Shown here piece after piece: positions 1 through 63,345 of a DNA stretch of 63,345 bases. Under the pieces are notes generated by a model. The model saw only the letters and a program-made list of their open reading frames with translations, made no database searches and was not told where the DNA came from. Where the stretch lies: NCBI GenBank assembly GCA_022825235.1, contig JAJDYI010000048.1, forward strand, positions 1-63,345, written 5' to 3'. This stretch comes from Alphaproteobacteria bacterium. Its GTDB lineage: Bacteria; Pseudomonadota; Alphaproteobacteria; TMED109. Position 1 is the first letter of the stretch; the number at the start of each line of letters is the position of its first letter. Made by a program: the position numbers and the translations under genes.

Positions 1-239
1 ATCGCCGGGGCCCCGGGCCGGGCCGCCCGCGCGCGCTTCCCGCACCGGTTGCGCCGCGCGCGGCAGCACGGTCCGGCCGCCACGGCCGCGCCTCGGCCAT
101 CCTCGATCGCGGAACCGCACCGCTGTCGGCTGGCAAGACCGAAACGGGGACATGAACAGAACAGGGACATACACAGTGACACCGCTGAGAGCGCGCGATA
201 ACCTCTGCTCGCGAAGACCGGCGACGCCGGGAGTGTACC
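1..239. other. left edge, no confident gene
   Basis: Very GC-rich sequence. On the plus strand the frame starting at base 3 is open to a TGA at 150-152, so it could be the last 49 codons of a gene that begins outside the window, possibly another pilus gene. The residues are low-complexity (Arg, Ala, Pro) and show no recognisable motif. No promoter or hairpin is evident. Confidence 0.25.
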
Positions 240-650
240 ATGTGCGCGTATTTGTGCCGGAACCGCGTATCTGCAGCGGTGTTCCTGCTGGCGATTCCTC
301 TCTGCGGCTGCGAGCCGCCGCTCGCGGCCCAGGACTCGTATTTCGCGCGCGACTGGAGCCACGGGCAGGCCACTTCGGTCGCGGCCGAGACGCTGGGGAC
401 GGCGCGGCACCTGCAGGCCGTGCACGAGGTGCTCCGGCATTGCCACGCGCCGGGCGGCGCCTCGGAAGGCCCCCCCGGGGCCGATCTCGGTGCCGCGGCC
501 GGGGAGGCCGCGCTGGCCGAGCTGTGTGGCGCGGCCGCGGGCCGCACGACGGCGGCGGCCGGCGCGACGGCAAACGCCTACCGGCGCTGGCTGGAGGATC
601 AGGTACACGAGCTGCCGGAGGCATCGGCGGCGCGTGCCGGCGGGAACTGA
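240..650 (+). CDS. small predicted lipoprotein at the start of the tad cluster
   Basis: 136 residues. The N-terminus is a lipoprotein signal peptide: Arg at position 7, a hydrophobic stretch, then a lipobox-like Pro-Leu-Cys-Gly-Cys around residues 20-24. The mature part is Ala/Gly-rich and mostly helical, with no domain I recognise. It lies 45 bp upstream of cpaE on the same strand, so a pilus-assembly role (outer-membrane lipoprotein accessory) is an inference from position only. It is much shorter than the CpaD/RcpB lipoproteins usual at this place. The ATG was chosen because it gives a complete signal peptide. Confidence 0.6.
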   Translation: MCAYLCRNRVSAAVFLLAIPLCGCEPPLAAQDSYFARDWSHGQATSVAAETLGTARHLQAVHEVLRHCHAPGGASEGPPGADLGAAAGEAALAELCGAAAGRTTAAAGATANAYRRWLEDQVHELPEASAARAGGN

Positions 651-695
651 GGCCCGCCACGCGGGATCGTCGTCAGCCGATCGCGCCAAGCTTCG

Positions 696-1832
696 ATGGC
701 ATCGCCCACCCGACCCCGCTTCGCATTCGGCTTCGCCGCTGACGCGCAGACCGAGAAAGCCCTGCGATCGGGGCTTGCCGGCCGCGACGCGCGGGTGCGC
801 CGCGGCCGACTGGCGGCGGCGCTCCGCGAGCTGGCGGCCGAACCCGCAGCCCGGCTGGTCTTCGTCGATCTGGACGGGGTCAAGGACCCGGCCGCCGCGG
901 CGCGGCAGCTGACGGAGGTCTGCGCGTTCGAGACGACCCTGGTCGCCGTCGGCTCGACCGATACCGCGGAATTCGGCCGCCAGCTGCTGCAAGGCGGGGT
1001 GGCCGACTACCTCGTTAAGCCGGTTACGCCCGCCAGTGTTCGTGAAGCCGGCTTGGCGGCAGTCGGCGACCTTCCGGACCAGCGTTACGCCGGGCGGGTA
1101 GTCGCCTTCGGCGGCAGCACCGGGAGCGGCACCTCCACCCTCATCGAAGCAGTCGCCCGGAACGTCCTCGCCGGCGGGCGATCGGTCTCGGTGCTCGACC
1201 TCGACCCGGTCGCCGGAAAGCTTGAGGCCCTGCTGGACACCGGACCGGCCGGAGACCTCACCGCGCTCCTGGAGGCACTCGGTTCGCAGGAGGCGCTCCG
1301 GCTTGGCCAGGAGACGGCGCCCGGCAACGACGCCGGGACCCGCCCCGCCTTATCCGGCGAGCCGCGGATCTCCCTGTTCGCGTACCCGTCCTCGGAAACG
1401 CCGCCGCTCCCGCCGGCTCCGCACGTGCTGGAGGCGCTGTTCAAGCATCTTGCGAACCGGACGCACATGGTGCTGGTAAGCGACGTCTCCGGTCCCGACG
1501 CGCAGATTGAAGTCATGCGGCAGGCCGACGCGCGCATCCTGCTCTACGAACCGACCCTCTCGAGCATCAGCGCCGCCGTGCGCCGCCTCGCCTGGCTGGG
1601 CACCGACCACCATGCGACGCTGGTCGAGTGCCTGCCCAGGATGCCACGTTACGCGCTGTCCCCCGCGAATGTCCGCTACGCGCTTGCTGAACGGCGGCCT
1701 GACGTGATCGTGCCGTTCGATCCCACGCTGCGCGCGGGCGCGACGGGGAGCCGCCGACGCCGACCCGGCCGGGCGTACCGGCGGGCATTGGATCAGTTGA
1801 TGGAAATCGTGGGACCGAGCGCGCGCCAGTAG
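696..1832 (+). CDS. cpaE: CpaE/TadZ-like pilus localisation ATPase (copy 1)
   Basis: 378 residues. The N-terminal third resembles a receiver domain that has lost most acidic residues but keeps the end motif Asp-Tyr-Leu-Val-Lys-Pro. The rest is a MinD/ParA-like P-loop ATPase. The Walker A loop at residues 139-149 reads Gly-Gly-Ser-Thr-Gly-Ser-Gly-Thr-Ser-Thr, so the usual catalytic Lys is absent; atypical P-loops are known in TadZ. It is followed by the expected beta-strand Val-Ser-Val-Leu-Asp-Leu-Asp. CpaE/TadZ proteins place the Tad secretion machine at the cell pole. A second, longer paralogue lies at 5853-7892. A block of accessory genes separates this copy from the rest of the operon. Confidence 0.85.
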   Translation: MASPTRPRFAFGFAADAQTEKALRSGLAGRDARVRRGRLAAALRELAAEPAARLVFVDLDGVKDPAAAARQLTEVCAFETTLVAVGSTDTAEFGRQLLQGGVADYLVKPVTPASVREAGLAAVGDLPDQRYAGRVVAFGGSTGSGTSTLIEAVARNVLAGGRSVSVLDLDPVAGKLEALLDTGPAGDLTALLEALGSQEALRLGQETAPGNDAGTRPALSGEPRISLFAYPSSETPPLPPAPHVLEALFKHLANRTHMVLVSDVSGPDAQIEVMRQADARILLYEPTLSSISAAVRRLAWLGTDHHATLVECLPRMPRYALSPANVRYALAERRPDVIVPFDPTLRAGATGSRRRRPGRAYRRALDQLMEIVGPSARQ

Positions 1833-1919
1833 GGCATGGCTGTGGCGGTGGCGCGATCGGGCTCGGCCGCCGTCGTGCCGAAGTTCCGATGCATCCGGCC
1901 CTTCCGACCAGACACCAAG

Positions 1920-2093
1920 CGCAGGGAAGTGTGGCCGGCAGTCCCGGGCTGGAACGTGCACCGGCCTGCGGGCGACCGCATGGTAGCTTGGAGCCCGTCG
2001 GCCCCGAGGAACCGGCGGCCCGCGCTCTGGACCGACCAAGCTGGGGACACGATCGTCGACCTGAACCACGAGGACTGCCACCAGGAGCCGGCC
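1920..2093 (+). pseudogene. remnant of a HigB/RelE-type toxin, C-terminal part
   Basis: The plus-strand frame directly upstream of higA, and open into it without a stop, encodes a sequence like the C-terminal half of HigB toxins: a Pro-Gly-Trp-x-x-His segment, Gly-Asp-Arg, a Trp-Ser step, an Asn-Arg, and finally an Ile-Val-Asp-Leu-x-x-Glu-Asp-x-His ending. In intact HigB the same order leads to Asp-Tyr-His just before higA. The N-terminal half and a clear start are missing, and key Arg/Tyr residues are changed, so the toxin is probably dead. This is motif-level recognition only. Confidence 0.45.
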
Positions 2094-2405
2094 ATGAGTG
2101 TGTCACCAAGCATCCGGATGAAAAGTCCGGCCCATCCGGGCGGGTTCGTGAAGGGCGAAATCATCGAGCCGCTTGGCCTTTCGATAACGGCGGCGGCGCG
2201 GGCGCTCGGTGTCACGCGCCCGGCGCTGTCCGCGCTGCTGAACGAGCGCGCCAGTCTTTCACCGGAAATGGCGCTTCGGATTGAGAAGGTGTTCGGTGTG
2301 TCGATGGATACGTTGTTGCGGATGCAAACCAGCTACAACATCGCTCAGACCCGCCGTCGGCACGGGGACATCGAACTCGCTCCGTTCGAACTGCGAGCCG
2401 CCTGA
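2094..2405 (+). CDS. higA: HigA-family antitoxin
   Basis: 103 residues, an Xre/HTH_3 helix-turn-helix protein. After a short lead comes the typical HigA phrase: a Gly-x-x-Ile/Val-Glu-x-Leu-Gly-Leu stretch, then Ala-Ala-x-Leu-Gly-Val-Thr-Arg-Pro-Ala-Leu-Ser (the helix-turn-helix) and Asn-Glu-Arg-Ala-Ser-Leu-Ser-Pro-Glu-Met-Ala-Leu-Arg-Ile. Members bind their own promoter and neutralise the HigB ribosome-dependent mRNA nuclease. The ATG at 2094 follows GGAG and starts just where family members start; the longer open frame upstream is the decayed toxin. With no functional higB visible, it may be a solitary regulator. Confidence 0.8.
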   Translation: MSVSPSIRMKSPAHPGGFVKGEIIEPLGLSITAAARALGVTRPALSALLNERASLSPEMALRIEKVFGVSMDTLLRMQTSYNIAQTRRRHGDIELAPFELRAA

Positions 2406-2544
2406 GGCGGCTTAACGTCCGCAGGCACGGCGCTGGACATCACGGCGGCCGGAGTCACTCGTTGAGCCTGGGACCGATACACATCCATCGGTTGACCGCC
2501 CACGCCGATCCCTTTGCAGCCCAGTTGAGACACTGGAGACGACC

Positions 2545-2823
2545 ATGAGTGAGCACAACTCGGTGCTCCATGTCCGAATGGACGCCGATCTGAAACGGAG
2601 GGCGAACCAAACGCTCGCCTCCATGGGCCTGTCGGCTTCCGAAGCCGTCCGGCTCCTGTTTCACCGCATCGTGGCCGACCAGGCCCTCCCCCTGGAACTC
2701 AAGGTTCCGAATGCCGACACGCAGGCTGCCATGGCCGAAGCTGATCAGCTCCTGAGGAAGGTGGGAGCCTCTTTCACTACGGCACACGAGGCGTTCGCGG
2801 AACCTGAAAAAGCCGCCCACTAG
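2545..2823 (+). CDS. RelB/DinJ-family antitoxin, apparently orphan
   Basis: 92 residues. The N-terminus has the ribbon-helix-helix pattern of RelB/DinJ: a short beta strand (Val-Leu-His-Val-Arg-Met-Asp), Asp-Leu-Lys-x-x-Ala, then Met-Gly-Leu-Ser-x-Ser-Glu-Ala-Val-Arg-Leu-Leu-Phe. A GGAG stands 7 bases before the ATG. These antitoxins normally precede a YafQ/RelE mRNA interferase. The next 200 bp on this strand contain no such gene, so the toxin has been lost or was never there. It lies 140 bp after higA. Confidence 0.75.
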   Translation: MSEHNSVLHVRMDADLKRRANQTLASMGLSASEAVRLLFHRIVADQALPLELKVPNADTQAAMAEADQLLRKVGASFTTAHEAFAEPEKAAH

Positions 2824-3026
2824 CAAGCGGACCCGCCTTCTCCGACCAACAGAGCGTCGATTATTGGGAGCGTGCTCCTGAAGATGGACCCGCTGCACCG
2901 CCGCTCCCCGATCACCTGTTCCTGCGTCTGCGTGGGCGTAGAAGCGACGCCCCGGGGGCTGTCTTGCGGCCGACATGAGCTGCCCGAAATCGTCCGCTCA
3001 CACCCGGTCATCCAAACCGCGTGCGC

Positions 3027-3650
3027 TCATTCGGCGATCCGGCCGAGCCTCCAGATGTCTGTCGCGACTCGCTCGTCAAGCGAGCGTTCCCTGCCTGCCT
3101 CGGTCGACATCTCACGCATCAGCTGTGCTGGAGTGTATGCGGTGATGGTCTCTTTGCCTGAGCTGAAGTTCCGCTTGTTGATCTTTTCTTCAAAGGCAAG
3201 CACAAGACAGCCGCGCACCGTCGACCCGTCCGGAGCCCATCGGCGAACCGCGTCCATGTTCGCGGCGATACGACTCAGGACGCCGGGAAAGTCGTCCCTT
3301 GGGACCTTCCGGTATTTCGTTTCGATCACCCAGATTGCTGCCGGTGTGGCGACAAGGTGATCGATATCACCCACTTTCGCGATCTCGGTGACGGAATGTG
3401 CGACAGCGCAGTGTCTCGCGGAAATTGCACGTTCGATCGCCTGACCCACGCGGGCCTCTGCGCTCTCGCCTTTGCTCAGGTTGTCGAGGCTCCAGCGACT
3501 CGATGATCGAAGAAGGGTGCGCACGGCAAGGTAAACCGCCGTTGCTGCAGCCCCGTACGCGATGATGACTCCATATGGACCGATCCATCGTGCGACTGTG
3601 AAGAACAGGAGTCCGGCCGAAAGGCCTAGGAGGCTCCCTGCTCCCAACAT
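3027..3650 (-). CDS. membrane-anchored NERD-domain (nuclease-related) protein
   Basis: 207 residues. Two hydrophobic segments (about residues 5-24 and 28-46) are followed by a NERD domain: Gly-Glu-x-x-Glu-Ala-Arg-Val-Gly near residue 62, a Gly-Asp-Ile-Asp-His-Leu motif near 94, and Trp-Val-Ile-Glu-Thr-Lys-Tyr near 108. The Asp and Glu-x-Lys are the predicted catalytic residues of this restriction-endonuclease-like fold. The function of NERD proteins is poorly known; DNA processing or defence roles are suggested. It runs opposite to the pilus genes and sits with the toxin-antitoxin remnants, which suggests it arrived as part of an accessory insertion. Confidence 0.7.
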   Translation of the reverse strand: MLGAGSLLGLSAGLLFFTVARWIGPYGVIIAYGAAATAVYLAVRTLLRSSSRWSLDNLSKGESAEARVGQAIERAISARHCAVAHSVTEIAKVGDIDHLVATPAAIWVIETKYRKVPRDDFPGVLSRIAANMDAVRRWAPDGSTVRGCLVLAFEEKINKRNFSSGKETITAYTPAQLMREMSTEAGRERSLDERVATDIWRLGRIAE

Positions 3651-3901
3651 GCCCCACAGGAGCAGTCGATTTTTTTGTCTCGAAGGAATGAGCCCGCATC
3701 CTTCTTCATTCGAGAAACTCCGGAAGTTCGAGGCCTTGCAGTGCTGTCCGGATTGCCCGGAAAACGTCGCGCGGCAGCGGGTTAGAACATCGCCCCGGCG
3801 CCAAAACCGCGACTGGTTGGGCTGGGATGCAGTGGAACCTGATATTACCTATCCTTATATCCGTATTCACAACACTGCGCAGTTCTAGCCAGGTGACGTG
3901 C

Positions 3902-4489
3902 ATGCCGCGTGGATCGATGCAAACCATTGCGGAATCGGTTGCGCCGGCACCGGGCAACCGAACACTGAGCCGGTCGTCCAGAACTTCCTGGGTGGCGTTT
4001 TGGGGGTTCGTGAAGGCCCGCTGCGGCGCGGTGGCGGTCCTGACCGCCTTGGCAATCTCCGTGCTGGTCTTCGCATTTAGCGGGCTGGCTGAGATCGTGC
4101 GATCAACCTACGTTGGCGACACCATGAATCGCGCGGCGCGCGCAGCCGCTCGTGCCGTTGCGCTGGTGCCGGACAGCGCCGCAGCCCCGGACGTCCTGAA
4201 CTCAGCAGCTTGCGCGGCGATCCAGCGGGAGCTCGACCTGGACGCAGGGTTTGATTGCGGCGCACAGTGGGAGCTCATCGTCGATACCGGCCTCACAGCG
4301 AAGGGGCTGCTCGACAGTTCCGAAGACCGGAACGGCGACATGGTGAGAGTACGCATCCTGTGGGATCGTCTCCCCTGGGAATTCGCTCGCCTAGCGTACG
4401 AGGAGGATGACGAGGACGAAGAAGACCAAGTGACCGGCCGCCTCGTCGCCACCGGTGTGGCGCGCCGCGAGCCGGAAGCGGATAGTTGA
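3902..4489 (+). CDS. TadE-like minor pilin (first of two)
   Basis: 195 residues from the ATG at 3902, which has AGGTGA 5 bases upstream; an earlier ATG at 3827 in the same frame lacks a better ribosome site. A single membrane helix (about residues 38-58, Ala-Val-Leu-Thr-Ala-Leu-Ala-Ile-Ser-Val-Leu-Val) is followed by an Arg/Ala-rich helix and a small periplasmic domain with two Cys (Ala-Cys-Ala-Ala and Phe-Asp-Cys-Gly). This layout matches TadE/TadF pseudopilins, which prime or cap the Flp fibre. The C-terminus is strongly acidic. Assignment rests on architecture and position, not on a strong motif. Confidence 0.6.
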   Translation: MPRGSMQTIAESVAPAPGNRTLSRSSRTSWVAFWGFVKARCGAVAVLTALAISVLVFAFSGLAEIVRSTYVGDTMNRAARAAARAVALVPDSAAAPDVLNSAACAAIQRELDLDAGFDCGAQWELIVDTGLTAKGLLDSSEDRNGDMVRVRILWDRLPWEFARLAYEEDDEDEEDQVTGRLVATGVARREPEADS

Positions 4490-4496
4490 CGGCGTC

Positions 4497-5105
4497 ATGA
4501 CGTTGGCCGCCCCCCCTTCCGCACGCCGGTTCGCAACGGACTCCCGCGCCGCTGCCGGAATCGAACTTGCCATCGGCACAGTGGCGCTGCTCGCGGTCGC
4601 GATGGTGTGCTTCGACCTTTACTCCCTGGTCAGGCTGGGAACGGCAAGCGCCCGAAGCGCCGTCACCATGGCGGACTACATTTCCCGCGAACGGGCACCG
4701 GACGGCGAGCAGGTGGCAGCGCTCGGTCAGTTCCTGTACGAGACGGAGTTCAAGTCGCCGGCCGATCTGGTGTTCGTCATTTCCGCTGCCCGTGGCCCGG
4801 TGGATGGCGCGGCCCCCACAGTGCTCTGGGTCGACGACACGTTGCGAATCGGTGACCAGGTCACAACGGAAGAACTCGCCACGACAGTGTGCGCCCAAGA
4901 CGGAGAGCGGCGATGGGGAACGGATCTGTTCGGCCTCATCGCCGAAGGCGAAATCGTAATTGTCGCGGAGGTGTGCGCGCGGCCGCGGCGTGAGGGATCG
5001 CTCAGCGGGCGCCTCGTCGGCGGGGATTTCTATCGCCTGCACATGCTGCCCGCCCGGGAGCGGGAGCAAGGACCCGCAAGGCCACTCTATCCGACGGAAA
5101 CATGA
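4497..5105 (+). CDS. TadE/TadF-like minor pilin (second)
   Basis: 202 residues from the ATG at 4497, eight bases after the preceding stop. An in-frame start at 4455 would overlap that gene. The N-terminus has the TadE signature: a short basic leader, then Ala-Ala-Gly-Ile-Glu-Leu-Ala followed by a long hydrophobic helix (about residues 20-44). The Glu five residues into the mature segment is typical of prepilin-peptidase substrates. Two Cys in the globular part (Thr-Val-Cys and Glu-Val-Cys) could form a disulfide. It is probably processed by CpaA (14056-14532) and assembled with Flp. Confidence 0.65.
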   Translation: MTLAAPPSARRFATDSRAAAGIELAIGTVALLAVAMVCFDLYSLVRLGTASARSAVTMADYISRERAPDGEQVAALGQFLYETEFKSPADLVFVISAARGPVDGAAPTVLWVDDTLRIGDQVTTEELATTVCAQDGERRWGTDLFGLIAEGEIVIVAEVCARPRREGSLSGRLVGGDFYRLHMLPAREREQGPARPLYPTET

Positions 5106-5193
5106 ACTCCGGCCGCAACCGCTGCCCCGTGCAGATGGCACCCTAGAGCCTTCCAAGAATCAACATCAAGTGGTATAAGTGCGTCGACAAGCG

Positions 5194-5224
5194 TTGACGG
5201 GGCATATGGATCGCCCTCTATATC
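5194..5224 (+). promoter_or_regulatory. candidate sigma-70 promoter of flp
   Basis: TTGACG at 5194 (five of six bases of the -35 consensus) and TATATC at 5219 (four of six of the -10 consensus), with a 19-base spacer, 74 bases upstream of the flp start. A dedicated promoter is expected because Flp is made in great excess over the assembly proteins. The long spacer weakens the call. Confidence 0.4.
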
Positions 5225-5297
5225 CGCTAGCCAGCAAAGGCGACGTCGTCGTTGCGGACGTCGACGTGTCACGTAATCCAGCTGAGAGGTCCTGAAC

Positions 5298-5549
5298 ATG
5301 GATCGAGCAAATGCATCACGGCGATTCCGCCATTTCCTTCGTGCTCGCGAGGGCGTTTCCGCGCTGGAATACGCCATTCTTGTCGGGATTATCACTGTCG
5401 GTATCGGAACGGCGGTTGCGGCATTCTCTGGCAACCTCACAACTGTAATCGGGCAAATCGCAACTAATGTGACCGGCACTGCCTCGAACTTCGGCACCGC
5501 AGGAGGCGGCCAGAATCCGCAGCCGGGCGGCGGCGGCCAAACCCCGTAG
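5298..5549 (+). CDS. flp: Flp/Fap major pilin precursor
   Basis: 83 residues. After a basic leader comes Arg-Glu-Gly-Val-Ser-Ala-Leu-Glu-Tyr-Ala-Ile-Leu and a 20-residue hydrophobic helix. This is the Flp motif: the prepilin peptidase cuts after Gly, leaving Glu at position 5 and Tyr at 6. The C-terminal third (Gly/Asn/Gln/Pro-rich, three Gly-Gly runs) is longer and more flexible than in many Flp pilins. GAGAGG precedes the ATG. The product is polymerised into the Tad pilus by CpaF, TadB and TadC encoded downstream. Confidence 0.92.
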   Translation: MDRANASRRFRHFLRAREGVSALEYAILVGIITVGIGTAVAAFSGNLTTVIGQIATNVTGTASNFGTAGGGQNPQPGGGGQTP

Positions 5550-5852
5550 GCTCCCTCGCGCCAATCATCGCTGAAAGATCAGCCGTGTAAGCACTGCGGA
5601 AGAGGCAGCACGGACGGCGACAGGCGCATCCGCCTAGGAAGCAGGCTTGTCCCACAACGTTTCCGCTTCGAATTCTGCGGGCTTGACATGCCAAGGGTTG
5701 CTGGGCAGGGCGCTCTGACTAAGTGGTGTCCTGCCGGCTAGCCTAGCCCAGCCATTACCTTGCGCAGCGGTGGCCGGCAGCGACCAAACTCTCGTGGAAC
5801 CGCAGCACACGTGATGTTTCCGTAAAACCGTCAGCCCGAATCAAACTGCCCA
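5550..5852. other. intergenic region between flp and the second cpaE
   Basis: No reading frame with a recognisable product. An isolated TTGACA at 5683 has no matching -10 element. No strong hairpin is visible, so the spacer could carry an untranslated leader or a promoter I cannot define. Confidence 0.4.
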
Positions 5853-7892
5853 ATGGACCTGCATCCAGAACCTCCCGATCAGGATGATGAGCCCGTGGCC
5901 GTTCTGGATGGGCGGGAGTCGAGAGCGCGTCCCCATACGAATGGCGGAAGGGCGGAAGGGTGTCCAGACGATACACCGATTCCTGCGAGACCACCTGCGA
6001 GACCACCGGACACGCGGGATTGGCAGAAGAAATCGGAGCGTTCCGGCGAACTCGCACCGCCCGCTGATGCACCGGAGGGGAAGATCCGTGTGGAAGTCCG
6101 CGCAATCGCGGACGACATCGACGGCTTCCCAATCCTGAAGCATGAGACACCGCCCGAGCCGCAAGCCCCCCGTGATGAGCCTGATGACGAAGCCCTGGCC
6201 TTGGACCCCGGCTTCGAACGCGTACTCGTCGACGGTCTCGCCGGGGATGCATCGATTTCGTCGGAGGATGCAGGCCCGCCCGACGGGCCTGCGGGCGCCG
6301 AGCTAAACGCCCCTGGTGAAGACACCCCGCCGGCGGAAATCCGACTCGAAATTGAGGACACGTTGGTGGCCGGGCTCCCCGACGGTACGTCGTCGGCGAG
6401 CGCGGGCCTGCAGGTACTGCCGGTAGCCGCCGACGCTGCCCGACCATCCGGCGAAGCCGACACGGCGGACTCCGCCAGCAACACCACGATCATCAGCCAG
6501 CCGGCGAGCGACCCTGCAGAGGGCCCGCCGCATTCGCTGTCGAATCAGCCGTGGCCGGGTGTTCCCGAAGCCCATGACCCGGCTGCCGCGGCCGGATCGG
6601 CAGAGCACAGCTCCGTCATGGATGCCGAGACCGCGCCGACGGGGGAAGCCGGCGAGCCGCCCCCGGCCGACGATGCGGTCACCCCCTCATTAGACATTGA
6701 CAGGGCGACGGAACTGCTCGGGGAAGCCCGAGACGGCCATGCCGCCGCCCTCGCCTTCGCCGCAGATCCGGCCACCGAAGCGGCATTCCGCGCGGGGCTG
6801 CTCGACTACGCGGGGCCGATACCTGACGCCGATGACCCGCAGGTCTGGCCCGGCGGCCTCCACGCGGCCCTCACGGCCTTTGCCGACGGGTTCTCGACGC
6901 GACTCGTCATCGTCGACGTCGACGGGATTGCCTACCCCGCCGGGGCGCTCCACGAGCTCGCGGAGGTCTGCGAGATTGGAACCGTCGTCATCGCCGTCGG
7001 ATCGGACGACTCGGCCAAGGCAAGCCGGGAGATCCTGCTGGCAGGGGTCGCCGACTACCTCGTCAAGCCGGTCGACGCCGCGGCTGTCCGGGAAGCGGTG
7101 GCTCGGGCAACCGCTCCCGCCGACGACCGCCTGGTCAACGGCCGGGCGGTCGGCTTCACCGGCACCGGCGGCAGCGGCTCCACGACCCTGGCCGCCGCCA
7201 CCGCGATGCTCATGGCCGAACGCGGCCGCTACGTGTCGGTGCTCGATCTCAATCGGACCTTTCCGGCCACCGCGGAGATGCTCGACGTCGACCCCGCGCC
7301 GGGTCTGGACCAGCTTCTCGAGATCGCCGGCAAAGGGAAGCCCGACCCGCAGATGCTGGACGGCGTGCGGACCGAGCGCACCGACCGCATCGCGGTCTTC
7401 GCGTACCGCTGGTCGCCCGCCCCGCCGCCGGTGCCCACCACGCGGGCCGTGGACTGGCTGCTCGCTGAACTCCGCCACCGCTCCCAGGTCGTGCTCGTCG
7501 ACGGGCTCGACGATCCCGGACTGCACTTCGTTCACCACGAGCAACTGGATGCCCGCGCGCTGGTGATCGAGCCCACGGTGGCCGGTGCCGCCCGCGCCGC
7601 CCGCCTTCTCGACGCCATCGGCGACCGGGCGCCGACTCTCCTTGTCCAGAACCACACGCGTAAGTTCGGTCGCCGCACCGGCAGAAGGCTGTTGCGGCAG
7701 GCGGGGATCCGCACGCGGCCCGACGCCGTGATCCCGTTCGAGCCATCCCTGCCGGAGACCGCGTATCGCGGATGGCCAAAAGGCCTGCTGCCCCGGCGCG
7801 TACGGATGCCGTTGACGCGACTCGCAGACCGGCTCCTGGTCGCGGCCTTCGTCGCGCCGCCGGACTCGTCCGGACCCGCCGGGAGGCCCTGA
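5853..7892 (+). CDS. cpaE: CpaE/TadZ-like ATPase (copy 2) with long disordered N-terminus
   Basis: 679 residues. About the first 280 are rich in Asp, Glu, Pro and Ala with no clear fold. They are followed by a receiver-like domain (Asp-Tyr-Leu-Val-Lys-Pro-Val near residue 405) and a MinD-like ATPase with a degenerate P-loop (Gly-Thr-Gly-Gly-Ser-Gly-Ser-Thr-Thr near 433), again without the catalytic Lys. The C-terminal 400 residues align by eye along their length with the protein at 696-1832, so the two are paralogues. The stop is 2 bases before the cpaF start. It probably helps localise or regulate the pilus machine; the acidic extension may be a partner-binding arm. Confidence 0.85.
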   Translation: MDLHPEPPDQDDEPVAVLDGRESRARPHTNGGRAEGCPDDTPIPARPPARPPDTRDWQKKSERSGELAPPADAPEGKIRVEVRAIADDIDGFPILKHETPPEPQAPRDEPDDEALALDPGFERVLVDGLAGDASISSEDAGPPDGPAGAELNAPGEDTPPAEIRLEIEDTLVAGLPDGTSSASAGLQVLPVAADAARPSGEADTADSASNTTIISQPASDPAEGPPHSLSNQPWPGVPEAHDPAAAAGSAEHSSVMDAETAPTGEAGEPPPADDAVTPSLDIDRATELLGEARDGHAAALAFAADPATEAAFRAGLLDYAGPIPDADDPQVWPGGLHAALTAFADGFSTRLVIVDVDGIAYPAGALHELAEVCEIGTVVIAVGSDDSAKASREILLAGVADYLVKPVDAAAVREAVARATAPADDRLVNGRAVGFTGTGGSGSTTLAAATAMLMAERGRYVSVLDLNRTFPATAEMLDVDPAPGLDQLLEIAGKGKPDPQMLDGVRTERTDRIAVFAYRWSPAPPPVPTTRAVDWLLAELRHRSQVVLVDGLDDPGLHFVHHEQLDARALVIEPTVAGAARAARLLDAIGDRAPTLLVQNHTRKFGRRTGRRLLRQAGIRTRPDAVIPFEPSLPETAYRGWPKGLLPRRVRMPLTRLADRLLVAAFVAPPDSSGPAGRP

Positions 7893-7894
7893 TC

Positions 7895-9298
7895 GTGGCG
7901 GTGCGTTCCTTCGGGCGGCGACCCAGGCCGGTCGCTTCTTCGCATACCCCGGCCGCCAACGGGGCGGGCGATCCTGCGCCGGTGGAGGCCCCGGCGCCTG
8001 CCGCTCCGGTGCAGCGCTTGGCCCCGGCGGGCGGCACGATTGCCGAGATCGTCGCCCGGATCCACCCGATTATCGTCAAGTCGCTGGACATGGCCAAGGT
8101 CGCGGCGCTCGACAACGAACGGCTGGCCGGCCAGCTCCTGTCGTTCCTCAACACCGAGGAAGCCGGAGTGCCGAACCTCGGTCCGCTCGACCGGCAGCAG
8201 GTGGTCACCCAGCTCGTCTACGACATCAAGGGTCTCGGGCCGATCGAGCCCCTGCTGCACGACCCCTCGATTTCCGACATCCTGATCAATGGTACGGGGT
8301 CGGTCTACATCGAGCGGCGAGGCCAGCTCGAGCAGGTGGACGTCCGGTTCCGCGACCGCCAGCATCTCCTCCACATCGCCCAGCGGATTGCCGGGCGGGT
8401 CGGGCGGCGCGTCGACGAGTCGAGTCCGATGGTCGACGCCCGCCTCGCCGACGGCTCGCGCGTGAACATCATCATTCCGCCACTCGCCATCGACGGCGCT
8501 GCGATCTCGATCCGCCGGTTCGTGATGCGCGGCGCGAGCCTCGACCAGATGGCCGAACAGGGCGTGCTGTCGCAGGCGATGGCGACCCTGTTCCGCATCG
8601 GCGTCAAGGCGCGGATCAACACCCTGATCAGCGGCGGGACCGGGGCGGGCAAGACGACCTTCCTGAACACGCTCTCGCGCGAGATCGACGACGGCGAACG
8701 CCTCGTGACCATCGAGGACGCGGCCGAGCTGCAGCTCCAGCAGCCGCACGTGATCCGCCTCGAAACGCGCACGATGAGCGCGGAAGGCACCGGCCAGGTG
8801 ACGATGCGGGACCTTCTCGTGAACCCGCTCCGGATGCGCCCGGATCGGATCATCATCGGCGAGGTACGCGGCGGCGAGGCGATCGAGATGCTCCAGGCCA
8901 TGAACACCGGCCACCCCGGGTCGATGTGCACGCTGCACGCCAACACCCCGCGCGATGCCCTGACCAGGCTGGAGAACATGCTGATGGTGGGCGGTGGCGA
9001 GATTCCCCTGCCGGCGCTCCGGCGCCAGATCGCCTCGGCGATCGACGTGGTCGTCCAGGTGGCCCGCCTGCGCTCGGGCCACCGCTGCGTGACCAGCGTG
9101 ACGAACGTGGTCGGTATCGAAAACGACATCGTCACCACCGAGGAGATCTGGCGGCGACGGCCTGGCGACGGCGAACATGTCTTCGAGACGTCCGGCCGTC
9201 AACCGTCGTGGATGCCGGCGGTCGAGGCGGCCAACCTGCGCGACCCGCTGCTGGCCGCGCTACAGGCGGATCCGCGCATCGGGGAGACGGAGGGATGA
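7895..9298 (+). CDS. cpaF: CpaF/TadA pilus assembly ATPase
   Basis: 467 residues from a GTG at 7895, chosen because GGGAGG lies 8 bases upstream; the frame is open further back but overlaps cpaE. This is a secretion-superfamily (VirB11/GspE) hexameric ATPase. It has Walker A Gly-Gly-Thr-Gly-Ala-Gly-Lys-Thr-Thr (Lys253), an Asp box with Thr-Ile-Glu-Asp-Ala-Ala-Glu-Leu, Walker B-like Arg-Ile-Ile-Ile-Gly-Glu-Val-Arg-Gly, and the His box Asn-Thr-Gly-His-Pro-Gly-Ser. An N-terminal Pro/Ala-rich stretch precedes the conserved all-alpha domain. It powers Flp polymerisation from the cytoplasm. Confidence 0.95.
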   Translation: MAVRSFGRRPRPVASSHTPAANGAGDPAPVEAPAPAAPVQRLAPAGGTIAEIVARIHPIIVKSLDMAKVAALDNERLAGQLLSFLNTEEAGVPNLGPLDRQQVVTQLVYDIKGLGPIEPLLHDPSISDILINGTGSVYIERRGQLEQVDVRFRDRQHLLHIAQRIAGRVGRRVDESSPMVDARLADGSRVNIIIPPLAIDGAAISIRRFVMRGASLDQMAEQGVLSQAMATLFRIGVKARINTLISGGTGAGKTTFLNTLSREIDDGERLVTIEDAAELQLQQPHVIRLETRTMSAEGTGQVTMRDLLVNPLRMRPDRIIIGEVRGGEAIEMLQAMNTGHPGSMCTLHANTPRDALTRLENMLMVGGGEIPLPALRRQIASAIDVVVQVARLRSGHRCVTSVTNVVGIENDIVTTEEIWRRRPGDGEHVFETSGRQPSWMPAVEAANLRDPLLAALQADPRIGETEG

Positions 9299-10260
9299 GC
9301 CCGCTCGCGCTCGCGCTGCTGGCCGCGGGCGGCACCGGGCTGCTCGGGATCGCCATGCTCGCCCTGTTCCGCCGCCGCCGCGAGCAGGAGGTCCGGCGGC
9401 GCCTCCGGCGAACGGCGGTGGAGTTGAGCGGCGATGGCGCGGCCGAAGAGACGGCGGCCACCGAGGATATCTTCCGCCCCACCGAGGGCCGTTCGCGGGC
9501 GGCCTGGCTGTGGCGGTTCATCGAGGCCCGCTACCCGTTGCTCAGTGCGCGGCGGGTGCTGCCGCGGGCGGGCGGGGTCGGCATTGCCGGCGCAGGCGCC
9601 GCCTGGTTTGCCATGTGGTTCCTAAAGATCCCGGCAGGCTGGTGGACAATCGCGCTAGTCGTGCTCGGCGGCGCGGGTGCCACCTGGTACGCGCTGTCCT
9701 GGATCCATGCACGTCTGCAGGCGGAGTTCACGCGCCAGTTCCCCGAGGCCATCGACCAGATCGTGCGGCTGTCGGGCGCAGGCGTGCCGGCCCTGGAGGC
9801 CATTTCCGTCGTCGCCGAAGATGCGCGTCCGCCGGTCGAGCCGATCCTGCGCGACGTCTGCGATGGGCTGCTCGCCGGGCTTGACGCCGACACCGCCCTC
9901 CGCGCCGTCTCCGCGCGCCTGCGGCTCGCCGAGTTCACCCTGTTCGCCGCCGTGATCCGCCTGCAGCGGCGCTCGGGCGGCGGGGTCTCGAGCGCGTTCT
10001 CGAATCTCTCCCGCACGCTCCGGGACCGGCGCGCCACCGCCCTCAAGGCACACTCCTCGACTGCCCAGACCCGCCTGACGCTCCTGGTGCTCACCATGCT
10101 CCCGGTAGTGGTCCTGCTGGCCCAGAAGTACGTGGCGCCGGAATCCGTCGACGTGCTGTTCGGGACCGACGACGGGACGATGCTGCTGCGCTGGGGGGCC
10201 GGCCTCATCGTGGCCGGGATCCTCGGCGCGCGAGCCATCGCCGCCCGCGGCGAGCGATAG
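9295..10260 (+). CDS. tadB: TadB, inner-membrane pilus platform protein
   Basis: 321 residues. It starts at an ATG that overlaps the cpaF stop (ATGA), with GGAGG just upstream. The order is an N-terminal membrane helix, a basic stretch, two more helices around residues 100-150, then a T2SSF domain (Phe-Pro-Glu-Ala-Ile-Asp-Gln-Ile-Val near 150, Arg-Ser-Gly-Gly-Gly-Val-Ser near 226) and two C-terminal helices. TadB and TadC form the membrane base on which CpaF acts. Coupled translation with cpaF fits a fixed stoichiometry. Confidence 0.9.
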   Translation: MSPLALALLAAGGTGLLGIAMLALFRRRREQEVRRRLRRTAVELSGDGAAEETAATEDIFRPTEGRSRAAWLWRFIEARYPLLSARRVLPRAGGVGIAGAGAAWFAMWFLKIPAGWWTIALVVLGGAGATWYALSWIHARLQAEFTRQFPEAIDQIVRLSGAGVPALEAISVVAEDARPPVEPILRDVCDGLLAGLDADTALRAVSARLRLAEFTLFAAVIRLQRRSGGGVSSAFSNLSRTLRDRRATALKAHSSTAQTRLTLLVLTMLPVVVLLAQKYVAPESVDVLFGTDDGTMLLRWGAGLIVAGILGARAIAARGER

Positions 10261-10275
10261 CGAGGGGCGGTCGCG

Positions 10276-11250
10276 ATGCCGGATCCCCTGAGCCTTGTCG
10301 CCGCCCTGTTCGCGGGCGGCGCCGTCGTCCTCGTGCTGGCGCCGCTCATCTTTCGCGAGACGCAGCGCGCGCGCGCGATCGACCGGCGCCTCGCGACCGT
10401 TCGGGAGCAGGCGTTGCAGGCGGGCGCCCCTTCGCTCGACCGGCTCGACCGAACGGCGGGCAACCCGCTCCGGTCGCTCGGCGCCGCGATCCTTCGAATG
10501 GGCTCGATCCTCGTGCCGGTGGGGGCCGCCGAGCGCGAGAAGCTCGCGCGGATCCTGCGGCAGGGCGGCTTCCTGCAGCCGGAGGCACTCTCCTACTTCC
10601 TGTCGGCCAAGCTCGCGAGCGCCGTCGCCTTCGGCGCCGGGGCCGGCCTGATGGCCGCCAACTCCGCAATGCTCAGCCAGTACGGCGTCCTCGTCGCGAT
10701 GGCGGCGCTCGCGGGACTCGTGGTCGGCGGGATCGTCCCGGAATATGGACTGCGCACGCTGGTCTCCCGGCGCGCGCGACGGATCACCGCCGTTCTCCCC
10801 GACGCCCTCGACATGCTGGTGATGTGCCTCGAGGCCGGCCTCACCGTAGAGCGCGCGATCATGACGGTGAGCGAGGAGCTCAGGCCGATCGAGCGTAGCC
10901 TCGCCGGCGAGTTCCGGCAGATCGAAGCGGAACTCCGGCTCAGCGCCGACCGGCGCGCGGCACTCGGCGAGTACTACCGCCGCACCGAGATCGACGGGCT
11001 GCGTGATCTGGCGATGGCGCTCATCCAGAGCGAGCGGTACGGCACCCCGATGTCACAGTCGATGCGGGCCATCGCCGCGGACGAACGGCTGCAGAAGGCG
11101 GCGCGGATCACGGCCCAGGCCGAGCGTCTCCCAGTGCTGATGACCCTGCCGATGCTCCTGCTCGTGATGCCGGGCACGTTCCTCCTGGTCGCGGGCCCGG
11201 CATTCCTGACCGCGACCCGGGCATTCGGCACGATCGGGGGCGGTGGGTGA
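10276..11250 (+). CDS. tadC: TadC, inner-membrane pilus platform protein
   Basis: 324 residues, 15 bases after tadB with a GAGGGG ribosome site. Membrane segments lie near the N-terminus, at about 115-155 and at the C-terminus. A T2SSF domain has Leu-Pro-Asp-Ala-Leu-Asp-Met-Leu-Val-Met-Cys-Leu-Glu-Ala-Gly at about 175-190 and a Ser-Glu-Arg-Tyr-Gly-Thr-Pro motif near 255, both typical of TadC/GspF. The stop overlaps the start of the cytochrome gene (GTGA). Confidence 0.9.
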   Translation: MPDPLSLVAALFAGGAVVLVLAPLIFRETQRARAIDRRLATVREQALQAGAPSLDRLDRTAGNPLRSLGAAILRMGSILVPVGAAEREKLARILRQGGFLQPEALSYFLSAKLASAVAFGAGAGLMAANSAMLSQYGVLVAMAALAGLVVGGIVPEYGLRTLVSRRARRITAVLPDALDMLVMCLEAGLTVERAIMTVSEELRPIERSLAGEFRQIEAELRLSADRRAALGEYYRRTEIDGLRDLAMALIQSERYGTPMSQSMRAIAADERLQKAARITAQAERLPVLMTLPMLLLVMPGTFLLVAGPAFLTATRAFGTIGGGG

Positions 11251-12230
11251 CGGTGCGCGCCCGCATGCCGCGGCGCCGGCCGTGGCGCCGTTCCCTGCTC
11301 GCGCTCGCGGCAGCGACCACGCTGACGGTGGCCGGGGCCGGCGCCCAGGAGCCGATCAAGCCGATTCCTGAGCAGATCGACGTGGACCCCGGCAAGGTGG
11401 AACTGGGCCGGGCCCTCTTCCACGACACCCGTCTCTCGAAGGACGGCACCATCTCCTGCGCGAGCTGCCACGACCTCGCGAGTGGCGGTGACGACGGGCG
11501 CCGGGTCTCGATCGGGGTCGACGGCAAGCTCGGGATGATCAACTCGCCGACGGTGTTCAACGCGGGCTTCAACTTCAAGCAGTTCTGGGACGGCCGCTCG
11601 GACACGCTCGAGGATCAGGCCGATGCGCCGATCCAGTCCGCCATCGAGATGGGAAGCATTTGGCCGGATGTCGTCGCCAAGCTCTACATGGATGAGGGCT
11701 ATCCCCAGCAGTTCGAGGCCATCTACCCGGACGGGATTACCCGCACCGCGATCAAGGACGCCATCGCCGAGTTCGTTCGGTCCCTGATCACGCCCAACGG
11801 CCGCTTCGATCGATGGCTCCGGGGCGACACCGCGGCCCTCACCCGGGAGGAGGAGCGCGGCTACCGGCTCTTCAAGCAATACGGCTGCGTCTCATGCCAC
11901 CAGGGCGTGAACGTCGGAGGGAACATGTTTCAGGTCTTCGGCGTGCTCAACGACTACTTCAGGCGGCGCGGCAACATCACCGACGCCGATCTCGGCCGCT
12001 ATGCCGTGACCGGCAACGAGGAGGACCGACATGCGTTCAAGGTACCGAGCCTGCGGATGGCGGCCATGACTGCTCCATACCTTCACGACGGCAGCGCGGC
12101 GACCCTGCGCGACGCCGTCGACGCCATGTTCGAGTTTCAATTGGGACGCGAAGCGCCCGAGCAGGACAAGGACGACATCGTCGCTTTCATCAAGACGCTG
12201 GCGGGCGAGTCCGAGGAGTTATCACCATGA
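11247..12230 (+). CDS. di-haem cytochrome c peroxidase / MauG-family protein
   Basis: 327 residues, GTG start overlapping the tadC stop. A basic N-terminus and hydrophobic stretch ending Ala-Gly-Ala-Gln looks like a Sec signal peptide. Two c-haem motifs are present: Cys-Ala-Ser-Cys-His at 71-75 and Cys-Val-Ser-Cys-His at 214-218. The order and flanking motifs (Phe-x-Asp-Gly-Arg, Thr-Ala-Pro-Tyr-Leu-His-Asp-Gly-Ser near 275) match bacterial CcpA/MauG. Such enzymes reduce hydrogen peroxide or oxidise protein side chains in the periplasm. Presence inside a tad operon, overlapping genes on both sides, is unusual. It may sense or detoxify peroxide for the kinase encoded next; that link is inference. 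Confidence 0.88.
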   Translation: MTVRARMPRRRPWRRSLLALAAATTLTVAGAGAQEPIKPIPEQIDVDPGKVELGRALFHDTRLSKDGTISCASCHDLASGGDDGRRVSIGVDGKLGMINSPTVFNAGFNFKQFWDGRSDTLEDQADAPIQSAIEMGSIWPDVVAKLYMDEGYPQQFEAIYPDGITRTAIKDAIAEFVRSLITPNGRFDRWLRGDTAALTREEERGYRLFKQYGCVSCHQGVNVGGNMFQVFGVLNDYFRRRGNITDADLGRYAVTGNEEDRHAFKVPSLRMAAMTAPYLHDGSAATLRDAVDAMFEFQLGREAPEQDKDDIVAFIKTLAGESEELSP

Positions 12231-13996
12231 GACCTAGCACAGTCATTTTCGGCGCTGCTGTCTCGGTCGCCCTGCTGATCGTGGCCGGCGTCCTCTACAG
12301 CCTCTCCGGCGACGGTAGCGGCGAGCATCACCGCAGGTCCGTCGATCTCGTCCGGCAAATCCAGCTGGCCTCCTCCGACTGGAGCGCGGAGATCACCCGC
12401 GTCAGGTCCAATCCGTTTGCGGACTTCGACACCCTTGCGGCTTTCATTCCGCAGATGGCGCGCCTCAAGCAGGATCTCACCGACGAGGCCCTGCGCATCC
12501 CCGACCTCCCGGACCGAATCACCGCGGACGTCCAGGCCTACCTCAACGCCATCGAAGCCAAGGAAGAGCGCATCGAGCGCTTCAAGACCGGCTATGCCGT
12601 GGTGCGCAATTCCTCACGCTACCTGCCGCTCGCGGCGACCAACGTGCTGCAGCTGGCGCAGGGGGCAAACGACCCTGTCCTCCGGCAGAGGATCTCGGGC
12701 CTGACCCGTGACATCAATCTCTTTCTCGCGACGCCAACGCCAACGACCGAAGCTCGGCTCAAGGACGAAATCGAGCGACTGAGAGGGGACAGCGTCGCGT
12801 ATACCCCCGATCTTGCCAACGCGCTCGCGAATCTCCTGGCCCACGCGGACGTCCTAGTCTCCCGACAGGGACCTACCGAAGAACTCTTCCGGCTCGCGAC
12901 GTCCGACGAGATCGCCGACCTCACCGATAACCTCGTTCGGAGCCTCGAGTTCGAGCGCAGCCGCGCGGATCTCGCGACCACGCGTTACCAGCAGGGCGTC
13001 CTGGTCGTCATCGGCGTCCTCATCGTGTTCTGGGCCCTGCTTGCGCTTCAGCAGCGCTTCCGGAGTTCCCGGGCGGCCGCGACCGCGGGTCAGCAAGAGC
13101 CATCCGTTGCCGCAGCACCGGCTCGCGCGCAACCCAGCCTGGTGGCACCGGCGGAACAGGCATTGGGCGCGGCTGAGCCCACGCCGCCCCCCCGCTCGCC
13201 GCCGACTGCCCGAGACAGGGAGCCTTCTCCCTCGGCCGTTCGAGCAGCGGAGCCCGCGCTGCTGCACGGGTTCGTCGTACAGTGCATTGCCGGCACGCTG
13301 GCTACGTCGACCGACGAGATCGTCGGTCGCATGGAATTCCTCGGGCGGACACAGCTGAAGATCCACGAAGCCCTGGAGACCGGCGACGCTGGCGCCATGT
13401 TCGCCGATGGCGCCAATCTCAAGGAGGAGATCGATTCGATTGCGGCGATTGCCCAGAACGTCCGCCAGAAGATGAACGGCTTCGCCGATCTTGCAAAGCG
13501 GCTCGAATCCGTCACGACCGCAACACCGACCGCCCGCGCCGCCCGCAGCATGATCAGCGTCAACACCTGCATCGAAGACGTCATCGCGGCAACCGGCGCG
13601 GAACGCCGGGCAAGCATCGTCAAGAGCCTGGGCGACATCCCCGAGATCTTCGCATCGGAGGGTGAGTTCCGTCTGCTCCTGGCAGAGGTCATCGAGAACT
13701 CCCTGCTCGCCGTGCAGGACCTTGCCGATCGCCAGGGGATCGTCAAGATCGAAACCGCGCAGAAGAACGGCGACATCCTGGTCACGGTCATCGACAACGG
13801 CGCGGGTATCGCGCCGGAAATGCGCATGCAGATCTTCAAGCCGTTCTTCACGTCGAGGGAAGACGCCATCGGGATCGGGCTGACGCTGGCTGGCCACCTG
13901 GCCAAGCAGTACGAGGGCGTGATTAAGATCAACTCGCTCCTTGGCCAGGGAACCGTCGCCCGCATCACGCTTCCCGCCAGCATCGCAGGACCCTGA
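12227..13996 (+). CDS. membrane sensor histidine kinase-like protein
   Basis: 589 residues from an ATG overlapping the peroxidase stop (ATGA). Membrane helices at about 6-26 and 257-275 bracket an all-helical periplasmic domain that resembles the DAHL type. A Pro/Ala-rich linker follows, then a helical segment without a clear H-box, then a GHKL ATPase: N-box Glu-Val-Ile-Glu-Asn-Ser, G1 Asp-Asn-Gly-Ala-Gly-Ile, F-box Phe-Lys-Pro-Phe-Phe-Thr-Ser, G2 Gly-Ile-Gly-Leu. It could autophosphorylate on a divergent His or act as a non-canonical kinase. No response regulator is adjacent, but both CpaE proteins carry receiver-like domains. Confidence 0.75.
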   Translation: MRPSTVIFGAAVSVALLIVAGVLYSLSGDGSGEHHRRSVDLVRQIQLASSDWSAEITRVRSNPFADFDTLAAFIPQMARLKQDLTDEALRIPDLPDRITADVQAYLNAIEAKEERIERFKTGYAVVRNSSRYLPLAATNVLQLAQGANDPVLRQRISGLTRDINLFLATPTPTTEARLKDEIERLRGDSVAYTPDLANALANLLAHADVLVSRQGPTEELFRLATSDEIADLTDNLVRSLEFERSRADLATTRYQQGVLVVIGVLIVFWALLALQQRFRSSRAAATAGQQEPSVAAAPARAQPSLVAPAEQALGAAEPTPPPRSPPTARDREPSPSAVRAAEPALLHGFVVQCIAGTLATSTDEIVGRMEFLGRTQLKIHEALETGDAGAMFADGANLKEEIDSIAAIAQNVRQKMNGFADLAKRLESVTTATPTARAARSMISVNTCIEDVIAATGAERRASIVKSLGDIPEIFASEGEFRLLLAEVIENSLLAVQDLADRQGIVKIETAQKNGDILVTVIDNGAGIAPEMRMQIFKPFFTSREDAIGIGLTLAGHLAKQYEGVIKINSLLGQGTVARITLPASIAGP

Positions 13997-14055
13997 GTGT
14001 CGGCGCCGTAACGGGCGTCTGACTGCGCCCGCCACAAGAAACGGAGACGGGATTC

Positions 14056-14532
14056 GTGGATGGTACCGGGTGGGTCGCAGGCCTCGCGCTATGGGCAGCC
14101 TGCGCGGCGTTTGGCGCCGCCGTGGTCACCGACCTCCGTCATCGCGTGGTGCCGAATGCGATTCCGCTCATCCTCCTCGCTCTCTTTGCGCTCCTTGTGC
14201 TCATCGGCGAGGTTCCCCCGCCGGGATCGTGGTGGGCACACATTGCGATCGGCGCGGCATTCCTCTTCGCAGGGTTTGGCCTGTACCTGACCGGAAGGTT
14301 CGGTGCGGGGGACGCAAAACTGATGGCTGCGGCCGGACTTTGGGTCGGGCCGGGGGAACTCAGCACGTTCCTGCTCAGCCTGGCCGCGGGCGCGTTCGCC
14401 CTGAGCCTGGTCGCCCTGTTGCCGTTCGACACCACGCGGCGCTGGCGAACGGAACTCCCCTTCGCGGTCGCGATTGTGCCGGCCGTGGCAGCGGTCCTCG
14501 TTCCGCGCACGCTGGCGCACTGGTACCCGTAG
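14056..14532 (+). CDS. cpaA: CpaA/TadV prepilin peptidase (A24 family)
   Basis: 158 residues from GTG, with GGAGACGGG upstream. It is a multi-pass membrane protein. The two catalytic aspartates of type IV prepilin peptidases are visible: Asp in Val-Val-Thr-Asp-Leu-Arg-His-Arg-Val-Val-Pro-Asn near residue 25, and Asp in Gly-Ala-Gly-Asp-Ala-Lys-Leu near 89. The length matches the short TadV class, which lacks the methylase domain. It cleaves the leaders of Flp and the TadE-like pilins. Confidence 0.92.
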   Translation: MDGTGWVAGLALWAACAAFGAAVVTDLRHRVVPNAIPLILLALFALLVLIGEVPPPGSWWAHIAIGAAFLFAGFGLYLTGRFGAGDAKLMAAAGLWVGPGELSTFLLSLAAGAFALSLVALLPFDTTRRWRTELPFAVAIVPAVAAVLVPRTLAHWYP

Positions 14533-14575
14533 CCGCTATCGTAACCAGCGGCGCTACGCCTGGAGGAGCCTAGCA

Positions 14576-15634
14576 ATGCGACGATTTCGCATGGTCATCA
14601 TCATGGTCATGCTGGCCGTCGTGCCCCTGGGTGTCGGCCTCGTCGTCTACTCGTGGACGCCGGGCGAGGTGGTCACCGTGGAACCAAGCACACCGCCGGC
14701 CCCCCCGCCGCCACCACCCGAGACGCGCACGGTTCTCGCAGCCGCGCGCGACCTGCCGCTCGGGACACTGCTGCGGGAGGAGGATCTGGCAGAGATCGAG
14801 GTCGTGGCCGATGCTGTCCGGCGCGGGTATGTGGTCGTGGAGGATCCGACGGCGGCCTATGCCGTGCGTGGCCACGCCGTGCGCGAGGCCATCGGCGCCG
14901 GCGCACCGCTTTCCTGGTCGGCCGTCGTGGGCCCCGGACAGCGAGGGTTCCTCGCGGCGGTGCTGCGGCCCGGCACCCGGGCAGTGACCATCTCGCTGGG
15001 ACCGGCCGCCAGTCACGCCGGGCTGATCGATCCGGGCGATCGCGTGGATGTGATCCTGACGGCGGCACTCCGTCTCGAGAACGACACCCAAGGCGTCTTC
15101 ACCCGCACCATCCTTGAAGGCGTGCGCGTGGTGGCTATCGACCGCTTTGTCGAACGGAGCGCCGAATCTCTTGAGCGCGGGGGCGCCGTCGAACGCACCG
15201 AAATCGTTACAGCCACCCTTGAAGTCTCCCCGGCCCAAGCCAGCCGGCTCGCGCACGGCCAGCAAGAAGGCCGACTCTCGCTGGCGGTCCGCGCGCTGGC
15301 GGGCGCCGGCCCGGAGCACCCCACAGAAGCTGTCGATCTCCCGCAGCTAATGTCGCTGCCGACAGCGGACACCGAACCTGAACCGGAAGAGGAAATCATC
15401 CTGGAAGAGGTGACTGAACCGGATGACGACATCGGAACGTCAACCGTGAAGTCGGTTCGCGTCATTCGCGGCAGAGAGGTGTCCGAGGAGTATTTTCCCG
15501 AACCCGACGGACTCCTGCCCGCGGGCACCGAGATAGATACCGAGACGGGCGCCGACGCCGCGTCCGCCCCGAAGGTGCGGTTCGAGCCAAGCGAACCCAA
15601 CTCGCTGACCGACACGGAAAGTGTGGTCCGGTAG
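14576..15634 (+). CDS. cpaB: CpaB/RcpC pilus assembly protein
   Basis: 352 residues from the ATG at 14576, preceded by GGAGGAG. A membrane anchor at about 6-26 is followed by a Pro-rich linker and a SAF domain (Ala-Ala-Arg-Asp-Leu-Pro-Leu-Gly-Thr-Leu-Leu, about 56-130). The RcpC/CpaB core follows, with Gly-Thr-Arg-Ala-Val-Thr-Ile-Ser-Leu and Gly-Asp-Arg-Val-Asp-Val-Ile-Leu-Thr near 165. The C-terminal 90 residues are strongly acidic, which is longer than usual. CpaB works with the outer-membrane secretin, which is not seen in this window. Confidence 0.92.
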   Translation: MRRFRMVIIMVMLAVVPLGVGLVVYSWTPGEVVTVEPSTPPAPPPPPPETRTVLAAARDLPLGTLLREEDLAEIEVVADAVRRGYVVVEDPTAAYAVRGHAVREAIGAGAPLSWSAVVGPGQRGFLAAVLRPGTRAVTISLGPAASHAGLIDPGDRVDVILTAALRLENDTQGVFTRTILEGVRVVAIDRFVERSAESLERGGAVERTEIVTATLEVSPAQASRLAHGQQEGRLSLAVRALAGAGPEHPTEAVDLPQLMSLPTADTEPEPEEEIILEEVTEPDDDIGTSTVKSVRVIRGREVSEEYFPEPDGLLPAGTEIDTETGADAASAPKVRFEPSEPNSLTDTESVVR

Positions 15635-15647
15635 CCGGAGGCACAAC

Positions 15648-17795
15648 ATGGAAACCCAGCGCCAATCGAACGCCATGGAGTTCTCGGACCGCTTCTTGCG
15701 CGCGGCCGCTGCCCTGCCGGCTGAGGTGCGGCGCCGCATGGATGGCACGGCGCCGCTCGACTGGGCGCTTCTCGAGGCCGCCGGAACCGCTGCCGAACTC
15801 CGAGAGGCCATCGGCGCGTACCGCCGGCTTCCGGAGCCCGTCGAGGGACTCGTGCAGTGCCTGATTCTGGAGGTCGGGATTGTGCCCGCAGATCTTGCCG
15901 CCGGCGTCGAGCGGCAGCGGCTAGCCGTGGCCTGGACCCATGGAGCGGCAGTCGACCCGGAAGGCGAGAGCTACCGGATCCGGGATCATCTCACCGGCGA
16001 ATTCCACTCCGGAATCCGCCCGGAGGCAGTCGCCGGCTACGCGGTCCTCGCTCTGGAACTTGCGGCGGCCGTGCATCACACCTGTACCCTCTGGACCCGC
16101 TCCGGCGAACCCGGCCGGGCGGACGGCAGCGATCTGAACCGGCTTGGCGGGTGGGCAGCGCGAATGGCCGAGCGTCTTCGATCGGCGGTCGACACGCACG
16201 CGGAAGACTTCACGACTCGCCAGGCTGCGTGCGCACTCGACGACGCCTGGAACGCGCAGAGCCTGGCCGAGCGCGCCGAGCGCGCTGCCATCCCGCTGCG
16301 CCTCTCGCACGATGCGCGCGCACCGCGTTTCTGCCACTTCGCCCCGATGCGGAGTTATCGCCTCCACGCCTATGATCTGGGCGAGATCCGCTGGCTGTGT
16401 GCGCTGGCTGAGCAAGCGGCGCACCGCGCTTCAGCCGAAACACAGGTCCCTGTGACCGCGCACGAAGCGGCTAGTGACGAGGCGGTGTCCGCGAGTACTC
16501 GAACGGCCCGAACCCGTCCAGATGAACCCTCTGCCACGAGGTCAGTATCGAGCCACCACCCCGGTTCGGGGAATAGGTCAACGGATGATGGCGGCTCGAA
16601 AGCGATACCGCCAACTCCCGTACCCGCCGGCACCACAGCATTCGAACCAGACCCGGACGACCTTGCCATCGGCAGGGAACTTGGCGGCCTCGGGCGGTCG
16701 GCAGCACCGTTCGACCCAGACCCGGATGACCTCGCCATCGGCAAGGAACTTGGCGACCTCGGGCGGTCGGCAACACCGTCCGGTCCCGACCCGGACGACC
16801 TGGCCGCCGGGAAGGAACTCGACAGCCTTAGGCATTTGGCAAGTGCTTCCCGCCAAGCAACCGCTGACACCGAGCCAGAAGACCCGACGGCCGCGAACAT
16901 CGCTACCCTCGAAGCGCAAATTCATGCAGATACCGCAAGCGCATTCGAGCTTGGTTCAGACCCCCGCGAACTGACGCTGGACGAGGAGTTGTCCCGCCTG
17001 GAGCGCGCCGCGACCCAGCTACCCGATCCAGTTCGACGGCGGCTGGGGGACACTTATGGAATTGGCGTGACCCAAGCGCTTGAGCGTCTTCAGAACCTGG
17101 CGTCGGCCGACGCCGTGCGCGCCGAGGTGCGTGCAGCTGATTCCGGCGGCCGGGCGCCGGCCTGGTTGGGAGACCTCGCCGCCGCAATCTTGCGCGATGG
17201 CGGCGCACAAACGCGAAGCGGCTTGCGGACTCCCCCCCTCCACCTCGGTTCCGAAGAGGAGTCAGGTAGCGGATACCGCGCCACCGACCTCGAAACCGGC
17301 GGCCACGGGCAACTCACGGTAATCGGGCTGGTTGAGCAAATGCACCTTGGCCTGACCTTCGCCTGCAACGCGTGGACGGGCCTGACCTTGCTCCGCAGCG
17401 CCGGGCTGGAAGGAAGCTGGACCCTGCAGCAGCGCGAGGCAGCCTCGAACGGGTTTGTGGCCGGCGATCGCGAGGTGCTGGAGGCGGCCCGGCAGATCAA
17501 CCTCGCCCTGGATCGCATCGAGCGGCCACATGCCGCCGCGAAGCGCAATAGCACTTCCCGGGTGCAAGCTTCCATAGCCGCACGCGCGTTGCTTGCGGTC
17601 GGACCGAACACCCGCACCACCGCCGGATGGCCGGGCCATGCAACAGTGCCCGATCCGCAGAACGCTAGTGATGTCGCACAGATTTCGGCCATGGCGGAGG
17701 CGCTACGCGGGCGTGTCCGGGTGACCTCCAACCGGCTGATCTCGGGACAGGTAGGCAACTTGTCCACCCAGGCCGCGGGTCAGGAAGCAGGATAA
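15648..17795 (+). CDS. large protein of unknown function with 23-residue repeats
   Basis: 715 residues from an ATG with GGAGG 6 bases upstream, 13 bases after cpaB; an earlier in-frame ATG at 15621 would overlap cpaB. There is no signal peptide or membrane helix. The N-terminal 270 residues are helical with some Cys/His. The middle (about 275-400) is disordered and carries three near-perfect repeats of Asp-Pro-Asp-Asp-Leu-Ala-Ile-Gly-Lys-Glu-Leu-Gly plus a weaker fourth. The C-terminal 250 residues are Ala-rich helices. I do not recognise the family. Position suggests a cytoplasmic partner of the pilus system. Confidence 0.7.
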   Translation: METQRQSNAMEFSDRFLRAAAALPAEVRRRMDGTAPLDWALLEAAGTAAELREAIGAYRRLPEPVEGLVQCLILEVGIVPADLAAGVERQRLAVAWTHGAAVDPEGESYRIRDHLTGEFHSGIRPEAVAGYAVLALELAAAVHHTCTLWTRSGEPGRADGSDLNRLGGWAARMAERLRSAVDTHAEDFTTRQAACALDDAWNAQSLAERAERAAIPLRLSHDARAPRFCHFAPMRSYRLHAYDLGEIRWLCALAEQAAHRASAETQVPVTAHEAASDEAVSASTRTARTRPDEPSATRSVSSHHPGSGNRSTDDGGSKAIPPTPVPAGTTAFEPDPDDLAIGRELGGLGRSAAPFDPDPDDLAIGKELGDLGRSATPSGPDPDDLAAGKELDSLRHLASASRQATADTEPEDPTAANIATLEAQIHADTASAFELGSDPRELTLDEELSRLERAATQLPDPVRRRLGDTYGIGVTQALERLQNLASADAVRAEVRAADSGGRAPAWLGDLAAAILRDGGAQTRSGLRTPPLHLGSEEESGSGYRATDLETGGHGQLTVIGLVEQMHLGLTFACNAWTGLTLLRSAGLEGSWTLQQREAASNGFVAGDREVLEAARQINLALDRIERPHAAAKRNSTSRVQASIAARALLAVGPNTRTTAGWPGHATVPDPQNASDVAQISAMAEALRGRVRVTSNRLISGQVGNLSTQAAGQEAG
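16650..16856 (+). repeat. three tandem 69-bp units (23 residues)
   Basis: Units begin at 16650, 16719 and 16788. Each encodes Asp-Pro-Asp-Asp-Leu-Ala followed by Gly-(Lys/Arg)-Glu-Leu and a short linker ending near Leu-Gly-Arg-Ser-Ala. Unit length is exactly 69 bp. A diverged fourth unit lies near 16940-17010. They are probably binding motifs or the product of slippage. Confidence 0.85.
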
Positions 17796-18236
17796 CCGTC
17801 GGGGCCGGAGCCAACGTACCTGCGCGTCCAACCTGATGCATGACCGGCCGCCCATAACGTCTTCGGGCGCGCCGGGCAGCGGGCCGTGGGAGTCCGGCGC
17901 ATCGTTCCCTCGTGCGACTGCCAGCCGATCATGCGTGCCAGGCGCGCCCAACGCGCCGGGCCACAACGCAATAGTGCGGTTCGGCGGAACTTCGGAGATG
18001 GTGCATAACTTAGTTGCATGATACTATGTGTGTTGGTTATCTTCTTATTCTGTCGCACCGGGGGCACTGGCGTTCGGCTGGTGCGTGAAGACCCGAATTA
18101 TCGCACTGTCGCTGTTCGGTCCGCTCCTGACTTGGGCTTCGGGGCTCTCCTTCGGTCGCCGTGATCCACCTGAGGTTTCCTGACGACCTAAGCGTGAACA
18201 ACGGCAGGGAGAAGGGAATGTACAGCAGGCACAAGC
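17796..18236. other. intergenic region upstream of the globin operon
   Basis: No convincing gene. Bases 18000-18055 are clearly more AT-rich than the surroundings and are the likely promoter area for the globin genes, but no clean -35/-10 pair or Fnr/NsrR-type palindrome could be defined by eye. Confidence 0.4.
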
Positions 18237-18731
18237 ATGTCTGAGAGTGCGCTGCTAACCGCTGACGAAAAGCAGATGATTGTCAGCAGCTATCGCCTGA
18301 TTGCGCCGATCTCGGAAACCGTTGGCGACCTGTTCTACAAGCGGCTGTTCGAGACCCAACCGCAGTATCGCGAGCTGTTCCCGGAAGACATGGGCAAGCA
18401 GAAGCGAAAACTGATGACCATGCTGGCATTCATTGCCAAGTGCCTGGATTGGACCGAGGGGCAGTGGAGGCAGAATGTCCAGCCGGACGAGGATCTCTTC
18501 CTCGTTGTCCTCGCGCTGGGACGCCGACACCACGTCCTATACAAGATTCCTGACGAGGCCTACGGCCCGGTGAGAGCATCGCTGTTCTGGGCGCTGGAGC
18601 AGGGTTTGGGCGAGGCCTTCACCAAGGAACTCCATCAAGCCTGGAGCAAGCTCTATACCGCCCTCGCAACGAGTATGCAGCTTGGAGCGAAATCCTCGCG
18701 CATCAAGATGGAATTCGGCTACATCGAATGA
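18237..18731 (+). CDS. single-domain bacterial globin (flavohaemoglobin-like fold)
   Basis: 164 residues. Globin signatures are visible: the A-helix, Phe-Tyr-x-Arg-Leu-Phe (B/C region), Leu-Phe-Pro-Glu-Asp with CD1 Phe48, a likely proximal His98 in Gly-Arg-Arg-His-His, then Pro-Asp-Glu-Ala-Tyr and Ala-Trp-x-Lys-Leu-Tyr in the H helix. No reductase domain follows, so it resembles Vitreoscilla-type or sensor globins rather than Hmp. It binds O2 or NO haem-dependently. The stop overlaps the start of the next gene (ATGA), which suggests that both products act together. Confidence 0.85.
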   Translation: MSESALLTADEKQMIVSSYRLIAPISETVGDLFYKRLFETQPQYRELFPEDMGKQKRKLMTMLAFIAKCLDWTEGQWRQNVQPDEDLFLVVLALGRRHHVLYKIPDEAYGPVRASLFWALEQGLGEAFTKELHQAWSKLYTALATSMQLGAKSSRIKMEFGYIE

Positions 18732-20446
18732 ACAATAGCCCTCCTCCGCCTGCAGCCCCCTTTCTGTGGGGGTCACTCGAGACATTCCCGCTCGAGCGCG
18801 TGTTCGGAGTACTGGCGCTCAGCCGGCAGCTGGTCGGCGTCCGCCTCTCTGACGCGGAACGGGAAGTGGGTGCCATCACCGTCAAAGCGGGCCACGTGCT
18901 TGGGGCCGAAGACTTCCGCACCCCGGCGAGCGGTACCACCGCGCTGAAGACCCTGATTCGAGAACCAGGTACGGCGTTCTCAGTTACCAGGCTCCCTGTC
19001 GATCAGGCCCAAATGCGTGATGCCATAGTTATCGGCACCCTCAGCGAGCTGTTCCCAAAAACTGACAACGGGCACGTCAGGCGTACCGTGGCTTCCGCAC
19101 CTGCTCGAGTACGCCCGGAGGCAGACTCCGCTACCGATCACCGGCACAAGGCATCGGGGGTGCCAGCGTCAACCAGCAGATCCGGAGGCGAGCCGGCGGC
19201 AGGTGGCGACGGTGATGCAGCGAATTCATCGCCGTCGGGGCGTGACCCCCGGAAAACGGTCGACGACAGCGCGCTTGCTGCCGCTGCGAATGGGTACGAA
19301 TCGCGCTCTCCGGGTGCGGTAACGGCGCCCGCGCCTGAGACGGCGTCGGCCGGGGTGGACGCTGGAGACGCGCAGGGCGTGCCCCCCGCGGCCAAGGCAA
19401 CGGACGAGGTGATCCTGCGCGGTACGTTGGAAGCGTTCCACCTTGAGGAATTGCTTGAGGTGCTGCAGCTGATCCCGGCCCCTCTGCGGATTTTGTTCAT
19501 GCGGGACGGGGATGTGGTCGGGACGCTCGAACTCATGTCTCAGCAGGTTGTCACGACGGCTGCCGGACCGCTGCATGGAAAAGAGGCCTTTGCGAAACTC
19601 TACGCTGATCCAGGCGAGACGTTCGAGGTGCGGAAGACCGAGGAAATGGGGCGGGCGGGCGCTCTCGGCAGCCTCTCCGAACTGCTGGTTGAGGCGCGAG
19701 AAGCGCGTCCGGCACCGTCCGGCAAGCAAGCTGCACCGAAGAGCGAACGGTCACTGCTCATGGAAGGTCGGCTGGCGGATTTCTCGTTCGAACTCCTGAT
19801 CGCGTCTCTTGATCGCTCCCGGCAGCCAATCGAGCTGGAACTGCGTAGCGACGGTGAACCCGTACACCGGGTGCAGCTCAGATCGGGGCACATCCTGTCC
19901 GCCGAGAGTGTGGGCATCGGGGACGGGGATCGGGCACTGGCGGCAATCCGCGAGAATCCGGGAACCGCGTTTGCCGTTTACCGACGCAGGGAGCTTCAGG
20001 ACGGGGCGGCCATCGCTCCGTTGAAAGTGCTGCTTTCGGGGCCAGATCCAGCTCCGGCACCCGGCCCCAGGGTGGCCCGCACCGCCGACCGGCCGGTCAA
20101 CGTCCCTGCAGAAGCCGTGCGCGGGGAGACCGAGACGGAAGATGGCCGTTTCTCAGGTATCGAGGGCCGTCTCGACATCCTCGCCGTCAGCATCACCGAA
20201 CTGCGGCAGGCGCTGGAGGACCGGAAGCAGGTTCCCGGCGAGACGCCGCAAGTCCCGCAGGCATTATCCGAGTTCGTGAGCGCGACGGCCAATTTCGTGA
20301 CCGTGCTTGAAAAGTCCCACAAGGATGCACTGCTGCAGGTATGCAACACGCTGAAGACGCGCCACCGCGGCGCGCTGCGGGCCGTCATTGTGCTGCAGTG
20401 CGCCTGCCTGGTTCTCATTTTCCTTGCGGCATTTGTCGCCCTGTAG
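18728..20446 (+). CDS. triple PATAN/DUF4388-like protein with C-terminal membrane anchor
   Basis: 572 residues. Three repeated domains, at about 12-100, 228-320 and 343-435, share the pattern Gly-x-Leu-x-x-Phe-x-Leu-Glu, a hydrophobic strand, a Gly-x-(Val/Ile)-x-(Gly/Ser)-Ala-(Glu/Gln) hairpin and Gly-x-x-Phe-x-Val at the end. This is the layout of PATAN (DUF4388) domains found in bacterial signalling, polarity and gliding proteins. A predicted coiled region at about 480-535 precedes a membrane helix at the extreme C-terminus (about 550-570). Translational coupling to the globin points to an oxygen- or NO-linked signalling pair. Family assignment is by pattern only. Confidence 0.6.
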   Translation: MNNSPPPPAAPFLWGSLETFPLERVFGVLALSRQLVGVRLSDAEREVGAITVKAGHVLGAEDFRTPASGTTALKTLIREPGTAFSVTRLPVDQAQMRDAIVIGTLSELFPKTDNGHVRRTVASAPARVRPEADSATDHRHKASGVPASTSRSGGEPAAGGDGDAANSSPSGRDPRKTVDDSALAAAANGYESRSPGAVTAPAPETASAGVDAGDAQGVPPAAKATDEVILRGTLEAFHLEELLEVLQLIPAPLRILFMRDGDVVGTLELMSQQVVTTAAGPLHGKEAFAKLYADPGETFEVRKTEEMGRAGALGSLSELLVEAREARPAPSGKQAAPKSERSLLMEGRLADFSFELLIASLDRSRQPIELELRSDGEPVHRVQLRSGHILSAESVGIGDGDRALAAIRENPGTAFAVYRRRELQDGAAIAPLKVLLSGPDPAPAPGPRVARTADRPVNVPAEAVRGETETEDGRFSGIEGRLDILAVSITELRQALEDRKQVPGETPQVPQALSEFVSATANFVTVLEKSHKDALLQVCNTLKTRHRGALRAVIVLQCACLVLIFLAAFVAL

Positions 20447-20914
20447 TCCAGCCACCCGAATCCAGCGTTCCTGGCATGAACTCCTGCTGGCGCGAAGGCA
20501 GATCTGTTCAAAGGCGGCGGGTTTGTTCCGAATGAGTGGCTCTGAGAGACCCGCCCACGGCTGACCAGCCATGCCCCGTTGGCGACCTGGCGAGACGTGG
20601 TTGCCGCCCTGGCGTTCGCCACCGGGCTGTCGATCGGGACCGGTTTCCGCAGCACGGCACCGTTGTGACAGGCCACGCCGGTCACCGCCGGGCGCCGATG
20701 CTCCTCAAGGCCGGTCGATGGCGAGTTGGTTCTCGTGCCGGAACGCCTGGATCGCGATCGCCGACGACATTCTCGCTGCCGGCAAGCACTTCTACCTATG
20801 GGTTGATCAGAACCTGCGCCTCGAACTTTGGACTGAAGTTCTGCATGGGTGGCCGGGTAGGAGGGGCCCGGTGACGACCCCTCCTACCCTGCCCTTCGGA
20901 TTAGAGTCGGGTAA
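20447..20914. other. convergent intergenic region
   Basis: Lies between the PATAN-like gene (plus) and the secreted-protein gene (minus). No gene could be supported. It ends in a strong inverted repeat (see 20855-20889). Confidence 0.4.
20855..20889 (-). terminator. hairpin just downstream of the minus-strand gene
   Basis: A perfect 12-bp stem (GGGTAGGAGGGG at 20855-20866, its complement at 20878-20889) with an 11-base loop, 26 bases after the stop of the gene at 20915-22324. It lacks a clear T tract, so it may be a stability hairpin or a bidirectional terminator between convergent genes. Confidence 0.55.
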
Positions 20915-22324
20915 CTAGTTCCCCACTGCCGCAGCCACGCTGTCGATGTTCCTGACTATCAGGGTTACGAGTGCGAAGGTGTCCTTTGACTGCTGGTCCG
21001 TGGGCAGGTCCGGTCGTTCGGCGCGCGCGAGAGTTACGCCGAGGTGTGCCTTGATGCGCGATATCTCAGCCATCAGTAGGTTGGTCGCATCGTAGCTCTC
21101 CGACGGTGACACCCGCACCAGCGTCATCGCGGGTACATCCGACGGTTCCATTTGCAGTCGTGCTTGCAGATTGATCGCACTGTAGGTCGCCCGCAGGATC
21201 TGCGCTGCAACGTCGGCGGGAGCTATCTCCTGATCGACCGGAGCAAGCTCGAAGCTGACAGATACGCCGAGCATGGCGGCAACAAGCTCCAACTCGTCGA
21301 AGATGGACAAAGCGTTCCGGTAGACATCGGCAGGAGTCAGCGTCCTTCCAACCAGCCCGTCAAGCATCAACGAAGCGTCTGCCAGGTTCTGGTAGTTCAT
21401 CGACGAAGTGCTGCCGGATCTCAGCGGCGCGGTCTCGATCTGACCGTCGATCGCCATCTGCGTTTTGATACTCCGCAACTCTCGAAGGACATATTCGACG
21501 TGCTCAAGGACATCTGCATTACCGATTGTCTTCACCGGCAAATGCCCCATTCTCGCCAGGGGCAGTCCCAAGCGACGCTGCACCTGGGTAACCTTCGTGA
21601 GGACCTCCAGCGATTTGGCGTAGACGTGAACGGGGGCGCGGCCTTCGATGATCCCGGCCCGAGGCGGGAAATGGGAAGTGGCAAATGCCGCCAGAAGGAC
21701 CTCAATCTCGGCCAGCAAGTCCTCGGTTGCCTGAAATACCTGAGACGGGCTCACGGGCACTCGGGGCTCGGGACGTTCAGTCTGACCTGTCGCCGATCGC
21801 GGTGGCACCACCGCGGGTTGCCGTTCTTCCGGGATGGAGCTGGTTTCCGGCGCGGGAGCCGCGGCCGGGGGCGGCTGATCGAGCACCTGGCCCGTCGCGG
21901 CCGGATCGGCGACGATTTCCGACAGGGGAGCCACGGCCGGGGGCGGCTGGTCGGGCACCTGGCCCGTCGTGGCCGGATCGGCGACGATTTCCGGCGTGCG
22001 GGCTGCGGCCGGGGGCGGCTGGTCGGGATCTTGGCCCGCGGGGGCCGGACTGTCGGCCTGTGCTGGTGAAGCTGGCGCCCCTCCGCGGCGCTTCGGAACG
22101 TTTACCGTCTCGTCGTCGGGTCGGGAGAATAGATCTGAGATAGCGTCCAATAGGCCCACGCCGTCGTCCTGGGCTGTGACCGGCCCCGGCGACACAAAGC
22201 CTGCAAGAAGCAGGATCGCAGCAACAGCAACCACGATTTGGCAGGAGTCGCGCGGACGAGGGATTTTGCGGCCTGTCGGTACGTCTCGTCGACGCTCCGC
22301 AGTTCCCGCCCTTGCAGGCCGCAT
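20915..22324 (-). CDS. secreted or anchored protein of unknown family (copy 1)
   Basis: 469 residues from the ATG at 22324; an upstream ATG at 22390 would add 22 residues before the signal and seems less likely. A basic N-terminus and hydrophobic helix ending in Val-Thr-Ala-Gln look like a signal peptide or anchor. Next comes a Pro-rich linker with 24-residue repeats, then a helical domain of about 280 residues beginning Val-Ser-Pro-Ser-Gln-Val-Phe-Gln-Ala-Thr-Glu-Asp. The last 280 residues align closely by eye with the protein at 26561-27760, which is in opposite orientation. Function unknown. It probably acts in the periplasm. Confidence 0.7.
   Translation of the reverse strand: MRPARAGTAERRRDVPTGRKIPRPRDSCQIVVAVAAILLLAGFVSPGPVTAQDDGVGLLDAISDLFSRPDDETVNVPKRRGGAPASPAQADSPAPAGQDPDQPPPAAARTPEIVADPATTGQVPDQPPPAVAPLSEIVADPAATGQVLDQPPPAAAPAPETSSIPEERQPAVVPPRSATGQTERPEPRVPVSPSQVFQATEDLLAEIEVLLAAFATSHFPPRAGIIEGRAPVHVYAKSLEVLTKVTQVQRRLGLPLARMGHLPVKTIGNADVLEHVEYVLRELRSIKTQMAIDGQIETAPLRSGSTSSMNYQNLADASLMLDGLVGRTLTPADVYRNALSIFDELELVAAMLGVSVSFELAPVDQEIAPADVAAQILRATYSAINLQARLQMEPSDVPAMTLVRVSPSESYDATNLLMAEISRIKAHLGVTLARAERPDLPTDQQSKDTFALVTLIVRNIDSVAAAVGN
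21863..22078 (-). repeat. three tandem 72-bp units in the Pro-rich linker
   Basis: Units start at 21863, 21935 and 22007 and encode a 24-residue period with Asp-Pro-Ala-x-Thr-Gly-Gln-Val-x-Asp-Gln-Pro-Pro-Pro-Ala. The first two are nearly identical at the DNA level and the third has diverged. They act as a spacer between the membrane anchor and the folded domain. Confidence 0.85.
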
Positions 22325-22399
22325 TTTCCACCAATTCAACCACTGTAGGCGGGGCCGCACATAGCACTTCTGTAGGCCAGTGTCCTGCATTAGAAGATA

Positions 22400-22660
22400 C
22401 CGTCGAACAACCGTTGAGGGTCTCGAAGATGTGGTCGGCGGTCTTGGTCCACGAGAAGGGTTTGGATTTCTGATTATATGACTATAACTGGCAGTTATTC
22501 ATCTCCTGTGTTGCGCAGTGCTGCGGTGAGCGCCTAGACGGATCTGCTTTTCGGAGAGCGGAGCGAACTGGCGTTGCACGGGATTGGAGCAGCGAGCGCC
22601 GGTTGGCGTGAAGTGCAGACAGAAGCGGAGATGGCGGGCAAGCTGTTGGCGGATCATGGA
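22400..22660 (-). mobile_element. IS630-type transposase remnant (C-terminal part)
   Basis: On the minus strand the frame from about 22654 reads Arg-x-x-Leu-Ala-x-His-x-x-Phe-x-Leu-His-Phe-Thr-Pro-Thr, then Leu-Ser-Glu-Lys-Gln-Ile-Arg and His-Arg-Ser-Thr-Ala, as in the DDE region of IS630 transposases. After an interruption near 22480-22500, the C-terminal Asn-Pro-Lys-Pro-Phe-x-Trp-Thr-Lys-Thr-Ala-Asp appears. The N-terminal half, the start and clear inverted repeats are gone, so it is inactive. Confidence 0.65.
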
Positions 22661-23794
22661 TACCTGTCCGGGCGGTATTCGCCACCCGGCGCCGGTTCGT
22701 TCCCGGTCGACCGCCTGTGCCACAGAGTGTCTGCTCATGTGCACGGTCCCGTGTGTTGGGTTGCCGGCCCCCCGAACCGGGCCTTCGCTTCACCACAGCT
22801 CCACCGGGCGTGACAGCCCCCTGGGCGCCAGCCTCGTTACAACCATGCTCGAATCTGGCTTCTCCAAACCGATCGGCTCCGGTGGCGGGTTCTCCCTTTC
22901 CTCCGCGGTCTCCGCATGATGGCGAGGCAATCTGGAGACCTCCCAAGTCCCGGCGCTGTGCCCGCGTGCATGCGATGGTTCCCCGTCGCCATCGCGGTCG
23001 GTGTTGAGACGGCGCTCCAGCACCAGCCCTACGGCCGCCGCCGCCGTGTGCCGGGCCGTCAGTTCCGCCGGTTCTATGTCGAAGACGTAGACGCCGGTCA
23101 GACGGTCGGCCAGCCCGCTGACCTCCGCCGGAACGTCTGACGCCAAGCTTGCCCTTCCTATTTTGCCGGCCGATACAGGGCGATCCTCCAGACGATTCTG
23201 GCGCACCTGTTCACTGGCCTCAGTCAATTCCCGAATCAAGCGCCGGAACCGGTGATGCTCGGCTAACTGTGCCAGGAATGCTCCGATTCCGTCGGCCTCC
23301 GTCCACGATGCGGGTCAACACCCGCTTGGGCCCGTGCCCCGGGCGCTTCCCGGGCACAGCGGCAGATCGGTTTGCCAGACTTCAGGAGGCGTAACTGTGG
23401 CGAACCCGGACGGAACTCATTGATTGGCGGGAGTTCTGCGCGAGGCGGGTCGCGCCGGCACCGCCGGGCCACCCGGCTCGAAGAAGACGGGGGCTTCGGT
23501 AGCCTCGATGCCGGCAGATGTGCATCTGCCAGCACGGCCAGATACCAACCCACCATTCAGCAAGCTTTCACTCATTTGCCGGACAACTTCGTGCGCGGGC
23601 CGTATCGGTGAGTGTCACATCTGCGCAGTAGACAACCTAACGTGCGTCTGTACGCTCGATGATGCCTTTTTTGGCGCTAGTCTCCGGCATTTTCCTTGCC
23701 GCCCTTGCGCGCAGGGGCGGTTTGCCGGGGGCCGTGCATTTGCTGACCGGATCGGTACACCGTCCGGCCAGCCGCCATCCTTGGGAGGAAACAG
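22661..23794. other. gene-poor region upstream of the PQQ dehydrogenase
   Basis: No gene could be supported. A minus-strand frame at about 22790-23239 is open for 149 codons, but it has no recognisable domain and may be chance or a decayed gene. The dehydrogenase ribosome site (GGGAGG) lies at its right end; no clear promoter was seen. Confidence 0.4.
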
Positions 23795-25585
23795 ATGACT
23801 CTTTCCCGCATCGGTCCGGCCCTCGGGACCGCTGCCACTGTGGCAATGGTCTCCGCGTTAGTTGCGTCGCCGGCGTCGGCGGTACCTCAATGCAATGAGA
23901 TCACTCATTGCGCTGATGAGAACTGGTGCGCCTATCACCGCACCGTCGACAAGGCCTACCGTCACTCGCCGCTTACCGAGATCAACAAAGACAATATTCG
24001 CAACCTTGGCGTGGCCTGGCTGTTCCAGCCCGGTGGCGCCGAGCAGGCAGCTGGCGGACTTCACAGCACACCGCTCGTGCTGGACGGCGCCATGTACGTT
24101 GCCTACAACCCGTCTTCAGTGATGAAACTCGACGCGGCCACCGGTCAGCGTCAGTGGGCCTACGTCCCTGAGATGAACCAGGCGGTGGTAGCCCGCTCGG
24201 CATTCGCACACACCCGCGGCACGGCCGTGGGCGGCGGGCGCGTCTACATGGGTCTGGCGGACGGCCGGATCGTGGCGCTCAGCCAGGACGACGGTTCCGT
24301 CATCTGGGATCAGCAGATCGTCGATTCCGCCAAGATCACGGCGGGCTTCAGCGGTGCGGCCACCTATGTCAGCGAGGACATCATGGTGATCGGGCAGAAC
24401 GGTGGTGAGTACCCGGTCGAAGGCCGGATCTTCGGCATCAACCCGAAAGACGGATCGGTTGTCTGGACCTTCTACACGACCGGCCGTGGCGACGACGCGG
24501 CGCTCGCGACCTGGGGTGGCGACTCGTGGCTGTACGGCGGCGGCGGCTCCTGGCAGCCCGGCACTGTCGACTTCGCGAACAACCAGATCATCATGGGTAC
24601 CGGTAACCCGAACCCTGACTACGACTACTGTGGCGCCGACTGCCGCGACCCCAACGCGGACGCGCACCGGCCTGGCGACAACCTTTACACGTCGTCCACC
24701 GTCGCGCTCGACCTCGACACCGGCGAACTCAACTGGTACTTCCAGGAAGCGCCCAGCGACCCGTACGACTACGACGCCTCTCCTGGCGAGTACGTGATCT
24801 TCGAGAAAGACGGCCGCCGGATGGTCCTCCACCCGGGCAAGAGCGGGTTCAACCACGTTCACGATGCTGCGACCGGCCAGCCGCTGGCGGTCTACTCAGC
24901 GATGAACCACCAGAACTGGACGTCCGGGTTCAACCTGGAAACCGGCGAGTTCGAGAACATGCTCTGGCCGGTTGCCGGCGAGAAGACCCTGGTCTGCCCG
25001 GCCATCGACGGTGGTCACAGCTGGAACGCGGGTTCCTACAACCCGAACAACGGTATCCACTACCGTACGGTCCAGGAATGGTGCATGTGGCTGACCATCG
25101 CCCACAAGGACGGTTCCGGCCCGATCAGCTTCGGTGAAGCCACGCGGATCACCGAGCCGTACGCACAGGTCTACATGGCCGCAGAGTGGATCCAGGCCGA
25201 CCCCGAGACCGACAAGTCCCACGGCCGCCTGATTGCGCGTGAGCCGGTTTCCGGTGAGATCCTTTGGGAGAAGCGCTACGACATCATCCCGCAAGCCTCC
25301 CTTCTCACGACAGGTAGCGGGCTGCTGTTCAACGCGGACTACCTCGGCAACCTCGAGGCCATCGACGGGGACACCGGTGACATCCTCTGGACGTTCAACC
25401 TTGGCTCTGGCACGAACGGCGGGATCATCTCCTACGCCGTCGACGGCAAGCAGTACATTACTGTGGCCAGCGGTCACGGGACGTACGTCGGCATGGGCAT
25501 GCTCGCTGGCGCCTTCGCCGGGGAGACCATGGACTACCAGCGCAGCGCGCTCGTAGCCACCTTTACCCTGAACACCTTCCAGTAA
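23795..25585 (+). CDS. PQQ-dependent alcohol dehydrogenase, lanthanide-type motif
   Basis: 596 residues with a signal peptide ending Ala-Ser-Ala, preceded by GGGAGGAAAC. It is an eight-bladed quinoprotein propeller with recurring Trp/Gly docking motifs (for example Asp-Gly-Ser-Val-Ile-Trp-Asp and Gly-Asp-Ile-Leu-Trp-Thr-Phe). Asp325-Tyr-Asp327 holds the catalytic Asp plus the extra Asp that marks XoxF/PedH-type lanthanide enzymes. The vicinal Cys-Cys pair normal for methanol dehydrogenase is replaced by Ser135-Ala136. It would oxidise an alcohol or aldehyde in the periplasm and pass electrons to a cytochrome, but no partner cytochrome, xoxJ-like gene or pqq genes are adjacent. Substrate unknown. 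Confidence 0.88.
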   Translation: MTLSRIGPALGTAATVAMVSALVASPASAVPQCNEITHCADENWCAYHRTVDKAYRHSPLTEINKDNIRNLGVAWLFQPGGAEQAAGGLHSTPLVLDGAMYVAYNPSSVMKLDAATGQRQWAYVPEMNQAVVARSAFAHTRGTAVGGGRVYMGLADGRIVALSQDDGSVIWDQQIVDSAKITAGFSGAATYVSEDIMVIGQNGGEYPVEGRIFGINPKDGSVVWTFYTTGRGDDAALATWGGDSWLYGGGGSWQPGTVDFANNQIIMGTGNPNPDYDYCGADCRDPNADAHRPGDNLYTSSTVALDLDTGELNWYFQEAPSDPYDYDASPGEYVIFEKDGRRMVLHPGKSGFNHVHDAATGQPLAVYSAMNHQNWTSGFNLETGEFENMLWPVAGEKTLVCPAIDGGHSWNAGSYNPNNGIHYRTVQEWCMWLTIAHKDGSGPISFGEATRITEPYAQVYMAAEWIQADPETDKSHGRLIAREPVSGEILWEKRYDIIPQASLLTTGSGLLFNADYLGNLEAIDGDTGDILWTFNLGSGTNGGIISYAVDGKQYITVASGHGTYVGMGMLAGAFAGETMDYQRSALVATFTLNTFQ

Positions 25586-25667
25586 GGGTTCGCCCACGTC
25601 CAGCGGGTAGCGGTGGACAAGCGCTCCAACGTTGGACCACCCAGCGTGAGAACATCCCGCTGATCCG

Positions 25668-25695
25668 CCTCAGGGCCGGCATGCCGGCCCTGAGG
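25668..25695 (+). terminator. strong hairpin after the PQQ dehydrogenase
   Basis: A perfect inverted repeat with a 13-bp arm (CCTCAGGGCCGGC and its complement) around a 2-base centre, about 80 bases after the stop codon. Only TCCTTGCCT follows, not a full T run. It is the likely end of the dehydrogenase transcript. Confidence 0.6.
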
Positions 25696-26554
25696 TCCTT
25701 GCCTATTCAATTGAGCTTTCTGGCCGATCAAGCTTTTTTCGCCCCCTCCTGCAACATCGCCTTGTCCAGGCTCAGGTCCGCTGCCAGCCTTTTCGGGCGC
25801 TGGTTCACGGCTGCGCGCCAACCCACGCGACGTACATCTCTCCTTCGCAAACCCATAGAGCGGGTCCTTCGGTCCGATACCCGTGATTCCTACGGCTGCA
25901 ACTGACGCCCATCCTCCCGCGTATCAACAGTCGAACGCCGACGGATCCAGACCGTCCACCCAATCGTTCACATGATCCGCCAGGCACCCTTCCGGTTGCC
26001 GTTCTCACAGACTCGGCAGCAACAGCAAGAATGAGTCGGGGCCATGCGGACGGAACACCATCGCCGCCAGCGCTTCCCAAGACTCCGAGAAAGCAGGCCT
26101 GTTCCGCTGCCGTTCGCGCGGTACAGGTTGCTGGACCTCCACTGGTGCCACGACAACACAGGCATTACCAGAATGAATGGTGCTATGCTTCAACGACAGA
26201 TAGACCACAGCCGGAGCGTGAAGCGATGGGATAGACGACGTTGGCGTAGCTGGAGCACGATAAGAAGATGGCCCCCATGGTTTTTGGCACGCAGGCATGC
26301 ATCGGGATTGAGCGAAGTACGGCCTTGGCGTGCACAGCGTGGCGACACGCCGGCGGACGGTGCGGGCGAGACGCACCCCTACTAGGCAGCGGAAAGCCGC
26401 AATGCGGGCCATCAGGGCGTGGGGAAGCGCCCGGAAAACCGAGCGCAGGCGTTGGTACCGCGCACACGGTAACGAAGCCCGGGCAGCGCCACTGGAACCG
26501 GGCCGAGACCGGAACTCGCGCCGCCTCCAGGTCCCACAAGCGGCCCATGGATGA
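25696..26554. other. gene-poor region
   Basis: Several short overlapping frames are open but none has a recognisable product. The last 30 or so bases belong to a segment duplicated upstream of the Amt gene (see 26530-26645). Confidence 0.4.
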
Positions 26555-26645
26555 ATGCCCATGCCAACCACATTGATCATAGGGGCAATCTCGGCCACCT
26601 GGCTCTTGCTCAGCCCGGTGGGCGTGTTTTCCCAGTCGATTGACA
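26530..26645 (+). repeat. duplicated leader segment, copy A
   Basis: This stretch (upstream sequence plus the first 25 or so codons of the gene at 26561) resembles 27790-27905 in front of and inside the Amt gene. Shared blocks include TGATCrTAGGGGC, CTCTTGyTCAGCCCGGTGG and CCCAGTCG. The match extends upstream of the start codons, so it is a DNA duplication and not only similar signal peptides. Confidence 0.7.
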
Positions 26646-27760
26646 GCGCTAACCCCGCATCTCCTGCGCCGGGCACCGTCCCTGAGCCGGTCACGACAGG
26701 TCAGGTGCCCGACCGGCCACCCTCGGCCGCATCTCCTGCGCCGGAACCTGTCGACGAGCCGGTCACGACAGGCGAGGTGCCTGACCAGCTACCCCCGGCC
26801 GCAGCTCCCGCGCCGGAAACCGGCTCCATCCCGGATGAACAGTCACCCGCGGAGGCGCAGCCGCGACCGGCGACAGGCCAGGCAACCCGTCAAACTGCAC
26901 GTCCCGAACCCCGTGAGCGTGTGAGCCCGTCTCAGGTATTTCAGGCAACCGAGGACGTGCTGGCCGAAATCGAGATCCTCCGAGCGAACTTCACCACTTC
27001 CCATTTCCCGCCTCGTGCCGAGATCATCGAAGGCCGCGCCCCCGTCCACGTCTATGTCAAATCGCTGGAGGTCCTTGGGAAGGTTATCCTGGTGCAGCGT
27101 CGCATGGGGCTGCCCCCGGCAAGAATGGGGCATTTGCCGGCGGAGATAGTCGATGCCGCCGATGTGCTTGATCAAATCGAATATGTCCTTCGCGAGTTGC
27201 GGAGTATCAAGGCGCAGATGGGGATCGACGGCCAAATAGAGCCTGCGCCGCTCCGTTCCGGCAGAACTTCGTCAATGAACTACCGGAACCTGGCAAACGC
27301 CTCAATGTTGCTTGACGGGCTGATGGGGAGGACGCTGACTCCTGCCGATGTCTACCGGAACGCATCGTTGGTTTTCGACGAGTTGCAGCTCGTAGCCGCG
27401 ATGCTCGGGGTATCACTCAGCTTCGAGCTTCCTGCGATTAGACAAGAGATAGCTCCCGCCGACGTCGCTGCTCAGATCCTTTGGGCGACCTATAAAGCCA
27501 TCAATCTGCAAACGCGGCTGCGAATGGAATCGTCGCACGTGCCCTCGATAACGCTAGTGCGGGTGTCACCGTCGGAAAACTACGATGCGACCAACTTACT
27601 GCTGGCCGAGATAGCGCGCCTCAAGGTTCATCTTGGCGTCACTCTCACGCGTCCTAACCGGCCCATTCTTCCCATGGACCAGCAATCGAAGGATGTCTTC
27701 GCACTAGTAACCCTGATCGCCAGGAACATCGATACGGTGGCCGCGGCGGTCGGGAACTAG
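26561..27760 (+). CDS. secreted protein of unknown family (copy 2)
   Basis: 399 residues, paralogue of the minus-strand protein at 20915-22324. A signal peptide of 25 or so residues (ending Val-Phe-Ser-Gln) is followed by a Pro/Ala-rich linker with two imperfect repeats of Glu-Pro-Val-Thr-Thr-Gly-(Gln/Glu)-Val-Pro-Asp. The helical domain then begins Val-Ser-Pro-Ser-Gln-Val-Phe-Gln-Ala-Thr-Glu-Asp. The signal peptide differs from that of copy 1 and instead matches the start of the Amt protein encoded 60 bp downstream, so the gene is a chimera. The start at 26561 was chosen from that match; an ATG six bases earlier is also possible. Function unknown. Confidence 0.7.
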   Translation: MPTTLIIGAISATWLLLSPVGVFSQSIDSANPASPAPGTVPEPVTTGQVPDRPPSAASPAPEPVDEPVTTGEVPDQLPPAAAPAPETGSIPDEQSPAEAQPRPATGQATRQTARPEPRERVSPSQVFQATEDVLAEIEILRANFTTSHFPPRAEIIEGRAPVHVYVKSLEVLGKVILVQRRMGLPPARMGHLPAEIVDAADVLDQIEYVLRELRSIKAQMGIDGQIEPAPLRSGRTSSMNYRNLANASMLLDGLMGRTLTPADVYRNASLVFDELQLVAAMLGVSLSFELPAIRQEIAPADVAAQILWATYKAINLQTRLRMESSHVPSITLVRVSPSENYDATNLLLAEIARLKVHLGVTLTRPNRPILPMDQQSKDVFALVTLIARNIDTVAAAVGN

Positions 27761-27789
27761 GCTGAGATCGGAATTCACGCCGGTCCCGC

Positions 27790-27905
27790 GAACTGCAAGA
27801 ACCCAAAGGACGAATACGCGTGCCAAGCAAAATGATCGTAGGGGCGTTCCCGGCAGCCGCGCTCTTGTTCAGCCCGGTGGACGTGTTTGCCCAGTCGCTC
27901 GATAG
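27790..27905 (+). repeat. duplicated leader segment, copy B
   Basis: This is the counterpart of 26530-26645, covering the ribosome site and first 28 or so codons of the Amt gene. The encoded leaders are Met-Pro-Ser-Lys-Met-Ile-Val-Gly-Ala here and Met-Pro-Thr-Thr-Leu-Ile-Ile-Gly-Ala in copy A, and both run on to Ser-Pro-Val-x-Val-Phe-x-Gln-Ser. Confidence 0.7.
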
Positions 27906-29382
27906 CGGAGACACCGCTTGGTTGGCCACAGCAACCGTGCTGGTTCTATTCATGACCGTCCCGGGCCTTGCACTGTTCTATAGCGGCATGGTGCGTGCAG
28001 GCAGCGTGGTGTCCGTGATGATGCAGTGTTTTGCAATCACTTGTTTGGTAACGATCTTGTGGCTTATCGCAGGATATAGCCTTGCATTCGGAGATAGCCT
28101 GGCGGTAATCGGAGCCCTGAACAAGATTCTCTACGGCGGTGTCGGCGAGAATGTGTTGTGGGGCTCCATCCCTGAGCCCGTTTTCGCCACGTTCCAGCTC
28201 ACCTTCGCCATCATCACCTCAGCACTTCTGGTTGGCACATTCGTCGAGCGTCTCCGCTTTTCGGCAGTACTGCTGTTCACGGCGTTCTGGACGTTGCTGG
28301 TCTACGCTCCGGTCACCCATTGGGTCTGGGGCGGCGGCTGGCTGGGCACGATTGGGGTGCTGGATTTCGCGGGCGGTATCGTGGTGCATATTACCGCCGG
28401 TGCCACCGCGCTGATCGCCATTCTCGTCTTGGGCCCCAGACCGGGTTTTCCCGCGCGCGTTCCGCCCCCGCACAACCTCCCGCTCACGATCGCGGGAGCC
28501 GGAATGTTGTGGGTGGGCTGGATGGGTTTTAACGGCGGCAGTGCGATGGCCGCTGACGGAAACGCCGTTCTCGCGATGGCCGTGACGCAAATTTCAGCGG
28601 CTGCCAGCGCGTTCACCTGGATGATGCTTGAATGGCTGCACCGTGGCCGGCCGAGCGCCCTCGGTGCAGTAACCGGTGCGATTGCGGGACTCGCTACGGT
28701 AACACCGGCAGCCGGCTTCATCGGGCCAGTGGGCGCGCTGCTGATGGGAATGTCGGCCGGCGTTGTGTGTCTCGGCGCCGTCTTAATGCTCAAGAACGTA
28801 CTTCGATGGGACGATTCCCTCGACGTGGCCGGCGTCCACCTGGTGGGAGGTGCCCTCGGCACCCTGCTCACCAGCGTGTTCGCCAACAGCGCCCTGGGAT
28901 TGTTTGGCGGCCAAGAGAGTTTCTCCATTTTGCGCCAGCTTCCAGTCCAGCTAATCGGCGTGGTTGTCACTGTCATCTACACGATGACGGTGAGTTGGGT
29001 GATTTTGGCGATCGTCAATGCCATGGTCCGCCAGCGGGTCTCCGAGGCTACGCTAACGGACGGATTGGACGTGGCCCTCCACCACGAATGGGGTTACGTC
29101 TTGGATGGCCCCTCGCCGGCGGCCTCGGCCGATAACGAGATGATGTTCACTGCAGATAGCCCCGGGCAACGGGCGGCCGGCGGGGCGCAGCGAGAGGGCG
29201 ATCCGTTCCTGAGCCCAGAAGAACTCAGGCACGCACTTTCTGCGGGGAGCCCCGAGCGACGGGCAACCGACGACACGCAGCAAGAGAGCGAGCCGGTCCT
29301 GAGTCCGGACGACCTCAGAGAAATGCTGTCCGCGGTGAACCCCGGACAGCGAAGGTCGGGCGATAAAGGGCGTAACGAGTGA
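27820..29382 (+). CDS. amt: Amt-family ammonium transporter with extended C-terminal tail
   Basis: 520 residues from GTG, preceded by AAAGGA. The N-terminal leader (cut after about residue 25) and 11 membrane helices follow the AmtB plan. The twin pore histidines are present in Gly-Gly-Ile-Val-Val-His-Ile-Thr-Ala-Gly and Ala-Gly-Val-His-Leu-Val-Gly-Gly; the motif Gly-Trp-Met-Gly-Phe-Asn-Gly-Gly is also visible. The cytoplasmic C-terminus keeps Asp-Val-Ala-Leu-His-His-Glu-x-Gly-Tyr, then adds about 85 residues with a 30-residue tandem repeat. No glnK gene is adjacent, although amt-glnK pairs are the norm. Confidence 0.93.
   Translation: MPSKMIVGAFPAAALLFSPVDVFAQSLDSGDTAWLATATVLVLFMTVPGLALFYSGMVRAGSVVSVMMQCFAITCLVTILWLIAGYSLAFGDSLAVIGALNKILYGGVGENVLWGSIPEPVFATFQLTFAIITSALLVGTFVERLRFSAVLLFTAFWTLLVYAPVTHWVWGGGWLGTIGVLDFAGGIVVHITAGATALIAILVLGPRPGFPARVPPPHNLPLTIAGAGMLWVGWMGFNGGSAMAADGNAVLAMAVTQISAAASAFTWMMLEWLHRGRPSALGAVTGAIAGLATVTPAAGFIGPVGALLMGMSAGVVCLGAVLMLKNVLRWDDSLDVAGVHLVGGALGTLLTSVFANSALGLFGGQESFSILRQLPVQLIGVVVTVIYTMTVSWVILAIVNAMVRQRVSEATLTDGLDVALHHEWGYVLDGPSPAASADNEMMFTADSPGQRAAGGAQREGDPFLSPEELRHALSAGSPERRATDDTQQESEPVLSPDDLREMLSAVNPGQRRSGDKGRNE
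29158..29379 (+). repeat. 90-bp tandem repeat in the Amt tail
   Basis: Units begin at 29158, 29248 and 29338 (the last is partial). Each unit starts (Ser/Asn)-Pro-(Gly/Glu)-(Gln/Arg)-Arg and ends with Leu-Ser-Pro-(Glu/Asp)-(Glu/Asp)-Leu-Arg. The period is 30 residues. Confidence 0.8.
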
Positions 29383-29861
29383 AAATCAACGGAATGAGGC
29401 TGCTGTCCTACACCGTGTCCTTCGCATTCGATCTGGCGCCAGCACGACGCTCATGTCCATCTGATCCCGTCTGCCGCAACCCGGTGCGGACAACTGTTGC
29501 CGAGGTATCCGTCGCACGAGCCCGCTGATCTCGTCATGACGGGGAGGCGTGGTTTGACGAGCGGCGGGCTGATCCGGTGGTCCGAAGCAGTCAGGGTGAA
29601 GGGACGCAGCATGCTGAACCGCCGGGTCCGTCGGCGTGCCGGAACCGGCGCAGCAGGTCCGGTAGTACCATGCTTCACCATCCCTCATCGTTACGGTCTG
29701 ACCGTGCGCTTTCCCGGGAAGTCTCCCTTCCGGTACTATTTCATGGGCGATTCCAAATCCCGCCGGCGCTGAAGATCGTGGTGCGGCCCCGCATCGACAA
29801 GACGGATCACTGAGCCTGCACCCTTCCATCGTCATCGGTGCGCGGGGGTCCCGTCGACGTT
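29383..29861. other. intergenic region after amt
   Basis: No gene could be supported. A long minus-strand frame crosses it but reads as low-complexity, frame-disrupted sequence downstream of the transposase remnant at 29862-29970. Confidence 0.4.
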
Positions 29862-29970
29862 CATCAGGCAGCTCCTGAACGCCAGGATCGATAAACCGGC
29901 ACCGCTGTTTGTTCACCACCGACGGCGGGACGGCCAGCCACCGGGCCACCACCGTATCGGTCAGGCCCCG
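29862..29970 (-). mobile_element. IS630-type transposase remnant (N-terminal HTH)
   Basis: The minus-strand frame reads Gly-Leu-Thr-Asp-Thr-Val-Val-Ala-Arg-Trp-Leu-Ala-Val, then Val-Asn-Lys-x-Arg-x-Arg-Phe-Ile and Leu-x-Asp-Glu-Arg-Arg. This is the first helix-turn-helix of IS630 transposases. It breaks off immediately after. It lies a few bases from the stop of the TRAP binding protein gene. Confidence 0.55.
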
Positions 29971-29979
29971 CGCTCGGGC

Positions 29980-31179
29980 CTAGAGATAGCCGAGCTCTCG
30001 CCAGCGCCGGTACCGCTCCCGGAACGAATTGAGCGACTGCCACACGCGCGCGAAGTCCGCATCCGCCGCGGCCTCCTCTGCCACCACCTGCTCCCAGGCG
30101 GTGCGGAAGGTGGCAAGCATGCTGTCCGACCATCTATGGATGGTCACGCCCCTGAGCTCCAGTTCGTCGATCGCAGCGATCTGGATGGTTTCACCCTCCG
30201 CGATCGAGTGCCGGAAACTGTCACCGCAGACGATTTCTACTTGCATCTGCTGGAGCGGCGATAGGCTGTTCCAGCTCTCCATGTTGATGATCAGTTCCAG
30301 GTTCGTCGACTGCTGATGCCACCCGGGGAAGTAATAGTGTTTGGCCACCTGATGAAAGCCGAGGTTTAAGTCGATCGCCGGCATGGAGAACTCGGTTGCG
30401 TGAAGCGTTCCCAATTCGAGGGCCGGAAAGATGTCGCCGGCAGCCAGCAGCTGCGTGGAGACACCTATCCGATCCATCACCTTCGCACCCAACCCGAAGA
30501 AACGCATTCTCAGGCCCTGCAAATCCTCCACGCTCTCGACCGGCCGCCGGAACCAGCCGGACGCCTCCGGCGGAATCACGCCGCACAGCAAGCCGCGAAT
30601 ATTGTGCCGGGCATAGATTTCCTCGAACAGTTGCCTGCCACCGCCGAAGTAGAACCAAGCCATGTACTCGTTGGCTGGCGGACCGAACGGAACAGCCGCG
30701 AAGAGCGGCAGCGCCGGGACCTTTCCGGCCCAGTAACCCGGCGTAGACCAGCCGGCGTCAACACTTCCGCTGGATACTGCGTCAAAGACCTCAAGCGCCG
30801 GGACCAACATGCCGGGGTCAAAGAACCTGATCTGGACATCGCCGCCCGAGATGGCCGCAATCTGGTCCTGAACCCGAATACCGAGTGATCCGATCTGCGG
30901 CAGCGATTCCGGAAATGTGCTCGCCATCCTCCAGCGTACGACGTCGTCTTCCGATTGCGGTGCCGGTTCCGCAACCTCCACGACCGTCGCCGCCTGTTGC
31001 GTCTCCTCCGCGGCCGGCGCCACCTCTTGCGCTGTCTCGACGGCCGGTGCCCTTACTGACTCCGGCGCCTGCGGGAGGAGCCCGCCGTCACCCCCCACGA
31101 GAAACATGATCAACGCACCAACGGCGATCAGTGTGCCGGCAGCGATACCTGCCAAGGCGAAGAAAATTGCGTTACGCAT
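29980..31179 (-). CDS. TRAP-type substrate-binding protein (DctP family), membrane-anchored
   Basis: 399 residues. An uncleaved membrane helix (about 5-28) and a Pro/Ala/Glu linker lead to a DctP domain from about residue 82: Trp-Arg-Met-Ala-Ser-Thr-Phe, a Gly-Ser-Val-Asp-Ala-Gly-Trp motif, Trp-Phe-Arg-Arg-Pro-Val, and Leu-Gly-Thr-Leu-His-Ala-Thr-Glu-Phe. The domain resembles those for 2-keto acids or organic acids. No DctQ or DctM membrane genes are nearby, so it must use a distant transporter or act as a sensor. A TATAAT on the minus strand at 31254-31259 may be part of its promoter. Confidence 0.82.
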   Translation of the reverse strand: MRNAIFFALAGIAAGTLIAVGALIMFLVGGDGGLLPQAPESVRAPAVETAQEVAPAAEETQQAATVVEVAEPAPQSEDDVVRWRMASTFPESLPQIGSLGIRVQDQIAAISGGDVQIRFFDPGMLVPALEVFDAVSSGSVDAGWSTPGYWAGKVPALPLFAAVPFGPPANEYMAWFYFGGGRQLFEEIYARHNIRGLLCGVIPPEASGWFRRPVESVEDLQGLRMRFFGLGAKVMDRIGVSTQLLAAGDIFPALELGTLHATEFSMPAIDLNLGFHQVAKHYYFPGWHQQSTNLELIINMESWNSLSPLQQMQVEIVCGDSFRHSIAEGETIQIAAIDELELRGVTIHRWSDSMLATFRTAWEQVVAEEAAADADFARVWQSLNSFRERYRRWRELGYL

Positions 31180-31918
31180 GTGCGGACCTCCAAACTGCCA
31201 CGCGGCAAGTCGCCGAACGAGAGGTTCCGACCAACCTGAACCAATCCAGGGGAATTATATAGATACCTGCGCAGACGCTTGACTGGCTGCGCTCTAATGT
31301 GATATGGCGCGCCGATCGATCAACCTCGCCCGGCCCCCCGTACGTCCCGTCAACCTTCCCTCTACGGAGGAAAACTGCGCGTCCTGTCCGGCCCCAATGA
31401 CACCAACCGGACGCGGGCAGAGATCTTCGTCCTTGCAGTACTCGTTCACACCCTGCAAGTTCAGGCCCTCCGCCAAAACCGGAAAATCACAGAGATTCCT
31501 GACCGCCTGCTAGCTAACTGCAGGCTTCTCCTTCAGTAGAAGGCTCCCGATCACGTTCGCCTCTTGCCAGAAGCAATTCCAGACGAGCATCTCTCTGCTG
31601 GAAGAGAACCTGCAGAAGACCCGGCGTATGGGCCAAGCACGTGATCCATTCACGATCAGGATTCCCCAGCAGCCGCACGATTCGAATGTGACACGGCACT
31701 GGTCATCGGACGCATCGCCCCGCGTGTCGCCGACCGCATCACTCCCCATGAGGAGCGCAGGCGCATCACCCATCGCCGACATTCTTCCGGCCTGTCAGTG
31801 CGCTCTCACTTCTGGACCCTTTTCCACATGTGTGCGGCGAACCATGTCCCCGCCGTGCATCTCGTCCCGCCGCGCCCGCATGCTCCACGGCCTGTCCGCC
31901 CGTCGTGCCGGTCCCCCG
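31180..31918. other. gene-poor region
   Basis: Short open frames on both strands show no recognisable product. The left part holds the probable promoter of the TRAP gene. The right end reaches the stop of the autotransporter gene. Confidence 0.4.
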
Positions 31919-34384
31919 TCAAAAGGCGGCCCGCCAGCCGGCCAGCACCTGCCAGGACGAGTCGGCGAATGCGTCGTGACCCGGCGCATGCGTCCACGTG
32001 ATCTCCGCCAGCAGCTCGCCGCCGGGATCAGGCGCCCGGCGCCATTGGGCGGAGATGTCCAGCTGTCGGCCCGAGGGCGCAAGCTCTGCCCGCAGTGGGG
32101 AGCGCAGCACGCTGCCCTTCTTGTCCCGACCGACCGGCACCGACAACGAGGCGTCACCGTCCTCGACCCGCAGCGCCTGGGAGAGTCCGAGCGACAGCGT
32201 GTCCCGGGCCGCCAGTCGCCGGCTGGCGGCGACGGAGAATGCACTGGTCATCAACGGCGACATCGCCGTGATCAGCCCGTCGCGGACTCGCGGTGTGACG
32301 GCGCCGATCTCCGCATCGGCGAACAGCTGCCAGGCACCGACCTCGCCGGCGGCGCTCGCACCGGCGAATGTCGTCGTGGCCGAGAGTCGTCCGAACGGTC
32401 CGGCGGTGGCCGTCCCGAGCAGCGTCCGGCGCTCGGCCAGCCAGCCAACGCGGAAGTGGCCCGGCGCCATGCTTGGCCGGACGGCCAGGGACAGCCCGGC
32501 GACAGGAGCGCGCCTCGGGTCGTCGGTCGTCGAGAAGACGGCGGCGCTCACGCCCCGACCGCTCTCCAGCGCGAACGTCAACGCGTTTTCGGCCAGCGAC
32601 ACGTGCCCAGCGCCATCGCCGGTGAGAGGGCCCGGGACACCGGACCACGAATGGACGGCGCGGCCGCGCCACACCTCCGGCGCACCTGTCCAGGCCGACC
32701 GGGTCGACGGCTGCGTCATCGGCCGACGCGGCGCCGGCGGAGCGCGGGCAAGTAATCGGGCGAGGCGCCGGGACATCGTGGGGCCAGGGTCCGGGTAGGC
32801 GAAGTCGGAGAGCCTGAACCAGAACGGGGCGCCCAGGCTGTCGAAGGCAGCGATCTCCCGGCCCGCAAGGGACCGTGCCAGCCCATCTCCGACCGCCCGG
32901 CCGGACATCATCGCGGAGGCCCCGACATCCACACCCGGAGCGGTCACTGCCGTGCCCGTGGTCAGGGCTGCCGCCCCCACGGGCACCGTCGCAGCACCCA
33001 GATCCATCAGGCCCTGGCCGTAGATGGCCGCGTCACCGTACGGAGCCTGCTTGTCAGCGGTCAGGAACAGCCGCTCCACGAGGTCCGTGTTGGACAGTTG
33101 ATTGCGGAAGAGCTGCTTCATGATGGCGAGTCCTCCCGCAACCATGGGCGCTGCGAACGACGTCCCGTCCGCCGCCGTGACGCCCCGCTGACCTTCCTCC
33201 CCTTCACGCTCCCCGAACAGCGCAACCCGAACATTGGCGCCCGGCGCGGCGATGCACCATTCGGCGGCAATCCCGCAGCGGTTGGAGAACGATGCAATGT
33301 CGGGTCGGCCGTCTGCATCGACATCCTCGCTGACCGCGACCACCGCGATCGTGTGACCGCGCAGCTCCGCGATCCGCACCGGCGAACCCGGAAGAATCTC
33401 GACCGATGCGGCGTCGATCCTCCCATCGACGGACGGGTCCAGGCTGCCGCCCACACAATGCTCAGTGCCGACATCACATGGGTACCCATGCGCATTTCCG
33501 CCGGCCAGTACCAGGATCTTCTTGTCCGTCACACCGGCTTGCGCCATCGCGGCGATCGTGTCGCCCAGGGCATTGCGCAGATCCAGCTCTGAATAGCTGT
33601 CGATGATCCCCTGAAAGCCGATGCTAGCGCTCAGGATGTCGATCCGGCGAGACAGGGCGTGCGTGAGGACGGACCCCAGCTCTGCATCCGGGTCCCCGAA
33701 ACGCGGCAACGCGATCGGATCGTACATGGGTGGAGCGTCACTCCCGACGGGGATCGCGAACATGCGGACGCTGGCACCGAGCGCCATACCCCGGAACCCG
33801 AGATGACGATCAGAGGGCACAAGTCCCAGAGGGTCGGCGGCAATGACACTCGCCACCGCAGTGCCATGGGAATCCCGGTCGCCGATCTCATCCTCCGCCG
33901 AAAGGAGCAGTTCCTCACTGATGTCGCCGGTGAACAGCGGGTGTTCGAGATCGATCCCGCTGTCCACGAGCCCGACCGTTACGCCCGCGCCTGGCAGGGC
34001 CGAGCGTCCCCTGGCCAGTTCCAGATGCGCGTACGCTTCGGCCGCGTTGATTGCGCCCAGTCCCCACTGCCGGCGGAAGTCAGTTTGGCTCTCGTGCTCG
34101 CGCGCGATGCTGGCCTGCTGTCGCCGGTACTCCGGCGGCGTGAGACAGCCGAATGCGACAGTCGGAACGCACGCCTGGCCCGGCGGCCGCACGGGAGCGC
34201 CTGGCCGGGGCGGCAATGACGGGCGTGACGACGCAATGTCCCCTGTCGTCGGACGGTCCGGAAGTCTCGGCGGCCCCGACGCCGGGTTCGTTGCAGTGGT
34301 TGTCGGCAGATCACTGCCACCGCCCCCCGTGCAGCCCGCGACGGCGAGAAGCGCGAGGACGAGGACGGCCCGACAACAGTTCAT
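31919..34384 (-). CDS. subtilisin-like (S8) autotransporter protease, lipoprotein signal
   Basis: 821 residues. The signal peptide ends in a lipobox (Ala-Val-Ala-Gly-Cys, Cys18). After a Pro-rich linker comes an S8 domain with catalytic Asp141 (Gly-Leu-Val-Asp-Ser-Gly-Ile), His173 (Asp-Ser-His-Gly-Thr-Ala-Val), oxyanion Asn297 and Ser409 (Gly-Thr-Ser-Phe-Ala-Ala-Pro). From about residue 560 on, alternating strands and the final Gly-Trp-Arg-Ala-Ala-Phe indicate a C-terminal beta-barrel with a terminal Phe. It is expected at the cell surface, cleaving host or self proteins. A Cys-lipidated passenger is unusual but known in a few autotransporters. Confidence 0.88.
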   Translation of the reverse strand: MNCCRAVLVLALLAVAGCTGGGGSDLPTTTATNPASGPPRLPDRPTTGDIASSRPSLPPRPGAPVRPPGQACVPTVAFGCLTPPEYRRQQASIAREHESQTDFRRQWGLGAINAAEAYAHLELARGRSALPGAGVTVGLVDSGIDLEHPLFTGDISEELLLSAEDEIGDRDSHGTAVASVIAADPLGLVPSDRHLGFRGMALGASVRMFAIPVGSDAPPMYDPIALPRFGDPDAELGSVLTHALSRRIDILSASIGFQGIIDSYSELDLRNALGDTIAAMAQAGVTDKKILVLAGGNAHGYPCDVGTEHCVGGSLDPSVDGRIDAASVEILPGSPVRIAELRGHTIAVVAVSEDVDADGRPDIASFSNRCGIAAEWCIAAPGANVRVALFGEREGEEGQRGVTAADGTSFAAPMVAGGLAIMKQLFRNQLSNTDLVERLFLTADKQAPYGDAAIYGQGLMDLGAATVPVGAAALTTGTAVTAPGVDVGASAMMSGRAVGDGLARSLAGREIAAFDSLGAPFWFRLSDFAYPDPGPTMSRRLARLLARAPPAPRRPMTQPSTRSAWTGAPEVWRGRAVHSWSGVPGPLTGDGAGHVSLAENALTFALESGRGVSAAVFSTTDDPRRAPVAGLSLAVRPSMAPGHFRVGWLAERRTLLGTATAGPFGRLSATTTFAGASAAGEVGAWQLFADAEIGAVTPRVRDGLITAMSPLMTSAFSVAASRRLAARDTLSLGLSQALRVEDGDASLSVPVGRDKKGSVLRSPLRAELAPSGRQLDISAQWRRAPDPGGELLAEITWTHAPGHDAFADSSWQVLAGWRAAF

Positions 34385-34670
34385 GGGGTTCCCTCAAACT
34401 CGCAGAACCACAGGGGTTCAAGCTGGCGGGCGCAGAAAAGCGTACCGGCACGCAACACAGCGTACCAGCACACGGCATCTCCCAGACGCTTTCAGGCGAC
34501 GCCGGGGCCGACTGGCAGACGTAGGGCGGGAGTACCGACGACGCGCAAGCCGTCGTTGGATAGGGATGCCGGGGTGGCGCGTTGTCCCAGCAAGCTCGCC
34601 CTCGTCCGATTGGTCGAAAGAGAGGTGCCGATCCTGGAGCAGGCGCGCACACCCTGGCGAGGGGGGCCGG

Positions 34671-37070
34671 TCAGGGCGAGACTGATTCCTCCCGCGGCCC
34701 GGCCATGCGGTATCCGACGCCGCGCTCGTTGAAGATCCAGGTGGGACGTGTCGCGTCGTCACCGAGCTTGCGGCGGAGATTGCGCACGAAGATGCGTACC
34801 AGGTTGGCATCTGCATTGCTGCGCCCGCGCCAGACCCGGCGCAACAGCGTGTCGTAGGTCATCACCCGTCCCGCGTGGAGAGCGAGTTCGCGCAGCAGCT
34901 CGAACTCGGTGGCGGTGAGGGTGACCGGACTTCCCTCGACCGTGACCCGGCGCCGATCGTAATTGATGGCAAGCGCGCCGAATACGAACGGATCGGGCTC
35001 CTCGTGGCGGCGGAGCGCGGCGCGCACCCTCGCCACCAGTTCTGTCGGCGAGAACGGCTTGACGATGTAGTCGGCCGCGCCTGAATCGAGCGCCGCGGCG
35101 ACGGTCTCGTCGCGACCGTAGCCCGAGATGAAGATGACCGGCAGGTCGGAGAGCTCGGGGACCTCCTCCATCAGCTCGATGCCGTCCTGTCCGGGCAGGA
35201 CCAGGTCGAGCAGGACCAGCCGGGGCTTCTCCCTCTGGATGATGTGGGCGAGTTCGCCCGGATCACCGGTCACCAGCGGGGCGTAGCCGGCCGCAGCGAG
35301 AGCGTCGCGCACGAAGCGGAGCGTGCGCGGGTCGTCGTCGACTGCCAGGATGCGCGGCTTTTCGGTCGGTTGCTGGTTCGGTGGCGGCTCCTTGGCTGCC
35401 GCTGCACCGGGCTCCCCGGCCACGGGCAGCGTGAAGGTGACGGTGGTGCCAAGTCCGGGACCGGCGCTCTCGGCCCGGATGCGCCCCCCATGGGCCTCCA
35501 CCAGTCCCTTGCAGATCGCAAGTCCCAGGCCGTAGCCGGCCTTCGATCCTTCCCCGGCGTGCTTGTCGAAGAGCCGCGATAGCAACTCGGGCGCAAGCCC
35601 GCGGCCGTCGTCGGCGACCGAGATCGCGACGAGGGCGCCCTCGCGCACGGCCGAGACCCGGACCGAGGACGACTCCGGAGCGTGCCGGGCGGCGTTGGCG
35701 AAAAGATTGTTGAGCACCTGCACGATGCGCCGGCGGTCGGCCATCGCGCGGGGCAGGCCGACGGGAAGGTCAACGACGATGCCGTGCCGTCCGCCTCGGC
35801 CCAAGAAGGTGTTTCGCGCCCGCTCCACCAGATCGGCCACTTCCGATGCTTCCGGCGTTACCGAGAGCGTGCCCGAATCGATGCGGCCCGCGTCGAGCAA
35901 GTCGCCGATCAGGCCCCGCATGTGGCTGGCTTGCTCGACGATAATGCGGTGGAACTCGCGCATCTCCGCCGGGTCGAGCGCGGGCGTCTCCTCCAGCAGG
36001 GTCACCGCCGAGCCCCTGATGGCGGCCAGCGGCTCGCGCAGCTCATGGCCCACCAGGCCCAGGAATTCGGTCCGCAAGCGCTCGATCTCGTCGAGCGGCG
36101 CAAGGTCCTGAACGGTCACCACCACCGAACCGATGGAGTCGCCTTCGACGGGAATCGGAGTGGCGTTGATCAGCGTCCTGACGCTGCGCCCGTCCGGCAC
36201 CGAGAGCACCATCTCCTCTGCCCGCAACGTCTCGACGCTGTTGAGCTGCTCTGCGAAGGGAAACTCTCTCAAGGAAACCTCGCGCCCGTCGGCACGCCGG
36301 AAGGACATCACCTCCAGGAGCTGCTCGGGCGGGTGGCCGGGCATGCGCAAGCTCTCCACGATTCGCCGCGCTTCGCGGTTGAACGACGCCGCCCGGCCAT
36401 TCTTCGCGTCGAAGACCACGACGCCCACAGGCGAGGTCTCGATCAGGGCCTCGAGGTCGGCCCGCACGCGCCGCTCGCTACGGTGGGTGCGCGCGTTGGC
36501 GATCGCCGACGCGGCCTGAGAGGCAAATAGCGTCAACACCTCCTCGTCCTCGTCGGTGAACGCTTCGCCGTCCGCCTTCTCGGCGAGGAAGAAGCTGCCC
36601 GCCTCCACGTCACGGTGGCGTATCGGCGTGCCCTGGAATGTCCGGGAAAATGTCCAGGCGGGCTCGATGCCGAGCGCGCTGACGTAGCCCGGGAAGTCGG
36701 CCACCCGTACCGGCCCCGGCAGGGTCCGGAGATGCTCGAACAGGCGGGCGTTGCCGGGCCAGGCGAGCTGTTCGCGTTCCTCATCCGGCGTGAGGCCCGA
36801 GAACACCGGGTCCCTGGGCGCGCCCTCCTCGTCGACGGTGACGATGACTCCCTTGCGGGCGCCGGTGAGCGCGCGGGCGCTCTCCACCACTTCGTTGAGC
36901 ACGGTGTCGAGGTCGAGGCTCGCGTTGATCCTGAGGATGGCCGCGTTGAGCGTGGCGATGCGCGCGCGGAGCGCCTCGTTCTCCCGCCTCAAGTCGTCAA
37001 GCTGCGTCAAGGCTTCTCCTTCTTCCTTCAATTCGGCACGCATCGCGGCCCGCCCTGGCGCCGGAAACAA
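34671..37070 (-). CDS. GAF-PAS histidine kinase fused to a receiver and OmpR winged helix
   Basis: 799 residues. The order is a short coiled coil (18-45), GAF (about 50-195), PAS (205-325), HisKA with His342 in Val-Gly-His-Glu-Leu-Arg-Glu-Pro-Leu, HATPase (Asn455/459, Asp-Asp-Gly-Arg-Gly-Leu and Gly-Tyr-Gly-Leu-Gly-Leu), receiver with Asp622 in Val-Leu-Leu-Asp-Leu-Val-Leu-Pro and Lys671, then an OmpR/PhoB winged helix (about 696-790, ending Gly-Val-Gly-Tyr-Arg-Met). There are no membrane helices. All parts of a two-component pathway are therefore in one soluble chain. Neighbours do not reveal its target genes. Met10 at 37043 is an alternative start. Confidence 0.9.
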   Translation of the reverse strand: MFPAPGRAAMRAELKEEGEALTQLDDLRRENEALRARIATLNAAILRINASLDLDTVLNEVVESARALTGARKGVIVTVDEEGAPRDPVFSGLTPDEEREQLAWPGNARLFEHLRTLPGPVRVADFPGYVSALGIEPAWTFSRTFQGTPIRHRDVEAGSFFLAEKADGEAFTDEDEEVLTLFASQAASAIANARTHRSERRVRADLEALIETSPVGVVVFDAKNGRAASFNREARRIVESLRMPGHPPEQLLEVMSFRRADGREVSLREFPFAEQLNSVETLRAEEMVLSVPDGRSVRTLINATPIPVEGDSIGSVVVTVQDLAPLDEIERLRTEFLGLVGHELREPLAAIRGSAVTLLEETPALDPAEMREFHRIIVEQASHMRGLIGDLLDAGRIDSGTLSVTPEASEVADLVERARNTFLGRGGRHGIVVDLPVGLPRAMADRRRIVQVLNNLFANAARHAPESSSVRVSAVREGALVAISVADDGRGLAPELLSRLFDKHAGEGSKAGYGLGLAICKGLVEAHGGRIRAESAGPGLGTTVTFTLPVAGEPGAAAAKEPPPNQQPTEKPRILAVDDDPRTLRFVRDALAAAGYAPLVTGDPGELAHIIQREKPRLVLLDLVLPGQDGIELMEEVPELSDLPVIFISGYGRDETVAAALDSGAADYIVKPFSPTELVARVRAALRRHEEPDPFVFGALAINYDRRRVTVEGSPVTLTATEFELLRELALHAGRVMTYDTLLRRVWRGRSNADANLVRIFVRNLRRKLGDDATRPTWIFNERGVGYRMAGPREESVSP

Positions 37071-37443
37071 AGTGCGCCGCGCCGTCGGCGGCGTGCCGGC
37101 GGGAAGATTAGCGCATTTTCACCAAACCAACATCATAAAACGGCCTGTTCACACATACACTTAACAGATGATGTCCCACGATAGGGCGAAACTGTGACTG
37201 CCGGCTCGACGAAGGGGAATGTTGCAGGCCGTCACGCTGCCGGTGACACCCGAAAGAGGTGCCCGCGCCGACACCAACACGAACAGGGCGATGGCGGCAG
37301 CGGGGCTGCACGAGCTGCCGGGCGAATCACCTGCCGGAGTGATTGGTTCACCCAATTGCCACATGCGTCTGCGTTTGTTGGACCGGAACACAAGGCACTG
37401 TATCTTACTCTTGCCTTACATCACCTCGAACCGCGAATCCACG
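37071..37443. other. divergent intergenic region
   Basis: Lies between the kinase-regulator gene (minus) and vapB (plus). Bases 37110-37160 are AT-rich and may hold the kinase promoter. The vapBC promoter candidate is listed separately. No gene seen. Confidence 0.4.
37378..37406 (+). promoter_or_regulatory. candidate promoter of vapBC
   Basis: TTGGAC at 37378-37383 and TATCTT at 37401-37406 with a 17-base spacer, 38 bases before the vapB start. Matches are three and four of six. The VapB protein would be expected to repress here. Confidence 0.4.
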
Positions 37444-37713
37444 ATGCCCGAACCGCTCACCACCACTGTCTCTACCAAGGGCCAGGTCGTACTTCCCAGC
37501 GCGGTCCGCCGGACACTGGGCTGGGCTCCCGGAACCCGGCTTGGTGTCGTGACCACTCCCGGGGGCGTGCTGCTGAAACTGGCACCGGGGTTCCCGGAGA
37601 CCCGGTCGAACGACGTCTTCGGCCGGCTCGCCTGTAGCGGCCCGCCCCGGTCCCTGTCGGAGATGGAGGCGGGCGTTGTCGCGGAAGCGAAACGACGGCA
37701 TGCGGGCGATTGA
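37444..37713 (+). CDS. vapB: AbrB/VapB-type antitoxin
   Basis: 89 residues. The N-terminal swapped-hairpin DNA-binding motif is clear: Thr-Val-Ser-Thr-Lys-Gly-Gln-Val-Val-Leu-Pro, then Val-Arg-Arg-Thr-Leu-Gly-Trp. The C-terminal helix (Asp-Val-Phe-Gly-Arg-Leu to the end) is the usual toxin-binding part. The ATG at 37444 was chosen because family members start a few residues before the Thr-Val-Ser-Thr-Lys motif. It overlaps vapC by 14 bases, so the two are co-translated. Confidence 0.85.
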   Translation: MPEPLTTTVSTKGQVVLPSAVRRTLGWAPGTRLGVVTTPGGVLLKLAPGFPETRSNDVFGRLACSGPPRSLSEMEAGVVAEAKRRHAGD

Positions 37714-38086
37714 TACCAATGTCGTGGTCCGGTATCTGACCGGCGACGATCCCGACCAGTCGGCCAGAGCTCGGGCCATTGTCGACGGCGGAGCAGTGTT
37801 GGCGAGCACGACGGTCCTGCTGGAAAGCGAGTGGATCTTGCGCAGCGTCTACGGCTGTGCGCCGGAAGATGTCGCGGCGGCGCTCCGGGCCTTCGTGGGG
37901 CTGCCGGGCGTCGCGGTCGAGAATCCCTCCCTGCTCGCCGAAGCCCTCGACCGCGCAGAGGTCGGCATGGACTTTGCCGACGCACTGCATCTCGGCGCCG
38001 CCGCGCGATGCGACGCCATGCTCACATTCGACCGCCGGTTCATTGAGCAGGCCCAGGGCAGCGCGGTTCCGACGCTTGAACCCTGA
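37700..38086 (+). CDS. vapC: VapC PIN-domain toxin
   Basis: 128 residues from the ATG at 37700. The PIN active-site acids are present: Asp in Ala-Ile-Asp-Thr-Asn-Val (residue 5), Glu in Leu-Leu-Glu-Ser-Glu-Trp near 42, Asp in Met-Asp-Phe-Ala-Asp-Ala near 95, and Asp in Leu-Thr-Phe-Asp-Arg-Arg near 114. VapC toxins are Mg-dependent ribonucleases, often cutting tRNA, held in check by VapB. This pair looks intact, unlike the other toxin-antitoxin genes in the window. Confidence 0.9.
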   Translation: MRAIDTNVVVRYLTGDDPDQSARARAIVDGGAVLASTTVLLESEWILRSVYGCAPEDVAAALRAFVGLPGVAVENPSLLAEALDRAEVGMDFADALHLGAAARCDAMLTFDRRFIEQAQGSAVPTLEP

Positions 38087-38903
38087 GGGGAACCCACCGA
38101 AACCCATCCCCTTGGGCACGCGCCTGACATGGACGCTGACATGGACGCCACGACCGCTTGCCCATCATGCCGGCGGGCGCGATACCGCACGGCTTGGAAC
38201 TGTTCGTCCGACCCACTGCGCCGAAGGGTCCCGAGATACGCGACGCGCACCCGCGATCTCTCCGGTCACGACCTTGCGGGCGGGCGGGCTCTTTCCGAAC
38301 CTGCGCCTCCCGTCGTGATCGTCGCCGGCGATCTCGCGCCGAATTTCCTGCTCGCGCTTGCTCGGCGACACCGGGAAGCCCAGACCTCGCGACCTCGGCC
38401 AGTTCATGCGGCGACCTGCCGGGTTTGCGTTGGACGGCCCCCTGGGAGCTGCATCGCCGATCACGGTGATCTTCGGCAGGGAGCAGTGCTTTGCCAGCGG
38501 CTTCTCCCTGACCCTAGACGCCTGCTCGGATATCGATTCGCCCCCAATCCAAGCGGCATGTGCATCTCGAAAACGCCGCGCTGAGTGAGGCCGTCGAACG
38601 GGATTCGGCGGCGATTCGGCGAAGACTGTCCGCCGCTGGCTCCCAACGATGCTCGAGGCAAGCGCCTGTGAACTGCGACAGGTGCCCCGGAGTCCGAGAC
38701 TTGCCGGCGACGGCTCCGCCGCGCCGGCCGTCAGTCGGCAAAATCGCCAGGCCTTTATAGGGCCCACATCAATAATTTCCGCTCTCACATGAACATTTCA
38801 CATAAAACCTGCTACATATCGTGGAGGTCTTGAAGCGAGCGAAGACCATCGCAGTTGTGGCGTCAAGTACGTAGCTGATACGAACGACAGCGGAGATTTG
38901 GCC
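38087..38903. other. gene-poor region
   Basis: About 800 bp without a supportable gene. Frames on both strands are Arg/Pro-rich and lack homology I can recognise. The sequence becomes AT-richer at 38760-38880, just before the TPR-SPOR gene, where a promoter is likely. Confidence 0.4.
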
Positions 38904-40382
38904 ATGCCGTTGCAGCTGTCCGCTCACGGAAACACCGAAACGCTCGGACCGGAATGTCGAGCCGGCATCGCCGGCCATACGGAACCGAACGTCCCAGGTC
39001 GCCTTCCCTTGGTAGCAACGAGCGGGGCCGAGTTGCGGCAGCTCTCCCCGGCCTCCGACCGACCGTTGGAGCGCGCGCAATCACATCATCAACTGTCCCG
39101 AAATCCCCCCGGTGAATCACGCAGGTTGGATCACGCTCCAGGATGCGGGCCGGCCCACCGGCCCGGCCACGCCCGACGCACCGTCACGGGAACCGCCACG
39201 CGCACCGGACAGGCCCTGCTTCTTTGCGGGGTTCTGGCGGTGGTGACCGGGATTGGTACCGCACTTTCCGACGATGAGGTCGATCGGGCGCTGGTGCTGA
39301 TCACCCAGGAGCGGTACGCGGAGGCGGGCGAACTGCTCGGCCCGCTGATCGAACGCGAGCCGCATGCATCCCGCGCGCGGCTTGCGTATGGCCTCCTCCG
39401 GTCCCGCGAGGGAAAAACGGAGGAAGCCATCGCGTTCTTCGAGAATCTTCAGCGCGATCGCCCCGATCTGTTTGAGCCGTACAACAACCTCGCTGTGCTC
39501 TACGCCGGGCAGGGGCGGCTCGAGGCGGCCCGCGAGGCCTTGGTCACCGCGCTGGAACGGAAGCCCGAAGCCGTCGTCTACGCGAACTTGGGCGACGTGT
39601 ATCAGCGCCTTGCCGCGCGCGCCCACGCGCGGGCGCGCGAGATCAGTACAGCCGGGTACAACTCACCCGAACCGGACCCTGCTGCCGATGACGCGCTCTC
39701 GCTGGCGGAGCCCCCGGATGACGCGCTTGCGGTCACGACCGAGCCCGTTGCGGAGCCCCAGGCGCCTCCACCGACTCCTGCGGCTGGCGGAACGGCCGTG
39801 GTCATAGCGCCCCTGGACGACGCGCCTCCCGCCACCGCCGTGGCAGCCGACACCTTCGAAGTGCAGCCTTTGGCTCCGCCGGATGAAGAGGCGACTACGG
39901 CCACGACCGTCACAGGTTCGTGCGTCCGCGCCAGCGGATTCGGAGACCGCGACGACGCAGCCGCGGCAGCAGAATGGATCCAGGCGCGGGGAGCGGAGGT
40001 GATCGAACTGCGGCACGAGGAGCATCAGGTAGTCAAGAGCCACTGGGTGTACCTCCCGGCATTCGAAACCCGCGGCGCCGCGGTCGCGGAGATGCGCGAA
40101 CTCCATCGTCAAGGTGTCCGTGATGTCGCCATTGTGGAGCAGGACGGTCCGGGCGCGATCGTTTCGCTTGGCGTGTACCGGAGCCGGGACAACATGCGCC
40201 GCCGCGTCGCCCAGCTCGAGCAACTGGGCTATGCCGCCCGCGTCGCCCCTGAAACGGCGATTAGCAGCGAATACGTGATCACCGCCCAGGTGGCGGGCAC
40301 GCTCTCTGCCTTCGACGAAGCCTGGGCCGCCCGGTTTCCCGGCCACCCGATTCGCCAGGCCGATTGTCCGGGCCGGGGGTAG
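38904..40382 (+). CDS. TPR- and SPOR-domain protein, probably membrane-anchored
   Basis: 492 residues from the ATG at 38904, which has GGAG 8 bases upstream. Residues 1-100 lack structure, so a start nearer the membrane helix (about 102-122) remains possible. Next come two or three TPR-like helical pairs (Glu-Arg-Tyr-Ala-Glu-Ala-Gly-Glu-Leu-Leu, Pro-Tyr-Asn-Asn-Leu-Ala-Val-Leu-Tyr), a Pro/Ala/Asp linker, and a C-terminal SPOR-like domain (about 340-450). SPOR domains bind denuded peptidoglycan. TadD-type pilotins are also TPR proteins, so a link to the pilus is possible but unproven. Confidence 0.7.
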   Translation: MPLQLSAHGNTETLGPECRAGIAGHTEPNVPGRLPLVATSGAELRQLSPASDRPLERAQSHHQLSRNPPGESRRLDHAPGCGPAHRPGHARRTVTGTATRTGQALLLCGVLAVVTGIGTALSDDEVDRALVLITQERYAEAGELLGPLIEREPHASRARLAYGLLRSREGKTEEAIAFFENLQRDRPDLFEPYNNLAVLYAGQGRLEAAREALVTALERKPEAVVYANLGDVYQRLAARAHARAREISTAGYNSPEPDPAADDALSLAEPPDDALAVTTEPVAEPQAPPPTPAAGGTAVVIAPLDDAPPATAVAADTFEVQPLAPPDEEATTATTVTGSCVRASGFGDRDDAAAAAEWIQARGAEVIELRHEEHQVVKSHWVYLPAFETRGAAVAEMRELHRQGVRDVAIVEQDGPGAIVSLGVYRSRDNMRRRVAQLEQLGYAARVAPETAISSEYVITAQVAGTLSAFDEAWAARFPGHPIRQADCPGRG

Positions 40383-40539
40383 CCCCGACCTTCCCGGGAA
40401 ACCGGGGCCCGTCACGTCCGACGCGCGGATGCACGGCTGTCTCCGCTCCCAGACCAGATTCGCGCGAGATTCAAGGTTCCAGAAAGAGCGCTACGCGACG
40501 ACATGGATGGGCGCCGCGCGGCGGCACGCCGATCGGCGG

Positions 40540-42292
40540 TCAGTACAGCCTGCGAACGACCCGCAGCTGGCTCGCGACATCGGCGAATGCCGCCTCGAGA
40601 CTTGCCGCATCTGAGTTGTTGAGAAAAACGTAGGACCCGTCCGGGTTGTCGCTCGCGCTCGAGCACGCCCGGAGCGCATCGGCCATGGCACCTGAAACGT
40701 TGTCGGGCCTCATTGCCGTGATCACGAAGATCTCGCTTCCGGCCGCCTTCGCCGCCGCGCAGGCGGCGGCCCGCGGGAATCCCACGGGGTTGGTCTCGCA
40801 CGCGGGGTCCTGCGGACCGCACAGGTCGTCCTCACCGTCCGTGAGCAGCACGATCACCTTGCGAACGCCGGCACCCTCATCGGTCTCGGGATCGACCGGA
40901 TGCACATCGCCGTCCCAGCCGTCCCGCCACGCGGGCGCGAGCATGCGCTGCCCCCACAGGAGGCCTAGCACCGAATAGGTCCGATTCCCGACCGGCATGA
41001 GGTTGCTGATCGCCACCTCGATCTCCGCACGGTCCGGCGTCAGCGGCAGGATGGGGGGGCACGTCTCCGCCGCAGTCCCATTGCGGTAGCAGCGGGAAGT
41101 GGCGGCTTCCCTCCAGATCCGGATCCACGGAATCGCTGTTGTAGCAAACCTGAAAGCGGTAACCGTCCGGCAGAGGGGGTGCCAGGCAATCATATGCCGT
41201 CCAGCGCAAGGGGGGCCCGTACGATTGTGCGAACGGGAGGTCCCATGGGGGTCTGAACACGCTGGCGATGGCCGGCAGGTCGGCATGTCCGCGCACCTGG
41301 GAAATGCGGTGCTCATCCACGCAGCCCTGCCACTCCGAAGCCGGACTGGCCGGCAGGCTCTGGGTCAGGTCGGGGGTCGTGCAGCTGGACTCGGGCTCGC
41401 AATAGTAGGCCGCGGCGTAGCGGCGGGATTGCGGGTACTTGGCCCAGCCATTCTGGTCCCAGAGGTGCTGCGTCTGCGGGTCCAGGCGCACGACGTTGTG
41501 CCACGGGACGACGCCAACGGCGACCCGGCCTTCCTCGTTGGGGTCCAGGATGTCCACCAGGTTCAGGGCCGCCCGCTTGACGATGTCCATGCGGCTCTCG
41601 AGACCGGGGCGGGGATAGCGCATGTCCAGCGTGAAACTCATCGAATTGCTGACGTCGATCGCGAGCACCACCTCCACGGCACTTCCGGCACTCTCCACCC
41701 CGCTCCGGGTCATGATCGTGCTGGGCCCCATGTAATCGAAGAGCCAGCTCGCCATGAGCGTCTCCCCGATGTCGGCCTGCACCGTGGCACTCACCGTCCC
41801 GGCGGCGCGGTCGACGTCGAGCGTCACCTGGATGTCATCGGGCTCCAGGTCCAGGTCGTCCACGTTGCCGAGCACGTTGAGAACCGCGTACTTGCGCGCC
41901 ACCGCCAGCAGGCGGGATTCCGTATCCTCGTCGCTCAACGTCCGTGGCAGCCCGGGCAGTTCCAGTGTCGCGGCCATGGACGCGGCATCCGCCGCACTCT
42001 TCAGAAGATCGCGCTGCCCGACCAGATGGTCGTGATCGATGATCAGCGCCGCGCATCCCACGACCATGATCGTGATACCGACCGCCGTGAACGTCGTGGC
42101 TCCGGCCCGCGTCTCTGCAAGAAAGCGGGCCACGATTGCGCCCAACGGCCGTCCCGATCCAGCCGTCCCGGACCAAATCACGGCAGGCGACCTCTCGCCG
42201 TCAGAACTCGGCCGCGCAACCAATCGCCTCGTCTCCGGTCCCTTGCGGCCACCCGCCGGGGCATCCCGCAGAATGTGCGCACATCTGCGCAC
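40540..42292 (-). CDS. TadG-like von Willebrand factor A protein, frame broken at a G7 tract
   Basis: Two minus-strand frames together make one protein of about 583 residues. The first part (42292 to about 41060) has a membrane helix near residue 70, a TadE/G-like pilin stalk (Leu-Lys-Ser-Ala-Ala-Asp-Ala-Ala-Ser), and the start of a vWA domain with the MIDAS motif Ala-Ile-Asp-Val-Ser-Asn-Ser-Met-Ser. The second part (about 41058 to 40540) continues with Val-Ile-Val-Leu-Leu-Thr-Asp-Gly-Glu-Asp-Asp. The break falls exactly on seven G at 41053-41059; removing one restores a continuous frame. TadG proteins are secreted adhesin-like components of Tad systems. The upstream start is uncertain. Confidence 0.75.
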
Positions 42293-42921
42293 AGTAACGC
42301 CCTGAAACTAAAGCTCCAAGCCGGCCGAGTCAAGAAGTACCGTTGCCGGATCCGGGCCGGTTCCGCCCGGCGAACGTCGGCACCCGACGCAGCGTCGATC
42401 AGGTCGCGGGGGTCTTCGCGAGTCGGCCGAACGGCCCGAGATGGACTCGCCGCCGCGACGTGATCCGCTCTTCCAAGATTTCGACCATGCGCTGTCGGCA
42501 CCGACCTTCCGCCGTCCCCCCCGGTTCGGCCCCACGCCGACATCATGGATACGGCCAGCGGGCACCGTGGTGATGTCGACCGGTTGACGGATGCACGGTT
42601 CTCATCAGGCCAGCGCTCTGGCGTTCCCTGCCGGCCTCCTCCTCCGATCCGCACGACTGGCGGGCGCCGACCGGACACATCCTCCCCAACCGCTCGTCCG
42701 CGTGATCTTCATCCTTGGCGCAGCGCGACCTAGACACAACGGCGAACGCCGGGAACTCACGGGCATGACCGGCGCCCGCGAGCCGGACCGAAGCCATTCG
42801 CAGACCAGCCTCCACTTGCCCGGTTCACTCGTGGAACAACCGGCCAACTGGCCCTTGCCACTTGCCGAGCCGACCGCGACGATCGCCATCCCGCGACCGC
42901 GGGGCCGGGATGGAGGGCCAT
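42293..42921. other. divergent intergenic region
   Basis: Lies between the TadG-like gene (minus) and a lipoprotein gene (plus), and must contain their promoters; none is clear by eye. Open frames here have no recognisable product. Confidence 0.4.
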
Positions 42922-43755
42922 ATGCGCGCACGATCAAAACGGACAGAACGGCTGCTCGCGACCCTCGGCGGGATCGGCGTCCGCCAGCGCCGTTCATCGG
43001 CGCCCAAGCTTGCTGTCCTGCTGATGGCCGTACTAGCCGGCGGCTGCCAACCGGTATCCGAGGATGAGCTCTCCACCGCCGTCTTCGGGCCGGGCGAGCG
43101 CCTTCATTTCGGTCACTTGTGCGCGAATCAGTACGAACACGCCGCTTCCGCCTGGGTGGTCTTCGCGAACGAGGGCGCAGGGGCATTCGCGCTCGCTCAG
43201 CTGCAGGCGGGCTGGGTGGGAGCGCAGGATGCGCATGGTGTGGAAACGCCCGGAGTCGCGGTCTTCCCATCACGGATCCGCGTCGACCGGCCGCCTGCTG
43301 GTCCGGTCGACGCCTTGCGTCTCGTCTTCCGGGTCGGAAACGCAGAGAGCGGGCCGGACCTTTCGTACCTCGCCGCCGGCGCATCCGGGACGCTTTCGAT
43401 GAGCGACGCGGGCAGGGCTCTCGCCCACGATGTTCCCAACGGCTTCGCCGTGCCGGAAAGCAGTCTGTCGGGGGCCGTGGACCCGGTCCGCCTCGCGCTC
43501 TCCATCCGTTCCGGCCAGAGCGGGGAAGAGGTCGTCCTGCTCGGGCCGGAAGGTTCCGGGCTTGCTGCCGCGATGCGCAGACCAAAACCGGAGCTACGGG
43601 TGCTCGGTCTCCCGGAGGTATTGGACCCAAAGCAGGAAGGCGGCCTTGTCCAGACCGTCACCAAGGATCTCAAGTTTGACCGCTGCCTGGACATTCGCCG
43701 GGAATTGATCAGAACGTTCGACCGGGAAGCGCATGCCGTGCAGCCGTCCGGTTGA
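42922..43755 (+). CDS. predicted lipoprotein of unknown function
   Basis: 277 residues from the ATG at 42922, chosen because GGAGGG lies 4 bases upstream. A basic N-terminus, hydrophobic stretch and lipobox (Val-Leu-Ala-Gly-Gly-Cys near residue 40) indicate a lipoprotein. The mature part is mainly beta, with no motif I recognise and no repeat. It stands alone, with no same-strand neighbour within 2 kb. Confidence 0.65.
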   Translation: MRARSKRTERLLATLGGIGVRQRRSSAPKLAVLLMAVLAGGCQPVSEDELSTAVFGPGERLHFGHLCANQYEHAASAWVVFANEGAGAFALAQLQAGWVGAQDAHGVETPGVAVFPSRIRVDRPPAGPVDALRLVFRVGNAESGPDLSYLAAGASGTLSMSDAGRALAHDVPNGFAVPESSLSGAVDPVRLALSIRSGQSGEEVVLLGPEGSGLAAAMRRPKPELRVLGLPEVLDPKQEGGLVQTVTKDLKFDRCLDIRRELIRTFDREAHAVQPSG

Positions 43756-44205
43756 CCCGGTCGCCGGGGGCAAACGGCACCCGGAAGCAATTCGGTGATT
43801 TGTTCCCAGGAACTTGGACCATGCATTGCGACAAAATTCTCGGATGCGAGCCTGCCCCCGACGTTGGGCCAACCCCGTGCCGAGCAGGTCACGATTGCGA
43901 TTGCAGCGCTCAGGGGCCGGGAGGCAGGCGCTCCTCGCGCAGGGATTTCGTGCGGGTGGGGCGTTGCTCCACGCCGGATAGCCGAATGAGGCGGACATCG
44001 GCGGTGCCGATTCGGCGGCAGTTGGCGGCAATTTCTGTGCGAAGGCCCACGAGGTCGCACTTCTTGGCGCCGGTTGTCAGTCGTGCCCCTGGTCGGGGTG
44101 TCGCCGCGCCGGCCCCTGGTCCGAACGCCCGGCGGGTTCCCTCTCGCCGACGCGCCAGCCGACCGCTCGCCTTGCGATCCGGTCCCGGCGTCCTTCCGCT
44201 TTCGG
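43756..44205. other. intergenic region
   Basis: No supportable gene between the lipoprotein gene and the broken nucleotidyltransferase gene on the other strand. Confidence 0.4.
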
Positions 44206-44770
44206 CTAGACGCTGCTGTCCCGCTTCGGCCGGTGCTGGCGCTCGTGCGCTGCGATCGCTTCCTGCTTGCGGCGCCGGTGCACGTCTTCGACGTCCGTAT
44301 GGTCCAGCCGCTCCCTGAGCGTCCGCCCGTCGACGTAGCCGGCCTTCCAGAGATCGGCGAGGTAGCGGAGGTCCTTCGGCCTCCCGGCGCGGTAATTCGC
44401 GATCGCAATATCGTGAGCCTCCAGGCATCAGCCGGCGGCGCGACGCGTGTTCGGGTTCCTGATCAGGAACAGCCTGCTTTCCCAGCCCGCCGGCAGCGGT
44501 GGCCGTAGTCGGACCGACGCCGTCGGCGCAGATTCGATGTGTCTTGAAGAACAGGGAGCCGTCACCGAGATTGGCGTCAATCATGTCTGCGATTCGTTCC
44601 CGATCGGTCTTGTCGACGGGATAGAGGTCGGCCTCGACAGAGACGAGCAGTGCCGCTGGCGCGTCCGGATGCTGGCCCAGAATGGCCTGGCTGCCAATGA
44701 CGATGAACTCGTCCCGGTCTGTCAGGTCGGCCGCGGCACGGATGATGTGCTCGAGTTGGTCACGCCGCAT
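44206..44770 (-). pseudogene. DUF6036-type nucleotidyltransferase-like gene, broken
   Basis: The first 75 or so codons, from the ATG at 44770, read Arg-Arg-Asp-Gln-Leu-Glu-His-Ile-Ile-Arg-Ala-Ala, then Phe-Ile-Val-Ile-Gly-Ser-Gln-Ala-Ile-Leu-Gly and Glu-Ala-Asp-Leu-Tyr-Pro. This is the nucleotidyltransferase-like start of the family. The frame then shifts near 44510. The continuation in the next frame (Leu-Pro-Ala-Gly-Trp-Glu-x-Arg-Leu and later Asp-Leu-Arg-Tyr-Leu) holds an in-frame TGA before Cys-Leu-Glu-Ala-His-Asp. Two lesions mean that the product is not made in full. Confidence 0.7.
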
Positions 44771-45149
44771 GGGTGGTGCTGCGCGGATGCGCCTTGAGGA
44801 TCGCCATGCGGTCCTCTTCACTGATGATCCCGACAAACGGACTCGAACTCCGGAGCCGCTGGCCTTCGTCGGTGTCCTGGACCAGGATCGCCCGGAGTTC
44901 CGGCCAGCTGTGACGCTCGATCAGTGCCTTCCACTCGGCTTGACCGACGGAGAGCCCGTGCCCGTCCCTGCGGGCCCAGCGCTCGAGGTTGTCGATCGCG
45001 ATCTGCAGCAGCTCGGGGTGGCGGTCGATCTTCTCGGCGGCGAGGCGCGCCATCTCGAGCATCCGCCGGTCGATATGCGGGTGCCCGACACCGTGGACCG
45101 TCGGGTTCGGGTTGTCGATCTTCGGAAGGTCAGGGTGGCGCTGCGTCAT
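44760..45149 (-). CDS. partner of the DUF6036-type nucleotidyltransferase
   Basis: 129 residues, intact, overlapping the start of the broken gene by 11 bases. The C-terminal part has the pattern Trp-Pro-Glu-Leu-Arg-Ala-Ile-Leu, Asp-x-Glu-x-x-Arg-Leu-Arg-x-Ser-Ser-Pro-Phe-Val-Gly-Ile, seen in small proteins that precede DUF6036 genes elsewhere. The pair resembles a toxin-antitoxin or AbiE-like module. If so, this would be the antitoxin that survived its partner; that is inference. Confidence 0.6.
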   Translation of the reverse strand: MTQRHPDLPKIDNPNPTVHGVGHPHIDRRMLEMARLAAEKIDRHPELLQIAIDNLERWARRDGHGLSVGQAEWKALIERHSWPELRAILVQDTDEGQRLRSSSPFVGIISEEDRMAILKAHPRSTTHAA

Positions 45150-45387
45150 GGTACAGGTGCCTGTGGAAGCTCTCCTCGCTGTTCAACCAAGTAAACAGCC
45201 TGCCGATTCCCAGTAGTCTGGCGAACAGCAGCCCGAGCGCCAGCACTGCCAGGGTATTGTACCAGAGGGCGACGATCACGCCGGCGGCAATCCGCGCCGT
45301 AATGGCGGTCCAGAGGAGGTTGAACCCGCCGGACGGCCCGCCCCAGCGGACGCCAATCAGGAACCCGTTCGCGAGACTGGTGATCAT
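45130..45387 (-). CDS. possible small membrane protein
   Basis: 85 residues from an internal Met. It contains a stretch Ala-Gly-Val-Ile-Val-Ala-Leu-Trp-Tyr followed by Leu-Ala-Val-Leu-Ala-Leu-Gly-Leu-Leu-Phe, likely one or two membrane helices. Its end overlaps the next minus-strand gene by 20 bases, as in a coupled operon. No family is recognised. The frame continues upstream to 45528 without a better start. Confidence 0.3.
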   Translation of the reverse strand: MITSLANGFLIGVRWGGPSGGFNLLWTAITARIAAGVIVALWYNTLAVLALGLLFARLLGIGRLFTWLNSEESFHRHLYHDAAPP

Positions 45388-46186
45388 TATCGCGGTCACG
45401 AGATCCGATCGCCGTCCGCCCAAGCCGGGTCTACACGAACAAGCCGACCGGGCGGCCATCGCAAGTGGCGTGAGCTGTGTTAGCCGGGAAATGATCGGTC
45501 CACGCTGCCCAGCCGGCCTGGCGGGCATGCGTCCAGCGCCTCTTGTTGCGGCTCACGCGGCGGGTGGGGGCTGCGCCGGTGTTCCAAGGGCCCTGCTTTG
45601 GAAGGTTACCGAGCTGCGCGCTGCAACGACTTCGTCACCGGAGGTGATTGGCGCCATGGCGATCAAACACCTCATCAACAGACGCAACGGCTAACCCTCA
45701 CGCAAAAAATGGCGCGACCGGTGCCGGAGCGTTCCGGCCAAGCGGGGCCTGACTCCGAACCGCTCGTTCGGAAGAGAGGTGACCGTGCGCAGATCCCGCC
45801 GCGAGCACCGCTTGACAGCAGGGGTTCTCATACATTCCTCCCTCATTTGGGGGGCGCGCCGGCACGCACCTGACACGTATCCTCAGCCATAGACGGCCCT
45901 ATCGAGCGCCGGAAATAGACGATCAGGACCTGTGGCGGAGAATGGAACCCCTCTTCAGCGCGGAGCGCACGGGTCTGCATGCGGCGGACGCGACGAAGAC
46001 GGTGCGCCGCTGTTTGCACTCCCACACGGCAGGTCACGGTCGCACCCGCGTCGGGGTCTGCCCGTCGTCGGACACAGCGATCGGCGCGCTAGCGGCGTGC
46101 GCCCAGTTGCGGTCGCATCGCGAACCCCAGGTTTCGTCCGGACCGGGAGGGGCGCTACTGCGGCGGCGTCTAGCAGAGCTCGCGGC
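45388..46186. other. gene-poor region
   Basis: No supportable gene. Mixed short frames, possibly decayed mobile sequence, precede the excisionase-like gene. Confidence 0.4.
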
Positions 46187-46405
46187 ATGAGCGACCACGC
46201 GGTCGAATTCCTGAGCACGCGGGGGGCAGCGGACTTTCTCCGGCTTTCGCCGCGCACCCTCGAGGCTTATCGAATGGACGGTACAGGGCCCGCCTTTCAT
46301 CGCTTCGGAGGCGTCGTGCGGTACCGCAGGTCGGATCTCGATGCGTGGGCTACGGCACGGCGGGCGCCTCGATTGTCGGATTCTGACGTCCCGCCGCCAC
46401 CGTGA
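46187..46405 (+). CDS. excisionase/AlpA-like helix-turn-helix protein
   Basis: 72 residues. The winged-helix pattern is clear: Phe-Leu-Ser-Thr-Arg-Gly-Ala-Ala-Asp-Phe-Leu-Arg-Leu-Ser-Pro-Arg-Thr-Leu-Glu near the N-terminus, Gly-Pro-Ala-Phe-His-Arg-Phe-Gly-Gly, and Val-Arg-Tyr-Arg-Arg-Ser-Asp-Leu-Asp-Ala-Trp. Such proteins are excisionases or small regulators of integrated elements. No integrase is adjacent, so it is probably a leftover of a mobile element. Confidence 0.75.
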   Translation: MSDHAVEFLSTRGAADFLRLSPRTLEAYRMDGTGPAFHRFGGVVRYRRSDLDAWATARRAPRLSDSDVPPPP

Positions 46406-46829
46406 TGCCGAGGACAGCCGAGGAGCCGAAACGCCTTTCCGGACGGGAGCCGATCCATCGGACGTGTGACATGGCCCAGAGCCAGTCAAGGGTGTTCCCA
46501 AATGGCTTGGCCACCGGGAGGCGAACAGACCATTCATTGGCGGCGCTAAACGGTTAAGCGTCTCGTCAACTCATCGGTACTGGGCTTCGTCTCCTGAAAG
46601 GACGGAATTCATGCGCCCGGCCGCCCGCCGTCAACCGGAAGCGCGTCTCCGATCAGGGCCGGGGCGGGCGCGGCGACCAAGCGACCTGACAGGCCTCGAT
46701 CGTCGAACGGCCGATCCCTAGACGCGCAGAAGGAGCGGGCCAGGAGACAACGCACGTGCAACTACCCTTCGCGCATCCCGTTCCCGTGATGGCGTTCCGA
46801 CGGGCGACCGCACAACCCGCAGAGACGCA
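46406..46829. other. intergenic region
   Basis: No gene or clear signal seen between the HTH gene and the VOC gene on the other strand. Confidence 0.4.
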
Positions 46830-47189
46830 TCACTTGCGGTGGCTCAGGACATTGATGCGCACGCCGTTCGGATCGTTGACTTGGAAGCGGCGAACACCCC
46901 AAGGCTCATCCGTCAACGGATACTCGATGCGAATACCCCGCGAGACCGCGTCGGCATGGACGGCGTCGACGTCCGCCACCTCGAGAGACACGCTCATCCC
47001 GCCATGCCTGGCGCGGGACAGGGTGCCGCGCACCAGGCTGATCTGGGCAGTTGCATTGCCGGGCGAAGCGAGAGTCACGATCCAGTCGAGGTCCATAGCC
47101 ACTTCGAACCCGAGGAATTCCGTGTAGAACGCCCGGCTCTCCTCGAGCCGATCGGTCGTGATCGTCGGCACGGCGCGCCTGATTTCCAA
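46830..47189 (-). CDS. VOC-family (glyoxalase/bleomycin-resistance-like) protein
   Basis: 119 residues from a TTG at 47189, chosen because GGGGAGG lies 5 bases upstream; another in-frame TTG at 47204 is inside that site. Two beta-alpha-beta-beta-beta modules of the vicinal oxygen chelate fold are visible: Ala-Val-Pro-Thr-Ile, Ser-Arg-Ala-Phe-Tyr-x-x-Phe-Leu-Gly-Phe-Glu, Val-Ser-Leu-Glu-Val-Ala-Asp-Val-Asp, and Phe-Gln-Val-Asn-Asp-Pro-Asn-Gly. The Glu and His positions needed for glyoxalase activity are only partly kept. Function unknown. Confidence 0.82.
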   Translation of the reverse strand: MEIRRAVPTITTDRLEESRAFYTEFLGFEVAMDLDWIVTLASPGNATAQISLVRGTLSRARHGGMSVSLEVADVDAVHADAVSRGIRIEYPLTDEPWGVRRFQVNDPNGVRINVLSHRK

Positions 47190-47443
47190 TTGACGCCTCC
47201 CCAATGCCCTTCCGACGGCTGAAGGAAGTACCAGCAGCGGCGATCGGAATCCAGCACAGGAAGCAGCAGGAGGCTGCAGACATCGCGTTGAGCCATCGCC
47301 TGCCCGGCGCTGTCGGCGCCTTGGTCTTCGCTCATGCCCCCCGGAGGGCTTGTGGGGGTCGGCCGCTTCAGCTCCCGCGCCATCTGCCCTACAGGGCTGC
47401 TGCTATAGTCTGCGCGGAAGCATTCTTCGGGGACTCAGGCACC

Positions 47444-49249
47444 ATGACGCGCACATTCTTGACCGTTGCGGCAATCCTCGGCGCGGTAGCGATCGCCACA
47501 ACGGGAAACGCCGGCGACCGCGCAGAAGACACGCAATGGGAGGGGGATCTCGCTCCGATTCCAGCGGCGGAGTGGAATTACGAGCGCGCCGCGCACCTGT
47601 TGGAGAGGGCTGGCTTCGGCGGTACTCCTGAAGACGTGGCGCGCCTTGCGGCGCTGAGTCCGGAAGACGCAGTTTCGTTCCTGATCGACTGGGAACAGGT
47701 ATCGAACGATCATCTGCAGGAATTCGACCATTCGGGAATATTTCGGACGGGCATGATCGAAGTTCCGCGCAGCCGCGCCCAAGCGGTGCGCGACGCCCGT
47801 CAAGACGGTGAAGCGCTGGGCGTGAAGATTAAGCCTGGAGGCTCGCGGCCCCTACAGCCGGTCGTGAACGCCTTCTTTTACATCCTGAATGCCGACCGCC
47901 TGGAGATCCGTCGACTGTCAAGATGGTGGGGCGAGCGGATGGTGTTTACCGAGCGGCCGCTCCAGGAAAAGCTGGCGCTGTTCTGGCACGGGCATTTCGC
48001 GACCGGGAATGTCAAGGTCCGCGACTACCGGAAAATGCTGCAACAGCTCGAGTTGTTCCACGCCAAGGGCAAGGGCCCGCTGCGCGATCTGCTGCGCGGT
48101 ATTGCTACCGATCCCGCCATGCTGGTCTATCTGGACGCCGGACAGAACGTGAAGGGCAATCCGAATGAGAACTTCGCGCGCGAGATCCTCGAGCTCTTCA
48201 CGCTTGGCCCCGGCAACTACACGGAAAAGGATATCCGGGAAGCCGCCCGAGCCTTCACGGGATGGACGCACGACCCGCACACGTTGGCCTTCGTGATCGA
48301 TGCCGACCAGCACGACACCGACGCCAAGACCTTCCTCGGGCACGCGGGCAATTTCGACGGCTACGACATCATCGACCTGATCCTGCAGGAGCCGGCGACC
48401 GCGCGTTTCCTCACGGGCAAGCTGTATCGCTACTTCGTGCGCGACGACGGTGATGAAACGGTCATCGACGCCCTAGCGGAACAGTACCGGGCGAGCGGCT
48501 ACGACACGGCAGGCCTGCTCCGGACGATCTTCCTGAGCAGGGACTTCTACGCCCCGGCTTCGGTGGCTGGCCAGATCAAGAGTCCCGTGCAGATGGTGGT
48601 AGGCACGTACCGCAAGCTCGGTCTCGCCGACGTGCCTGGCGTACCGGACTTTCACGTCGCCACCGAACGGCTGGGACAACGATTGTTCGAGCCGCCCAAC
48701 GTCGCCGGCTGGGCCGGAGGGCGCGCCTGGATCACTTCCGCCACCCTGCTCGAGCGCGGGAACTTCGGCCGCCAGCTCCTGTTCCCGGACATGTTCGCGT
48801 TCCGCTCACCGGACCCGCTCTACTCCGACACGTTGGTACAGGTCGGGGCGAAGGTGGCTGCCGGCGCGGAAATCACCCAGGCCACGGTGCAGGGCGAATC
48901 GATGGCGATGGAAATGGCGGCTTCCGATGAGGCCTACAACACGCGCTACGCATCGTGGCACGGCCACTCGGAAGCGATGCGCATCGTCAAGCCCGCCAAG
49001 AATGACGCCGCCCAGCTGGACGTCCTGGCGCTGGTGAACGGCCTCGAAACTGCGGAAGAAGTGGTCGATTCGCTCTGCCGACGGCTGCTCAGGCGCCCGC
49101 TGGCGGAAACCGATCGTCAGGCGCTGGTCCAATTCCTCGACGAGCAGCTCGCCGGGGCGTCGCTGGCGGACGCGGCATCATGGATCCGTGAACCTCTCCG
49201 CCTCCTCGTGCACCTCGTGCTAAGCACACCGGAATACCAGCTATCATGA
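47444..49249 (+). CDS. DUF1800-family secreted protein
   Basis: 601 residues from the ATG at 47444, which gives a Sec signal peptide ending near Asn-Ala-Gly. The start motif Ala-Ala-His-Leu-Leu-Glu-Arg-Ala-Gly-Phe-Gly-Gly-Thr-Pro and the later Leu-Phe-Trp-His-Gly-His-Phe, Asn-Pro-Asn-Glu-Asn-Phe-Ala-Arg-Glu-Ile-Leu-Glu-Leu-Phe-Thr and Phe-Thr-Gly-Trp are hallmarks of DUF1800. The function is unknown. The gene is coupled (ATGA) to a DUF1501 gene, as in many bacteria, and the pair is thought to act in the periplasm or at the surface. Confidence 0.93.
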   Translation: MTRTFLTVAAILGAVAIATTGNAGDRAEDTQWEGDLAPIPAAEWNYERAAHLLERAGFGGTPEDVARLAALSPEDAVSFLIDWEQVSNDHLQEFDHSGIFRTGMIEVPRSRAQAVRDARQDGEALGVKIKPGGSRPLQPVVNAFFYILNADRLEIRRLSRWWGERMVFTERPLQEKLALFWHGHFATGNVKVRDYRKMLQQLELFHAKGKGPLRDLLRGIATDPAMLVYLDAGQNVKGNPNENFAREILELFTLGPGNYTEKDIREAARAFTGWTHDPHTLAFVIDADQHDTDAKTFLGHAGNFDGYDIIDLILQEPATARFLTGKLYRYFVRDDGDETVIDALAEQYRASGYDTAGLLRTIFLSRDFYAPASVAGQIKSPVQMVVGTYRKLGLADVPGVPDFHVATERLGQRLFEPPNVAGWAGGRAWITSATLLERGNFGRQLLFPDMFAFRSPDPLYSDTLVQVGAKVAAGAEITQATVQGESMAMEMAASDEAYNTRYASWHGHSEAMRIVKPAKNDAAQLDVLALVNGLETAEEVVDSLCRRLLRRPLAETDRQALVQFLDEQLAGASLADAASWIREPLRLLVHLVLSTPEYQLS

Positions 49250-50508
49250 ACTTTTCCCCGTTTCGGCGCCTGTCGCGCCGTCATTTCATGTCCGCGGCTG
49301 GTGCCGCAGGACTCGGTGCGTTCGGCGTACCGCCGATCTTTCAACAGGCCCTCGCTGCCTCCGACGCGACCACGGACGCCGCCGACCAGGCGGCGCAGGA
49401 TCGCGAAGGACCCATCCTCGTGGTGGTCGAGCTCACCGGCGGAAATGACGGCCTGAACACGGTGGTGCCGTATGGTGATGACGCCTACTACAACGCGCGG
49501 CCCAGAATCGGGATCCCCGCCGGCGACCTTCGAACGATCGACGACCACTTCGGTTTTCACCCGTCCTGCAAGGGGCTGGCCGAGCTGTACGACCGTGGCG
49601 AGCTCGCCGTTGTCCATGGCTGCGGCTACGACCAACCCAGCTTCTCGCATTTCATCTCGATGAGCTACTGGCACTCGGCCGCACCCAACAGCGGCGTGTC
49701 CTCGGGCTGGGTCGGGCGCGCCGCGGCGAACCTGAGTCCGAGCCCGCGGCGCGACTACATCATCAATGTGGACGAGCGCCCGTCACAGGCGGTGCGGAAC
49801 CCGGTGCACCCGGCTCTCGTGTTCGACCAGCCCGAGACCTTTCGGCGCGACGGCGTATACGAGCAGCAGCCGCTGTTCGATGAGCTGATCGGGGATCCGG
49901 GGGCCTCGCAGTCCAATCTGGCGTTCCTCAGCCGAGGTGCCCGGGATGCGCGCCAGTCGGCGATGCTGGTCCGCGAAGCATGGGGCGCGTATCGGAGCGA
50001 CGTGGACTACGGCATCAACGTCGCTCTCGCCCAGGACCTGCGAAAGATCGCGGCACTGATCGATGCCAGGATGCCGGCCCGGTTCTATTACTGCGGATAC
50101 CGCGGGAACTCCTTTGACACGCACGTCCACCAGGTGGACGTCCACGCGCGGCTCCTGGCCTACGCGACCGACGCGATCCGCGGCTTCGTGGACGACGTCG
50201 AGCGCATCGGTCGGGGCGACGACGTGCTGGTACTCGTGTTCACGGAGTTCGGACGCCGAGTGCCCGAGAACATCTCGTTGGGAACCGATCACGGGACCGC
50301 GACGCCGGTGTTCCTCGCCGGCGCACCGGTGGCCGGCGGTCAGTACGGGAAGCCCCCGAGCCTGACCGAGCTCGACGACGGCAACCTGCTGCACACGACA
50401 GATTTCCGGCGGGTCTACGCCAGCGCGATCGGCAACTGGATGGGCGCCGACACCCGGGCAGTCCTCGGCGGCGACTTCGAGCCGATCCCGGCCGTCGCAA
50501 GCGCCTGA
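49246..50508 (+). CDS. DUF1501-family Tat-exported protein
   Basis: 420 residues. The Tat signal is Ser-Arg-Arg-His-Phe-Met followed by Ala-Gly-Ala-Ala-Gly-Leu-Gly-Ala-Phe-Gly. The body shows Val-Val-Val-Glu-Leu-Thr-Gly-Gly-Asn-Asp-Gly-Leu-Asn-Thr-Val-Val-Pro, Phe-Thr-Glu-Phe-Gly-Arg-Arg-Val and Thr-Asp-His-Gly-Thr-Ala, a sulfatase/alkaline phosphatase-like metal site typical of DUF1501. Tat export suggests folding with a cofactor. The start overlaps the DUF1800 stop. Confidence 0.93.
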   Translation: MNFSPFRRLSRRHFMSAAGAAGLGAFGVPPIFQQALAASDATTDAADQAAQDREGPILVVVELTGGNDGLNTVVPYGDDAYYNARPRIGIPAGDLRTIDDHFGFHPSCKGLAELYDRGELAVVHGCGYDQPSFSHFISMSYWHSAAPNSGVSSGWVGRAAANLSPSPRRDYIINVDERPSQAVRNPVHPALVFDQPETFRRDGVYEQQPLFDELIGDPGASQSNLAFLSRGARDARQSAMLVREAWGAYRSDVDYGINVALAQDLRKIAALIDARMPARFYYCGYRGNSFDTHVHQVDVHARLLAYATDAIRGFVDDVERIGRGDDVLVLVFTEFGRRVPENISLGTDHGTATPVFLAGAPVAGGQYGKPPSLTELDDGNLLHTTDFRRVYASAIGNWMGADTRAVLGGDFEPIPAVASA

Positions 50509-50522
50509 GACGAAGTCCCTTT

Positions 50523-50554
50523 CGGCCCGGCCGGCGGATCAGCTGGCCGGGCCG
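50523..50554. terminator. bidirectional hairpin between convergent genes
   Basis: A 10-bp arm CGGCCCGGCC at 50523-50532 pairs with 50545-50554. It lies 14 bases after the DUF1501 stop and overlaps the last codons of the aminotransferase on the other strand. No T tract is visible. Confidence 0.5.
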
Positions 50555-51387
50555 TAGACGTGGTCCCGGTAGAGTTCCCGGATCCGGCAGGTGACCGGAC
50601 CCGGGGTACCGGTACCGACGTCAGTGCCGTCAAAGTTGACGACCGGCACGACGAACGATGACGTGCTGGTGAGAAATGCTTCATCGGCCGTGCCGGCCTC
50701 GGAAAGACTGAAGCCCCGCTCCACGATCTCGATGTCGTTTGCATCGGCAAGTTCCAGAATGACCTCGCGGGTGATGCCGCCGAGCACGTGTTCGCAGAGC
50801 GGATGCGTGTACACGGACCCTTTCCGCACGATCCACGCATTGGACGACGATCCTTCGGTCACCACGCCGTCTCGGACCATCCAGCACTCGAATGCGCCGG
50901 CCTCGTGCGCATGCTGCTTGGCCAGAACGTTCGGGAGCAGGCCGGTCGTCTTGAGGTCACAACGCTGCCAACGGAGATCGTCGCCCGAAACCACGGCCAC
51001 CCCGGAGGCCAGCGAACTCGAGAACGGTGACCAGGCGCGGAGGGTCACCATGAGCGACGCCCGGGGTCTTGCCGGGAACGCGTGGTTTCGTGGCGCCTGG
51101 CCCCGGGTCACCTGCAGATAGAGCAGGCCGTCCCGCAGCCGGTTGCGCCGTAGCACCTCGTCCAGCACGACACGCAGTCCAGCATCGGTCATGGGCGCCG
51201 GCAACCCAAGCCCTTCACGCGACCGCGACAACCGTGCGAGATGAAGTTCGAGGTCGATCAGTCGTCCTGCGACCAGTGCGATGACCTCGTAGACACTGTC
51301 GGCGAATTGCAGCCCACGGTCCTCGACCGGAACGGTGGTCCGACCGAGGTCAGAGTAGTGCCCGTCCACATACGCGACACGGGCCAC
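50539..51387 (-). CDS. dat: D-amino-acid aminotransferase (fold type IV PLP enzyme)
   Basis: 282 residues. The N-terminus has Val-Asp-Gly-x-Tyr and Glu-Asp-Arg-Gly-Leu-Gln-Phe-Ala-Asp-Ser-Val-Tyr-Glu, as in D-alanine transaminases. The PLP lysine lies in Arg-Cys-Asp-Leu-Lys-Thr-Thr-Gly-Leu-Leu-Pro-Asn-Val (near residue 146), and Glu in Val-Val-Thr-Glu-Gly-Ser-Ser-Ser-Asn near 178 holds the cofactor. It interconverts D-amino acids and 2-oxo acids in the cytoplasm, supplying D-Glu or D-Ala for cell wall or degrading D-amino acids. It could also be read as a branched-chain type IV enzyme, but the Lys region favours the D-type. Confidence 0.88.
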   Translation of the reverse strand: MARVAYVDGHYSDLGRTTVPVEDRGLQFADSVYEVIALVAGRLIDLELHLARLSRSREGLGLPAPMTDAGLRVVLDEVLRRNRLRDGLLYLQVTRGQAPRNHAFPARPRASLMVTLRAWSPFSSSLASGVAVVSGDDLRWQRCDLKTTGLLPNVLAKQHAHEAGAFECWMVRDGVVTEGSSSNAWIVRKGSVYTHPLCEHVLGGITREVILELADANDIEIVERGFSLSEAGTADEAFLTSTSSFVVPVVNFDGTDVGTGTPGPVTCRIRELYRDHVYGPAS

Positions 51388-51795
51388 GTTCAGCCTCCCT
51401 GTCCGGGCACGGCTGCCAGCAAGGCCGCGGTTGGGAGAACTGCGCCACCCGACATCAGCGGGTGATGAAACACTTGTGGCCGCACACCGACCTCCGGTTC
51501 ACTTCACGCCCCATACCGCAGCGTGACGTCTCGCCGACCCGGAATGGTTTCCACCGCATCAGCATTCCCGATATCGCATCTCTAGCACATTCCGCTCACC
51601 GGAAACGACCGGCCCGCCGCCCGTGTGGCGCAAGACTTAGGACATGCGGCCTCACCGCATCTCGTCCGCGGTACGTGCTTGCCCGGTGGGCGGCAGCCGT
51701 GCGGCTCGCCTGCCCCCGCCCCGATCCGGGCTCGCATGCCATACACTCGGGCACCGCTTCTCCGACCAAACCACCCCAGACGTTGTGACAGAGCC
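51388..51795. other. divergent intergenic region before thrB
   Basis: About 400 bp. No gene supported. It must hold promoters for dat (minus) and thrB (plus), but no clean hexamer pair stood out. Confidence 0.4.
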
Positions 51796-52764
51796 ATGGC
51801 CGTCTACACGCAAGTCAACGCGGACCAGGTCAAGGCCTTCATCGCCAACTACGACATCGGCCCGCTGGAAACCTACGTCGGGATCGCGGATGGTGTGGAA
51901 AACACCAACTACCTCCTGTTTACCGGCTCAGGACGCTACATCCTCACGCTCTACGAGAAGCGCGTTGAGGAATCCGACCTGCCGTTCTTCCTTGACCTGA
52001 TGGATCATTTGAGCGACCGCGGAATTCCCTGTCCGGTCCCGGTCCATGATCGAGCGGGCAACACGCTCGGTCGGCTCGCCGGCCGGCCTGCGGCGCTGGT
52101 CACGTTCCTGGAAGGGGTTGCCCGTTCGCGGATCGAGCCCGTGCACTGCCGTTCAGTTGGACGGGCCCTGGCGCGCCTCCACTCCGCCAGCTCTGACTTC
52201 GGGGAGTCACGCCCGAACGGTCTGTCGCTCGGTGCGTGGAAGCAAACCCTGATGCAGTCGGAGGTGCGACTCGAGAAGTACGATTCGGGTCTCTACCAGG
52301 AAGTGCGAGACGACTTCCTACACATCGCAGAAGCCTGGCCAAAGTCCTTGCCCGAAGGCGTTATCCACGCTGACCTGTTTCCCGACAACGTCTTCTTCAA
52401 GGACGGCGAAGTCAGCGGACTCATTGACTTCTACTTCGCCTGCAATGATCTCTTCGCCTATGACCTCGCCATCTGTATCAACGCCTGGTGTTTTGAGCGG
52501 GATGCGGACTTCAATATCACGAAGGCGGGTGCGCTTCTGAAGGGGTACGAGGAGAATCGCAAGCTGTCGGCCGGAGAAATCGCAGCGCTCCCCGTGTTGT
52601 GCGCGGGATCGGCCATGCGTTTTCTCTTCACGCGTTTGGTCGACTGGGAAACCACCCCGTCGTCGGCAATGGTGCGGCCGAAGGACCCGGCCGAGTACCT
52701 GGGCCGCCTTCGTTTCCACCGGGCGGCTCGGGGACCGGACAGTTACGGACTCGGGACCTCATGA
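51796..52764 (+). CDS. thrB: homoserine kinase type II
   Basis: 322 residues from the ATG at 51796, which matches the family N-terminus (Met-Ala-Val-Tyr-Thr). It belongs to the aminoglycoside-phosphotransferase-fold ThrB of alphaproteobacteria. Motifs seen are Gly-Val-Glu-Asn-Thr-Asn-Tyr (glycine-rich loop), Tyr-Glu-Lys-Arg, the catalytic His-Ala-Asp-Leu-Phe-Pro-Asp-Asn-Val, and Gly-Leu-Ile-Asp-Phe-Tyr. It phosphorylates homoserine in threonine synthesis. The next gene, rnhA, overlaps its stop, a pairing common in alphaproteobacteria and the best taxonomic hint in the window. Confidence 0.94.
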   Translation: MAVYTQVNADQVKAFIANYDIGPLETYVGIADGVENTNYLLFTGSGRYILTLYEKRVEESDLPFFLDLMDHLSDRGIPCPVPVHDRAGNTLGRLAGRPAALVTFLEGVARSRIEPVHCRSVGRALARLHSASSDFGESRPNGLSLGAWKQTLMQSEVRLEKYDSGLYQEVRDDFLHIAEAWPKSLPEGVIHADLFPDNVFFKDGEVSGLIDFYFACNDLFAYDLAICINAWCFERDADFNITKAGALLKGYEENRKLSAGEIAALPVLCAGSAMRFLFTRLVDWETTPSSAMVRPKDPAEYLGRLRFHRAARGPDSYGLGTS

Positions 52765-53201
52765 TCGAAAAACCGACGATCGTGTACACGGACGGCTCCT
52801 GCATCGGTAATCCTGGCCCGGGGGGCTGGGGGATCGTCATCGAGGCCCCGACCGGGGTCCGGGAGATGTCGGGCGCCGCCGCGAGCACCACGAACAACCG
52901 GATGGAGCTGATGGCGGCCATCCGGGCGCTCGAGGAAATCGAGCCCGGTGCTCCCGTGCAGATCGTTACCGACAGCCGGTATGTGATGGACGGAATTACT
53001 TCCTGGATGGCGGGGTGGCGGCGGCGCAACTGGCGGACAGCCGGCGGCAAACCGGTGAAGAACCAAGATCTCTGGCGGCGGCTTGAGCAGGCGGCAGCGA
53101 AACATGACGTGCAGTGGCGGTGGGTGCGCGGCCACACGAAGGATCCGGGCAACGAACGGGCAGACGCGTTGGCGCGGGCCGCCTCCTCGGACACTCGTTG
53201 A
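52761..53201 (+). CDS. rnhA: ribonuclease HI
   Basis: 146 residues, ATG overlapping the thrB stop. All catalytic acids are present: Asp in Val-Tyr-Thr-Asp-Gly-Ser-Cys-Ile-Gly-Asn-Pro-Gly-Pro, Glu in Asn-Asn-Arg-Met-Glu-Leu, Asp in Thr-Asp-Ser-Arg-Tyr-Val, and the last Asp in Asn-Glu-Arg-Ala-Asp-Ala-Leu-Ala. The handle helix (Trp-Arg-Arg-Arg-Asn-Trp-Arg-Thr) is also kept. It degrades RNA in RNA-DNA hybrids during replication and R-loop removal. Confidence 0.96.
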   Translation: MIEKPTIVYTDGSCIGNPGPGGWGIVIEAPTGVREMSGAAASTTNNRMELMAAIRALEEIEPGAPVQIVTDSRYVMDGITSWMAGWRRRNWRTAGGKPVKNQDLWRRLEQAAAKHDVQWRWVRGHTKDPGNERADALARAASSDTR

Positions 53202-53274
53202 TGACTGCAGCGGCGTGGAAAATCGCGAGGCGATCCTCCATATTCAAGCCGACTTCGTGTCATACTGTGACGAC

Positions 53275-53367
53275 GGATGGGTGGCCGAGCGGCTGAAGGC
53301 GCTCCCCTGCTAAGGGAGTATACGGTGATGAGCCGTATCGCGGGTTCGAATCCCGCCCCATCCGCCA
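53275..53367 (+). tRNA. tRNA-Ser (anticodon GCU)
   Basis: A 93-base cloverleaf. Acceptor stem GGATGGG (53275-53281) pairs with CCCATCC (53357-53363), and CCA is encoded at 53365-53367. The anticodon stem CTCCC/GGGAG encloses loop CTGCTAA with anticodon GCT at 53309-53311. The T arm is GCGGG-TTCGAAT-CCCGC. The long extra arm between the anticodon and T stems is as required for serine tRNAs. AT-rich DNA and an island with a recombinase remnant follow directly. Confidence 0.96.
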
Positions 53368-53499
53368 CTTCCTTCTTTTAAGCTATTGTATTATCACATG
53401 ACGTGAGGAAACTCTGAAAACATATATACACTTGAATATACAAATGAACAGTCACTTCCATCCGTCGCCAGAATTGCGGCACTCACGGCCCCACTATGT

Positions 53500-53855
53500 A
53501 CAGCGTCTTGCCGGGGTGCCATTAGTCTCCTTCAGCCCAGCCAGCATTCGTTCCTCGATGGCTACGCCGTAGATGTCACCGCGGTCGGCGCAGGTCCCGT
53601 TCATCACGTGGTTCAAGCGGCCGCAACAGTCCTGCCCGCGCACAGCGGATGGGCCGCCGGCGGACGCTGCGCACCAGCAATACCGACAGCAGGTGCCGTG
53701 GCCAGTGCGGCCCGTTCAGGCGGTTGGCTTGCGCTGACCGCACGGTCTCGATCACGGTCGCGTAGCGCTCCATCAGCTCGCCTTGCCGTTCCTTGACCGC
53801 CTGCCACAGTGCCTCGCCCACGATGCAGAGTTCTGGTACCGGACAAGAGGGCATG
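53500..53855 (-). pseudogene. remnant of a large serine recombinase, C-terminal part
   Basis: On the minus strand from about 53850, one frame reads Ile-Val-Gly-Glu-Ala-Leu-Trp-Gln-Ala-Val-Lys-Glu-Arg-Gln and later Arg-His-Leu-Leu-Ser, the segment that precedes the zinc ribbon of large serine recombinases. After a frameshift near 53665, the next frame gives Gly-Gly-Pro, Val-Arg-Gly-Gln-Asp, Asn-His-Val-Met-Asn-Gly-Thr-Cys-Ala, and Ile-Glu-Glu-Arg-Met-Leu-Ala-Gly-Leu. The catalytic N-terminal domain is absent. This is the debris of the enzyme that may have inserted the island. Confidence 0.7.
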
Positions 53856-53943
53856 GTCAGTCGCTGCGCAGAATTCAGAGGACTGCCCGGCTGTAGAATG
53901 GAGGAACGGATTATGCGTCCACGGGTTGGGTCTGGAATGGTCG

Positions 53944-56733
53944 ATGAACGCCGTTGAGATCGAGGAAGCAATCTCTGCGCTTGCCGAGCGCCCCTTCGAG
54001 GCAGGGGAGTTCCCGTTCGCGTTCCTCCAGGCATTCGGCAACAAGGCGACAACGATCAAGCGCCTCCGCTCTGGAGCGTCGAACAACTCCGACCTCGGCG
54101 GGGTTCTTCAACGCAGCCACATTCACATCAAGGTTTGCCCGGAGGGAGAAGCGGCCGCGACGCTCGCTGCGCTCAAGGCGAGCCCGGAGACCGTTCGGGC
54201 CAGGGCCAAGTTCGTGCTTGCCACCGATGGCAGAGATTTCCACGCCGAAGATGTGAACAGCGGCGACGTGATCGTCTGCGACTATCCCGACTTCCCCGAG
54301 CACTTTGGCTTCTTCCTCCCGCTCGCCGGTATCACGACAGTCAAGCAGATCCGGGAAAGCGCCTTCGATATCAAGGCGACGGGCCGTCTCAACAGGCTCT
54401 ATGTCGAACTGCTGAAAGAAAACCCCGACTGGGGTGCCATCGATCGTCGGCACGAGATGAACCACTTCATGGCGCGCCTCATTTTCTGCTTCTTCGCTGA
54501 GGACACCAACATCTTCAACCGCCAGAGCCTCTTTACCAACACCGTCGAAAGAATGAGCGCAGCCGACAGTTTGAACACCCACGAGGTGATCGGAGAGATC
54601 TTCCGCGCAATGAACACGGAATCCACGGGACGGAAGAGTGTCGATGTCCCCCGCTGGGCCGCTTCGTTTCCGTATGTGAACGGAGGGCTCTTCGCGGAGT
54701 CGACGGACGTGCCCCGGTTCAGCCGTATCGCACGATCATACCTGCTCCATATCGGAAGCCTCGACTGGAAGAAAATCAATCCGGATATCTTCGGATCGAT
54801 GATCCAAGCGGTCGCGGACGACGAGGAGCGCGGCGCGCTCGGCATGCACTACACAAGCGTGCCGAACATCCTGAAGGTGCTCAACCCGCTGTTCCTCGAC
54901 GATCTTCGCGAGAAGCTGGATGAGGCGGGGACGAATCTTCGCAGGCTTTTGAACTTGCGCAACCGAATGGCGCGCATCCGGGTTTTTGACCCGGCCTGTG
55001 GATCCGGCAATTTTCTGGTGATCGCCTACAAGGAAATGCGCGAGATAGAGGCTGAAATCAACGAACGGCGGCATGAGAAGCACCGGCGAACCGACATCCA
55101 TTTGACCAACTTCCGTGGGATCGAACTGCGCGACTTTCCCGCAGAGATCGCCAGGCTCGCCCTCATCATCGCAGAGTTTCAGTGCGACGTACTCTATCGT
55201 GGGCAGCAGGAGGCGCTGACTGAATTCTTGCCGCTCGACGCCGAAAATTGGATCACCTGCGGCAATGCGCTGAGGCTCGACTGGCTCACGCTCTGCCCGC
55301 CCACCGGAACGGGCGTCAAACTACACGCCGACGATCTCTTCAAGTCACCTCTCAAACAGCCCGAGATCGACTTCCAGAACGCGGGAGGTGAGACCTACAT
55401 ATGCAGCAATCCTCCGTATCGCGGCAGCCAGCGGCAGACCGGCAATCAGAAGGCGGACCTGAAGGCGATATTCGAGGGACGGACGAAACACTGGAAGTCT
55501 CTCGATTATGTCTCCGGCTGGTTTATGAAGGCGGCGGCCTATGGAACGAGCACCGATGCCGCCTCCGCATTGGTGTCGACGAACTCGATCTGTCAGGGCC
55601 GCCAAGTCAACACGCTGTGGCCCCTGGTATTCGATACCGATCACCAAATCTGTTTTGCCCATACATCCTTCAAGTGGGCAAATCTTGCCGCTCACAATGC
55701 GGGCGTGACAGTAGTCATCGTCGGAATCTCCAATCACGCCAACGGAAAGCGCCGCTTATACTCGATGTCCGACGACGGCAGTGGCGTTGTCAAGGACGCG
55801 GACAACATCAACCCATACCTCGTGGCCGCACCGAATTTTGTCGTGCGGCCGGCCCCGGAACCGCTGAGCGACATCACGGAGATGAACTTCGGCAACATGC
55901 CCAACGATGGTGGCCATCTCCTCTTGGATGCGGCCGAAGCGACTGGTGCAATCGGAAATCACTCTGTCGCCCCGTCCTTCATCCGCCCGTTCTTTGGCTC
56001 GCAAGAGTTGATCCGCGGAATTGGACGACGATGCATTTGGGTCAACGAGGACGAATTTGAAGCCGCCCGTACGAACGACTGGCTGCAGGCGCGCTTTGCG
56101 GCCGTAAGAAGGAAGCGCTCTGAGTCTGACAGGACGACGACGAAGCAATTGGCGACCGTGCCGTTTCGGTTCGGAGAAGTTCGACAAACAGGATTGGAAA
56201 CCGCAATTATCGTTGCAAGAACGTCTTCGGAACGTCGCGAATATCTTCCCGTCGGTTTCATGTCACCCGGAACCATCGTTTCCACCGAAGCTTTCGCCCT
56301 TTACGACGCCCCGTTATGGAACATGGCGCTGATCGCCTCTCGGCTGCATCTCGTCTGGATTGCGACGGTCTGCGGCAAGCTGGAAACTCGATACCGCTAC
56401 TCCAACACACTTGGCTGGAATACCTTCCCGGTGCCGACGCTCACGGCGAAGAACAAGGATGACCTGACGGCCTGTGCGGAAAACATCCTGCTCGCCCGCG
56501 AGACACATTTCCCAGCGACCATCGCAGAGCTATACGATCCGGAGACGATGCCTGACATTCTGCGCGTCGCACATGAGCGCAATGACGAGGTGCTGGAGCG
56601 CATCTATATTGGCCGTCGGTTGCGAAACGATAGCGAACGATTGGATTTGCTACTCAGTCTTTACGTGAAGATGGCAGGGCCGAAGAGAGATGCAGTGAAG
56701 GAATCCCGGGAGACTCGAACATGCGATTCATAA
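53944..56733 (+). CDS. MmeI/YeeA-like DNA methyltransferase
   Basis: 929 residues from the ATG at 53944; the frame is open further back over sequence unrelated to the family. An N-terminal domain is followed by a helical linker (Met-Ala-Arg-Leu-Ile-Phe-Cys-Phe-Phe-Ala-Glu-Asp near 180) and a gamma-type adenine methyltransferase: motif I Phe-Asp-Pro-Ala-Cys-Gly-Ser-Gly-Asn-Phe (348-357), motif IV Asn-Pro-Pro-Tyr (489-492), and then a target-recognition region. I cannot see the Asp...Glu-x-Lys nuclease motif that MmeI-type enzymes carry at the N-terminus, so it may only modify DNA. It overlaps the ATPase gene by 13 bases. It probably marks self DNA for the system. Confidence 0.88.
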   Translation: MNAVEIEEAISALAERPFEAGEFPFAFLQAFGNKATTIKRLRSGASNNSDLGGVLQRSHIHIKVCPEGEAAATLAALKASPETVRARAKFVLATDGRDFHAEDVNSGDVIVCDYPDFPEHFGFFLPLAGITTVKQIRESAFDIKATGRLNRLYVELLKENPDWGAIDRRHEMNHFMARLIFCFFAEDTNIFNRQSLFTNTVERMSAADSLNTHEVIGEIFRAMNTESTGRKSVDVPRWAASFPYVNGGLFAESTDVPRFSRIARSYLLHIGSLDWKKINPDIFGSMIQAVADDEERGALGMHYTSVPNILKVLNPLFLDDLREKLDEAGTNLRRLLNLRNRMARIRVFDPACGSGNFLVIAYKEMREIEAEINERRHEKHRRTDIHLTNFRGIELRDFPAEIARLALIIAEFQCDVLYRGQQEALTEFLPLDAENWITCGNALRLDWLTLCPPTGTGVKLHADDLFKSPLKQPEIDFQNAGGETYICSNPPYRGSQRQTGNQKADLKAIFEGRTKHWKSLDYVSGWFMKAAAYGTSTDAASALVSTNSICQGRQVNTLWPLVFDTDHQICFAHTSFKWANLAAHNAGVTVVIVGISNHANGKRRLYSMSDDGSGVVKDADNINPYLVAAPNFVVRPAPEPLSDITEMNFGNMPNDGGHLLLDAAEATGAIGNHSVAPSFIRPFFGSQELIRGIGRRCIWVNEDEFEAARTNDWLQARFAAVRRKRSESDRTTTKQLATVPFRFGEVRQTGLETAIIVARTSSERREYLPVGFMSPGTIVSTEAFALYDAPLWNMALIASRLHLVWIATVCGKLETRYRYSNTLGWNTFPVPTLTAKNKDDLTACAENILLARETHFPATIAELYDPETMPDILRVAHERNDEVLERIYIGRRLRNDSERLDLLLSLYVKMAGPKRDAVKESRETRTCDS

Positions 56734-57980
56734 GCCTGCACATGACGGATTTTCGAGGCACGAGGAATCTAGAGGTTAACTTTGACCCGGACATGACTGT
56801 TGTCATTGGCCGCAACGGCGCTGGCAAGACTTCCATTCTTGATGCTCTGGGCATGTTGATAAAATTCGTGCACAACTACCACCATAATGCTCTTACTTTG
56901 AATTCGGAGGTCGGGCATACTATTCAAGATATCCGAGTGGGCGCTGAAGCCAGTAATTTGGAATTGCTGATCGAAGTGAACAATCCCCAAACTAATTCGG
57001 TTGCTCGCGATACTTTGAAGTTTAGTTTTGACAGAAACAAGCGCTCGTCCAGTTTAGAGATTTCTAATAGAAAATGGAAATGGCCGGATACACTTGAGCC
57101 TAAACCCCGCTTTGTGTTTTATCGACAAGAACGCGGATTTGAACAGAAATCCTCCGGCTGGAATGGGGACAAGAGTACAGATGTTCTCGACCTGAAATCT
57201 GTTCAGACTCAATCTCTTGAGAAGGACATGCGTGCGATCCGCGATCTAGAGAAATGGTGGGATCTCCGTGATGCGCAGGAAGCCCGACTTGTGCGGGACA
57301 CGAGCCGGGACTATCGAGATCCCCAGCTTGAAGCCATCCGTAACCTAATTGCGAAGATCGACAGTTTCTCCGGCATTGCCTTCAGTTCAACCGCCTCGCC
57401 TTCCGGCCTGTATTTCGAAAAGAATGACGGGACGGCGGTTCATGTCGGCAATCTTTCCGCCGGCGAGCGCTCCTACCTCATTGTGCTCGCAGATCTGGCT
57501 CGTAGATTGCAGGTGTTTGCTCCCGACAAGCCGCTTCAGGAGATACCCGCAATCGTCTTGATTGACGAGATTGAGCTCAACCTGCATCCGGCTTGGCAAA
57601 GCGAAATCGTACCGACCCTCACAGGCGTCTTCCAAGCGTGCCAGTTTATTGTGACCACACATTCCCCGCAGGTTCTTTCTGGCGTCCAGAGTCGACAAGT
57701 CCGCATTCTGGAACTGGATTCCTCGGGAACGACGACAGTCTCCACTCCTCTCAGCACGCGAGGGCGGACAAGCAACTATCTGCTGGAAGGCGTCTTTGCA
57801 GCATCGGAGCGCTATCCGCCGATAGACAGCTTGATCGACGACTTCAATGCCGCCATCGACCGAGAGGACGTCTCTGCGGCAACGAAAGCACTCGAAGAGA
57901 TTGAGCAGGAAATAGGTGACGATGCGCCGACCCTGCTCGTCCTGCGCAAGCGACTCAAGAAGCTGCGGAACGGGGCATGA
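56721..57980 (+). CDS. Septu/retron-type SMC-like ATPase (PtuA-like)
   Basis: 419 residues. Walker A Gly-Arg-Asn-Gly-Ala-Gly-Lys-Thr-Ser (30-38), ABC signature Leu-Ser-Ala-Gly-Glu-Arg (245-250), Walker B Ile-Val-Leu-Ile-Asp-Glu-Ile-Glu (Asp282, Glu283), and switch His314 in Thr-Thr-His-Ser-Pro. There is no TOPRIM domain, unlike GajA/OLD. In Septu and several retrons such an ATPase controls an HNH nuclease encoded immediately after, as here. The first 700 bp are visibly more AT-rich, with different codon choice from the flanking genes, which suggests a separate origin. Confidence 0.85.
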   Translation: MRFISLHMTDFRGTRNLEVNFDPDMTVVIGRNGAGKTSILDALGMLIKFVHNYHHNALTLNSEVGHTIQDIRVGAEASNLELLIEVNNPQTNSVARDTLKFSFDRNKRSSSLEISNRKWKWPDTLEPKPRFVFYRQERGFEQKSSGWNGDKSTDVLDLKSVQTQSLEKDMRAIRDLEKWWDLRDAQEARLVRDTSRDYRDPQLEAIRNLIAKIDSFSGIAFSSTASPSGLYFEKNDGTAVHVGNLSAGERSYLIVLADLARRLQVFAPDKPLQEIPAIVLIDEIELNLHPAWQSEIVPTLTGVFQACQFIVTTHSPQVLSGVQSRQVRILELDSSGTTTVSTPLSTRGRTSNYLLEGVFAASERYPPIDSLIDDFNAAIDREDVSAATKALEEIEQEIGDDAPTLLVLRKRLKKLRNGA

Positions 57981-58594
57981 GAGGGAGCCATGACAAGAGG
58001 ACGCCTCCGGAATTGGTGGGCTGGCTAACTCTTGAAAATCCCAACTGGCAGCCCTCCTATCCGTTTCCGACCGATATCCGGCGATCCGTCGTGGATGCAC
58101 TACGGGAAGCTCAACGCGGACTGTGCGTCTATTGCGGGCGACAGTTGCACCCCAACAGTCCAGGAAGGTTCCATATCGAACACTTCCGCCCGCGATCCTC
58201 ATACCCTGATCTCTCCGTTGAACTCTCGAACCTGTTCCTGAGCTGCGGCCCCGAATTGGAGGCGGGAACACCCTCGGAGACCTGCGGACATGCAAAAAGC
58301 GATCGGTTCGATGAGGCTGGTTGCATCGAGCCCGACTATCCCGCGTGTACGTATCGCTTCCGTTTCCTCCTGTCGGGCGAAGTGGCCCCTCGATCAGATG
58401 ACGATGCCGCGGCCGGGACAATGATCGAATTGTTGAACCTGAACCATCGGGAACTCAGAAAGGATCGGTCGGACATCCTCGACCGTATCGACGGCGAAAA
58501 CCTCGATTTTTCTGATTTCGTCGATCCGCAGACCTGTGAAGCACAGAGCTATGCCCATATCGTGTGTGAGCGCCTTGGCACAGTCATTCCATAG
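57977..58594 (+). CDS. HNH endonuclease (PtuB-like)
   Basis: 205 residues, ATG overlapping the ATPase stop (ATGA). A zinc-binding Cys50-x-x-Cys53, the active-site segment His66-Ile-Glu-His69-Phe-Arg-Pro, Asn85 and a second Cys pair (90, 103) give the compact HNH form found in Septu PtuB and retron HNH effectors. The C-terminal half, with Leu-Leu-Asn-Leu-Asn, is also typical. It would cut DNA when released or activated by the ATPase during phage infection. Confidence 0.87.
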   Translation: MRGSHDKRTPPELVGWLTLENPNWQPSYPFPTDIRRSVVDALREAQRGLCVYCGRQLHPNSPGRFHIEHFRPRSSYPDLSVELSNLFLSCGPELEAGTPSETCGHAKSDRFDEAGCIEPDYPACTYRFRFLLSGEVAPRSDDDAAAGTMIELLNLNHRELRKDRSDILDRIDGENLDFSDFVDPQTCEAQSYAHIVCERLGTVIP

Positions 58595-58688
58595 CGGCGG
58601 ACGCGCGTTGGAGCGTATCCAGCCCCCCCCTGTTCGCGGCCCGGGCCAATGAGGACGGGCTCGCATCCACCGGCGATCGGGACATTCC

Positions 58689-60740
58689 ATGACGAACGTC
58701 GGTAGCATTCCGACCGTCTCGGTGTTCTACACCGGGAGCGAGGGCGGGGCCCGATCGAACGAGCTCGGCATGCGTCCGATGCAGGAGCGAGCCTGGCAGA
58801 AGCGAGGCGAGCAGTATCTCCTGATCAAGTCGCCGCCGGCATCAGGCAAGAGCCGGGCGCTGATGTTCATCGCGCTGGACAAGCTGCACAACCAGGGCCT
58901 CCACCAAGCGATTGTGGTGGTCCCCGAGAGGACGATCGGCGCGAGCTTTGCCGACACACCACTGAGCAACTTTGGCTTCTGGACCGACTGGACCGTTCCC
59001 CCAAAATGGAACCTTTGCAACGCGCCCGGCACCGACGGAGGGAAAGTCAATTCGGTCAAGGCGTTTCTCGACAGCGACGACCGCATCCTGGTCTGCACCC
59101 ATGCCACATTCCGCTTTGCGGTGGACCGGTTTGGCTCTGACGCGTTCGACGGCCGGTTGATCGCGGTCGACGAGTTTCATCATGTCTCGGCCAATCCCGA
59201 CAACCGACTGGGCGAGCAAGTTGGGCAGCTCATCGCCCGTGACAAGTCGCACATTGTGGCGATGACGGGCTCATATTTCCGGGGCGATGCCGAACCCGTG
59301 CTGATGCCCGATGACGAGGTGAGATTCGAAACCGTCACCTACACGTATTACGAGCAGCTCAATGGCTACGAGCATCTGAAGCGACTCGACATCGGCTATT
59401 TCTTCTACACAGGCAACTATGTCGACGACATCCTGCGTGTGCTCGACTCCGATGAGAAGACGATCGTCCACATCCCCAGCGTCAACTCGCGCGAGAGCAC
59501 CAAGGACAAGATCCGCGAGGTCGAGCACATCATCGAGGAACTCGGCGAGTGGCAGGGCGCCGATGCGGCGACTGGATTCCAGCTGGTCAAGACGCCCGCA
59601 GGCCGGATCTTGCGGATCGCCGACCTGGTCGATGACGACCCGGGGAGGCGGGAGCGAGTCGCGGCCGCGCTCCGGGATCCGGACCGAATGAACGACCGCG
59701 ACCATGTCGACATCATCGTCGCCCTTGGCATGGCCAAGGAGGGCTTCGACTGGGTTTGGTGCGATCACGCGCTGACTGTCGGCTACCGGTCCAGCCTCAC
59801 CGAGATCGTGCAGATCATCGGCCGCGCGACCCGTGACGCGCCCGGCAAAACTCGAGCCCGATTCACTAACCTGATCGCCGAGCCGGACGCCTCGGAAGAT
59901 GCAGTCACCGAGGCGGTGAACGACACGCTCAAGGCCATCGCGGCGAGCCTGCTGATGGAGCAGGTACTGGCCCCCCGCTTCAATTTCACGCCCAAGCGAT
60001 CGGACAGCGGTCCCGTCGAGGGCGCTGACTATGGTGACACCGGCTACGACCCAGAGAAGTGCAACGTCGGGTTCGATCACGATACCGGCCAGTTCCACAT
60101 CGAGATCAAGGGGCTGGCAGAGCCGACCGGCAAGGAGGCCGAGCGTATCTGTCGCGAAGACCTGAACGAGGTGATTACTGCGTTCGTGCAGGACAAGACT
60201 GCCGTCGAGCGCGGGCTCTTCGACCAGGAACTCGTTCCGGAGGAACTGACCCAAGTGCGCATGGGCAAGATCGTCAAGGACCGGTACCCGGAACTCTCCG
60301 AAAAAGACCGAGAGGCGGTGCGTCAGCACGCCGTCGCCGCCCTGAACCTCACCCAGAAAGCGAAAGAAACCGTGCTCGACAAGACGGAAGCGGAGACGAA
60401 TGGCAGCACCGCGCTGATCGACGGGGTGCGGAAGTTCGCCATGGACGTGCGCGATCTCGACATCGACCTGATCGACAGGATCAACCCCTTCGGCGAGGCC
60501 TACGCGATTTTGGCCAAGACGATGAGCGAAGAGAGCCTGAAGCAGGTCGCCGCCGTTATCACGGCGAAGAAGATCCAGCTCACGCCGGAAGAGGCGCGAG
60601 ACCTCGCGCGGCGAGCCCTCCGGTTCAAGCAGGAGCGCGGTCGCCTGCCGTCGATCACGTCGCAGGACCCGTGGGAGAAGCGCATGGCGGAAGGCGTGGC
60701 CTTCCTCGCCCGCATGAAGGCCGAGACCTTCAGTGGATAG
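58689..60740 (+). CDS. SF2 DEAD/DEAH-type helicase (YeeB-like)
   Basis: 683 residues. Motif I Pro-Pro-Ala-Ser-Gly-Lys-Ser (Lys54), motif II Val-Asp-Glu-Phe-His-His (Asp161), motif III Met-Thr-Gly-Ser-Tyr-Phe, and motif VI Gln-Ile-Ile-Gly-Arg-Ala-Thr-Arg (375-382). The C-terminal 250 residues are helical and unlike standard helicases. In YeeA-B-C-type loci a helicase of this kind stands between the methyltransferase and a GIY-YIG protein. It may translocate along unmodified DNA to trigger cleavage. The gene starts 94 bp after the HNH gene and overlaps the next gene by 8 bases. Confidence 0.85.
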   Translation: MTNVGSIPTVSVFYTGSEGGARSNELGMRPMQERAWQKRGEQYLLIKSPPASGKSRALMFIALDKLHNQGLHQAIVVVPERTIGASFADTPLSNFGFWTDWTVPPKWNLCNAPGTDGGKVNSVKAFLDSDDRILVCTHATFRFAVDRFGSDAFDGRLIAVDEFHHVSANPDNRLGEQVGQLIARDKSHIVAMTGSYFRGDAEPVLMPDDEVRFETVTYTYYEQLNGYEHLKRLDIGYFFYTGNYVDDILRVLDSDEKTIVHIPSVNSRESTKDKIREVEHIIEELGEWQGADAATGFQLVKTPAGRILRIADLVDDDPGRRERVAAALRDPDRMNDRDHVDIIVALGMAKEGFDWVWCDHALTVGYRSSLTEIVQIIGRATRDAPGKTRARFTNLIAEPDASEDAVTEAVNDTLKAIAASLLMEQVLAPRFNFTPKRSDSGPVEGADYGDTGYDPEKCNVGFDHDTGQFHIEIKGLAEPTGKEAERICREDLNEVITAFVQDKTAVERGLFDQELVPEELTQVRMGKIVKDRYPELSEKDREAVRQHAVAALNLTQKAKETVLDKTEAETNGSTALIDGVRKFAMDVRDLDIDLIDRINPFGEAYAILAKTMSEESLKQVAAVITAKKIQLTPEEARDLARRALRFKQERGRLPSITSQDPWEKRMAEGVAFLARMKAETFSG

Positions 60741-61923
60741 GAAGTTCACCGACGAAGACGACGCCCTGCTCGCCGAACTCGGCGTCGTCGTCGAGCCGGA
60801 GAAGGCGGCCAACCGCACGCCTCGGGAGGAGCGCATCATCGCGGGCTTCGAGGAGATCCAGCGTTTCGTCGAGACGCATGGCCGCGTTCCGCACCACGCC
60901 GAGGACAGCAACATCTTCGAACGCCTGTACGCAGTGCGCCTGGACCGTATCAGCGAGCAGGACGACTGCCGCGCACTGCTGACCCCATTCGACCGTCAGG
61001 GGCTCCTGAACGATCAACCCGTAGCTGCGTCTGCCCCATTGGATGCGATGGACGACGAAGCCTTGCTGGCAGAGCTCGGTGTCCAGTCCGCCGCGCCGGA
61101 CATCGGCGAGCTTCGCCACGTTCGGTCCAGCGCGGAGAAGCGCGCCGCCGAGGAGATCGCAACCCGCAACAAGTGCGAGGACTTCGAGACGTTCCGGCCG
61201 CTCTTCGAGCAGGTGCAGAAGGAACTGGTCGCGGGTCTCCGGGAAACCCGTCCCCTTGGCATTCAGGCTGACATCGAACCTGGCCGGTTCTTCATCGTCG
61301 GTGGCCAGAAAGCCTATGTCGCCGAGATGGGCGAAGAGTTCACGCAAAGCTACGGCGACCGGGACGCACGGCTGCGCGTGATCTTCGACAACGGCACCGA
61401 GAGCAACATGCTCAGGCGCTCGCTTCAGCGCGCGCTGCACAAGGACGAGACGGGCAGGCGGATTCTGGAGACCACGGAGGGTCCGTTGTTCGCGAATGTG
61501 ACGGCAGACGGCGACGAGGCCAGCGGCACGATCTATGTGCTCAGGAGCAAGGCGGACATTCCGTACGTCGCCGAGAACCGCGACCTCGTCCACAAGATCG
61601 GCGTCACCACCTCGAAGGTGGAGACTCGCATCGCAGGTGCGCGTCTGGAACCGACGTTTCTGATGGCCGACGTCGAGATCGTCGCCTCGTACAAGCTCTA
61701 CAACATCGACCGCGCCAAGCTGGAGAAGCTGATCCACCGCATCTTCGCGCCGGCGCGTCTCGATATCGAAATCGAGGACCGTTTCGGCAATCCCGTCGTC
61801 CCGCGCGAGTGGTTCCTGGCACCTCTCAACGCCATCGACGACGCGGTGGAGAAGATCCGCGAGGGAACAATTACCCGGTACCGTTACGACGCCGCGTCGG
61901 CGTCGCTTGTCGCGAGGCAGTGA
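60733..61923 (+). CDS. GIY-YIG (T5orf172-type) nuclease protein (YeeC-like)
   Basis: 396 residues from GTG at 60733, overlapping the helicase stop. About 180 residues of helices, including two similar N-terminal stretches (Asp-Asp-x-Ala/Leu-Leu-Ala-Glu-Leu-Gly-Val, near 10 and 106), are followed by a GIY-YIG domain: Gly-Thr-Ile-Tyr-Val-Leu from residue 265, Lys-Ile-Gly near 287, Arg near 295, and a Glu in Leu-Glu-Lys-Leu-Ile-His near 333. The likely role is DNA cleavage recruited by the helicase. Confidence 0.82.
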   Translation: MDRKFTDEDDALLAELGVVVEPEKAANRTPREERIIAGFEEIQRFVETHGRVPHHAEDSNIFERLYAVRLDRISEQDDCRALLTPFDRQGLLNDQPVAASAPLDAMDDEALLAELGVQSAAPDIGELRHVRSSAEKRAAEEIATRNKCEDFETFRPLFEQVQKELVAGLRETRPLGIQADIEPGRFFIVGGQKAYVAEMGEEFTQSYGDRDARLRVIFDNGTESNMLRRSLQRALHKDETGRRILETTEGPLFANVTADGDEASGTIYVLRSKADIPYVAENRDLVHKIGVTTSKVETRIAGARLEPTFLMADVEIVASYKLYNIDRAKLEKLIHRIFAPARLDIEIEDRFGNPVVPREWFLAPLNAIDDAVEKIREGTITRYRYDAASASLVARQ

Positions 61924-62843
61924 TGGCGGACCCGTTCACCATCCGCATCTATGTCCCCGGTGGCGACCCGGAAGGGCTCCGCCTGATCGATCGCATGAAC
62001 TGGACGGGGCTCGGCCTGGTATTTCGCAGGTCCGACTGGCCCGAGGTTCGCAAGCGCGACGAAATGCAGCAAACCGGCATTTACGTTCTCGTCGGCTACC
62101 GCAATGCGGACGATGATTTGCCTACCCTCTACATCGGGCAGGCCGACGGCATCAAGGCACGCATCGACGCTCACCACAAGGACAAGGAATTTTGGCACTG
62201 GGCTGCGGTGTTTGTTTCGACCAGCCTTGGGCTGAACCGGGCTCACGTCACCTGGCTCGAATATGCGCTCGTCAAGCGGGCGGCGGAGACAATGGGCTGC
62301 CACCTCGACAACGGCAACGCACCCCAAGAGCCTGCTTTGACCGAAGCGGAGAAGGCCGACACGCAAGGCTTCATGAAGGAAATCCTTCAGATTCTCCCGC
62401 TCGCCGGCCTGAGGGCATTCGAAATCCCGAAAGCGGTCGCGGCGCCGCTCGCCAGCGATCCTCTGACCGGCACAAAGCCAAGCGGCCGGGAACGGGACAC
62501 GATCATCGTTCCTGCAAAGAAGGAGGGATTCGAGGAAACCTTCCTTGGGGAAGATTGCTGGTACGCAATTCGTATCGCCGGTGGAATGCTCGACAAGATC
62601 AAGTACATCGCCGCGTACCAGACGCAGCCGGTATCGGCCATCACGCACTACGCCCCCGTCTCCCGTATCGAGCCCTATGGTGAAGGCGGCAAGCACAAGG
62701 TCGTGTTTTCCGAGAGCGCCAAGCCCATCGGACCCATTCCCTACGGGGACGCCCTTCCTGGCGCCATGCAGAGTCCACGCTACACGTCGTTCGCTCGCCT
62801 GCAGAAGGCGCGAAAGCTCACCGACGTTCTGGGCACGAACTGA
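61923..62843 (+). CDS. second GIY-YIG nuclease-like protein
   Basis: 306 residues from the ATG at 61923, sharing one base with the previous stop (TGATG). Gly-Ile-Tyr at 52-54, Tyr-Ile-Gly at 70-72, Arg80 and Glu113 (Trp-Leu-Glu-Tyr) make a complete GIY-YIG active site. The C-terminal half has a compact domain with Ile-Ala-Ala-Tyr and Ile-Thr-His-Tyr-Ala-Pro-Val motifs, possibly DNA or nucleotide sensing; I do not know its family. Having two distinct GIY-YIG proteins in one operon is unusual. Confidence 0.82.
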   Translation: MADPFTIRIYVPGGDPEGLRLIDRMNWTGLGLVFRRSDWPEVRKRDEMQQTGIYVLVGYRNADDDLPTLYIGQADGIKARIDAHHKDKEFWHWAAVFVSTSLGLNRAHVTWLEYALVKRAAETMGCHLDNGNAPQEPALTEAEKADTQGFMKEILQILPLAGLRAFEIPKAVAAPLASDPLTGTKPSGRERDTIIVPAKKEGFEETFLGEDCWYAIRIAGGMLDKIKYIAAYQTQPVSAITHYAPVSRIEPYGEGGKHKVVFSESAKPIGPIPYGDALPGAMQSPRYTSFARLQKARKLTDVLGTN

Positions 62844-62937
62844 TGCCGGGCCCAGTGTCGCAGCCTTCGGTAGTTCGGCTTGGAACGCGATTCGGGCCGC
62901 CGCCCGGGCCAAATCTCGTCCAACCCGGAGCATTGCG

Positions 62938-63159
62938 ATGACCGATACGCTCATCGAACGCAACCCGGACATCCTTGGCGGAACCCCTGTGTTCGCGGGA
63001 ACCCGGGTTCCAGTGCGCACCTTGATGGAACATCTCGAGGCCGGAGACCGCCTCGACGATTTCCTGACGGACTACCCTACCGTGTCGCGACACCAAGCCG
63101 TCGCGTTGCTGGAGCGCGCGACGACCATGCTTGTGTCCACCGATGAAGCTGCTGCTTGA
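62938..63159 (+). CDS. DUF433 antitoxin
   Basis: 73 residues. The family phrase is clear: Ile-Glu-Arg-Asn-Pro-Asp-Ile-Leu-Gly-Gly-Thr-Pro-Val-Phe-x-Gly-Thr-Arg-Val-Pro-Val, followed by a helix-turn-helix with Leu-x-Asp-Phe-Leu and Tyr-Pro-Thr-Val. Such proteins (VapB45-like) pair with DUF5615/PIN-like toxins. It overlaps the toxin remnant by 17 bases. The GGAG eight bases before the ATG supports the start. Confidence 0.88.
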   Translation: MTDTLIERNPDILGGTPVFAGTRVPVRTLMEHLEAGDRLDDFLTDYPTVSRHQAVALLERATTMLVSTDEAAA

Positions 63160-63292
63160 CGAGCCGGTGCGGCGTCACCTCGCCGCGTCCTTTCCGGCAC
63201 CGTTCACGACGCGCACGGTTCAGGAGATGGGTTGGTCAGGCACTGTTAACGGCCTGTTGCTGTCGCTAGCCCGGATTAATCACCGCTGTTAG
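63143..63292 (+). pseudogene. truncated DUF5615 PIN-like toxin
   Basis: 49 codons then TAG. Met-Lys-Leu-Leu-Leu-Asp-Glu, Arg-Thr-Val-Gln-Glu-Met-Gly-Trp-Ser-Gly and Asn-Gly-Leu-Leu-Leu-Ser-Leu-Ala match the start of the toxin family (usual length about 110 residues). Homology then stops and a different sequence begins near 63278, so the second half with the remaining acidic residues is missing. Probably cut by an insertion whose end lies past the window edge. Confidence 0.65.
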
Positions 63293-63345
63293 TTGTACAT
63301 GGGATGATGACGTGGTATAGGTATTGGATTCAACGCCTTACCGAA

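Follow-up and report, generated by a model that had tools for sequence, protein, structure and literature searches.

What is a haem peroxidase doing in the middle of a pilus operon? In the window – the whole stretch of alphaproteobacterial DNA that was analysed, 63,345 nucleotides long – the genes of a Tad pilus run up to tadC, are followed by a gene for a di-haem cytochrome c peroxidase family protein (DHCP) and one for a membrane sensor with a DAHL domain and a kinase-like core, and then resume. The preliminary description of this DNA had located these genes correctly, as a contiguous run of tadC, peroxidase and kinase genes within the tad locus, and its picture of a redox enzyme in the periplasm, joined in the operon by a membrane protein that senses the periplasm, is borne out by relatives, which conserve the arrangement. 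Judged across the genomes compared, the conserved unit is the peroxidase–DAHL pair rather than its insertion into tad.

The tad locus and its two additional genes

All features described here lie on the + strand. Upstream of the pair are the genes for the Flp pilin (5298–5549; Flp_Fap 1.2e-6, slightly under the curated cut-off), CpaE/TadZ (5853–7892; weak ParA-type matches, and a receiver-like N-terminal domain with conserved D/S/K in the alignment), the ATPase CpaF/TadA (7772–9298; T2SSE 6.1e-61 and TIGR03819 5e-98, the latter under its cut-off, with a true start possibly further downstream), TadB (9295–10260; Pfam T2SSF 6.3e-17, its start being placed inside ORF 8926–10260) and TadC (10276–11250; Pfam T2SSF 7.8e-16). 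Downstream, again recognised by profile matches, are the prepilin peptidase CpaA/TadV (14056–14532; Peptidase_A24 4.4e-15) and CpaB/RcpC (14576–15634, inside ORF 14474–15634; TIGR03177 2.6e-52, RcpC 1.4e-27). A second CpaE-like gene with a receiver-like domain, identified by alignment to other CpaE proteins, occupies 696–1832.

Between tadC and cpaA lie DHCP (11247–12230; Pfam CCP_MauG 3.7e-58, with a GTG start) and the DAHL gene (12227–13996; Pfam DAHL 8.1e-32, HATPase_c 2.1e-15). Both of the four-base overlaps reported earlier are present. The one joining DHCP to the DAHL gene, an ATGA stop/start at 12227–12230, is conserved: when the DAHL start is taken as the start codon closest to the DHCP stop, 40 of the 55 relatives show it, and the distances in all 55 fall within −9 to +4 bases. 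The one joining tadC to DHCP (GTGA, 11247–11250) is less certain, as DHCP has alternative starts at 11253 and 11265; in every tad locus among the relatives compared, the DHCP start closest to the tadC stop lies at −3 to +3 bases. Independent promoters, which would have told against a common unit, did not emerge from a consensus scan of 5000–18500, a weak method for GC-rich organisms, which found no sigma-70-like site on the + strand.

A peroxidase without the distal histidine

DHCP has a signal peptide, judged by eye, and the two c-type haem sites of the CCP_MauG family, C71xxC74H75 (CASCH) and C214xxC217H218 (CVSCHQG); its matches in the PDB include 9qdt (7.5e-93) and 1iqc (4.9e-74). It shares with the bCcP/MauG superfamily the FWDGR motif, the active-site residues Q124, P128 and E134, the bridging W114 and M294, which we take, by alignment, to be the axial Met. 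The roles of the Gln, Pro, Glu and Trp in bCcPs have been described (PMC6405878, PMC10094543). An identity as MauG itself, the enzyme of TTQ biosynthesis, is not supported, the NCBIfam TTQ_mauG profile scoring 159.5 bits against a cut-off of 443.85.

Where DHCP departs from the superfamily is in its linkage to a sensor, in a CHQG-x-N-x-GGN-like signature at the second haem and, above all, at the distal position of the peroxidatic (P) haem, where it has Val (Val, Ile or another residue in DAHL-linked relatives) instead of His. Classical bCcPs, which depend on reductive activation, bind H2O2 only after loss of this distal His (PMC10094543). Its absence follows the sensor: the residue is missing from 10 of 10 DAHL-linked DHCPs and present in 16 of 19 unlinked ones, and a second alignment set of DAHL-linked proteins likewise has Val, Ile or other residues there. 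The window DHCP is the only PF03150 protein of its genome, which also encodes CcmF.

A kinase-like core without its phosphoacceptor

The partner protein matches the DAHL family (PF19443) at 111.2 bits, against a curated cut-off of 38, over residues 33–254, and a structure model (pLDDT 80) flanks this domain with hydrophobic helices at about 3–27 and within 228–287. Beyond the membrane come a Pro/Ala-rich linker, a helical hairpin (335–384/395–432) and an HATPase_c domain (482–584; 57.6 bits), the model having a kinase-core fold. The N, G1, F and G2 motifs of the ATP site are present (N491, D523xGxG, F537, G549xG551), and N491, D523, G525, G527, G549 and G551 are invariant in the clade alignment. 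The site is under purifying selection: in all five pairs compared, dN/dS is well under 1, at 0.17–0.28 overall and 0.05–0.48 for the HATPase domain.

It is the hairpin that sets this clade apart. The missing H-box that the preliminary description remarked on in one protein is a property of the whole clade: Pfam finds no HisKA match in the window protein, motif search and alignment find no conserved hairpin His among 19–21 members, and the H-box is lost in 21 of 21 readable members, tad and non-tad alike. By comparison, at least 24 canonical DAHL kinases retain it. Since the canonical H column fell in a gap region of the MAFFT alignment, we base the loss on the lack of a conserved His, the motif search and the fold, not on that column. 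Canonical DAHL histidine kinases with an upstream DHCP (e.g. among L057–L084) are otherwise built alike, with overlapping or abutting genes and a DAHL domain, transmembrane segment and kinase core, but their H box is of the usual kind (e.g. LHNVGNVLNSV or SHEIRTPMN). With the phosphoacceptor missing clade-wide and no other His conserved in the hairpin, the window-clade protein is unlikely to be an orthodox phosphotransfer histidine kinase. A plasmid search returned generic kinase matches only.

This bears directly on the suggestion that the kinase phosphorylates the CpaE receivers. Both CpaE copies do have receiver-like N termini in which the Asp, Ser and Lys positions are kept (although Pfam Response_reg reaches only E 0.05 for one copy, P0006), and among the genes examined no other response regulator was recognised, as the preliminary description had also observed. 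Phosphorylation of these domains by a protein whose clade has neither the His nor a conserved substitute is nonetheless unlikely, and we dropped it as the leading mechanism.

The pair as a module

DHCP lies directly upstream of the DAHL gene in 34 of 35 evaluable Pfam-DAHL loci of a phylum-wide sample, usually with a shared ATGA, and in 23 of 23 closer relatives; in another phylum both of two loci have the pair, there with a GGDEF–EAL output. The closest parallel comes from Campylobacter jejuni, where docA, encoding a putative cytochrome c peroxidase (CcP), sits directly 5' of docB/tlp10 (PMC3156733), the receptor from which the DAHL domain was described (PMC9796306). Compared through these published descriptions, the window has the same order on one strand with ATGA coupling, whereas the output of DocB is a methyl-accepting chemotaxis protein, with no HATPase and no tad operon. 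The pair as seen in these genomes is a general, probably sensory module, found mostly outside tad operons; we found no description of it as such in the open-licence papers searched. One DAHL locus (L047/L056) is without a DHCP gene.

A survey of tad operons for the same insertion, set beforehand as a test of the original idea, found the pair after tadC in 15 loci, mostly in alpha- and gammaproteobacterial metagenome-assembled genomes, which rules out a unique or chance event. As a rule, tad loci lack the pair: in a class sample, CpaF occurs in 120 of 289 genomes, and only the window genome has DAHL beside it. In nine relatives the pair lies outside tad, so Tad is not an obligatory target; a vWA-like membrane protein is encoded next in 8 of 8 readable cases, a third gene with no Pfam family and weak vWA-type Foldseek matches.

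How the pair might work

The conserved pairing suggests a sensing role. The two genes would encode one receptor, with the exported DHCP as its redox-responsive subunit: a P haem without the distal His should be accessible to peroxide or a similar ligand with no need for reductive activation, and the peroxidase would associate with the DAHL domain that its co-translated partner exposes to the periplasm. Such a module would elsewhere feed histidine kinases, GGDEF–EAL proteins and the Campylobacter chemoreceptor. In the window clade, the output would be a core that kept its ATP site and lost its phosphoacceptor. Most likely, ATP would drive a conformational change in this core that is relayed to a partner, which here would be the Tad machinery of the same gene run, and adhesion would be adjusted to the periplasmic redox state. 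In the window and some relatives the pair is now part of the pilus operon, which probably makes pilus-based attachment responsive to peroxide or redox state.

We give about even credence to the general form of this reading, that of a modular receptor in which the peroxidase subunit senses redox state and whose output is an ATPase switch, independent of phosphotransfer, acting on the Tad machine or another partner. Its narrower form, in which the redox state of DHCP is passed by way of DAHL to a His-less GHKL ATPase in direct control of the Tad motor or platform (and, in the non-tad clade, of the vWA-like protein), is more tentative. Sensing may also not belong to DHCP alone: the DAHL domain of Tlp10 reportedly recognises malate and other small ligands (PMC9796306), and the domain may by analogy sense metabolites itself.

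Alternative readings

Proteins of the DivL type act as pseudokinases, and the H-less protein could similarly pair with or inhibit another histidine kinase, or bind receivers including those of CpaE, with an ordinary phosphorelay as output. The preserved hairpin, ATP core and kinase-like fold, the intact Asp, Ser and Lys of the CpaE receivers and the presence of other kinases in the genome all fit; but no gene for a partner kinase was recognised next to the pair in the loci that were examined, and the hairpin has so few invariant residues across the clade that no conserved receiver-docking surface is apparent, and we consider this unlikely. Ordinary detoxification is less likely again. Here the peroxidase would clear host-derived or respiratory H2O2, the sensor would merely tune it, and its place in tad would ensure expression alongside the pilus genes in surface life, with no signal sent to the pilus, as the retained active-site residues and the lack of another DHCP in the genome would allow. 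Against this stand the near-obligatory coupling, in two phyla or more, to sensors whose outputs differ, the loss of the distal His in step with that linkage and the precedent of C. jejuni, whose CcPs, DocA included, do not contribute to H2O2 resistance, even though docA mutation lowers chick colonisation (PMC3156733).

The intact, selected ATP site might also serve an active kinase with a non-canonical acceptor, be it Ser, Thr, Asp or H347, which opens the hairpin in the window. That position is His in just 10 of 19 clade members and otherwise Gln, Arg or Asn, so H347 was dropped as a substitute; as the hairpin conserves neither a further His nor any residue resembling an acceptor, such a kinase seems improbable. 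Least credible is a decaying two-component system, drifting since its sensor lost the His. The gene is interrupted in one relative (L025) and the linker/hairpin is the least conserved region in most dN/dS pairs, but the ratios far under 1 in all five and the maintenance of the protein in diverged clades and many lineages disfavour decay.

Significance and relation to known systems

In TorT–TorS and LuxP–LuxQ, a periplasmic protein subunit is the sensory partner of a membrane receptor. These systems are a mechanistic analogy for the reading of DHCP and DAHL as one redox receptor, the partner there being a periplasmic binding protein rather than a haem enzyme. That reading suggests that many separately annotated 'cytochrome c peroxidase' and 'DAHL sensor' genes are two-subunit redox receptors, would offer a testable account of the docA/docB colonisation phenotype, so far unexplained, and, if correct, would make the Tad case one instance of a general class. 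Direct control of Tad would in turn mean that a pilus machine is switched post-translationally by redox state. The clade also points to a family of His-less kinase-like ATPases that has been retained in two or more genomic settings, a pilus operon among them. As for that operon, the window has the Flp, CpaE, CpaF, TadB, TadC, CpaA and CpaB of other Tad/Flp (type IVc) systems, and it differs from the usual arrangement in the pair inserted after tadC and in a second cpaE, a globin gene and DUF4388 genes close to the locus.

The tad locus and its inserted gene pair

On the forward strand of the window, a tad pilus locus encodes the Flp pilin (5298–5549), CpaE (5853–7892), CpaF (7772–9298), TadB (within an ORF at 8926–10260) and TadC (10276–11250), followed – after two further forward-strand genes – by CpaA (14056–14532) and CpaB (within an ORF at 14474–15634). 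The first of the two (11247–12230) encodes a di-haem cytochrome c peroxidase family protein (DHCP; CCP_MauG, 3.7e-58) with two CxxCH sites and, judged by eye, a signal peptide; the second (12227–13996) encodes a sensor with DAHL (8.1e-32) and HATPase_c (2.1e-15) domains. Re-reading of the window confirmed the coordinates that the preliminary description had given for this stretch.

After cpaB comes a gene for a large protein without a Pfam match (15621–17795); strong conservation at this place (1e-123 to 1e-152) extends to the tad loci of Defluviicoccus and others. Also close to the tad genes, a globin gene (18237–18731; Pfam 1.8e-8), the second gene for a haem protein in this region, overlaps a DUF4388 gene (18728–20446) whose product has a hydrophobic C-terminal segment, an arrangement recurring in the genus-mate genome G001 (see also locus L012).

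Spread of the insertion and of the pair

The tad insertion is conserved within a limited set of genomes. Of the seven genomes of the genus, three (the window's own, G001 and G006) pass the threshold applied for CpaF, and these three are also the ones with the sensor. A scan of genome contigs returned 25 loci, 23 of them true relatives (mostly MAGs), all with DHCP directly upstream of the sensor. Counting the window, 15 pairs sit after tadC and nine elsewhere; the former come from Defluviicoccus, other Alphaproteobacteria, Gammaproteobacteria, Immundisolibacterales and a single MAG with the label Bryobacterales. The distance between the tadC stop and the closest DHCP start codon is −3 to +3 bases in all tad loci. 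Across 289 genomes of the class the combination is rare: CpaF occurs in 120 and DAHL in seven, the two meeting at one place only in the window.

By name only, several of these MAGs look like products of sponge or other host metagenomes. Loci L022 and L027 are almost the same in sequence although their MAGs carry labels of different phyla (Bryobacterales versus Alphaproteobacteria), which makes misbinning of one or both probable; L021 and L026 share a MAG, and the gammaproteobacterial MAG G684 carries both a tad-type and a non-tad-type pair (L030 and L033).

In a Pfam-DAHL survey of class and phylum, DHCP lay immediately 5' of the DAHL gene in 34 of 35 evaluable loci. The exact 4-base overlap of DHCP stop and DAHL start was present in 40 of 55 loci measured, and all 55 fell within −9 to +4 bases, distances taken to the nearest start and hence biased towards small values, though not towards exactly four. 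In another phylum (L093, L094), DHCP directly precedes two DAHL proteins with GGDEF-EAL outputs, as read from sequence. A related pairing in C. jejuni is docA/docB, where the gene for a putative cytochrome c peroxidase lies immediately 5' of that for the DAHL chemoreceptor Tlp10; mutation of docA reduces colonisation of chicks, yet the cytochrome c peroxidases of this species contribute nothing to H2O2 resistance (PMC3156733). Given this near-universal pairing, the varied outputs and the docA data, we read the DHCP–DAHL pair as a modular receptor and, rather than the tad insertion, as the real conserved unit. The sole evaluable DAHL gene of the survey lacking DHCP in the 16 kb examined is that of L047/L056.

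A sensor without an H box

The sensor comprises DAHL, a transmembrane segment, a Pro/Ala-rich linker, a helical hairpin and HATPase_c. Its AlphaFold model (22 homologues; pLDDT 80) shows long DAHL helices, the hairpin (335–384/395–432) and a histidine-kinase catalytic core, the closest PDB matches being kinase cores such as ZraS; domain placement is unsure because pTM is 0.43.

At least 24 canonical DAHL kinases have an H box; within the window's clade, all 21 members that could be read lack one, whether their locus is tad or non-tad. Nor does the alignment of 19 clade members contain a conserved hairpin His: at position 347 ten have His, whereas the others have Gln, Arg or Asn. N491, D523, G525, G527, G549 and G551 of the HATPase part are invariant, and dN/dS for five close sensor pairs is 0.17–0.28 overall (HATPase part, 0.05–0.48). 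Together, H-box loss, invariant ATP-site residues and low dN/dS point to a maintained, phosphotransfer-incompetent and probably ATP-binding protein. The CpaE receivers retain their Asp, Ser and Lys positions, and could therefore be phosphorylated from another source.

A predicted open peroxidatic haem and a proposed mechanism

In classical enzymes the oxidised P haem is bis-His, and the distal His must leave before H2O2 binds (PMC10094543). The distal residue is Val in the window DHCP and not His in the aligned DAHL-linked DHCPs; in a second, partly overlapping sample drawn by peroxidase family, it is Val or Ile in 10 of 10 linked DHCPs, whereas 16 of 19 unlinked DHCPs have His, so that the residue goes with the pairing. 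The window DHCP and most relatives retain Gln, Pro, Glu and Trp of the active site as well as the axial Met. The expected consequence would be a permanently open P haem.

From the observed genes, overlaps, conservation and residue patterns, we infer a DHCP–DAHL complex, its ligand and its Tad target: most likely, exported DHCP would react with peroxide or some comparable ligand, its state would be read by DAHL, and the His-less ATPase core would change conformation and so act on the Tad machinery. The earlier proposal of a peroxidase–sensor–pilus link survives in altered form; its phosphorylation route from kinase to CpaE receivers does not, the clade having no conserved hairpin His.

History and variable neighbours

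In the sensor tree, the window's protein groups with Defluviicoccus, and those of genus-mates L032 and L034 branch apart. This discordance with the genus may reflect horizontal transfer of the tad cassette or, alternatively, old paralogy.

Between sensor and cpaA, six tad loci (L016–L020, L029) have a gene for a membrane protein whose periplasmic domain is Cache-like by eye and is followed by a HAMP-like tail but no output domain (L016:9919–11238; L017:9957–11276); none was found in the window. The third gene in all eight readable non-tad loci encodes a TM protein of about 400 aa without a Pfam family (L024:9683–10882; equivalents in L023, L025, L031 and L035–L038), with weak Foldseek matches to vWA-type structures for its model, which also has a long coiled coil. 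L031 and L038 each have two copies, the second ending in a TonB_C-like tail (a weak match in L031), and several relatives have an AAA_15-type ATPase gene 3' of the sensor (L011:11988–14030; L012, L029, L030).
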